This document shows, piece after piece, positions 1 through 35,184 of a stretch of 35,184 nt of DNA (position 1 is its first letter; every line of letters begins with the position of its first letter). This DNA comes from a virus. Made by a program: the position numbers and the translations under genes. The stretch spans positions 1 to 35,184 of IMG/VR virus record IMGVR_UViG_3300020717_000018; one strand, 5' to 3'. The notes below the pieces were generated by a model. The model had not been told where the DNA came from. It did no database searches and was given only the letters and a program-made list of their open reading frames with translations.

Positions 1-389
1 CCCCAGGGCTCCCCAGGGCCGCGCAGGGCTCCCCAGGGCTCCCCAGGGCTCCCCAGGGCTCCCCAGGGCTCCCCAGGGCTCCCCAGGGCCGCGCAGGGCT
101 CCCCAGGGCCGCGCAGGGCTCCCCAGGGCTCCCCAGGGCTCCCCAGGGCTCCCCAGGGCCGCGCAGGGCTCCCCAGGGCTCCCCAGGGCCGCGCAGGGCT
201 CCCCAGGGGGCCGCAGGGCTCCCCAGGGCTCCCCAGGGGGCCGCAGGGCTCCCCAGGGCTCCCCAGGGCTCCCCAGGGCTCCCCAGGGGGCCGCAGGGCG
301 CGTAGGGGGCCGCAGGGCTCCCCAGGGCTCCCCAGGGCTCCCCAGGGCTCCCCAGGGGGCCGCAGGGCTCCCCAGGGCTCCCCAGGGCT
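1..389. repeat. 10-bp tandem repeat array, about 39 units, cut by the window edge
   Basis: The main unit is CCCCAGGGCT. Two paired variants are interspersed: CCCCAGGGCC followed by GCGCAGGGCT, and CCCCAGGGGG followed by CCGCAGGGCT. The 10-bp phase is kept throughout except for one 9-bp unit at 301-309. Because 10 is not a multiple of three, every reading frame gives a repeating 10-residue peptide, and no frame on the minus strand meets a stop. Both strands carry regularly spaced runs of three to four G, so quadruplex or slipped-strand structures are possible. The array is downstream of the minus-strand genes and runs off the left edge, so its true length is unknown. It could be a replication or packaging landmark, a slippage-expanded locus, or an assembly break point; the sequence alone does not decide. 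Confidence 0.95.
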
Positions 390-399
390 CCCCGTGCGA

Positions 400-498
400 T
401 CATCCCGCCGCGATTGCCGCGATTGCCGTGATTAACGCGACCGCAGCAAACACGTGGATTGCCGCCATGCCGATTGCGGCCGCCCTATCGCGCCACAT
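400..498 (-). CDS. 32-residue single-span membrane micropeptide
   Basis: An ATG at 498 is preceded on the minus strand by AGGGAGG at a spacing of 6 nt, one of the best ribosome sites in this cluster. The reading frame runs 32 codons to TGA at 400-402. It overlaps the 3' end of the upstream gene (485-883) by 14 bases, which suggests translational coupling. After a short polar start (MWRDRA) almost the whole peptide is hydrophobic, Ala- and Ile-rich (AAIHVFAAVALITAIAAIAA), enough for one transmembrane helix. No family is recognised. Small membrane peptides in phages can be holin-like, superinfection or host-takeover factors, but nothing here selects among these. It ends about 10 bases before the 10-bp repeat array. 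Existence is inferred from ribosome site, overlap and composition. Confidence 0.55.
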   Translation of the reverse strand: MWRDRAAAIGMAAIHVFAAVALITAIAAIAAG

Positions 499-883
499 GA
501 TACGCCTCCCTGAACAATTTAACCGCCGTGGCGTCCTGGTCCGTGGTCAGTGTCAACCATCGGCTGGGCGGGGAGCCGGGCCTGATTTCAGTGGCGCTAC
601 AATCCGCTAGATACCAGCCGCTTGCGCGGCGGTGCAGTTTCACCCATGTTGCCTTGGCGGAATATTTATAAGAGCTCGGCAGCGCGCTGCCGCTTGTCGC
701 TGCGTAGGAGGCTCCGGCGCGTCGCGTTTTAGCAATGCCGAGATTGCCGAGCTGAGCTTCAGCGGCCTCGGCTAGATCGTAAATCTGCGCTGCGATCGTG
801 TAGCAATGTGTTGTTGCGCGACCATTAGCGCGGTTCAGCATATCCTGCACCAGATTGACGTTATCGTTTGTGAGCTTGATCAT
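485..883 (-). CDS. hypothetical phage protein, 132 residues
   Basis: I place the start at the ATG at 883 (MIKLTNDNVNLVQDM) rather than a more upstream in-frame codon, because GGGAGG lies 7 bases before it and the upstream gene stops two bases away (TAACATG). The N-terminal third looks helical; the C-terminal half contains aromatic and Thr/Ser-rich stretches and a WYLADCSATEI segment that could be beta. No known domain or catalytic motif is visible. It is part of the compact minus-strand series and its 3' end overlaps the membrane micropeptide gene. Function unknown; probably an early or accessory phage protein. Confidence 0.7.
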   Translation of the reverse strand: MIKLTNDNVNLVQDMLNRANGRATTHCYTIAAQIYDLAEAAEAQLGNLGIAKTRRAGASYAATSGSALPSSYKYSAKATWVKLHRRASGWYLADCSATEIRPGSPPSRWLTLTTDQDATAVKLFREAYHVAR

Positions 884-884
884 G

Positions 885-1076
885 TTACACCTCCCATGGA
901 AAACGCGTTGCAGCATATGCGGCCGCCTGTCGCGCCTTGGCGCGGTCTAACGCCCGCCGCGCCTTGGCGATTGCGTCGGTATCGCCCGACTGCGTTGCGT
1001 CACGCAGTGCATGCGCGGCCCGGCTTGCGGCCGCAACAGCGCGAGCGCTGCGTTGCGTGGCCTGGATGATGTTCAC
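885..1076 (-). CDS. small Ala/Arg-rich helical protein, 63 residues
   Basis: The start is taken as GTG at 1076, nine bases after AGGAG on the minus strand; a TTG further upstream would sit directly on the ribosome site. The product (MNIIQATQRSARAVAAASRA...) is rich in Ala and Arg and looks like one or two amphipathic helices, with many Ala residues at heptad-like spacing in the middle. It is strongly basic. The upstream gene stops one base before this start and the next gene starts one base after this stop, so the three genes form a coupled unit. No family recognised; a small nucleic-acid-binding or helical-bundle protein is possible but unproven. Confidence 0.65.
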   Translation of the reverse strand: MNIIQATQRSARAVAAASRAAHALRDATQSGDTDAIAKARRALDRAKARQAAAYAATRFPWEV

Positions 1077-1077
1077 G

Positions 1078-1812
1078 TTACGCAACTCCTAGGTATTTGG
1101 CGCCATTGCCATGTTTGACGATTGCGATGGATTTGGCTTTGACCTGGCTGCCACCGCAGAGCCCGCAATCGAGGCATTGGACACCGCGGATTGCAGGGCA
1201 TTCAATCTCATGTCCCTGCACAATATCGGCAGCATTCGCGACAATGCGGAAAGTGCGCCAGCCTTTAGCCCATGCCTCCTCGGCCGCCTGTTTGCTCTCG
1301 ACGGACGCCATATATCGCTCAGGCTCAAACCGAGCGCCGGGCCGGCCGGCTTGGTGGCTGTATGCAGTGTGGCCAGCCGCGTCACGGATCAGCGCTGATG
1401 TGATCCACGCAGGCAAAGCAGCGCCGTCGCCGTATGCTCCAACGCGGACCATCCGGCCGGCGCCGACAGCCGCAATCGCGTCGACCGTCCGAGCCATGGG
1501 ATAAATGCCTCGCTTGAATGCTTTATAAATACCGAGCGGGGCTTGTGCGAGCACAACGTAGCAAGGACGTTGTGCAGCCTGGCCATGATCTAGATCCGTC
1601 GGATTACCGCGGTGTGGACATGTGCCACATACCGACTCATCCGCGCCAATTCGCGATGCTGTGACAGGGTCAACGTCACTGCGCATGATCCAGAGCTGCG
1701 CCATCGCGCCTGTTTTGGAGTTGCGGCTGGATGTTGTGACGATTGCGACGATCGGGCTGCCGTCTAGCATGCTCGGCCCGTTGTATACGAGGTAGCCTGT
1801 TGGTTTTGACAC
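1078..1812 (-). CDS. Cys-rich early phage protein (DUF7227-like), 244 residues
   Basis: The start is GTG at 1812, preceded by GGGGATTATCCC. The protein begins SKPTGYLVYNGPSMLDGSPIV and continues with NSKTGAMAQLWIMRSDVDP, then a CGTCPHRG motif near residue 106, then a CYVVL segment. This order (GPS...DG.PIV, KTG, RSD, CxxCPHR, CY) matches from memory a family common in phages and listed as a domain of unknown function; I name DUF7227 as a likely label only. A second cysteine cluster, CLDCGLCGG, is near the C-terminus and could bind zinc or an iron-sulfur cluster. It lies directly upstream of the 63-residue gene with a one-base gap. No enzymatic function can be assigned. Confidence 0.75.
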   Translation of the reverse strand: MSKPTGYLVYNGPSMLDGSPIVAIVTTSSRNSKTGAMAQLWIMRSDVDPVTASRIGADESVCGTCPHRGNPTDLDHGQAAQRPCYVVLAQAPLGIYKAFKRGIYPMARTVDAIAAVGAGRMVRVGAYGDGAALPAWITSALIRDAAGHTAYSHQAGRPGARFEPERYMASVESKQAAEEAWAKGWRTFRIVANAADIVQGHEIECPAIRGVQCLDCGLCGGSQVKAKSIAIVKHGNGAKYLGVA

Positions 1813-1832
1813 GGGATAATCCCCTATGTTGT

Positions 1833-1850
1833 GGGGGGCCGAAGCCCCCC
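1833..1850 (-). promoter_or_regulatory. intergenic UUCG-tetraloop hairpin, copy 1
   Basis: On the minus-strand transcript the sequence is GGGGGGCTTCGGCCCCCC: a perfect 7-bp stem closed by C(UUCG)G, the unusually stable RNA tetraloop. It lies between the stop of the 90-residue gene and the GTG start at 1812. No U-run follows, so it is not a classical intrinsic terminator. Stabilising or processing the polycistronic RNA, or modulating the next ribosome site, are more likely roles. On the opposite strand the loop would read CGAA, which fits use in the minus direction. Confidence 0.7.
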
Positions 1851-1856
1851 GGTTGA

Positions 1857-2129
1857 TTAAGCGGAAGGTTCGCAGGCAAAATACCCGCGCCCGTGGTTCC
1901 TCCCACCACACGAACATTCACACTTCATAATTTTGCCTGTCGCGTTGAGGCACCGAGCGTCGCATTTATGATTCGAGGCGCCGGCTTTGCGTTCGATAAC
2001 GCGTTCGGCAGTGACGCGGTTGCCGTTGTTGTCAATGCCGGAAAAGTGTCGCGCTGCAGAGGACCAATGACCGTCGTGCCTGATGGCGGTCAATTGGGTT
2101 GCACCGCGGAAGTAGAGCAGATTGGCCAT
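1857..2129 (-). CDS. small protein with C-terminal Cys/His cluster, 90 residues
   Basis: The product starts MANLLYFRGATQLTAI (ATG at 2129; an ATG four codons earlier is possible) and ends with a dense cysteine region: CDARC, then about ten residues, then KCECSCGGRNHG. This C..RC...CxCSCGG.NHG pattern is one I recognise as recurring at the end of small phage and plasmid proteins, probably a metal-binding knuckle. The N-terminal part looks like a small beta domain. Identical UUCG hairpins lie both upstream and downstream of this gene. No experimentally known function can be given; a zinc-binding accessory protein is the best description. Confidence 0.7.
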   Translation of the reverse strand: MANLLYFRGATQLTAIRHDGHWSSAARHFSGIDNNGNRVTAERVIERKAGASNHKCDARCLNATGKIMKCECSCGGRNHGRGYFACEPSA

Positions 2130-2150
2130 GTCGTGTTCCATTCGATGGTA

Positions 2151-2168
2151 GGGGGGCCGAAGCCCCCC
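2151..2168 (-). promoter_or_regulatory. intergenic UUCG-tetraloop hairpin, copy 2
   Basis: This is the same 18-base element as at 1833-1850, with identical stem and C(UUCG)G loop on the minus-strand RNA. It is located between the stop of the 69-residue gene (2178) and the start of the Cys/His gene. Again no U-tract follows. Perfect conservation of two copies about 300 bp apart implies either selection on the element or a recent duplication. Confidence 0.7.
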
Positions 2169-2177
2169 TGTCTGTTG

Positions 2178-2387
2178 TCAGAAGCCAGTAGGCAATTTAA
2201 CAGCGCATCCAGCCGGGATAGTCACTGCCGGAGGCAAACGCATCACGTATCCTGTCGCGGCTACAGCTTTCGCCCAACCTACAAGATCCGGCAAATGTTG
2301 ATTGGACATAACCTCGACGCCGTCGAGCAGCGCGATGTAGACAACGCCCACGCGATGCCGTGCCCGGCGCGAAGAGAAAGTGATCAT
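2178..2387 (-). CDS. hypothetical protein, 69 residues
   Basis: The start ATG at 2387 (MITFSSRRARHRVGVVY) has AGAGGA at suitable spacing, within the duplicated leader described at 2394-2412. Upstream in-frame codons would extend into the preceding gene without a ribosome site. The peptide has a basic N-terminus followed by alternating hydrophobic and polar residues typical of a small beta or alpha-beta fold; no motif is recognised. It sits between two unknown minus-strand genes and is probably co-transcribed with them. Confidence 0.6.
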   Translation of the reverse strand: MITFSSRRARHRVGVVYIALLDGVEVMSNQHLPDLVGWAKAVAATGYVMRLPPAVTIPAGCAVKLPTGF

Positions 2388-2393
2388 TGTTAA

Positions 2394-2412
2394 TGTCCTC
2401 TGTTCCGTTGTT
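2394..2412 (-). repeat. duplicated 19-bp leader containing a ribosome site, copy 1
   Basis: The plus-strand sequence TGTCCTCTGTTCCGTTGTT is found here and again at 2633-2651. On the minus strand each copy supplies AGAGGACA, the Shine-Dalgarno site for the gene that follows (starts at 2387 and 2625). The repeat abuts the stop of the 70-residue gene. Confidence 0.8.
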
Positions 2413-2625
2413 TTAGAGGTCGCCGTACAGCTGGCCATCTTCGCCGAGCCATACGCAATAATCACCAAACGCAGCGCCATACGGGCTCATGACTGGCACC
2501 AGAACTACAGTCACTCCGTCCTCGTCATGCCACCGGGCCGGGCCGGTTGTGTGGCCATCATAGCCCCAGCTAGAGAGCATGGATTGCGCGTAGTCCGTTG
2601 CGGTGGCCTCGGTCAGGTGCGCCAT
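2413..2625 (-). CDS. hypothetical protein, 70 residues
   Basis: ATG at 2625 is preceded by AGAGGA in the second copy of the duplicated leader. The product (MAHLTEATATDYAQSMLSSWGYDG...) is acidic and aromatic, with several Trp, Tyr and Gly residues and a VTVVLVPVM strand. The C-terminal FGDYCVWLGEDGQLYGDL reads like a beta hairpin. No family recognised. Its shared leader with the next gene suggests coordinated translation in the same early operon. Confidence 0.65.
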   Translation of the reverse strand: MAHLTEATATDYAQSMLSSWGYDGHTTGPARWHDEDGVTVVLVPVMSPYGAAFGDYCVWLGEDGQLYGDL

Positions 2626-2632
2626 GGCGTGT

Positions 2633-2651
2633 TGTCCTCTGTTCCGTTGTT
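2633..2651 (-). repeat. duplicated 19-bp leader containing a ribosome site, copy 2
   Basis: Perfect second copy of the element at 2394-2412. On the minus strand it provides AGAGGACA upstream of the ATG at 2625. Confidence 0.8.
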
Positions 2652-2657
2652 CGTGGG

Positions 2658-2689
2658 ATCATAGGACCATACAAAAATAACACTGTCAA
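2658..2689 (-). promoter_or_regulatory. candidate minus-strand promoter
   Basis: On the minus strand a perfect TTGACA (2689-2684) overlaps the end of the HTH gene and is followed by an A/T-rich stretch unlike its surroundings. The best -10 match, TATGAT (2663-2658), is 20 bp away, longer than the usual 17. A 17-bp spacing gives only TCCTAT. The promoter would drive the genes from 2625 leftward. The long spacer makes it either activator-dependent or a wrong -10 choice. Confidence 0.35.
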
Positions 2690-3168
2690 CTCTTTATTTT
2701 CCGCGGTCTAGATCGCCACCCATCGCGCTCCTCTATTCGCATGATCCGCAGATTATACCTAGCATTTTTCGTTGCGGTTGCGTCTCGATCGTCGGCATAT
2801 CTGTCTAGCTCTGCGGCGAGGTGCATCGCCGTGGAGGCCCGCGATTTAAGCAGGGCAGACATGCGTCGGGCTGCGGGGGCGGACAATCCGTCTGATCCTT
2901 TCTTGAGCCACCGGTATATAGTGTCACGTTTGAGCCCGAGGGCTGCAGCAGCAGCCACGCCATATCCTGGATACTCGCCCAGGCGCCACGGCCAGAGGCA
3001 CCCAATCGCCGCGGACCACAGGCCAGCGCCGTCGGCGCTCTCGTCATACGTTAAGGCTGTCGGGATAGCTCTCCGCCGTGCCAGCCGCTTGGCGCGCCTC
3101 TGGGCACGCAACGCCTCGGCCGATCCAGGCGATCCAGTCGCCCCATTCGCATCCATAATTCCACTCAT
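2686..3168 (-). CDS. HTH DNA-binding protein, putative regulator, 160 residues
   Basis: The ATG at 3168 has GGAGAG eight bases upstream. The N-terminal 40 residues are basic (AQRRAKRLARRRA). Around residues 68-95 is a helix-turn-helix pattern, GVAAAAALGLKRDTIYRWLK, followed by a Ser/Arg-rich helix and a C-terminal tail rich in basic residues (RPRKIKS). It is the first gene leftward from the repeat-rich control region, as expected for a phage regulator acting on that region. It could also be a replication initiator or other DNA-binding protein. The HTH is visible in the sequence; the regulatory role is inferred from position. Confidence 0.6.
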   Translation of the reverse strand: MSGIMDANGATGSPGSAEALRAQRRAKRLARRRAIPTALTYDESADGAGLWSAAIGCLWPWRLGEYPGYGVAAAAALGLKRDTIYRWLKKGSDGLSAPAARRMSALLKSRASTAMHLAAELDRYADDRDATATKNARYNLRIMRIEERDGWRSRPRKIKS

Positions 3169-3180
3169 AATTATAGCTCT

Positions 3181-3294
3181 CCATCGCTACCTGGCGATCC
3201 ATCCGCGTCCATCGCCTCGATCGTCCATCGCGTCCATCGCCTCGATCGTCCATCGCGTCCATCGCCTCGATCGTCCATCGCTACCTGGCGATCA
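3181..3294. repeat. nested direct repeats in the divergent control region
   Basis: Three perfect, contiguous 25-bp units occupy 3206-3280; each contains CGTCCATCGCC and CTCGATCGTCCATCG. They are bracketed by two identical 19-bp sequences, CCATCGCTACCTGGCGATC, at 3181-3199 and 3276-3294, the second overlapping the last unit. The block lies between the first minus-strand gene and the first plus-strand gene, in a stretch with many GATC sites. Such iteron-like arrays serve as operators or replication origins; which one applies here is not shown by the sequence. Confidence 0.9.
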
Positions 3295-3348
3295 TATGCG
3301 ATGCCGATCATCAGCCTAGCATACCATATGCGGCGCCTATCATATGCG
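3294..3348. repeat. three copies of CATATGCG, possible protein-binding sites
   Basis: CATATGCG occurs at 3294-3301, 3325-3332 and 3341-3348, two copies preceded by AT and one by AC. They lie between the 25-bp repeats and the minus-strand TATAAT. Spacings of 31 and 16 bp place them roughly three and one and a half helical turns apart. They could be operator half-sites for the HTH protein encoded next door. Confidence 0.5.
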
Positions 3349-3354
3349 GTGCTC

Positions 3355-3360
3355 ATTATA
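3355..3360 (-). promoter_or_regulatory. candidate -10 box of the leftward promoter
   Basis: A perfect TATAAT is present on the minus strand. No good -35 is found at 16-18 bp upstream (the bases there are GATCGA or CGATCG), so the promoter would need an activator or a phage-modified polymerase. It is followed in the minus direction by the CATATGCG sites and the 25-bp repeats before the HTH gene starts, leaving a leader of roughly 180 bases. The rest of 3361-3512 contains GATC-rich sequence and no supportable gene. Confidence 0.35.
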
Positions 3361-3512
3361 ACGCGTCCGGTTCGGATCGATCGACGATCATTCCGGGTCC
3401 GATCGATGCCGATCCGGAACGATCCGGAAACGCATCGGGACGCGGAGTCCATGATTCTTGGGACACACACCCCCGCGCCCCCCATAAAAATAAACGATTC
3501 TCACTGTTACGC

Positions 3513-3541
3513 TTGACCCCGGACGTTTTCTCTGTGATTAT
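3513..3541 (+). promoter_or_regulatory. sigma70-type promoter for the rightward late genes
   Basis: TTGACC (5 of 6 matches) and GATTAT (4 of 6) are separated by exactly 17 bp. Transcription would start near 3548, about 20 bases before the first plus-strand gene at 3568. This is the only convincing plus-strand promoter in the divergent region and would serve the long run of closely packed structural genes. Confidence 0.6.
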
Positions 3542-3567
3542 GGCCCACCAGCAAAGGCTCCTCACCA

Positions 3568-3786
3568 ATGCCCCCCACCATGACCAAAGTCTTCAGCAGC
3601 CACATAAATTCAGTGGGTTACGACGCAGACGCCAGGGCGCTGCATGTGACCTATAATTCCGGCAAAACCGCTATTTATGGCGGTGTTCCGCCCGATGTGG
3701 CTGAACGCGTGACGAACGCCCCGTCGATCGGCCAAGCTCTGCACAAGCACATCCGCGGTAAATTCGACCACGAGTACGGCGGATGA
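3568..3786 (+). CDS. KTSC-domain protein, 72 residues
   Basis: The sequence SSHINSVGYDADARALHVTYNSGKTAIYGGVPPDVAERVTN... shows the KTSC pattern: S..I..VGYD, a strand with L.V.Y..G, Y..VP..V, then A.S.G.A....IR..F. KTSC domains are small, found in phages and bacteria, and linked by family name to lysyl-tRNA synthetase C-termini; their biochemical role is unclear. The ATG at 3568 follows AAAGG; a second ATG four codons in is also possible. It is the first gene after the rightward promoter and its stop overlaps the next start as ATGA. Confidence 0.75.
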   Translation: MPPTMTKVFSSHINSVGYDADARALHVTYNSGKTAIYGGVPPDVAERVTNAPSIGQALHKHIRGKFDHEYGG

Positions 3787-4022
3787 CCCTACGTCGCCGG
3801 GGGTTCCTCACGGGCCTGACAGCGGCATTCGCAGCTCCCGCTGTGATCAAAACCGCGGGCCTCTTGATGCCCGTAAAAACCCCGCTAATTATGCGGGCCC
3901 CGCCGGAATTATACGCGATGTTGACGCAGACTACGCGTGAGGCGGTCATACCCAGGATCTACTTGGACATGTACCGCCAAGACACGGCCTTCCAACGTCT
4001 GCTATCGGAATTCAGGGTATGA
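3783..4022 (+). CDS. small protein with Tat-like signal sequence, 79 residues
   Basis: The N-terminus MTLRRRGFLTGLTAAFAAPAV has the twin-arginine pattern RRxFLxG followed by a hydrophobic stretch, then KTAGLLMPVK. In phages this Tat-like start appears in small conserved proteins near the terminase, so it may act as a membrane or signal-like segment rather than for true export. The rest is polar with YRQDTAFQRLLSEFRV at the end. Start and stop both overlap neighbours as ATGA, so it is translationally coupled on both sides. Function unknown. Confidence 0.7.
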   Translation: MTLRRRGFLTGLTAAFAAPAVIKTAGLLMPVKTPLIMRAPPELYAMLTQTTREAVIPRIYLDMYRQDTAFQRLLSEFRV

Positions 4023-4090
4023 ACCCCCGGGCCCGCGCCGACCTTGAGGCTTACGACGCGACGGCCATGTCGAACGCGAGGGATCGATGA
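4019..4090 (+). CDS. 23-residue coupled micro-ORF
   Basis: An ATG at 4019 overlaps the upstream stop as ATGA, and its own TGA (4088-4090) overlaps the next ATG (4087) as ATGA. The peptide is MNPRARADLEAYDATAMSNA followed by RDR. The exact fit between two flanking genes that use the same four-base overlap is the main evidence. It fills a gap that would otherwise be the only break in this tightly coupled series. Too short for homology assessment by eye. It may simply carry ribosomes across the gap to keep downstream translation coupled. Confidence 0.5.
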   Translation: MNPRARADLEAYDATAMSNARDR

Positions 4091-4386
4091 TCTATTCAGA
4101 GGAAGACCTAAGGCGTTTCGTCAGGAGGGCGACGAATGAGCTGGGCGGTAACCGCCCGGATTGGATTTGCGTCCCCAAAGAAACCCTGGAACTGGAGCCG
4201 GACGTGTTCTCCCTGCCGTTGAGGGAAGGCCCGCTTGGCGTTGGGTTCCTGATCGAGCCGAAATTATACACTGTCGCCCAACTCAACGGCTGGGATACAA
4301 CACCAAGACCCGCGCCGAAGAAAAACATCACGTACCGGTTCGCGGAAACCGGGGGCCTGGTGTACACAGTGGAGAAGACCCAATGA
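4087..4386 (+). CDS. hypothetical pre-terminase protein, 99 residues
   Basis: MIYSEEDLRRFVRRATNELG begins with an acidic/basic helix; the middle has a Pro/Leu-rich stretch (LPLREGPLGVGFLIEPKLYT) and the end NITYRFAETGGLVYTVEKTQ is beta-like. No family is recognised. It starts and ends in ATGA overlaps and precedes the terminase by one gene. It could be considered for the missing small terminase subunit by location only; no DNA-binding motif is visible. Confidence 0.7.
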   Translation: MIYSEEDLRRFVRRATNELGGNRPDWICVPKETLELEPDVFSLPLREGPLGVGFLIEPKLYTVAQLNGWDTTPRPAPKKNITYRFAETGGLVYTVEKTQ

Positions 4387-4625
4387 CCCCCAACGAAGCC
4401 GCTGAACTGTTCCGGGCTATGGCCGACCGGCTGGAGCGGAACGCGTCGACTGAGTTCGGTGGCGCCTTCCTGATCATCCCACCGGAAGATGGCAGCCCAC
4501 TGGACGGCGCTTTTGTGACCACCACGCCCAACGCCGCGGTGTTCTGGTCGTCCGTCCAAGGACAGACCGAGGTCGCCGTGCAGCGCTTGACCGCCCCGCA
4601 GCCAGGCCGAGGCTATGGACGGTAA
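4383..4625 (+). CDS. conserved small protein upstream of terminase, 80 residues
   Basis: The true start is the ATG at 4383 (ATGA overlap with the previous stop); the open frame extends upstream but without support. MTPNEAAELFRAMADRLERN is an amphipathic helix, followed by FGGAFLIIPPEDGSPLDG and NAAVFWSSVQGQTEVAVQ. The order (helix, FGG.F.I.PP, FW...) matches from memory a small family commonly next to phage terminase genes. It overlaps the terminase start by 11 bases. Role unknown. Confidence 0.75.
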   Translation: MTPNEAAELFRAMADRLERNASTEFGGAFLIIPPEDGSPLDGAFVTTTPNAAVFWSSVQGQTEVAVQRLTAPQPGRGYGR

Positions 4626-6576
4626 CCTGCCCGCTCCGGCGGTACATACCGCGGACTATATGGCCGAGACAGGCGAGGTGTGGTCTTACGACAAGGCCGC
4701 CGCCTACAAGGATGTGTTCCTTGAGTTCCTTAATTACTGCGTAATTCCCTCGAAAGAGCGCGGTGTAATCACGCTGGGTGGGCAATTATACCCCGCCCAG
4801 GAGCGCGGCCTGGACTTAATTTTTGAGGGATTACAGCGCGGGATCCATGATTTTAAGTGGGGGAAAGGCCGTCAGCAGGGCATCTCCACGATCTGTCGGC
4901 CCTTCTCGGCCATGTGGATCGCGATGCACAAAGGGTCACGTGGGGCCTTCCTTCTGGACACCGCCCAACACATGTCAGAGGCCCGGACCGAGGTCGAGTT
5001 CATCCTCAGTAACTTGCCGGCGAAACTGAAATTCCCGGCCTTCAAGACCAACCGTTACGGCGGTCGGTTTGCCAACGGCAGCACTGTGACCTTCCTGTCG
5101 GCGGGCGTGAAACAGACCGCCGGCGGCGGCGCCCTTGGCCGTGGCCAGGGCCTCACGATGGTCCACGCATCCGAGGTCGGCACCTACAACAACCCCGAAG
5201 GCCTGTCGTCGTTCCGTAAGTCCCTGGCGCTTGAGAACCCCGACCGGCTGTTCCTGTGGGAATCGACCGGCCGCAACGTGGGGTCCGACTGGCACCAGAT
5301 GTGGAAGAAGGCGGTATCCAACGACCTCGAAGAGGCGACGATCTTCACCGGTTGGTATCTGGTGCCGACGCATCGGATCCGGGCGAACACGTTGCAGTTC
5401 GAGAAGTTTGGGTCCCCGGCGATCACCCGGGAGGAAGCCAAGCGGATCGCCGAGGTCAAGGAGCGATACGGCTGGGAGATCACCCGCGAACAGCTGGCGT
5501 GGTACCGCAAGGAGACGAACCCGTTCGCGTTTGGCGAAGACGACGAAGGGGAAGACGACGCCGAAATGGCGTTCGACGAGTACCAGGGCCGTGAGCACCC
5601 GTGGGTCGAAGAGGAGATGTTCACCACCGACGGTAGCAACTTCTTCTCGTCCGATCGCCTTACCGAGATCAACAAGAACATCGCCAGCGACGAGTTCAAG
5701 TCGTGGAAGTACTACACCGGCACCGAGTTCATCCACATGGGGATCGAGCCGGCCAGGACGCGCCGCGAGATCCAGTTGAAGGTGTGGGAAGAGCCCAAGC
5801 CCGACGGCGTGTACGTCATCGCCGCCGACCCGGCATACGGCGCGAACGAGAACAACGACCGCAGCTGCGCCCAGGTCATGCGGTGCTTCGCCGATAAGAT
5901 CGAGCAGGTTGCCGAGTTTGCCAGCCCGAACGTGCAGCCCCACCAGTTCGCCTGGGTCCTGGCAAGCCTGATGGGGTGGTACCGCAACACCCGCCTGATG
6001 CTCGAGATCAACGGCCCCGGCGCCGCGGTCTTGCACGAGTACCAGATGCTCAAGCGCATCGTGACGAACGGATATTTGCAGAAAGAGGCGGAAGAGCAGG
6101 GCCTGAAGAACTTCTTCCAGAACTGCAAGAGCTACCTTTACTCGCGGCCGGACGCGCTGATCCCTGGCCAAGGGTCGATCCACTGGAAGACGACGTCGGT
6201 CAACAAGGTGCCGATGATGGAGCGCCTGCGTGACTTCCTGACCAACGGGGGCCTGATCATCCGGTCGCGCGACATGATCGAGGAGATGCGGTCGGTCACG
6301 CGCGACGGCGACAGCATCAAGGCCGAGGGTAACGACCACGACGACCGTGTGCTGGCTGTGGCCATGGCCATCGTCTGCTGGGAGCAGCACGAGCGCAAGG
6401 GCCTGATCAGTTCAAACCGGACGTATAAGTTCGAACGGTCCAAGGCGGCCCTGTCGCCAGGCGATCAATACCAGCTGCTGTCGAAGCACAAGCTGAACCA
6501 GTACTTCAAGGGCAAGGTAGCCGACCGCCGTGCGGCCGCCCTCGATGCAGCCCGCATGGCGTGGAGAGGCCGTTAA
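4615..6576 (+). CDS. terL: terminase large subunit (packaging ATPase and nuclease), 653 residues
   Basis: This is the DNA packaging motor. The N-terminal ATPase domain has a deviant Walker A, GKGRQQGIST, at about residues 83-92, and a Walker B, LTMVHASEVG, near 180-189, with the catalytic Glu in the SE pair. The C-terminal RNase H-like nuclease shows IAADPAYG (Asp near 405), LMLEINGPG (Glu near 464) and GNDHDDRVLAVAMA (Asp cluster near 574-577), the usual acidic triad. It would dock on the portal encoded downstream and cut concatemeric DNA. Length is typical for this class of terminase. An acidic stretch (EDDEGEDDAE) lies between the domains. The ATG at 4615 overlaps the preceding gene by 11 bases. 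Confidence 0.95.
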   Translation: MDGNLPAPAVHTADYMAETGEVWSYDKAAAYKDVFLEFLNYCVIPSKERGVITLGGQLYPAQERGLDLIFEGLQRGIHDFKWGKGRQQGISTICRPFSAMWIAMHKGSRGAFLLDTAQHMSEARTEVEFILSNLPAKLKFPAFKTNRYGGRFANGSTVTFLSAGVKQTAGGGALGRGQGLTMVHASEVGTYNNPEGLSSFRKSLALENPDRLFLWESTGRNVGSDWHQMWKKAVSNDLEEATIFTGWYLVPTHRIRANTLQFEKFGSPAITREEAKRIAEVKERYGWEITREQLAWYRKETNPFAFGEDDEGEDDAEMAFDEYQGREHPWVEEEMFTTDGSNFFSSDRLTEINKNIASDEFKSWKYYTGTEFIHMGIEPARTRREIQLKVWEEPKPDGVYVIAADPAYGANENNDRSCAQVMRCFADKIEQVAEFASPNVQPHQFAWVLASLMGWYRNTRLMLEINGPGAAVLHEYQMLKRIVTNGYLQKEAEEQGLKNFFQNCKSYLYSRPDALIPGQGSIHWKTTSVNKVPMMERLRDFLTNGGLIIRSRDMIEEMRSVTRDGDSIKAEGNDHDDRVLAVAMAIVCWEQHERKGLISSNRTYKFERSKAALSPGDQYQLLSKHKLNQYFKGKVADRRAAALDAARMAWRGR

Positions 6577-6579
6577 CAC

Positions 6580-7119
6580 ATGCCCGTAATCCGCACATAC
6601 CAATGCCCTGATTGCCAGGGCACGTTCGAGCATCTGCACGACCGCTACGACGATCCTCCGCCCTTGGTGTGCGACCTGTGCGGCGGCGACATGCGCGACA
6701 CCCAGCCTGAGTTGGCCGCACCGCACCTAGCCAAGTCGATCGGCAAGGTGGCGGACAACGTCTACCGGGGCATGGAGCAGGCCGCGCAGAACCGCGCTGA
6801 GATGGCCGCCGAGGCCCTGGGCGAGAACGTGTCCGAGATGGGCGCGATGAAGATCACGAACATGCGAGACGACGCCCGGGCCGGCGAGACCAGCAGCGTG
6901 GTCGTCAACAACGAGGTCACGCGGGTGATGGCGCAGACGCGTGGCACGACGGGCCTAGTGGACTCGCGGGCCGGGGCGGACTTCGCGAAGGCGACCCGTA
7001 ACGGTCCGTTCGCCGGCGGCGGCGTCCAGGCGCTTCAGGGCGTCGTGAAAAACCACAACATGACGGCGTCCCAGGTGGCGCGGAATGGGAACATGGGGCA
7101 GCACTTCCCCAAGCCGTGA
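6580..7119 (+). CDS. zinc-ribbon phage protein, 179 residues
   Basis: The N-terminus RTYQCPDCQGTFEHLH...LVCDLCGG has two CxxC pairs (Cys 9, 12, 31, 34), a zinc ribbon of the type seen in FmdB-like and many phage proteins. The remainder is Ala/Met-rich and helical (GMEQAAQNRAEMAAEALGEN), ending in a Gly/Asn-rich tail. It starts three bases after the terminase stop, between terminase and portal. The ribbon might bind nucleic acid during packaging or be structural; only the metal-binding pattern is directly supported. Confidence 0.8.
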   Translation: MPVIRTYQCPDCQGTFEHLHDRYDDPPPLVCDLCGGDMRDTQPELAAPHLAKSIGKVADNVYRGMEQAAQNRAEMAAEALGENVSEMGAMKITNMRDDARAGETSSVVVNNEVTRVMAQTRGTTGLVDSRAGADFAKATRNGPFAGGGVQALQGVVKNHNMTASQVARNGNMGQHFPKP

Positions 7120-7138
7120 CCAAACCCATTGAAAAAGA

Positions 7139-7169
7139 ACCCCCGGTCGGGGTATTACCAACCGGGGGT
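7139..7169 (+). terminator. 9-bp perfect hairpin between zinc-ribbon and portal genes
   Basis: ACCCCCGGT (7139-7147) pairs perfectly with ACCGGGGGT (7161-7169) across a 13-base loop. No T-run follows, so termination, if any, is partial or Rho-dependent. An alternative hairpin, CCCC (7141-7144) with GGGG (7149-7152), competes for the left arm. It sits in the 112-bp gap before the portal, the largest gap in this part of the late operon. It could equally be an RNA-processing or stability element. Confidence 0.4.
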
Positions 7170-7231
7170 CAAGGGTATTAGACAGAGGAAACGCCCTGAC
7201 TTAACCCGCTGCGTGTCAAAGGTCAAGCAAC

Positions 7232-8893
7232 GTGATCTTGCCGAAATCGAAGGCTGACCTCCTGCGCAAGGTCATTATGGTCAAAGACGCTTGCCGGGCG
7301 TCCGCCTCGTCACGCGCCGCGCTTTCCCGTGCCCAGAGCCTGTTGATCGACACCGGACGGCCCAACGGGTCGCGGTCGATCATGAACACGCTCAACGCGC
7401 ACATCGACCGCTCGGCGTCTCACCTTTTCAGCCCGGTGGATCTGCGCTTCGTGCTGGACTTCGAAAGCCACTACGACCGGTCTGTCCTGGCGCAGGGCGA
7501 GATCACGGCCCGGGTCCTAACGCGGGAATGGGAACGCAAGGACATCGACGTGATGTTCGCCGAGGGCGTGGACATCTCGCTGCGCTACGGTGCGGCAATC
7601 CTGAAACAGATGTGGGGCAACGCCGGGCTCGAAGCCAAGCTGGTCATGCCCTGGCAGTTCGGCGTGTACCGCGAAGACATGAACAACCTCGACGACCAAG
7701 AGGCGGTGTGCGAAAGCGGCCTGATGACCCTCGAAGAAGTCTGGCGGCGCATCAGCCACCTGCCCGACGCCGAGAGTATGTACCGACGCATCAAGTCCCA
7801 TTCGAACCGGGAGAGCGCCGACGCCGTCGACAACAGCTTCTTCCATAACGTGCTGTCGACCTCGATCCTGAACACCGACCTTGAAACGCAGCGCCAGCAG
7901 CCCGGCGGCGTGGTCCAGTTGTCCGGCGACGTGCCCAACGGCGTCGTGCCGCCGGAACTCATGATCGACCTCGTGCAGTTCCACGAGCTGTACATCAAGG
8001 ACGACGACCGCCAGGATTACACCACGGTCCTGCTGATCGAGCCGGACATCATCGTCAGCCCGTACTTCAAGCGGGAGAACTTCTTCGCCCCCGAAACTCA
8101 GCCGTTCTCGCTCATCCAGGCGAACCGTGTGCCTGGACTGGTTTGGGGCAAGTCGGAGATCATCGACCTGGCAGAGCCTCAGGCCTTGCTGTCGACCCTC
8201 TACGACGACGCGAAGCGCATGATGGGCCTCCAGGTAGACAAGCTGCTGGCGTTCAGCGGCGGCGAAGGCATCAACGACGAGAAATACGCCGAGTTCCGAA
8301 CCGCCGGGTTTGTGGACTTGGGCGCCGGCGGCAGCGTGACCGACCTCACGCCGCAGATGCCTGGACAGATGTTCCAGTTCATCGAGCTTATCCACAAGTC
8401 GATGGAAGAGGTCGCCGGGTTCAACAACATCATGTCCGGCCAGGGCGAAGCCGGCGTTCGCGCGGGTGTGCATGCCGAGACGCTCACGCGGATGGCATCG
8501 CCCCGCATGCGGGACCGCGCGCTGCTTCTCGAACGGCAGTGCGCCGCCGCCGCGGACAAGACCCTGAGCCTGCTCCAGCAGAAGGACGGCAAGATGTACT
8601 CGACCGACCCGACCACGGGTCCCGTGTCGCAGTTCCTGCTGTATGACCTGCCGGAAGACCGCCGTGTGACCGTTGACAGCCACTCCACCAGCCCGATCTT
8701 CGCCGAAGACCACAAGGACCTGATCGGGTTCGGCCTCAAGGCTGGGTTCCTGGGCGGCGACAGCGCGATCGAATTGCTGCCGTTCCCGCAGAAAGACCTG
8801 CTGAAACAGCGCTACAAGCAGATGCAAGACGCCAAGCAAAAACTCATATCCGAACATCCCGAGATCTTGACCAAAGGGCACGGAAAGAAGTAA
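7232..8893 (+). CDS. portal protein, 553 residues
   Basis: The start is GTG at 7232, nine bases after AAAGG. The protein has the length and order expected for a phage portal: an N-terminal helical and wing region (SRSIMNTLNAHIDRSASHLF), a central part with VMPWQFGVYRED and VLLIEPDIIVSPYF, then a clip/stem region (NRVPGLVWGKSEIIDLAEPQ and a helix through DDAKRMMGLQVDKLLAF). The C-terminal half continues with IELIHKSMEEVAGFNNIMSG and a basic tail. Twelve copies would form the vertex ring through which DNA enters, docking to the terminase. Identification rests on these patterns and on the position between terminase and scaffold. Confidence 0.85.
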   Translation: MILPKSKADLLRKVIMVKDACRASASSRAALSRAQSLLIDTGRPNGSRSIMNTLNAHIDRSASHLFSPVDLRFVLDFESHYDRSVLAQGEITARVLTREWERKDIDVMFAEGVDISLRYGAAILKQMWGNAGLEAKLVMPWQFGVYREDMNNLDDQEAVCESGLMTLEEVWRRISHLPDAESMYRRIKSHSNRESADAVDNSFFHNVLSTSILNTDLETQRQQPGGVVQLSGDVPNGVVPPELMIDLVQFHELYIKDDDRQDYTTVLLIEPDIIVSPYFKRENFFAPETQPFSLIQANRVPGLVWGKSEIIDLAEPQALLSTLYDDAKRMMGLQVDKLLAFSGGEGINDEKYAEFRTAGFVDLGAGGSVTDLTPQMPGQMFQFIELIHKSMEEVAGFNNIMSGQGEAGVRAGVHAETLTRMASPRMRDRALLLERQCAAAADKTLSLLQQKDGKMYSTDPTTGPVSQFLLYDLPEDRRVTVDSHSTSPIFAEDHKDLIGFGLKAGFLGGDSAIELLPFPQKDLLKQRYKQMQDAKQKLISEHPEILTKGHGKK

Positions 8894-8905
8894 GACCGCG
8901 AGGAA

Positions 8906-8980
8906 GAACGCGTAGCTCAGTGGTAGAGCGGCTGACTCTTAATCAGCGGGCCGTAGGTTCAAATCCTACCGTGTTCACCA
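8906..8980 (+). tRNA. tRNA-Lys (anticodon CTT)
   Basis: Seventy-five bases fold into a full cloverleaf: acceptor GAACGCG with CGTGTTC (one G-T pair), D stem GCTC/GAGC, anticodon stem GCTGA/TCAGC with loop CTCTTAA (anticodon CTT, reading AAG), a five-base variable loop, T stem GTAGG/CCTAC with TTCAAAT, discriminator A and an encoded CCA. It lies 12 bases after the portal stop and is part of a two-tRNA cluster. In a GC-rich phage it would support AAG, common in its structural genes. Confidence 0.95.
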
Positions 8981-8989
8981 AAGGAATGG

Positions 8990-9066
8990 CGCGGGGTAGA
9001 GCAGCCCGGTAGCTCATCTGGCTCATAACCAGAAGGCCGCAGGTTCGAATCCTGCTCCCGCAACCA
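8990..9066 (+). tRNA. initiator-type tRNA-Met (anticodon CAT) with altered anticodon stem
   Basis: Seventy-seven bases fold fully. The acceptor is CGCGGGG against TCCCGCA, giving an unpaired C1-A72, the hallmark of bacterial initiator tRNA. D stem GAGC/GCTC has the initiator-type A11-U24 pair. T stem is GCAGG/CCTGC with TTCGAAT, and CCA is encoded. The anticodon loop is CTCATAA. The anticodon stem is TCTGG/CCAGA, so pair 29-41 is U-A instead of G-C and only two of the three conserved G-C pairs remain. It begins ten bases after the tRNA-Lys end. Confidence 0.93.
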
Positions 9067-9070
9067 GACC

Positions 9071-9253
9071 CTACCGCGCCGCCCCTACACGTTGGGCGTT
9101 AAGCCAGGCCTCAATTTCATCGCGTCGATAGAGGACCTTACGACCCCGGCGGTGGTAAGGCGGCCCCACGCCGTCGTTCCGGTGCCTGAAAAGCCACAGA
9201 CGAGACACCCCGCAGATCGGCGCTACCTGCTTCGTGGTCATCCAATCCGACAC
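9071..9253 (-). CDS. excisionase/AlpA-like HTH protein, 60 residues
   Basis: The protein MTTKQVAPICGVSRLWLFRHRN...GPPYHRRGRKVLYRRDEIEAWL is a standard small MerR-like winged HTH (helix_turn_helix_17/AlpA/excisionase type): T..EVA..CGVSR, W..R...G.GPP, YRRDEIEAWL. The GTG at 9253 has AAGGA upstream; an ATG four codons in is the alternative. It is the only minus-strand gene inside the plus-strand structural block, lying tail to tail with the initiator tRNA, four bases away. Such proteins act as recombination directionality factors or transcription regulators. No integrase is present in the window, so a regulatory or moron-type role is equally likely. The 183 bp upstream (9254-9436) hold a possible minus TTGACC and no supportable gene. 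Confidence 0.8.
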   Translation of the reverse strand: MSDWMTTKQVAPICGVSRLWLFRHRNDGVGPPYHRRGRKVLYRRDEIEAWLNAQRVGAAR

Positions 9254-9436
9254 TGTCGATCCTTAAATTACCGGGTGATACGGACGTTACATCACGCTTG
9301 TTTCGCGGTCAACGTCGGCTTTCGTAAACGTGTAAATACCCGAGGCAGTTGCCTTCCTTCGTCTTCACGGACGCCGGGTGGCGGTTGTTGGGAGAGGAGC
9401 CCCCTCGGGCGTTCAACTCAAACTCAGGAGGCAGTC

Positions 9437-9472
9437 ATGGCTCGCAAGTCTCACCGCAAGGGTCGCAAGTAA
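9437..9472 (+). CDS. 11-residue highly basic micro-ORF (possible leader peptide)
   Basis: A perfect AGGAGG five bases before the ATG at 9437 precedes twelve codons encoding MARKSHRKGRK and a TAA. Seven of eleven residues are Lys, Arg or His. The ribosome site is the strongest in the region, while the next gene starts only four bases after this stop and lacks a good site of its own. A translation-initiating leader for the Pro-rich gene, or a functional basic peptide, are both possible. Too short for homology; the evidence is the ribosome site and spacing. Confidence 0.5.
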   Translation: MARKSHRKGRK

Positions 9473-9476
9473 TCCA

Positions 9477-9932
9477 ATGCCGGACATGCCACCCCCCGCT
9501 ATGAATCCAGCTGCGCCGCCTCCGGGTGGCGCAGGCGCACCGCCGGCACCTCCGGGTGTTGGTGGTGGGGCACCGGGTCAGCCGCCTTTTGGCTCCTCCC
9601 CGGTAAGCCAGCCTGTCCCCAATCGGGGCCAGGAAGCTGCAGGACTTTCACGGTTGGCGGTGGTCGTCCGGCTAATGGAAGAGACCGTTCCCCTTTTAGG
9701 GGTTGGGTCTGAGCCGGGTCAGGCCGTGCTCAAGGCGTTAAACTCGCTCGCCAAGCACGTCCCGCCCGGCTCCGTTCCCCCCGGGGTTCAAACCAGTACG
9801 ATGCAGCGGCTTTTGTCGCAGCAGCAGCAGAATGCACCGCAGGTCGCCGCAATGCGCGCGATGCAGGCGGGCCCACAAGCTCCTGCCGGTGGCGGCGCGC
9901 CCCCGGCGCCCCCAGCACCTCCAGCGGCATAA
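9477..9932 (+). CDS. Pro/Ala/Gly-rich virion-locus protein, 151 residues
   Basis: The ATG at 9477 is four bases after the basic micro-ORF. The N-terminal 45 residues (MPDMPPPAMNPAAPPPGGAG...) and C-terminal 25 (GGGAPPAPPAPPAA) are Pro-rich and disordered, flanking a helical core (GLSRLAVVVRLMEETVPLLG, KALNSLAKHV, TMQRLLSQQQQ). Pro-rich small proteins between portal and scaffold are common in phages, but the function is not established; a head-assembly accessory is likely from location. No catalytic motif visible. Confidence 0.75.
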   Translation: MPDMPPPAMNPAAPPPGGAGAPPAPPGVGGGAPGQPPFGSSPVSQPVPNRGQEAAGLSRLAVVVRLMEETVPLLGVGSEPGQAVLKALNSLAKHVPPGSVPPGVQTSTMQRLLSQQQQNAPQVAAMRAMQAGPQAPAGGGAPPAPPAPPAA

Positions 9933-9943
9933 GGTAGATCACC

Positions 9944-10111
9944 ATGGTCAACATCTTTCAAGACAACACCAAGTCCATCCCCAAGGGCAACGATTCGATG
10001 ATCGTGCGCGTCCCGATGGACCAAATCGATATCGGCGGTCGTAAGAGCCATCTGCCCAACGCGCAGAAGAGCACCGACATGTCGATCTCCCATATCCCGA
10101 ACAAGGGCTAA
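9944..10111 (+). CDS. small conserved-position protein, 55 residues
   Basis: An ATG at 9944 follows AAGGT with eight-base spacing. The 55 residues start MVNIFQDNTKSIPKGNDSMI, continue VRVPMDQIDIGGRKSHLPN and end ISHIPNKG. The frame fills the gap between the Pro-rich gene and the scaffold (11 and 3 bases away), with codon use matching its neighbours. The alternating hydrophobic pattern suggests a small beta protein. No family recognised; a head-assembly accessory is possible by location. Confidence 0.7.
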   Translation: MVNIFQDNTKSIPKGNDSMIVRVPMDQIDIGGRKSHLPNAQKSTDMSISHIPNKG

Positions 10112-10114
10112 CCG

Positions 10115-10690
10115 ATGGCCCTCGTGGAAATCGACCAGGCCCAGCTCGAAGCTCACCAGAAGGTGACCAACGAGCTTAACCGGCTCCTGGCGAACCCCAA
10201 AACCCGCCGCATGGTCCTTGAGGCCAAGAAGGTGTTGGATCCCGACGCCCTCATCCCCGAACTGGACGCGACCGAAGCCGTGCGCGGCGAAGTCAGCGAT
10301 CTGACCAAACGCTTTGAAGCGATGTCAGCGAAGCTCGAGGAAGCCGAAAACAAGCGCGAACAGCGCGAGAAGATGGCGCAGCTTCAGGGCACCTGGGAAA
10401 AGGGCCGCTCGAAACTGCGCGCGAGTGGGTACACCGACGAGGGCCTCGCAGAGGTCGAAAAGTTCATGGAAGAGAAGGGCGTAGCCGACCACGAAGTGGC
10501 CGCTGCTGCCTTCGAACGCATGCACCCGCCGGCGGAACCCGTCCGCAGCACCGGCAGCAACCGCTTCGATCTGTTCAGCGCAGACGACCGGACCTCCGAA
10601 CACATGCAAAAGCTGTTCGCCAATCCGGATGACCCGATGGCGCTCGATTCCCTCGTCAACGATACCCTGCGCCAAGTACGCGGCCGGTAA
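10115..10690 (+). CDS. scaffold-like head assembly protein, 191 residues
   Basis: The protein is helical and charged: residues 45-95 (ELDATEAVRGEVSDLTKRFE, then MSAKLEEAENKREQREKM) form a likely coiled coil, followed by a folded helical part and an acidic C-terminus (SLVNDTLRQVRGR at the end). Size, coiled-coil content and position immediately before the major capsid gene are characteristic of a phage scaffolding protein, which guides procapsid assembly and is then lost. No protease domain is seen. The call is from architecture and synteny. Confidence 0.75.
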   Translation: MALVEIDQAQLEAHQKVTNELNRLLANPKTRRMVLEAKKVLDPDALIPELDATEAVRGEVSDLTKRFEAMSAKLEEAENKREQREKMAQLQGTWEKGRSKLRASGYTDEGLAEVEKFMEEKGVADHEVAAAAFERMHPPAEPVRSTGSNRFDLFSADDRTSEHMQKLFANPDDPMALDSLVNDTLRQVRGR

Positions 10691-10708
10691 TAGAAAGGAG
10701 TTACGGAT

Positions 10709-11746
10709 ATGCCTATTCCCGGCACTGGTGCAGTACCGACCGGCGGTCTTTATAACGAACTCGCAGCCACGACTCGGCGCGCGTTTGTTCCCCGTCTGTT
10801 CGTTCAGATGTACTTCGCCACCCCGACGTTCTTCTACCTCATGGGCAACGCCCAGAAGGTCGCGGGCGGCTTGAGCCAGATCACCATCCCGGTCCAGGGC
10901 CAGAGCATGGTGCAGGGCCAGTTCACCGGGTACGGCGGCGGGTTTAACCAGCCGAACATCACCCCCGGTGTGCAGGACGCGCAGTGGAACACCTGCTACT
11001 GGGTGGTCCCGGTCCCCCTGCCGTTCGGCGAAAGCGTCATCCAGGCCACCGACCGCGAGATTTCGCTGCTCAAGGCCCGTATGAACGACGTGTACGCGAC
11101 GAGCGTCCAGAACCTGGCGCCGTTGATGTTCGGCGGTTCGACCAACTCCTTGCAGCCGAACGGCTTCGCGGACGGGTTCGACAACGGCCTGAACTACCCG
11201 AGCTACGGCGGCATCAACCGTCTGTCCGCCGGCAACGCCACTTGGAAGGGCCAGGCCTACGTGGCCGCCACCGGGACCGGCTTGCCGGGTACCGCGGGCT
11301 ACACCCGTCAGACCATGTCCCAGCAGTTGCTCCAGATCACCGACGCGGCCGGCGGCGAAGCCCCGACCTTCGGCGTGATGAACCCGGGCGACTTTGCCAC
11401 CCTGAACAACTCGTTCGTGGGCGTCGAGCAGGTCTTCGTGAACCCGAACGCTACCTACTCGGGCATGAACACCTCGATCCGGTCGTCCTTCCCGAACGTG
11501 AACATCGCCGGCGTCCCCATCTTCGCCGACCATTTCTGCCCAAAGGGTTCGGCCTACTTCGTCAACACGAAGTACACCTCGTTCTACATGAGCGAAGACG
11601 CCGCGTTCGACTTCTCCGGGTTCTACTCGCTCGTTCCGTTGGGCCAGATCGGCCAGCAGGGCGTGACGATCCTGGGCTACAACATCATCACCGCCAAGCC
11701 GTCCGCCAATGCCGTGATCACGGGCATCGGCGGGGCCGCCTTCTAA
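10709..11746 (+). CDS. major capsid protein (HK97-fold type), 345 residues
   Basis: The ATG at 10709 has a strong AAGGAG. The protein begins with a basic arm (TRRAFVPRLFVQMYFATPTF), has a long Gly/Asn-rich central region, a helix (DREISLLKARMNDVYATSVQ) resembling the HK97-fold spine, and an A-domain-like C-terminal part with FGVMNPGDFATLNNSF and VPIFADHFCPKGSAYFVNT. The latter pattern (a target, then a hydrophobic ending such as GVTILGYNIITAKPSANAV) is typical of HK97-fold capsid proteins. It is by position and length the head shell subunit. It lies after the scaffold and before the capsid-adjacent beta protein. Confidence 0.88.
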   Translation: MPIPGTGAVPTGGLYNELAATTRRAFVPRLFVQMYFATPTFFYLMGNAQKVAGGLSQITIPVQGQSMVQGQFTGYGGGFNQPNITPGVQDAQWNTCYWVVPVPLPFGESVIQATDREISLLKARMNDVYATSVQNLAPLMFGGSTNSLQPNGFADGFDNGLNYPSYGGINRLSAGNATWKGQAYVAATGTGLPGTAGYTRQTMSQQLLQITDAAGGEAPTFGVMNPGDFATLNNSFVGVEQVFVNPNATYSGMNTSIRSSFPNVNIAGVPIFADHFCPKGSAYFVNTKYTSFYMSEDAAFDFSGFYSLVPLGQIGQQGVTILGYNIITAKPSANAVITGIGGAAF

Positions 11747-11758
11747 GGAGAACCGAAC

Positions 11759-12607
11759 ATGGCACAAAACCGTCTTGGCGGGCCGGGCATCGGTCTTCCG
11801 TATCCCCAGTCCCTCTACCCGGTCTCTCTGATCGGCGCGGCCCCGCAGGCCGCCACCAACGTCTTCGTGCTCGGCAACGGTGAATGCCTGCCGGTCCCGC
11901 CGGGCGATTGGATGGTCGCCGGCGCGCCGATGCAGTGGCTTGACCCCGTATCCGGTCAGTGGCTGTTTGCCGGCGGCTCGTCCTACGCCGCCGGCGAAGT
12001 CTCGGTCTCCGAAGGCTACGTCCACAGCGACGGCCAGAACCTCCGCGTGGTCAACCCGAACGGCATCGCCACCGGCGCCGCTGTAACCACCGCGGGTACC
12101 GGCTACACGGCCGCCACCACCACCGTGGTCTCGAACAACAGCTCGATCTGGACTGCCGTTATCGGCGGCGCCATCGCGCTGGCGCTGCCGTCCGGCGGCG
12201 GCGGCTCGGGCTACACTCTGCCCCCGATCGTGCTGATCGCGGCTCCGCCGAGCCCGGGCGTCCAGGCCACTGCTACCGCGACCATCAGCGGCGGCATTGT
12301 GACCGGCTACACCGTGGTGAACGCCGGCGCCGGCTACACCTCGGTTCCGGCCGTGCAGGTTCTGCCGAACCCGTACGATCCGAACTACGGCTCGATCGTG
12401 AACGCCTCCATCACTCCGACCCTGACCGGTTCGGGCACTGTGACTGCGGTCCTTTGCACCAACACCGGCGCGTCGAGCGGCGCCACCGCCCCGACCCTGA
12501 CCATCACCGGTGGTTCGGGTTCCAGCGGCACCGCTGCCGCGGTGACGACCGCCTACTGGGTGGCGGCGAGCAGCACCCCGCTTACCGTATATATGCAGCC
12601 GCTCTAA
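11759..12607 (+). CDS. capsid-adjacent beta-rich protein with GxGYT repeats, 282 residues
   Basis: AAGGAG precedes the ATG at 11759, 13 bases after the capsid gene. Residues 1-100 look like a compact beta domain (GDWMVAGAPMQWLDPVSGQW). Residues 110-282 are Gly/Thr/Ala-rich with three copies of a GTGYT/GSGYT/GAGYT motif (near 113, 149 and 190), each followed by hydrophobic-Pro strands and an ATATATISGGIVTGYTVV-type segment. This repeat module recurs in surface and structural proteins. A head decoration or stabilising protein is the best guess by location. A strong terminator follows the gene. Confidence 0.7.
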   Translation: MAQNRLGGPGIGLPYPQSLYPVSLIGAAPQAATNVFVLGNGECLPVPPGDWMVAGAPMQWLDPVSGQWLFAGGSSYAAGEVSVSEGYVHSDGQNLRVVNPNGIATGAAVTTAGTGYTAATTTVVSNNSSIWTAVIGGAIALALPSGGGGSGYTLPPIVLIAAPPSPGVQATATATISGGIVTGYTVVNAGAGYTSVPAVQVLPNPYDPNYGSIVNASITPTLTGSGTVTAVLCTNTGASSGATAPTLTITGGSGSSGTAAAVTTAYWVAASSTPLTVYMQPL

Positions 12608-12633
12608 AGCTCTGCATCCAGCCGCGCGTCGAG

Positions 12634-12665
12634 AGGGGGTGGGGGTTAAACCCCGCCCCCTTTTT
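12634..12665 (+). terminator. intrinsic terminator after the capsid genes
   Basis: AGGGGGTGGGG pairs with CCCCGCCCCCT (one T-G pair inside) across a short GTTAAA loop, and TTTTT follows directly. This is the only textbook Rho-independent terminator in the window. It separates the head genes from the neck and tail genes, so abundant capsid transcripts could end here while read-through feeds the tail block. Confidence 0.85.
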
Positions 12666-12682
12666 CGTTATAGGAAGCCGTG

Positions 12683-13399
12683 ATGCTTACGCTCTACCTG
12701 ACACGCACCCAACAGCTCCTACAAAACCCCGGGGCGTCGACGCAGCTTTACTCGACCTCGGACCTGACGAGCTACATCAATGTCGCGCGCGGCCAGTTGG
12801 CCGGCGAAACCGAGTGCATCCGCGCGTATTCCACGCTGCAAATGACGGCCGGCACAGGGGTCTACGGGTTCTCGTCGATCACTGGCCTGCCGACGGGCGC
12901 CGCCGGCGTGTTCAACGTCCGTGGGGCCACGCTGAACATCGGCAACGGCCAGGTGTGGATGGAGCCCCGGCCGTTCCCGTACTTCCAACTCTACTACCTC
13001 AACAACCCGGTCCCCGTCCTGGCCCAGCCGACGGTGTATTCGCAGTTCGGCCAGGGCGTGAACGGCACGTTGTATTTCAACCCGACGCCCGACCAGAACT
13101 ACGTCATGAACGTCGACTGCGTCTGCTACCCCGCCGCCCTCTCGACCGACACGGACCCCGAAGCCATCCCGTATCCTTACACGGACTCGGTGCCGTATTA
13201 CGCGGCGTATCTCGCGTACCTGTCGGCCCAGCGCGCGGCGGACGCCGACCGCATGTGGCAGCAGTACCAGCTATTCTCGTCCCGAGCGCGGCAGATCTCG
13301 AACGGGTCGGTCAACCCTGGCCAGTATCCGCAAAGCGGTAATCCTGTTCGAGCCAATCAGCTTGGTGTACAACCGCAGCAGCAGGGGGGTGGCCGGTGA
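12683..13399 (+). CDS. neck/adaptor-like protein, paralog 1, 238 residues
   Basis: The ATG at 12683 is preferred over a GTG one codon earlier because AGGA is better spaced. The protein (TRTQQLLQNPGASTQLYSTS, DLTSYINVARGQLAGETECIR) resembles phage head-tail adaptor/gp11- or P22 gp4-like neck proteins in size and helical start. Its C-terminal half, from VYSQFGQGVNGTLYFNP to CVCYPAALSTDTDPEAIPYPYTDSV, is clearly homologous to the next gene product, so the two arose by tandem duplication. The C-terminus is Gln/Gly-rich. It probably forms part of the ring joining portal and tail; the exact role is inferred from position. Confidence 0.7.
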   Translation: MLTLYLTRTQQLLQNPGASTQLYSTSDLTSYINVARGQLAGETECIRAYSTLQMTAGTGVYGFSSITGLPTGAAGVFNVRGATLNIGNGQVWMEPRPFPYFQLYYLNNPVPVLAQPTVYSQFGQGVNGTLYFNPTPDQNYVMNVDCVCYPAALSTDTDPEAIPYPYTDSVPYYAAYLAYLSAQRAADADRMWQQYQLFSSRARQISNGSVNPGQYPQSGNPVRANQLGVQPQQQGGGR

Positions 13400-14325
13400 C
13401 ACAAACGCTGTTCAGCTACATGAAGACCGTCCAGCAGATGATCAGCGACACGCGGCAAGAGCTGATCGCGCCGTTCACCCTGATCAACTATATCAACCGG
13501 GCGCGGCGTGAAGTCGCGATGCGGTCGCAGTGCTTGCGCATCCTACCGCCGATCTCCGGCGGCGTAGAAACCATCACCGTGACTGCGCCTGGATCGGGCT
13601 ACACCAACCCCACCGTGACGGTCACCGCCCCCGACGCGCCCGACGGCCGGTCCCTATACCCGCTTGGAGCCCAGGCCACCGCCACAGCCACGGTGGAAGA
13701 CGGCATGATCGTCAACATCGACGTGACGTTTGGCGGCAGCGGGTATTTTCAACCGTACATCACGATCACTGACCCGACCGGCACCGGGGCCACCGCTGTT
13801 GCTGCGACCTCGCCGATCCTGACTTTGAACAACGGCCAGGAAATCTACAATTTTGCGGACATCCCGCTGTCGAACTTCCCCGGAATCGGGCCGGTTTACG
13901 GCATCCGATCGGTGTCGTTGATCTATTCGGGCTATCGATACAGCCTGCCGATGTACTCGTTTTCGACCTACCAAGCGATGATTCGGCAGTACCCGAACCA
14001 GTACTACTACGTCCCCACGATGTGCAGTCAGTTCGGCCAGGGCGCGTCCGGCAGCCTCTATTGCTATCCCCTGCCGAGCCAACAATATCAGCTTGAAATC
14101 GACTGCTATTGCTACCCGCAGGACCTAACGACCGATCAGGACGTGGAAGCCATTCCCGACCCTTGGACCGAGGCCGTGCCCTACATGGCCGCGCATCTGG
14201 CGTACCTCGAGTTGCAGAACCTCAACGCGGCTGAGTATTACCGCAAGCTGTTCGACAGCAAAATGCCGATGTATCGTAACGCTGCGCAACCGGGCCGCAA
14301 TACGAACCCTTATGGGCGCTACTGA
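13396..14325 (+). CDS. neck/adaptor-like protein, paralog 2 with beta insertion, 309 residues
   Basis: The GTG at 13396 overlaps the previous stop (GTGA). The N-terminus (LINYINRARREVAMRSQCLR) and the region from MCSQFGQGASGSLYCYP through CYCYPQDLTTDQDVEAIPDPW match paralog 1. Between them, about residues 58-140, is an insertion with two GSGY motifs (APGSGYTNPTVTV, FGGSGYFQPYITI), which paralog 1 lacks. The insertion resembles the modules in the capsid-adjacent and hub proteins. A neck or tail-completion role is inferred; the inserted domain may project outward. Confidence 0.72.
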   Translation: MTQTLFSYMKTVQQMISDTRQELIAPFTLINYINRARREVAMRSQCLRILPPISGGVETITVTAPGSGYTNPTVTVTAPDAPDGRSLYPLGAQATATATVEDGMIVNIDVTFGGSGYFQPYITITDPTGTGATAVAATSPILTLNNGQEIYNFADIPLSNFPGIGPVYGIRSVSLIYSGYRYSLPMYSFSTYQAMIRQYPNQYYYVPTMCSQFGQGASGSLYCYPLPSQQYQLEIDCYCYPQDLTTDQDVEAIPDPWTEAVPYMAAHLAYLELQNLNAAEYYRKLFDSKMPMYRNAAQPGRNTNPYGRY

Positions 14326-14340
14326 TGCGGGAGCGTAACG

Positions 14341-16623
14341 ATGTCTGAGAGCCAAGGCCAGGGCGGTGGTCTCCCGGGGCGTCCATCGTATTCGGTGAAC
14401 TTCCCCGCCAACCCGATGCAGATCCTGTTTGATGGTTTCGAAACCATCAACACGAAGCCGTCGCGTCCGGCCATCGAAAGCCAGCAGATGTATATCTGCG
14501 ACGGGTTCATGCCGCTGGGCAAAAGCAACGCGCGGACCCTCTACGGCATCGGTTCGAACCTCTACGCCGCCACCGGCGGCAAAACGGTCGCGTTCTTTTG
14601 GTTCGGGAACATCGGCACTGTGCCCTACTGCATAGTGTTCCTGTCGGACGGCAGCATCGTGGCGGTCAACGAAAACACATCGGCGGCGACCACCATCGCC
14701 CCGGCTGGCACGATCACGTCGCCGTCGCCGACCTCGATCGGCCTGACCCAGTGGGGAAACCAGTATTTCGCCATCGTCTCCCAGCAGACCAACGGCTATT
14801 TTCTGTGGGATGGCACGACCCTGTATAAAGCGGGCGGCATCGGCCCGTACGTGTCGATCAGCAGCGGGGGCTACGGCTACAACGGCGATTCTTCCGTATC
14901 GTTCACGGGGTCTATTGCCACTACCACGCTGACAGTCACCGCGGTTGCGTCTGGCGTCATACAGGTCGGCCAGTTCATCAGCGGCACTGGCGTAACCGCC
15001 GGCACGTACATCACTGCGCAAACGGGCGGTGCCACCGGGGGCATCGGCACCTACACGGTCAATAACTCCCAGACCGTGGCCAGCGAGGCGATGACCGCGC
15101 CCTTGACCATCACCGCTATCGGCGGATCGGGGTCGGGCGCGACGTTCACATCGACGCTCCAGAACGGGTCGATCAGCACGATCAACGTGTCCAACCCGGG
15201 CAGCGGCTACAGCCCGATCGACTACGTCTACCTCGCGTTCGCGGGCGGCGGCGGCAACACTACGGCGACCGCCACGGCGACCGTCGTCGGCGGTGTGATC
15301 ACGGCGGTTACGCTCTCCGCTCCAGGCTTTGGCGGGACGGGCTACACCTCCACCACGGCAGTCGCGGTCTACGGCGGTGGCGGCAGCGGGGCTTCGATCA
15401 AGGCTACGGTGTCCAGCGGCTCGGTGACCGGCTTTACGATCACTAAAGGCGGCGAAGGCTACTCGTCGTCCGACCCGCCAACGATATACATCTACGACTC
15501 CCTGAACGCCGTTGCGACCGCTGCGGTGGCCTTGATGCCGATCGGGGTTCAAGGCTCGGACGTCGAAACCTACCAACAGCATGCCTGGGTCATTAACGGC
15601 TCCAAGGTGCTGTTCACCGCACCCGAAAGCCCGTCTGACTTCGGCACTCCGGATGGCGGCGGCGCGTTCCAGTCCACCGACTCGTTCCTGAAAATCGGCT
15701 TCACCGGCGTCAAACAATCGAACGGGTTCCTCTACCTGATCGCCGACAGCTCGATGAATTACATCTCGGGCGTGTCAACCAGTGGCTCGCCGCCGACTAC
15801 GACCTTCACGAACCAGAACGTCGACCCGCAAATCGGGTCGTCCTGGCCCAACAGCGTTCAGGTGTTCTCGCGCAATATCGTGTTCGCCAATTCGTTCGGC
15901 GTTCACATCTCCTACGGCGGCGCGGTCACCAAAATCTCCGACGCGCTCGACGGATTCTATAGCAGCGTCCCGTACACGTCCTACACGATCAGCCCGAGCG
16001 CCGCGGTCGCCGTGATCTTCGGCATCCACGTCTACATGCTCCTGTTGCCCATCATCGACCCGGTGACCGGCCTACAAGTCAACAAGCTGCTGATGTGGGA
16101 CGGCAAGCACTGGTGGACGGCCAGCCAGGAAAAACCCCTGCTGTTCGTCACGACGCACGAAATCAACTCGCAAATGACGGCCTACGGCACTGACGGAACG
16201 AGCATTTTCCCGTTGTTCCAAAACCCGTCCGCCACCCTGGTCAAGACGATCCAGTCGAAGCTCTACGACCTCCCGAGCTACGTCTTCGAAAAGATGACGA
16301 ACCGGGTGTTCGGCCTCGTGAATTACAACCAGATCTCGGCGGCGCCGTTCTCGATCGCCATCGACAGTGGCACCACCCCCACGACGAGCCCCTATTATAA
16401 CACGTCGTTGTCCCTGACGTGGACGAACACGTCGGGCGGCACAATCAGCTGGACCAACAGCTCCAGCCAGCCGATGGTGTGGGGCCGCACCGGGCTCGCC
16501 CAGCTAGAGTTTGCCAACTCCCAGCAGGGGTCGCTCATCGGCATTACCGCCCAGACTTCAGCCCCCGACTTAACGGTGGTCTCCATCACGCTCGTGGTGC
16601 AGAACTACCAGTCCCTTGTGTGA
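14341..16623 (+). CDS. large tail hub-like protein with inserted beta modules, 760 residues
   Basis: GGGAG precedes the ATG. Residues 1-185 and 400-760 have repeating short strands with W, G and D patterns ([68 protein letters not shown]) that suggest a beta-propeller or similar body, as in podovirus hub or packaged-DNA-stabilising proteins (P22 gp10, T7 gp12 type). Residues 187-253 are a 67-residue module also present in the first fibre. Residues about 270-390 hold GSGYS, GTGYT and EGYSS repeats. The protein thus seems to be a conserved scaffold with accessory modules. Call by architecture and position after the adaptor genes. Confidence 0.65.
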
Positions 16624-16630
16624 GGCCATT

Positions 16631-17764
16631 ATGTCCCTTCCTACCACCTTCGCCGCGCTGACCACCGCCACCGGGCAACAGCTCGACAACAACTTCAGCG
16701 CCCTCGGCGCGCTGACGCCGATCCCCTGCTCCGTCTCCGGCACCAACGCCATCACGATGGTCACGGCGTTGAACACGCCCTCGGTACCGTCCTACGCCAA
16801 TTACGCGGTCTTCAGCGGCGTGGCCGCCGCGACCAACACTGGCGGGACGACCGTCGCCGTGAACTCTTTGTCGGCCTTGACGGTCTACAAGGACACGGTC
16901 GCCGGGCCGGTCGCCCTGAGCGGCGGCGAGATCGTCGCCGGCAACGTGCTCTACCTGATCTACGACAGCGCCCTCAACACCGGCGCCGGCGGGTTCCACC
17001 TCAACTCCCAGCCGACCAATTTCGTGTACCCGGTCGGCGGGTCCAGCAGCCGCGTGGCGGGCTCGTCCGCCGGCAGCGTCCTGACGGCGGCCTGGACGGC
17101 CAACGAACTGGTGGCCGAAATCACGTTGGGCGGCCTGGCGGTCAAAGGCGCGGGCCTGTCGCTGGTGTTCAATGGCGGCATCGCTGGCGCCAACGGGATG
17201 GACACGGGGTCGATGCCCGCGTCCTCGCAGTTGGCGATCTACGCAATCTACAACCCGACCACCGGCAACTGGGCGACCCTTGGCTACACCGCCGGGTCGT
17301 CGGTCGTCAGCACGTTGTACCCCGGCACCCACCTGCCCAGCGGCTACACCTACTCGACCTTGCTCTGGGTCGGTGTGACCACCGCGTCGTCTCAGTTGCC
17401 GGCCTTCGTGCAACGCGCCAACCGGGTTTACGTCGGTCCCACCATCGTGCTGTCGGCGGCCGCCAGCGCCCTCAACACCTACGCCAGTTTGAGCCTGGCA
17501 ACGGTCGTGCCGTACAGCGCCGCAGCAACCTGGGGGACGATGGCCGGCACGTCGTTGTCGGCCACGCAACTGGCTGTGGCGGCCTCCAACACCGGCCAGG
17601 CCGCCCAATACATGATCGGGGCCAGCGCGGGCGTCACGCTTGATGGGTTCGCCAACGCCGGCCAGTTCACCGACCTGCCGCTGGTGACCCCGCAGACGAT
17701 CTGGTGGAAGTCCGCCAACACTTTGCAGAACAACGACATCGCCATTGGTGGGTATTCGTTCTAA
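16631..17764 (+). CDS. tail-associated structural protein, 377 residues
   Basis: I choose ATG at 16631 (MSLPTTFAALTTATGQQLDN) with GAGG upstream; an upstream in-frame codon overlaps the previous gene. The start and the following NFSALGALTPIPCSVSGTNA pattern match from memory a family of phage tail or fibre-like proteins. The body is beta-rich with Thr, Ser, Gly and Asn, few charges and no repeats. It overlaps the next ATG by one base (TAATG). Probably a minor tail or spike component; the exact role is unknown. Confidence 0.65.
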   Translation: MSLPTTFAALTTATGQQLDNNFSALGALTPIPCSVSGTNAITMVTALNTPSVPSYANYAVFSGVAAATNTGGTTVAVNSLSALTVYKDTVAGPVALSGGEIVAGNVLYLIYDSALNTGAGGFHLNSQPTNFVYPVGGSSSRVAGSSAGSVLTAAWTANELVAEITLGGLAVKGAGLSLVFNGGIAGANGMDTGSMPASSQLAIYAIYNPTTGNWATLGYTAGSSVVSTLYPGTHLPSGYTYSTLLWVGVTTASSQLPAFVQRANRVYVGPTIVLSAAASALNTYASLSLATVVPYSAAATWGTMAGTSLSATQLAVAASNTGQAAQYMIGASAGVTLDGFANAGQFTDLPLVTPQTIWWKSANTLQNNDIAIGGYSF

Positions 17765-18102
17765 TGCTGGCCAACCTCTACAACGTCTTCAACGACATAA
17801 AGGGCATGCAGCAGTTCTCGTTCTCAAACGCGGACCTGCACACCCGGCAAAACGCGGCGATCCTGGCGCAGCACGGGGTTGACCTGTCTTCCTACGTGCT
17901 CGACCCGATCCCTCTCGAAACCGCTTTGCCGAACTGGCTGCAAACGCACCAAGAAATCCACAATCAGGTCAACCAAGTGCTCGGCATTGCCGGGAATGAC
18001 CTGACGGATGTAGATTTCAGCAAGCCGGACCAAGTCGCCTCTTGGATCTGGCTTCATGCGCAGGAACACCTGCAAGCCAGCAACAAGCTAGGATTAACAT
18101 GA
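17764..18102 (+). CDS. conserved phage protein with WLxxHQxxH motif, 112 residues
   Basis: The ATG at 17764 overlaps the previous stop; an extension of the frame upstream is unsupported. The C-terminal half, NWLQTHQEIHNQVNQVLGIA followed by GNDLTDVDFSKPDQVASWIW and LHAQEHLQASNKLGL, matches from memory a pattern recurring in tail-locus proteins of many phages (W..HQ..HN..N..LG....DL..VDF, H..EH). Histidines in helical context could bind metal, but this is not shown. Stop and next start overlap as ATGA. Function unknown; it is conserved with virion genes. Confidence 0.7.
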   Translation: MLANLYNVFNDIKGMQQFSFSNADLHTRQNAAILAQHGVDLSSYVLDPIPLETALPNWLQTHQEIHNQVNQVLGIAGNDLTDVDFSKPDQVASWIWLHAQEHLQASNKLGLT

Positions 18103-18590
18103 GCCGTAAATTCCCCGTCGCCGCGCCGCCCTCCTCGCCGCCGTCAGTGACGATGGACCCCACCCCCGTGGCCGTCCCTATCCATCGGGTCATCCCGACG
18201 GATATCGAACGGCTGGCCGGATGGGCCGTCCCTATGATTCAGGAGGATTTCGGCAACCCGCCGCTCCCCGTCATCCAGCGTTGGATGCGCGCCTGGGCGA
18301 TGGACAATCAATACAGCTTCGTGGCCACCGACAATGCCGTCGGTCTGTCCACGCTGGTCTACGAGCCGTTGTTTGCCGATCCGATCGTGCAGAACATCTT
18401 CCTGTACGTGCGCAACGGGGCCAAGAACGAAGGCATCGAGCTTTACAAGCACTTCTACGGCTGGATGAAGCTGAACCGGGCCGTCAAATTCCGGTTCCAC
18501 GACAGCGCCGGTCAACCCACCGCGGAACTGAAGTCGGTGTTCGGCAACCTCCAGTACCAGAAGATGTGGTACGCGGACGCGCAATCATGA
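18099..18590 (+). CDS. GNAT acetyltransferase-like protein of the ejection locus, 163 residues
   Basis: The true start is ATG at 18099 (ATGA overlap). After a Pro-rich N-terminal 30 residues comes an alpha-beta pattern: DIERLAGWAVPMIQEDFGN, YSFVATDNAVGLSTLVY, then VQNIFLYVRNGAKNEGIELY and YGWMKLNRAVKFRF, ending with LQYQKMWYA. The strand, loop, helix, strand order and the final YxKxxY are reminiscent of GNAT folds, as in the acetyltransferase-like gene before internal virion proteins in T7-type phages. The usual acetyl-CoA loop (R/QxxGxG/A) is degenerate here (RNGAKNEG), so activity is uncertain. Confidence 0.5.
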   Translation: MSRKFPVAAPPSSPPSVTMDPTPVAVPIHRVIPTDIERLAGWAVPMIQEDFGNPPLPVIQRWMRAWAMDNQYSFVATDNAVGLSTLVYEPLFADPIVQNIFLYVRNGAKNEGIELYKHFYGWMKLNRAVKFRFHDSAGQPTAELKSVFGNLQYQKMWYADAQS

Positions 18591-18919
18591 GGCCGTTTAG
18601 CGAGTTCCCCAGCGATAGCATCCGGCACCACTTCTTCCCCGGCATGTACGCAAAAGAGGTGCGAATCCCCGAGGGGTATGTGCTAGTATCCCATAAGCAC
18701 CTTTTCGACCACCTGAGCATTTTGGCCTCCGGGTCGATCATGCTCGGTGTGGACGGCAAACGGACGCTACACAAAGGGCCTGCGGCGTTGAACATCGTAG
18801 CCGGGCAGAACCACGAGGTCCACGCGCTGACGGACGTTGTATGGTTCTGCATCCACGCCACCGATGAAACCGACGTTGACAAGGTCGACGAAGTTTTGAT
18901 CGTAAAGGACGCTGACTGA
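18587..18919 (+). CDS. cupin-like protein, 110 residues
   Basis: The ATG at 18587 overlaps the previous stop (ATGA). The core fits the cupin motif: G30 YVLVS H36 K H38 LFD H42 LSILAS G49, where the usual Glu is replaced by His, and a second half with G64, G73, H76 and H79 (KGPAALNIVAGQNHEVHA). This gives a possible His-rich metal site in a small beta barrel. Cupins occur in phage tail or ejection loci, but their substrate is unknown. It is embedded between the GNAT-like gene and the ejection proteins with overlapping codons, so its product is probably made together with virion proteins. Confidence 0.7.
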   Translation: MRPFSEFPSDSIRHHFFPGMYAKEVRIPEGYVLVSHKHLFDHLSILASGSIMLGVDGKRTLHKGPAALNIVAGQNHEVHALTDVVWFCIHATDETDVDKVDEVLIVKDAD

Positions 18920-20265
18920 TGCCTATTTTCACCTTCATCGCCGCCATTGGTGAAGCGATCGCCGGCGCTGTCGGCGGCGCAGCCGCGGCGGCTGGTGCGG
19001 GTGCGGGCCTTGCCGGTGCGCTCGGGACCGCCGCCGAGTTCGGCGTTGGCGGGGCGGTCCTGGGCGCCGGAGAATCGGCGCTTATGGGCAAAAACCCGCT
19101 GCAAGGGGCCGAAGCGGGCCTCATCGGCGGCGCGGTAACGGGCGGCCTCGGCGGTCTTCTTGGCAGTTCGCTAGGATCGACCGCCGGCGGGGCTGTGGCT
19201 GGCGCGTTGGGCGGCGGTCTGGGCAGCCTAGCCACGGGTATCAACCCGCTGACGGGCGCTCTGACGGGCGGCGTGGGCGGCGGCATCGCCGGTAGCATGG
19301 GAGGCCTGGGCGGCGCTGGCGGCGCGGCTCCTGGGGGCGCGCAGAGCGCGGTAAGCGCGCTCGGGCCGACATACGACCCCACCCAGGCGTTCACAACTGC
19401 CGCCGACGCTACCTCGGGCGGCCTTCCGAACATCAGCGGGGACCTTACGCAGGGCGTCCCGTCTCTCGGCAACACGTCGGGAACGATTGGCCCCAACACG
19501 CAACTCGACGCTCTCGGCAAAATGGCGTCTGGCGCGCCGGTCTCGGCGATGGGCAACGCGCCGGTCGACACGCCCAGTGGCGGCAACATCTTTAGCAACC
19601 TGTTCGGCGGCAACGGCGCCGGGGCGGGCGATGTGGCCTCGGTGGGATCTCCCGCCGTGCCCGGAACAATGGCCACCGGGAACATCAACACGCCCGCTCC
19701 GGGTCTCGGTGGCGCCGCGAGCGGCGGCGCCAGTGGGGCGGCGGGAGCCGGCGGCATTAAGAATCTGTTCAGCGACCCGCTTGGCACCATTCAAGCCAAT
19801 CCTGGCCTCGCTCTGGCGGGTCTGGGCATGGGCTACGACGTGCTGAAGGGCAACCAGATGCCCAAGGGCTACGCCCAGCTGGAACAACAGGCCAACACCC
19901 TGGCCGCCGAGGCCAACCAGCTTACCCAAGGCGCGCTGAACAACGCGCTGCCGCCGGAAGCCCAGGCACAGCTCGACCAGGCTCAAAACGCCGCGATGCA
20001 ACAGATCCGGTCAAAATACGCGCAAATGGGGCTCTCGGGGTCCAGCATGGAAGCGCAGGCCCAGGCCGGTGTGAACGAAGCTATGGCCAGCCAGGGCTAC
20101 TCCATCATGCAGCAACTGATGTCGCAGGGCTTGAGCGCCGCTCAGGCGGCCAACGCCGCCCTGGCGCAAATTATGAACGCCAACGTGGCGCAAGGCGCGG
20201 CGACCTCCGGGGCGATCGGCAACTTTGCCGGCGCTCTGGCCGGGTCGTCCACAAAGGGAGCCTAA
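18919..20265 (+). CDS. Gly/Ala-rich ejection-type internal virion protein, 448 residues
   Basis: The first ~135 residues are extremely Gly/Ala-rich with glycine-zipper patterns (IAGAVGGAAAAAGAGAGLAG, GGAVTGGLGGLLGSSLGSTA), able to insert into or cross membranes. The middle is low-complexity. Residues 294-448, from NPGLALAGLGMGYDVLKGNQ to GNFAGALAGSS, are helical and homologous to the entire next gene. These traits fit a DNA-ejection protein that leaves the capsid and forms a conduit through the cell envelope. The ATG overlaps the cupin stop by one base (TGATG). Confidence 0.7.
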   Translation: MPIFTFIAAIGEAIAGAVGGAAAAAGAGAGLAGALGTAAEFGVGGAVLGAGESALMGKNPLQGAEAGLIGGAVTGGLGGLLGSSLGSTAGGAVAGALGGGLGSLATGINPLTGALTGGVGGGIAGSMGGLGGAGGAAPGGAQSAVSALGPTYDPTQAFTTAADATSGGLPNISGDLTQGVPSLGNTSGTIGPNTQLDALGKMASGAPVSAMGNAPVDTPSGGNIFSNLFGGNGAGAGDVASVGSPAVPGTMATGNINTPAPGLGGAASGGASGAAGAGGIKNLFSDPLGTIQANPGLALAGLGMGYDVLKGNQMPKGYAQLEQQANTLAAEANQLTQGALNNALPPEAQAQLDQAQNAAMQQIRSKYAQMGLSGSSMEAQAQAGVNEAMASQGYSIMQQLMSQGLSAAQAANAALAQIMNANVAQGAATSGAIGNFAGALAGSSTKGA

Positions 20266-20268
20266 TCG

Positions 20269-20766
20269 ATGGCCGATCCTACCGATCTTCTCAGCACCCT
20301 TGGGCTCACCCCCGGTGTGGCTTTAGGCGGCCTCGGCCTTGGCTACGAAGCCCTGCGCGGCAACCAGATGCCCAAGGGATACCAGCCGCTCTCGCAGGCT
20401 GCCGGCACACTCGGCCAGGAAGGGCAGCAGATGATGTCCGCCGGCTTGGGCGGTCCTCTGCCGCCCGGCGCGCAGGCGCTCGTGAACCAGCAGCAGAACG
20501 CCGGCATGGCCAACGTGCGGTCGACCTACGACAAACTGGGCCTGTCGGGGTCCACAATGGAAGCCCAGGCCCAGCAGTCGGTCAATGAACAGACGATGGG
20601 CACGGCGTTCAAGATCTCGCAGGACATGATGACCCAAGGCATGAAAGCCACGGGGTTGAGCGAGGCTATGTACAGCGAGATCATGCAGGCCAACGTCGCT
20701 CAGGACACTGCGTTCGCTAAGGCAATCGGCAATTTCGCGGCGGCGCTTGCCGGCGCTTCGGCTTAA
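20269..20766 (+). CDS. paralog of the preceding C-terminal domain, 165 residues
   Basis: Nearly the whole protein aligns with residues 294-448 of the upstream product: LALAGLGMGYDVLKGNQMPK there versus VALGGLGLGYEALRGNQMPK here, then shared KLGLSGSTMEAQAQ, IMQANVAQ and AIGNFAAALAG. It has a short hydrophobic start and then Gln/Ala/Met-rich helices. It starts three bases after the previous stop. Likely a second internal virion or ejection subunit produced by tandem duplication, with the glycine-zipper part missing. Confidence 0.75.
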   Translation: MADPTDLLSTLGLTPGVALGGLGLGYEALRGNQMPKGYQPLSQAAGTLGQEGQQMMSAGLGGPLPPGAQALVNQQQNAGMANVRSTYDKLGLSGSTMEAQAQQSVNEQTMGTAFKISQDMMTQGMKATGLSEAMYSEIMQANVAQDTAFAKAIGNFAAALAGASA

Positions 20767-20775
20767 GAGGCAAGC

Positions 20776-22959
20776 ATGTCTGGATCGACAACCACCACCG
20801 CCGCCGACCCCACCGCCGTCGTCAACACGTTGGGGTCAGTAGCTACTCCAATGGGCACTGCTCCTAACGCCGAGACCAAACCAAAGCCCAAACCGGAACC
20901 TAAGGCGGCGGCCGCCCCCAAAGGCAGTTTCACCGACCAGATTCTGGCGCTCGGCCAACAAGGTTGGGACAAGCCTGCTCGGCCCAACGCAGTGCAAATC
21001 GAGCCTTGGACAAAAAAGCGCCCCGAGGCGGACCCGGTGCGTGAATTTGGCTCGTGGGCCAGCGGTTTGGCTATCTTAGCCGGCGCTCTTACGCGCACCC
21101 CCATGACCACAGCCCTGAACGCCTCGGCGGAAGCCATGAAAGCGATCCGCGCGGGCGATCTGGCGACTTACGAAGACCAGAAAAAGACCTGGCAAGAGAA
21201 CACCGACATCGCGATCAAAAACGCCGAGTTGCAATACAAGGCGTATGACTTGGCCTACAAAGAAGGCCACGATACTTACGCCGATCGCATGGCGGCGATT
21301 ACGACGGCGGCCACTACTTTCCACAACGAGGGCATGTTGCGTATCGCGCAACAGGGTGCGGCGGACAGTCATATTTCGGCGCTGCAAGCCCAGGCGTCGA
21401 ACGGCATTAACATCGCGAAAAATCACGGCGAGTATCTCTACGCCATGATGACCGGCCAACAAATCTACGAAAAGGAACGGGAAAAAAACCCGAACCTGCC
21501 CGAGTGGAAGTCCTTGGCTAACACCCCCGAAGGCCGGGACATGCAGAACGCATACTTCTACCGCGGGCATGTGCAGAATGCTGCGGAAGCCAAGCGTCTG
21601 GAGTTTGAAGCGTCCGCCAAAGGACAACAAGCGCAAGACGTTAATCTTTTAGCAAGATCCGATTTTCTGAACAAATTTGGCCGTGATCCAGTTCCGGGGG
21701 ACCCTTCGGACGACACCGCGATGGCTCAGTTCCGTAGAGATCGCGGCGCAAAAACCTCAACCTCGGACAAGATGTTCCAAGATAACCTCCTTGATGTTCA
21801 AAGGGACCCGGCTTGGAAAAACAAGACCCTGGCTGAACAAGAAAACGAGGCAAGGCGCCGCGTTGCCGACGCAAGTCACCACAAAGCCTGGGTCGAACAA
21901 AGCATGGACTTGATCGCCGCAGACTTGCGGGCCCAGCACATGGGCGACCCAGACTGGACTCCGGGCCGCGTTGCCAGCGAAGCAACTCAAGAGTTCAACA
22001 AGCGTCGCTCCCTCGGCAGCACCCAAGGCCGCATTGAGGCCGGGCCGATGCCGGGCTCCAAGGCGTGGTTTGACAATACGTTCTACCAAAAAGTCCTCGC
22101 TGATAACCCGGGCATTGAGCCTGGGGAAGCTGCGAAAAAAGCCAGGGAAATGTCTAAAAAGGCAGACAACGATTACCGTATTATCTCGGACGCAGACGCC
22201 AAGATGGCCGCCGACATGGCGCTCACGACCGGCGATACGTCCATGATGCAATCGTGGGGACGTAGCCCAGACAGTCGCGCAAAAATATTCACCGCGTTGC
22301 GGGAAGGCGCGCAAGCCCGCGGCATGTCGGTAGAAGACATTGCTATGCGCGAAGCCGAATGGGCGGGCATCATGCAAGCCGAACGATCGCTTGGTGTCCG
22401 GACGGCCACTTTGGAATCGGCAAACCAAGAAGCGAAACTGTTCATTCCGATGGTTCTTGAAGCGTCTGCCCATGTTAGTCTGACAAGTTACCCGTCCATC
22501 AACACCATCATGCTCGCGGGCGAAAAACAAATTGGCGACCCGAAAGTCGTCAAACTGGGCGTTGCCCTGAATGCTTTGAAGGGGGCCTATTCCCAAGTTC
22601 TGACCCGCACCGGGCAGCCCACGGACCAATCTCGCAAAAAAGCGGACGAAGTGCTGCAAGCAGCGTGGTCTAAAAATCAACTGTCTGCCGCCGTCCAACA
22701 GTTAGAAGCGGAAATCAACGCCGCCAGCCAAGTGCCGGACGCAGTGCAAGCGCAACTGCGGGCCCGTATGACTGCGGGGGTGCGGCCAGTTCAAACGCCC
22801 GGTGCTCCTGCCGCACCCGCTCCCGGCGGCGCTCGTATTCCCCCTTCTCTGCCGCCCAGTCTGTCTGGAAAAAACCTCCAATTCAGTCCTTCCGCGAACC
22901 AGTACCGAGACAAAGACAGCGGTAAAATTTACGACATCGAAGGGAACGAGGTGAAGTAA
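20776..22959 (+). CDS. large helical internal virion protein, 727 residues
   Basis: An N-terminal low-complexity segment (TKPKPKPEPKAAAAPKG, residues ~35-50) is followed by more than 550 residues of Ala, Gln, Lys and Glu-rich helix with no membrane segment other than a short Ala/Leu stretch (ASGLAILAGALTRTPMTTAL). A Pro-rich linker (APAAPAPGGARIPPSLPPSL) leads to a C-terminal NQYRDKDSGKIYDIEGNEVK, a small motif that may be a docking tag. Size and position after the Gly-rich ejection genes suggest a core or ejection protein like the T7 internal virion proteins. No transglycosylase motif is visible. The final TAATG overlaps the next gene. Confidence 0.65.
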   Translation: MSGSTTTTAADPTAVVNTLGSVATPMGTAPNAETKPKPKPEPKAAAAPKGSFTDQILALGQQGWDKPARPNAVQIEPWTKKRPEADPVREFGSWASGLAILAGALTRTPMTTALNASAEAMKAIRAGDLATYEDQKKTWQENTDIAIKNAELQYKAYDLAYKEGHDTYADRMAAITTAATTFHNEGMLRIAQQGAADSHISALQAQASNGINIAKNHGEYLYAMMTGQQIYEKEREKNPNLPEWKSLANTPEGRDMQNAYFYRGHVQNAAEAKRLEFEASAKGQQAQDVNLLARSDFLNKFGRDPVPGDPSDDTAMAQFRRDRGAKTSTSDKMFQDNLLDVQRDPAWKNKTLAEQENEARRRVADASHHKAWVEQSMDLIAADLRAQHMGDPDWTPGRVASEATQEFNKRRSLGSTQGRIEAGPMPGSKAWFDNTFYQKVLADNPGIEPGEAAKKAREMSKKADNDYRIISDADAKMAADMALTTGDTSMMQSWGRSPDSRAKIFTALREGAQARGMSVEDIAMREAEWAGIMQAERSLGVRTATLESANQEAKLFIPMVLEASAHVSLTSYPSINTIMLAGEKQIGDPKVVKLGVALNALKGAYSQVLTRTGQPTDQSRKKADEVLQAAWSKNQLSAAVQQLEAEINAASQVPDAVQAQLRARMTAGVRPVQTPGAPAAPAPGGARIPPSLPPSLSGKNLQFSPSANQYRDKDSGKIYDIEGNEVK

Positions 22960-25412
22960 TGGCCGGGCCAACTAAAACTACGGATTGGGTCGACGTCCCC
23001 GCCGCCAAATCAACTGGAGCCGCGGACTGGGTCGACGTCCCTTCGGCCAAACCGGCAGCGCCGGTGGGCTCAACCGCCAAGCTCAACCCGGAGTACGGCG
23101 GGTATGACAGCCCGGAAGCCAAAAAAGCGTACGGCGACCGCAAACCCACGGCTTACGCCGCGTCGCTTGCTCGCGGGGCGGCTCCAACTGCCGCAGGCGC
23201 CCTTTTAGGTGGAGCCGCCGGGTCTGTGCTTGGGCCTATCGGGGCTGCCGGCGGCGCCGCCGCGGGCGTCTTGGCGATGGCGGGGACCGAACTCGCGCTT
23301 AACACCTATAACGCCATTGCGGATGCATCGGGACTGCCAAAAGCAATCACGCCGCAGGAAGCAACCGACAAACTGCTCGACATGTTCGGGGTAGACCGGC
23401 CGAAAACCGAAGCCGATTTAGCTTTTCAAGCGCTCGGATCGGGGGTCGCCGGGGCTGGCGGCGTTGCGTCCGCCGCCGAGAGCCTCTCCCTCCGCGTGGT
23501 CGACCCTGTCGTTCGAGGGGTGTTGGAAACTATGGGGGCAAAACCCGCTGCTCAAGTCACGGCTGGGGCGTCTTCCGCCTTGTCCGCCGACCTGGCTCGT
23601 CGAGCGGGCGGCGGCCCGGCCACGCAGACCTTAGCGGGTCTAGCGGGCGGTTTTGTGCCGGGTTCCATTGAACAGGTCACCGCAAAGCCGCCGCCGACGC
23701 TCCTGGACACGTTAACGCCCTCGCAACAACAGGCAGTGACTAAAATTGCCGAACGCTTGCAAACAGACCACGACGCCGGCGGCCCGCATCCGATCAACGT
23801 CCTCGCTAATTTGGGTTCTGACCGCGCTCAAGGGGTACCGTCCACGTTGTCGGATGTCGGCGGCACAAACGTCTCCAAATTGTCTGGGGCGGTCGCCCGC
23901 GCCCCGGGCGAATCGTCCCAAATCGCTTCGACCAGTCTTGAAGAACGGCTGCAAGGGGCTGGAAAACGGCTTAATCAGACAGTCGAAGACCACATCGCGG
24001 CGGGTCCGACTACCCGAGGGGCCGCCTATTCTCTCAGCGTCGAACAACGCACTGCGTCCGGGCCTTTGTACGACAAAGCGTTCGAACCTGGCAGCGTAGC
24101 CCCGCTAGAAAAACAGTTTGAAGAGGCGTTTGACGCTTCGTCAAAAGCCGTCCGAGACGCGGAAAACGCCCATCGAGCGGCTGAACGGCAGCTAACCCAA
24201 GCTCAGGCCGCAAAATCGCGCGCCGGGGACGACGTGTACTTAAACAATTCCGCGCTGGCGGCCGAACGGGACGCGCAGTTGTCTTTACGGTCCTCAGAAC
24301 GTGAATTGGACGCGGCTCACGCGGCGCACGAAGAAAACCTTGAAAACCTACGGTCGGCCCAAACGGCTCGAGAAGCCGGAGAACGCGGGGGAGTTTACTC
24401 CCCGCGCGTCCGAGGGTTCTTAAAAGACCCGATTTTTAAGGACGGCATCAAGCGCGGCATTGAAATTCAGCGTCTTGAAGCGTTGGCCGAAAACCGCCCA
24501 ATGAACTTGACTGACTATGCCGTCAACGAGATGGGGGAAGTTATCAACACCCCCAACATGCGGTTGCTTGACGCCGCCAAACGCGGCTTAGACGACATTT
24601 TAGAAGAGTTTCGCGACAAAACCACGGGGAGGCTCGTGTTAAACGAACGCGGCGCCATGATCGAAGGCGTGCGCAAAAGCTACGTTGCCGAGTTAGATCG
24701 GTTGAACCCTGATTACGCTGTCGCTCGTCAGGCTTGGGCGGGGCCCGCTCGAGCTAAATCCGTGATGAAAGTCGGCAGTAACATCCTCCAGATGCACCCA
24801 GAGGACGTCCAGCGGTTTTATACCGATTTGTCCCCAAACGAGCAGAAGCACTTCAAAATCGGGGTCGCGCAGGCACTCAAAGACGCCATTGCGGAGGGCA
24901 GTGTGACCTCCCCAACGGTGCGCAAGCTGTCGTCCAGCAGTTTTGATTCCATGATGAAAGAGCGGTTCAAACCGCTGTTCAAAAACGACACTCAGTTCAA
25001 TGACTTCATTGACGCAGTGACGGGGGAACGGCGGATTTTAGAAAGCAAGACCCGATACAAAGGCGGGTCTCAAACCGCGGAACGAGACGCTGACGCCGCG
25101 GCGCAAGACCGCCGCACTCAGGATCTGGCGGCGGCGGCGTCCCATGCCTTTCACGGCAACTGGATCTCGGCGGCCAAAAAATTGCTCGAAAGCAAAAAAC
25201 AACTCGGACTGATTAACAACGCCGAGGCAAATGCCGAGACGGCGCGCATTCTTTTCGACGATAAGTTCGACCTCAACAGCCCTGTAGGCCGGGCGTTGAC
25301 GGAACTGCTCGAAAAACAAAACGCGGCGCAAGGCCAACCGCTTGACCCCGTAGCCCCTGCGGCTTACTCGGCACCGGGGGCCATTCTCGGCACTATGGGG
25401 GTCACCCCATGA
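22959..25412 (+). CDS. large ejection/internal virion protein with DWVDVP repeats, 817 residues
   Basis: The N-terminus carries two DWVDVP motifs (about residues 8-13 and 22-27) in an otherwise disordered stretch. A hydrophobic Gly/Ala region follows (residues ~72-120, APTAAGALLGGAAGSVLGPI and GAAAGVLAMAGTELAL), then helices. Residues ~380-490 form a long charged coiled-coil-like part (EEAFDASSKAVRDAENAHRA, SLRSSERELDAAHAAHEENL). Repeated W-x-D/E-x-P motifs at the start of large ejection proteins are a pattern I recognise in phages of proteobacteria. It is the last of the four probable ejection proteins. Its stop overlaps the next start (ATGA). Confidence 0.65.
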   Translation: MAGPTKTTDWVDVPAAKSTGAADWVDVPSAKPAAPVGSTAKLNPEYGGYDSPEAKKAYGDRKPTAYAASLARGAAPTAAGALLGGAAGSVLGPIGAAGGAAAGVLAMAGTELALNTYNAIADASGLPKAITPQEATDKLLDMFGVDRPKTEADLAFQALGSGVAGAGGVASAAESLSLRVVDPVVRGVLETMGAKPAAQVTAGASSALSADLARRAGGGPATQTLAGLAGGFVPGSIEQVTAKPPPTLLDTLTPSQQQAVTKIAERLQTDHDAGGPHPINVLANLGSDRAQGVPSTLSDVGGTNVSKLSGAVARAPGESSQIASTSLEERLQGAGKRLNQTVEDHIAAGPTTRGAAYSLSVEQRTASGPLYDKAFEPGSVAPLEKQFEEAFDASSKAVRDAENAHRAAERQLTQAQAAKSRAGDDVYLNNSALAAERDAQLSLRSSERELDAAHAAHEENLENLRSAQTAREAGERGGVYSPRVRGFLKDPIFKDGIKRGIEIQRLEALAENRPMNLTDYAVNEMGEVINTPNMRLLDAAKRGLDDILEEFRDKTTGRLVLNERGAMIEGVRKSYVAELDRLNPDYAVARQAWAGPARAKSVMKVGSNILQMHPEDVQRFYTDLSPNEQKHFKIGVAQALKDAIAEGSVTSPTVRKLSSSSFDSMMKERFKPLFKNDTQFNDFIDAVTGERRILESKTRYKGGSQTAERDADAAAQDRRTQDLAAAASHAFHGNWISAAKKLLESKKQLGLINNAEANAETARILFDDKFDLNSPVGRALTELLEKQNAAQGQPLDPVAPAAYSAPGAILGTMGVTP

Positions 25413-25669
25413 CCATTTTCACACCCGCCGCCCAGGTCGAGGGCAACGTGATCGCCGATAAACTGGCGAAGCTGGCGCTGAAAATAGCTGACGAATCATC
25501 CGCCGATGGCGTAGGATTGGCGGACCGGATCGATGCGTTTAAGGTACTCACCACCTACTACGTGAATACGACGAAGATCAACGCTGGTGTTGATCCCGAA
25601 CCTGATGACGGAGTACCGACTTTTGACAACCTCCAGCAACGCATCGCGTCTGCGTCAAATCGCTCCTGA
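25409..25669 (+). CDS. hypothetical small protein, 86 residues
   Basis: The ATG overlaps the preceding stop (ATGA). The product MTIFTPAAQVEGNVIADKLA, then KLALKIADESSADGVGLADR, then VLTTYYVNTTKINAG is acidic and helical in the first two thirds with an extended tail. No motif is recognised. Its last 65 bases overlap the start of the downstream membrane protein in another frame. It may be a small structural or lysis-control protein. Confidence 0.6.
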   Translation: MTIFTPAAQVEGNVIADKLAKLALKIADESSADGVGLADRIDAFKVLTTYYVNTTKINAGVDPEPDDGVPTFDNLQQRIASASNRS

Positions 25670-25925
25670 CCGTGAGATACCCGACCTCGCCCCAGTGGCC
25701 GCTCCGCCGGCAAATGACGCAGCGTTGGGCATCCTGCTCGTTGCCCTCAAGGCTTTGAGCCAGCGCACGATCGTAGCCCTCGGGCAACTCGCCGCGGTTC
25801 TGGCGCTCGGATCGGTGTGGTGGCTCTTCAACAACGCCTTGCCGGCCAACCCGACCGTCAACCAGCTCACCGGACTTGGCCTTTACGGCGCCCTGGTGCT
25901 GGCCGTCTTGTGGGTCAAACGCTAA
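25605..25925 (+). CDS. holin-like two-span membrane protein, 106 residues
   Basis: The ATG at 25605 (MTEYRLLTTSSNASRLRQIA) is the more plausible start; a GTG at 25587 is the alternative, and neither has a strong ribosome site. Two hydrophobic spans are visible: TIVALGQLAAVLALGSVWWLF and LTGLGLYGALVLAVLWV, separated by NNALPANPTVNQ, with a positive end (KR). Size and topology fit a holin or a small inner-membrane protein. No endolysin is found nearby, so the holin assignment is weak. Its frame is +1 relative to the overlapped gene. Confidence 0.55.
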   Translation: MTEYRLLTTSSNASRLRQIAPDREIPDLAPVAAPPANDAALGILLVALKALSQRTIVALGQLAAVLALGSVWWLFNNALPANPTVNQLTGLGLYGALVLAVLWVKR

Positions 25926-25942
25926 ACCAGAAGGATCTGACC

Positions 25943-26077
25943 ATGAAAAAGCCGATCAAAGCCGCCGCCAAAGCCGCCGCCAAAGGTATGTCGTACGGCA
26001 AAGGTATGCCGGATGCCAAGATGTCCAAGATGGGCAAGAAGACCGACGCTAAGAAGCCGGTCGCGGTCAAGAAATAA
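25943..26077 (+). CDS. Lys/Ala-rich basic small protein, 44 residues
   Basis: GAAGGA lies eight bases before the ATG at 25943. The peptide [20 protein letters not shown], then [13 protein letters not shown], then PVAVKK has Lys in more than a quarter of positions and no acidic residues except Asp. Histone-H1-like KAAAK repeats suggest nucleic-acid binding. The TAA overlaps the next ATG (TAATG), coupling it to the first fibre gene. The frame extends upstream but without a ribosome site. Function unproven. Confidence 0.65.
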
Positions 26078-29000
26078 TGTCCGGCCCGAACACCCCCGGC
26101 CACGTCGCGATCTGGGCCACGCCCAGCACGACGAAAGATGGCGGCACCGCGTCTGCGGGGCTCGTCAATAGTCTGGGGCTGTACGGGAACGGGGGCACCC
26201 CCTTCGGCATTGTGAATAGCGCCACGCCCGCGCCGTTTTCCGGGTCCTACACAATCCTGGGCGCGGGCGTCTCGCAGACTGCCGCCTACCTGCAGGTCAA
26301 CGGCTCTCAGGGCCTGCCCTTCCAGATCCAGATCGACGGGATCACGGGGCTTCAGGTCAGCCACGCCGGCGTGACCCTACCGACCCCCCTGGCGCCCGCC
26401 AGCGGCGGCACGGGCCTGTCGTCCATCCCAGCCAATGGGCAGCTGCTCATCGGCAACGGGACGGGCTACACGCTCGGCACGTTGACAGGCGGTCCAGGCG
26501 TATCGATCACCAACGCCGCCGGGTCTGTGACCATCGGGTTCAGCGGCGCAGGTACCGGCACGGTGACCAGCGTCCAGTTGGCGACCGGTTCGACCGGCTT
26601 GACGGTCAACGGCGGCACAACCGCGACGGTTACGACCAGCGGAGCGTTTAACCTGGCCGGCACTCTGGCGCTCGCCAGTGGCGGCACGGGCGCATCGTCC
26701 ATCGCCGCCGGCATCGTGTCTTCCACGGGGTCGGTCCTGGCGTCCACGACGCTCGGCGCAGGCCTATCGTATTCTGCCGGGACGTTGAGCACGAGCGCGT
26801 TCACGTCGTTGGCCGCTGGCTCTGGCATCGCCGTCAGCGGGAACACGATCACGAACGCTGGCATCGTCAGCCTCGCCGCGGGCTCTGGCATCGCCGTCAG
26901 CGGGAACACGATCACGAACGCTGGCATCGTCAGCCTCGCCGCTGGCTCCGGCATCGCCGTCAGCGGGAACACGATCACGAACGCTGGCATCGTCAGCCTC
27001 GCCGCTGGCTCCGGTATCGTTGTCAGCGGGAACACGATCAGCGCCCTGAGCGTGACGGCAGGGTTGGTGTCGTCCAACGGCACTGTGCTGACAGCTACGA
27101 CCCTTGGCAGCGGCCTGTCTTGGTCCGCCGGGACGTTGAGCACGAGCGCGTTCACGTCGTTGGCCGCTGGTTCCGGCATCGCCGTCAGCGGGAACACGAT
27201 CACGAACGCTGGCATCGTCAGCCTCGCCGCTGGCTCCGGCATCGCTGTCAGCGGGAACACGATCACGAACGCTGGCATCGTCAGCCTCGCCGCGGGCTCC
27301 GGCATCGCTGTCAGCGGGAACACGATCACGAACGCCGGCGTCTTACAGCTCGGCACGGCCACCGGCACGATCGCTCTCGGCACCAACCTATCAATCACGT
27401 CCGGCACCCTAAACGCCTCCGGTGGCAGCGGCAGCGGCACTGTGAACTCCGGCACGGCTGGGCAACTGGCTTACTACGCCACCAGCACCAATGCCGTGTC
27501 CGGCCTTGCCGTAGGCACTGGTTTGACTGTCAGCGCCGGCACAATCTCCGTCACCGGCACGTCCACGTCGGTTGTGGCCATCGGCAGCCCTGTCACAGGG
27601 GGCACGAGCGGCGACTTCCTCTACGTCAGCGGCGGCAACCTCGCCCAGGTCGGGACGACCGGGACTGGCAACGTCGTGTTGGCGTCCAGCCCGGTGTTGG
27701 TCACGCCGACGCTTGGGGCGGCCACGGCGACGAGCGTCAACGGCTTGACGATTACTAGCACAACCGGCGTGTTGACCGTCGCGAGCGGCAAGACCCTAAC
27801 CGCCAGCAACTCGTTGGCGTTTGCCGGCACCGACGGCTCGACCCTCAACGTCGGGACTGGCGGCACTCTCGCGGCCCTGGCGTTCTTGTCGGCGGCGCCC
27901 GCCGGCACCCTGACCGGAAGCACTCTGGCGTCCGGTGTGACGACCTCGTCCCTCACCAGCGTTGGGACGTTGACAGGGTTGAGCGTCAACGGGACCATAA
28001 ACGCATACTACACTGGTAAATCTGGCCTACTGATAAACGAAGACAGTAGCGGCAACGTCTTTATCAACCAGCAAGACAACGGCCCGCTTATCTTCAACAC
28101 CAACAACACCGAACGCATGCGTATTACCGCAGCGGGAAACGTCGGCATCGGAACGACGACACCCAGCGTTAAGCTTTCTGTTGTCGCCAATACCAACGGG
28201 AATGACGGTTTTTTTGTATCAAACAGCAGCACTGGCGCATCCGCTGTGGGTGTAATTGGCGTTAGTGCGCAAGGATGGTCTGGCCTTCAGCTAATTCAAA
28301 TCCAATCATCTGGAACGGCGCTACTTTATACCAATGACAATGTGCCGATGCTTTTTGGGACCAATGCCACCGAACGCATGCGGATTACCGCCACCGGCAA
28401 TGTCGGTATTGGGAACAGCGCCCCCAGCTATTTGCTGGATGTGAATGGCACAGGGCGGTTTTCGGGGTCGCTTCTTGTCACTGGGAACGCGTACCTCAAC
28501 AGCATCTACCAGAGCAATTTGGACGTGTTTGCGTCTTTCTCGTCCGGAACAGCCGGCATAGATGCTGGCGCGCTGCTCACTCTGCTAAACACGAACAACT
28601 ACGGCGCGAACACCGTCAGCTACTCATCGACGGACAATCGCATTTTCAACATCAACATCAACACCACAACCGCCATCGAACTTAGGGCTTCCGCTACGGC
28701 CCAAATGATTTTTGCGGCAGCAAGTTATCAGTTCCAAAACTATGTTGGCATCGGGACCAGTTCTCCCGTCAGCCCGTTAACTGTCAACGGGCCTGGGGCT
28801 GCAACGCCCAGCTTGTCGGCTGCTGGTGGCGCGGTCACCATCAGCAACAACAACGACCTCGACCTGCAAATCGGCGAGGTCTCCGTAACGGGCTCTGCTG
28901 GGATATATTTGCAGTCGAAAAAACACACCAACGATGGGACTAGCTGGCAACTATACCTCAACCCGTTGGGCGGCAGTGTTGGCGTCGGCACAAACACGCC

Positions 29001-30474
29001 CGCGACCCTGCTCGATGTCGCCGGTACGATCAGCAAGAACGGCAAGCCCACGGCCCCGTGGATCAACGTCTGCACCGACTATGGCGCGACGACCGGCACT
29101 GACATCACGACCGCGCTGAACAACGCCATCGCGGCGGCCAACGCCAGCGCCAGCGGTGTGACCATCTACCTCCCGCCCGGCAACTACACGGTGTCGTCGA
29201 ACCTCACCGCGATCACCAACAACGGAGTCGGTATCGCCGGAGACAGCACGTACAACACGACCATAAATATCGCCTACGCGCCTGGCGCAGGCAACGCGGT
29301 GTTCACGTTTCAGAGCACGACCAGCGGTTCTCGCCTCCAGGGCGGATTCATGCGCGACCTTCAGGTCAGCTGCAACCCGACTTACATGACCTCGGGACAA
29401 GTGGTGAACACTAGTTTTACTTGGGATTTTTTATTCCAAAATTTGACGTTCAATCAGCCTTACAACGGCGTTTACAATCGCCAGTATAACGTTATGCGGT
29501 TCGAGGATTGTCGGTTCCAGAACATCAAAGGGATCTTTGGCATCCAGTGCTATGGGGACGGTTCTACCCGTAACGGCAGTGTTGATCGTTCGGACTTGCT
29601 CTACCTTCGCTCCGTCATCCTTAGTGGGAACCAAAACCTCGCTTCTGGGTCTGGCGGTTCAACACCATACCTGCTTTGGCTTGATGGGTTTATTCAAACC
29701 GTCCACTACAGCCACCTCATTATGCTTGAAGGCGGATATGGGTTCTACGCCACAAACACCCCCACGGCGTCGTTTACTGGGTCGATAAGCGGCACCACCT
29801 TGACTGTTACCGCCGTTTCATCAGGCGGTTTGGGTGTCGGGCAACTTATCAACGGCACCGGCGTTACGTCAGGTACGGTGATCACAGCCCTCGGAACGGG
29901 TACTGGCGGCACGGGTACTTACACCGTCAACAACAGCCAAACTGTCTCAAGCGGGTCAATCACGGCCACCGTCGCCCCCGGTAACTGGCCGTCGTTCATC
30001 TTTGGCGTGGACATTCAGATTGAGCAGTGCCGATACGCCGGCATTGCCGCGACCTGCTTGTGGGACGCCTATTTCAACGGCGTCTACAGCAACATCCACG
30101 GCACCACGACCGGCCTGACTTACTCCGCCCCAGGTGCTTTTCTCAACGGCACAACAGTGTCCGGCCAACCCACAATAACGCGCGTCGGGTTCAACAACGG
30201 CACAATGTCGGCTAACAACGATCACGGTTTAAAAGCCTTCAATGTCGTTAACCTGAGCCTGACGGACATGAACTTCTGGGAGAACGCTGGCTCGGGTATC
30301 TACACCCCCGGCTGTTCCAACGTGCTGGTGTCCGCCGTTCGCTCGTACGCTAACGTCAACTACGGCTGGGACGGATCGACCGGGACAAATCTCGCCGCGT
30401 CTGCTAGTAGCTTCCAAGGCAATACGGTCGGTTCGACTTACGGCACGATCTCCACCGCAGCTTGCTTCGTGTAG
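26077..30474 (+). CDS. long tail fibre/spike with beta-helix domain, 1465 residues
   Basis: A receptor-binding protein of modular build. Residues 1-165 ([50 protein letters not shown]) form an N-terminal domain shared with the two later fibres. Residues 244-423 contain seven 21-residue repeats. Between about 678 and 985 are four [11 protein letters not shown]-type motifs seen in trimeric phage fibres. From about 998 a pectate-lyase-like right-handed beta helix starts ([35 protein letters not shown]). It is interrupted at 1232-1298 by a 67-residue module also found in the hub protein. No chaperone domain follows. The beta helix may recognise or degrade surface polysaccharide; no catalytic residues can be assigned by eye. 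Confidence 0.85.
26806..27345 (+). repeat. two arrays of 63-bp intragenic repeats in the first fibre
   Basis: Copies begin at 26806, 26869, 26932 and 26995 (the last partial), and at 27157, 27220 and 27283. Each encodes 21 residues starting [22 protein letters not shown] identity is near complete, with only a few differences in the GCC-GCT/GCG and TCT/TCC codons. Both arrays are preceded by the same GTLSTSAFT-coding segment, so the second array arose by block duplication. In frame throughout, so repeat number can vary without breaking the fibre. Confidence 0.92.
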
Positions 30475-30491
30475 TTTGAGGACTAGTTAAA

Positions 30492-30821
30492 ATGGCAAAC
30501 ACATATTCTTGGTCTTTTCCGGTCCTCACTTCGTACCCAACCTACGAAAGCCAGACAGACGTTGTTTACACCGTCCACTGGGTTCTGACGGGCACTGATG
30601 GCAACGGCCACGACGGGTCGGTCTATGGGACCCAGTCCGTGACTTACGAAGCCGGGTCGCCTTTCACTCCGTACGCAAACCTGACCGAACCGCAAGTGCA
30701 AGGCTGGGTGACCGATGCGATGGGCCCAGATAGAGTGGCCGAGTTACAAGCCAACATCGACGGCCAAATCCAGCAGCAGATCTCGCCGACTTCCGTCAAC
30801 CTTCCTCCTCCCTGGGCATAA
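30492..30821 (+). CDS. conserved tail-fibre-locus protein (DUF7936-like), 109 residues
   Basis: MANTYSWSFPVLTSYPTYES, QTDVVYTVHWVLTGTDGNGH and SVYGTQSVTYEAGSPFTPYA match a family I recall from cyanophages and other phages (a start MANTYxW, DVVYxVHWxLTGTD, GSVYGT, V..YE.GSPFTPY.dLTE). DUF7936 is my best recollection of the name and is not certain. The rest is LTEPQVQGWVTDAMGPDRVA and a Gln-rich helix. It is beta-rich and probably a structural accessory of the fibres. It begins 17 bases after the first fibre gene and ends four bases before the second. Confidence 0.75.
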   Translation: MANTYSWSFPVLTSYPTYESQTDVVYTVHWVLTGTDGNGHDGSVYGTQSVTYEAGSPFTPYANLTEPQVQGWVTDAMGPDRVAELQANIDGQIQQQISPTSVNLPPPWA

Positions 30822-30824
30822 CTC

Positions 30825-32282
30825 ATGAGCGTCGAACAAACCGGCCCGATCACCCCAGGACACGTAGCCATCTGGACCGCCCCTGGCGTCGTGCAGGACG
30901 GCGGCGCGTCCACGTCCGGTGTGGCCAACAGCTTCGGCCTGTACGGCCTGGGCGGCACTCCCCTGGTCGTTACCGGCAGCGCCACGCCTGGGCCGTTCAG
31001 CGGCCAATACACGCAGCTCGGGTTTGGGGTGTCCAGCACGGCGGCATACCTCACGGTCAACAGCTTCAACGGCGGCGCCACGCTGCCGTTCGAATTTATC
31101 CTCGGCGGCGTCAACGTCTTCACCGTCGGACCGACCGGTGTGACCTTCCCCACGGGCCTGCCACCATCGAGCGGCGGCACCGGCTTGACCGCCACGCCGG
31201 CCGCGGGCCAGCTTCTGATCGGCAACGGCACGGGTTACACGCTGAACACCCTGACCGCCGGCAGCGGCGTCCAGATCACGAACAACGCCGGCGCGATCAC
31301 CATCTCGACTTACAACGGCGGCGGGTCCGTCACGAGTGTGAGCGGCAGCGGCGGATCGACCGGCCTGACGCTCACCGGCGGACCGATCGTCGGCGCGGGG
31401 ACCCTGACCCTCGGCGGCACCCTGGGTGTGACTTCGGGCGGCACGGGCGTCACGTCCTCGACCGGAGCCGGGTCGGTCGTCCTCAACACGTCGCCGACCC
31501 TCGCGTCCCCCACGCTCAACAGCCCGACCATCAACAACGGCTCGATCAGCAGCGCCGCCATCACCGGCGGCAGCGTGTCGTCACTCACGACGCCCCTGGG
31601 CGTGGCGTCGGGCGGCACGGGCGCGTCGTCGCTCACGGCCAACGCCGTGGTGGTCGGCAACGGGACGGGTGCGGTGTCTACGGTCTCGCCAGGCACCTCG
31701 GGGAACGTGCTGACCTCGAACGGCACGACGTGGGTGTCGAGCGCCGCGGGCGGCGGGCAGATCCAGACACAGATCCTGACCGTTGGTTCGGGAACGTGGA
31801 CCGCTCCGACCGGGGTGACGAAAGTGTTTGTCGCCGTTGTCGGCGGTGGCGGGGGCGCCTCCTTCGGCTACTCCGGCGGATATGGCGGCATCGCGATTGG
31901 CGAGTATTCAGTAACCCCGGGGACGGGCTACTCTTATGCCGTAGGAGCCGGAGGAGCCGGAGTTAACAGCAGCATCGCGTCTTCGGGCAGCGCGTCATCT
32001 TTCTCCACGCTGTTGTCCGCGACGGGTGGTGGCGGCGGCAATAACTCAATTGGGACAGGCGCTGACGGAACAGGGTCGTCCGGCACGTTGCGTAATGCTA
32101 GCGCCCTGTGGGCCGCCCAAAGTACCCCGCTTGGCGGGCTCCAAACGACCGGAGCGGGGAGTAATGCGGCGTCTAGCTGGGGGATTAACTCAGCCACGAT
32201 GGCTGGCGGGGCTGGGTACCCCAATGGCGGCGTCGGATACGGCGGCAACTCCGGCGGCATTTATCTAATGTGGGTGGGCTAA
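30825..32282 (+). CDS. second tail fibre with Gly-rich tip, 485 residues
   Basis: Residues 1-170 are the shared N-terminal domain ([58 protein letters not shown]). The middle is Thr/Ser/Gly-rich with phage-fibre SGGTG repeats. The C-terminal ~150 residues (KVFVAVVGGGGGASFGYSGG, YAVGAGGAGVNSS, GGGGGNNS) are very Gly-rich, like the Gly-rich receptor-binding tips of some fibre adhesins. It is about one third the length of the first fibre and has neither the 21-residue repeats nor the beta helix. It is likely an alternative or co-displayed receptor-binding protein. Confidence 0.8.
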   Translation: MSVEQTGPITPGHVAIWTAPGVVQDGGASTSGVANSFGLYGLGGTPLVVTGSATPGPFSGQYTQLGFGVSSTAAYLTVNSFNGGATLPFEFILGGVNVFTVGPTGVTFPTGLPPSSGGTGLTATPAAGQLLIGNGTGYTLNTLTAGSGVQITNNAGAITISTYNGGGSVTSVSGSGGSTGLTLTGGPIVGAGTLTLGGTLGVTSGGTGVTSSTGAGSVVLNTSPTLASPTLNSPTINNGSISSAAITGGSVSSLTTPLGVASGGTGASSLTANAVVVGNGTGAVSTVSPGTSGNVLTSNGTTWVSSAAGGGQIQTQILTVGSGTWTAPTGVTKVFVAVVGGGGGASFGYSGGYGGIAIGEYSVTPGTGYSYAVGAGGAGVNSSIASSGSASSFSTLLSATGGGGGNNSIGTGADGTGSSGTLRNASALWAAQSTPLGGLQTTGAGSNAASSWGINSATMAGGAGYPNGGVGYGGNSGGIYLMWVG

Positions 32283-32283
32283 C

Positions 32284-32505
32284 ATGGCACAGGCACTGAT
32301 TTCTCCGGGCGAACGTGTGTACGGCTACGACAAGACGTTGCTTGGCGAACGCATCGCCCAGGTCGAACCTGTCGCATTTGAAGTAGCACCACCGCTATTC
32401 TGGGCGACCGTTCCCGACACAGTGGTGGCAGATCAATACTATTGGGACGGCACCCAGGCTCTGCCGATCCCGGTTAAGCCGCCCGCCCCACCCCCCGCCA
32501 CGTAA
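32284..32505 (+). CDS. small protein between fibre genes, 73 residues
   Basis: MAQALISPGERVYGYDKTLL, GERIAQVEPVAFEVAPPLFW and DTVVADQYYWDGTQALPIPV form an aromatic-rich beta-like core with a Pro-rich tail (KPPAPPPAT). The pattern, with the final YWDG.Q, is reminiscent of small proteins near phage fibre genes, but no function is known to me. It starts one base after the second fibre's stop and lies 11 bases before the DUF6321-like gene. Confidence 0.65.
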   Translation: MAQALISPGERVYGYDKTLLGERIAQVEPVAFEVAPPLFWATVPDTVVADQYYWDGTQALPIPVKPPAPPPAT

Positions 32506-32516
32506 GGAACACCTCG

Positions 32517-32768
32517 ATGTCCAAACTGTCCGTTGATCGGGGCGAGAAACTGTCCACCGAAAAAGGCGCAGGCCTGACCGCGAAGGGGCGCGCGAAATAC
32601 AACCGCGAGCACGGGTCGAACCTCAAAGCCCCCGCGCCCCATCCAAAGAGCGACAAGGACGCGGCGCGCAAGTCGTCGTTTTGCGCTAGAATGAAGGGCG
32701 TTGTGGCCAAATCGAAGGGCGACGCCCCGCGCGCTAAGGCGTCGCTGAAACGATGGAACTGCAAGTGA
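32517..32768 (+). CDS. DUF6321-like basic protein, 83 residues
   Basis: AAGGA precedes the ATG at 32517. The sequence KLSVDRGEKLSTEKGAGLTA, KGRAKYNREHGSNLKAPAPH, ARKSSFCARMKGV and SKGDAPRAKASLKRWNCK matches the conserved order GLTAKGR.KYN...GSNLKAP, SFC.RM.G, PRAK.SLK.W.C. That family is widespread in phages and known as DUF6321. It is strongly basic with two conserved Cys and may bind nucleic acid. The role is unknown. It is followed after 31 bases by the third fibre gene. Confidence 0.8.
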   Translation: MSKLSVDRGEKLSTEKGAGLTAKGRAKYNREHGSNLKAPAPHPKSDKDAARKSSFCARMKGVVAKSKGDAPRAKASLKRWNCK

Positions 32769-32799
32769 CTTCCGCTAAACCCTCGACCCCAGGTGAATA

Positions 32800-35184
32800 A
32801 TGTCCACGTCCCCGTTCATCCAACAGGTCGGCTCGGTTACGCCCGGCCACGTCGTGACCTGGGTGGCCCCGGGGATTGTGCAAGACGCCGGATCGTCCGC
32901 TTCGAGCTACATCAGCAGCCTGGGCGTCTATGGCCTTGGCGGCCTGCCCTTCGCGATCACGAATAGCCCCACGCCTCCGCCGTTCACCGGCACCCTGAGC
33001 CAGATTGGCATGGGGATCTCGGCGACAGAGGGATACGTTGCGGTTAACAGCCCGAACAACCTCAACGGTCTCCCGTTCGCCGTGAAAATCAACGGCGTCG
33101 ACGTGCTCATCCTGTCGGCGACCGGAGCCCTAACGCTGCCGACGCCTCTGCCGGTGTCGAGTGGCGGCACGGGGCTGTCGGCCACGCCTGGAGCGGGCCA
33201 GCTTCTGATCGGCAACGGCACGGGCTACACGCTGGCTAACCTGACGGCTGGCGCCGGCATCAATATTACGAACGGCGCCGGCGGCATCACAATCGCGGCG
33301 ACCGGCACTCCAGGCACGGTCACCAGCGTAGCGACCGGCACCGGACTGACGGGTGGGCCGATTACCAGCAGCGGCACGATTCAAATCGCCAATACGGGCG
33401 TGGCGGCCGCCACTTACGGATCTGCGTCGTCCGTCCCCGTCGTGGCGTTTAACGCGCAGGGGCAAGCAACCTCGGCCAGCAATACGGCAATCGCCATCGA
33501 CGCCAGTGCGGTTGCCACCGGCACCCTGGTCGTCGCTCGTGGCGGCACCGGCCTATCCACAACCCCGGCCAACGGTCAGATCGACATCGGCAACGGCTCG
33601 GGGTTCACCCGCGGCACCCTCACCGCCGGCAGCGGCGTGACCATCACGAACAGCGCCGGCGGGATCACCATCGCGGCGACGGGCGGCACCGGGACCGTGA
33701 CCAGCATCGCCGCTGGCGCCGGCCTGTCGGGCGGCACGATCACGACCGCCGGCACGATCTCCATGCCTGCCGTCGGGACGGCGGGAACGTACGGGGCCGC
33801 CGGCACTGTGCCGGTCATCACGACCGACACGTACGGGCGGGTGTCGGGCGTCACCAACACGGCAATCGCCATCGCCGCGGGAGCGGTGAGCGGCCTGGCG
33901 GCGTCGGCCACGATCGACACCACCAACGCGTCGAACATCAGCAGCGGCACCCTAACCACGGCGCGTCTGTCCGGGTCTTACACGGGCATCACGGGTGTCG
34001 GGACGTTGACCGCCGGGACGTGGAACGCGACGACCCTCGGCGCTGCCTACGGCGGCACCGGCCTGACAACCACGCCAGCCAACGGCCAGATCGACATCGG
34101 CAACGGATCTGGGTTCACCCGCACCACCCTCACCGCCGGGTCGGGCGTGACCATCACCAACGCGGCGGGTAGCATCACCATCGCGGCGACGGGCGGCAGC
34201 GGCACTGTGACCAGCGTGGCTGTCAGCGGTGGCACGACCGGCCTGACGACCTCTGGTGGGCCGATCACAGGGGCTGGCACGATTACCCTGGCGGGGACGC
34301 TCGGCGCTGCCTACGGCGGCACAGGAGTGGCCAACGCCAGCACCAGCACTCTGACCCTCGGCGGGGCCGTCACATACGCGGGCGCGTTCACCCAGACGTT
34401 CACCGCTACCGCCAACACCGCGCTGACGCTGCCAACGAGCGGCACCGTCATCAGCACCGTCACCAACATGGCGGCTAACCCAGTCACAGGCACCCCGTCA
34501 GTCAGCACGTTCCTGCGTGGTGATGGCACCTGGGCGACGCCATCGGGCGGCGGCAACGTGTCGAACGTCGGCACCCCGACGAGCGGCCAGATTGCGCAGT
34601 GGACGAGCGCGACGACGATCCAGGGCATTGCTACGTCTGGCACAAACAGCGTGGCGCTGCGGGACTCAAGCGCCAACATCAGTGCCAACAATTTTTTCCT
34701 GAATTATACCAACGTCGCAGCCGCAGGAACGACAACGGTTCTGACCGCCAGTTCATCCCCGTCATACGTGGTGACGGGATCGGGCGGTCAAACATACCAG
34801 TTGCCCGATGCCACCACGCTGCCTATCGGCGCTGAGTTTGAGTTTAACAACAACCAATCTAGCGGCTCCGTGGTCGTCAAGAACAACTCCGGCACGACGG
34901 TCTTAACGGTCGGTTCGGGCGGATACGGCGTTGTGATCTTGCTCACCAATTCGGTTGCGGCAGGAACATGGGACACGCACTTTTTTGTTCCGTCCAACGT
35001 CACATGGACCACCAACACGCTGGATTACGCCGGCTCGATCACCAGCGCGACGTGGAACGGAACGGTTATCGCCCCCAATCGCGGCGGCACGGGCGTAGCA
35101 AACAGCACCGCCAGCACCCTGACGATCAGCGGCGCGTATCCGTTGGGTCTTACGCTGTCGGCGTCCACCAGCCTCACGCTACCA
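32800..35184 (+). CDS. third tail fibre, partial (open to the window edge), at least 795 residues
   Basis: The ATG at 32800 follows AGGTGA. I read the frame from here to the last base without a stop, so the gene continues beyond the window. Residues 1-165 are the shared N-terminal domain (TPGHVVTWVAPGIVQDAGSS, LGVYGLGGLPF, PFTGTLSQIGMGIS). Three 55-codon units (33163-33327, 33541-33705, 34051-34215) follow a common pattern GGTGL..TP..GQ..IGNGxGxT. Further on are typical fibre segments, including STFLRGDGTWATPS and LPDATTLPIGAEFEFNNNQS. It is long, trimeric-fibre-like and probably ends in a tip or chaperone not seen here. Confidence 0.85.
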   Translation, partial: MSTSPFIQQVGSVTPGHVVTWVAPGIVQDAGSSASSYISSLGVYGLGGLPFAITNSPTPPPFTGTLSQIGMGISATEGYVAVNSPNNLNGLPFAVKINGVDVLILSATGALTLPTPLPVSSGGTGLSATPGAGQLLIGNGTGYTLANLTAGAGINITNGAGGITIAATGTPGTVTSVATGTGLTGGPITSSGTIQIANTGVAAATYGSASSVPVVAFNAQGQATSASNTAIAIDASAVATGTLVVARGGTGLSTTPANGQIDIGNGSGFTRGTLTAGSGVTITNSAGGITIAATGGTGTVTSIAAGAGLSGGTITTAGTISMPAVGTAGTYGAAGTVPVITTDTYGRVSGVTNTAIAIAAGAVSGLAASATIDTTNASNISSGTLTTARLSGSYTGITGVGTLTAGTWNATTLGAAYGGTGLTTTPANGQIDIGNGSGFTRTTLTAGSGVTITNAAGSITIAATGGSGTVTSVAVSGGTTGLTTSGGPITGAGTITLAGTLGAAYGGTGVANASTSTLTLGGAVTYAGAFTQTFTATANTALTLPTSGTVISTVTNMAANPVTGTPSVSTFLRGDGTWATPSGGGNVSNVGTPTSGQIAQWTSATTIQGIATSGTNSVALRDSSANISANNFFLNYTNVAAAGTTTVLTASSSPSYVVTGSGGQTYQLPDATTLPIGAEFEFNNNQSSGSVVVKNNSGTTVLTVGSGGYGVVILLTNSVAAGTWDTHFFVPSNVTWTTNTLDYAGSITSATWNGTVIAPNRGGTGVANSTASTLTISGAYPLGLTLSASTSLTLP
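33163..34215 (+). repeat. three 165-bp intragenic fibre repeats
   Basis: Units at 33163-33327, 33541-33705 and 34051-34215 are exactly 55 codons each. Units 2 and 3 are nearly identical in DNA and protein (PANGQIDIGNGSGFTR, then LTAGSGVTITN, then ITIAATGG). Single related units also occur in the second fibre (31173-31337, 165 bp) and first fibre (26404-26571, 168 bp). Confidence 0.85.

Follow-up and report, generated by a model that had tools for sequence, protein, structure and literature searches.

The window analyzed here is an entire virus record of 35184 bases, and it ends inside the last of three fibre genes, f1, f2 and f3, which lie in one orientation together with three small genes. 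The features of this region are as follows.

26077..30474, + strand: f1, an open frame for a fibre/spike protein of 1465 aa
26077..26412, + strand: N-terminal domain of f1 (A line), without signal peptide and without Cys
Distal to it in f1: a tandem-repeat shaft, VGIGT-type stalk repeats, a pectate-lyase-like beta-helix (aa 995-1082 and on) and an inserted domain of 68 aa (~aa 1232-1298)
30492..30821, + strand: small protein with DUF7936, encoded next after the spike; in contig L007, too, a similar ORF comes after the spike
30825..32282, + strand: f2, a fibre of 485 aa with a Gly-rich tip (PF21722) and zero Cys
30825..31175, + strand: N-terminal domain of f2 (B line), AlphaFold2 model with pLDDT 88
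32284..32505, + strand: ORF of 73 aa
32517..32768, + strand: DUF6321 small protein; a similar ORF lies elsewhere in the related genome G029 (L207:7505-7804, judged by eye)
32800..35184, + strand: f3, a repeat fibre of 795 aa or more, truncated at the record end, with zero Cys so far
32800..33159, + strand: N-terminal domain of f3 (B line)

The adaptor protein matched the SU10-type family PF24175 at 47.9 bits (cut-off 27), and the portal gave a weak match to the SU10-type PF23899, at 19 bits and below its cut-off of 30. The major head protein matched phrog_9953, and the terminase region matched known profiles. Related capsid and hub proteins were found in only two isolate-type records, both from Manatee Spring metagenomes, at 26-36% identity, and many relatives of the window are present in IMG/VR. 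The IMG sample numbers can be read as pointing to lake water as the source. One record, IMGVR_UViG_3300020735_000085, is 99% identical over window positions 4109-20772 (16.6 kb) and then diverges sharply; the change to a divergent homologue in this strain falls where the virion-protein gene at 20776 starts (window 20772; L017:16432). A single-protein scan with the product of 22959-25412 gave no match. Near the left window end, an ORF of 192 aa (2741-3319) has a signal-peptide-like N-terminus and two Cys.

The three fibre products were said in an earlier sequence-only reading to begin with a common N-terminal pattern, and this was borne out. A search of the window with the N-terminus of f3 returned f2 at E 2.3e-51 (58%) and f1 at E 3.9e-43 (54%), both far above chance. 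When aligned over ~165 residues, the other two fibres are 61% and 55% identical to f1, and all of the motifs named earlier are present. The shared segment had been taken as a single anchor of ~165 residues; the sharing stands, while the segment itself consists of a ~110-residue domain, for which the other two copies are 57% and 48% identical to f1, followed by a shaft repeat of ~55 residues. Because two extra copies of the repeat occur inside f3 (weaker matches at 33370 and 33691) and the repeat resembles the PHROG fibre family phrog_31660, it is not anchor-specific. Neither Pfam, PHROGs nor a set of 50,697 phage records contained a sequence match to the ~110-residue domain, a profile search of PDB sequences gave nothing credible, and no prophage with the domain turned up when bacterial and archaeal genomes were scanned twice. 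The three domains are 59-61% identical at the nucleotide level, and only about half of their identical residues share a codon, which makes them old, selected paralogues. A recent duplication was considered for the three copies and dropped, since the synonymous sites between them look saturated.

The distal parts differ completely, in agreement with the same reading. Residues 995-1082 of f1 matched the pectate-lyase-like tailspikes of PF12708 at 42.7 bits (Pfam cut-off 27), residues 320-477 of f2 matched PF21722 (Gly_rich_2) at 31.8 bits (Pfam cut-off 24.3), and f3 consists of repeats. The window thus holds, in one phage, three proteins with a homologous N-terminal domain and unrelated distal parts, a sequence pattern expected, in at least two proteins of one phage, of sets of receptor-binding proteins with one N-terminal anchor. 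The region had been described as ending at 33330; f3 has no stop codon before the window end and runs off the record, to 35184. Small conserved genes had also been proposed to separate the fibres, and the DUF7936 gene, the 73-aa ORF and the DUF6321 gene do so in the window, whereas in G029 the two anchor genes overlap directly with none between them.

The spike of f1 gives evidence of an exchange of modules: in the related genome G030, a protein of 1049 aa has a C-terminus ~80% identical to it, apart from the 68-residue insertion in f1. In G030 the spike is a separate gene whose N-terminus matches the long-tail-fibre family phrog_1699, and this gene directly overlaps a gene of 237 aa that encodes the anchor only. 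One and the same spike is therefore joined to either of two N-termini in the corresponding operon position, which demonstrates modular exchange and suggests that the shared domain serves as the N-terminus of a fibre. The f1 spike and two signal-peptide-bearing fibre-type proteins of relatives had no match in the 50,697 isolate phage records.

Several further observations were made on the fibre genes. The ~68-residue domain is a clean insert in the f1 beta-helix (window 29770-29970) that the G030 orthologue lacks, and a stretch similar to it occurs in the hub protein of the window (14917-15100), while the hubs of two distant relatives are without it. A 63-bp tandem repeat with 96% matches forms two arrays in the f1 shaft (window 26812-27040 and 27163-27339), at which recombination may vary the length of the fibre. 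Finally, a 5.4-kb contig from an otherwise unrelated phage (L009, IMGVR_UViG_3300021135_000175) opens with 99 bases that match the start of f2 (window 30805-30903) at 100% identity. The reading frame of L009:1-99 leads on into a different small protein, which may reflect either a k-mer fork in the assembly or a genuine junction at f2 codon 26.

Among 49 related records examined by profile search, 24 contained the domain or its short motif, and the addition of further loci brought the set to 42 distinct full-length copies of the domain. A Sec-type signal peptide precedes the domain in 28 of the 42, as called by a home-made rule and not by SignalP, with the long copy of L254 labelled by eye. These signal peptides are hydrophobic with a basic N-terminus, and the cleavage sites mostly lie between AxA and Q (for example, MLKKLLVSVALLAAVPAFA followed after the cut by QSVQQSG). 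A pair of Cys at facing positions is found in all 28 signal-peptide copies and in none of the 14 others, which include the three of the window (Fisher p 1.9e-11, uncorrected for kinship). In 27 of the 28, the two Cys fall in one shared pair of alignment columns; in L181 one Cys is shifted by three residues. The AlphaFold2 models of the f2 domain and of the copy in the relative G031 agree (pLDDT 88 and 87), and by strand register the two columns (V48/G66 in f2, C50/C68 in G031) face each other in one predicted hairpin. The window copies have neither the signal peptide nor the Cys pair, and a stop codon lies directly upstream of the f2 and f3 starts.

The number of Cys in the mature part, after the predicted cleavage, is even in all 27 complete signal-peptide proteins, ranging from 4 to 24 (one of the 28 rows, L254|3297, was excluded from the count). 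Five of the 27 have one further Cys inside the signal peptide, so that the even parity holds for the mature part only. Even numbers were also found in 9 of 10 other signal-peptide genes nearby, a small set that includes probable lipoproteins. Taken together, these sequence features suggest export and disulfide bonding for most of the domain family, and a cytoplasmic, disulfide-free form for the branch to which the window belongs. The combination of signal peptide and Cys pair in most relatives is at odds with a simple cytoplasmic tail anchor.

The gene block of the relatives holds further long, Cys-containing signal-peptide proteins in tandem (L213:7415-8542, L223:1897-11545, L243, L253 and L254), and one neighbouring signal-peptide protein bears a Peptidase_S74 fibre chaperone. 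A short first gene of ~160 aa (L210:8191-8673, L229, L193, L031 and others) has the TPGH..W motif and never a signal peptide; its motif sits on a different conserved domain, for which the one member scanned had no Pfam or PHROG match. Some fibres (L008, L196, L012 and L013) also have related short motifs in internal and C-terminal positions. The copy with two Cys at L008:11759-11836 (SGAITGGHHACWNANGILVDCGS) forms the very C-terminus of a fibre with a predicted signal peptide.

In a tree of the domain, f1 groups with short A genes, and f2 and f3 group with B genes of G029, G030 and L241, so that both lines are present in the nearest relatives. The nine copies without a signal peptide from the window, G029, G030 and L241, plus the signal-peptide copy of G031, make up a supported group of ten. 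The G031 copy is sister to all nine, and monophyly of the nine is not rejected by the AU test. When the cysteines were masked, the group of ten and the B line kept their support, while the placement of f1 in the A line was no longer strongly supported. The signal peptide changes four times on the tree, at least two of these changes are forced by well-supported branches, and each time the Cys pair changes with it; the linked shifts total only 2-4, too few for a significant independent-pairs test. The copy number appears to have risen stepwise, from one (G031) to two (G029, G030 and L241) to three (window), with the counts being lower bounds because the records are fragments.

We consider it somewhat more probable than its opposite that f1, f2 and f3 are paralogous fibre/spike proteins, encoded in the same direction by an SU10-like short-tailed phage, that the shared module is their virion-proximal base, and that an exported, oxidised form of it exists in most relatives. 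The beta-rich N-terminal module, made of the TPGH..W hairpin and a fibre-stalk-like beta domain, would be the base, and would join each fibre, presumably a trimer, to one common partner on the tail. With a common partner, the spike, the Gly-rich tip and the long fibre would be displayed together and not switched, and the distal parts would be exchanged by recombination. In most relatives, the fibres would be exported via Sec, oxidised in the periplasm with a cross-strand Cys pair, and would meet the virions only after lysis. Fibres that are exported could not be put on tails while still in the cytoplasm, and for those relatives this counts against a plain anchor role. A docking site may be shared between the exported fibres and the product of the short motif gene without a signal peptide in the same genome. 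In the window branch, the signal peptide and the Cys pair are absent, and the copy number appears to have risen. A broader proposal, which we offer only tentatively, is that a clade of uncultured short-tailed phages has Sec-exported, disulfide-bonded receptor-binding fibres that are joined post-lysis via the shared module, and that the window branch went back to a cytoplasmic form and multiplied it.

The domain may instead be only a trimerising module at the start of the shaft, with tail attachment provided by other proteins, such as the product of 16616-17764, and with the three fibres binding each other or elsewhere. We regard this as possible, though doubtful. Foldseek searches with the domain gave a best E of 1.9 in the PDB and 6.5e-3 in BFVD (uncultured phage proteins), and the weak similarities in fold are to shafts and stalks of phage fibres (Mu, SU10, T4 gp34 and K1F) and not to known anchors. 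The similarity to the Mu tail fibre shaft (PDB 5yvq), T4 gp34 and the K1F endosialidase stalk has Z of 5.0 and below, where values under 8 may mean a mere common arrangement, and the matching parts in all three are shaft or stalk. The internal or C-terminal position of the TPGH..W motif in some relatives points the same way, as does the likeness, judged by eye, of the second half of the domain to stalk repeats later in f1. Against this, nearly all full-length copies are found at the very N-terminus or immediately after the signal peptide, and the N-terminus is the normal anchoring place of fibres.

Another possibility, to which we likewise give a minority share of belief, is that the signal-peptide relatives are proteins secreted by the infected cell, such as surface adhesins, receptor blockers or depolymerases, and that the window copies were recruited into the virion. 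The signal peptides and paired Cys would be expected of such proteins, more signal-peptide proteins are encoded in the same gene block, and the block adjoins genes that by eye are of lysis type. It accords less well with the short first gene, which in several of the same genomes has the N-terminal motif without a signal peptide and hints at a shared docking site, or with the fibre chaperone within a signal-peptide protein.

It is very unlikely that the signal peptides are start-codon artefacts and the Cys pattern a product of chance or kinship. The rule used to call them is simple, and the tree has only 2-4 independent shifts; however, most of these genes offer no start codon that would take in the domain other than at the signal peptide, the mature Cys numbers are even throughout, and in the closest pairs the signal region differs by three synonymous and one non-synonymous codons (L189/L236) or by none (L197/L198). 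The artefact reading was considered and dropped. So was the least probable reading, in which a programmed system, such as inversion, switches between alternative fibres; a multi-host or host-switching system had been proposed earlier, and three distinct distal parts on one base would suit switching. Against it, all the genes point one way, no long inverted repeats were found around the fibre genes, the window products scanned include no invertase, other recombinase or reverse transcriptase, and the copies are old, with both lines kept in the nearest relatives.

That one phage can carry several fibres is already known. Two reports describe the branched tail-spike complex of Ackermannviridae, in which several spikes of different specificities are carried together on one tail (PMC11414711, PMC11721090). 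The likeness lies in the several different spikes of one phage; theirs is a branched complex of myovirus-type phages, whereas the three proteins of the window have in common an N-terminal domain unrelated to it, and f1-f3 gave no match in Pfam or PHROGs to Ackermannviridae-type branching domains. In podoviral Klebsiella phages, the receptor-binding proteins are described as having a conserved N-terminal anchor and exchangeable C-termini (PMC6872550, PMC8262889). The constant N-terminus, variable tip and tip exchange are the same; the window differs in that its single genome has three copies.

The host cytoplasm is taken to be where tail fibres fold and are assembled, and what would surprise a specialist is the exported, disulfide-bonded sister form. 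Sec-type signals are known in tailed-phage proteins such as the fOg44 endolysin (PMC6116005), the SAR endolysin of JG068 (PMC3765740) and lambda Lom (PMC12309495), which resemble the proteins of the relatives in being late or lysogenic phage products with such a signal. The two endolysins are lysis enzymes and Lom is an outer-membrane protein, whereas the putatively exported proteins of the relatives are fibre-like and rich in disulfides. In the open-access literature, outside of which most subscription journals lie, signal peptides of tailed phages were found only for lysis proteins and Lom, and none for fibres. The close relatives on either side of the switch, G031 on one and G029, G030 and L241 on the other, make the question directly testable. 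If the export is true, either there are phages whose virions are completed outside the cytoplasm, or fibre domains have become secreted proteins of infected cells.
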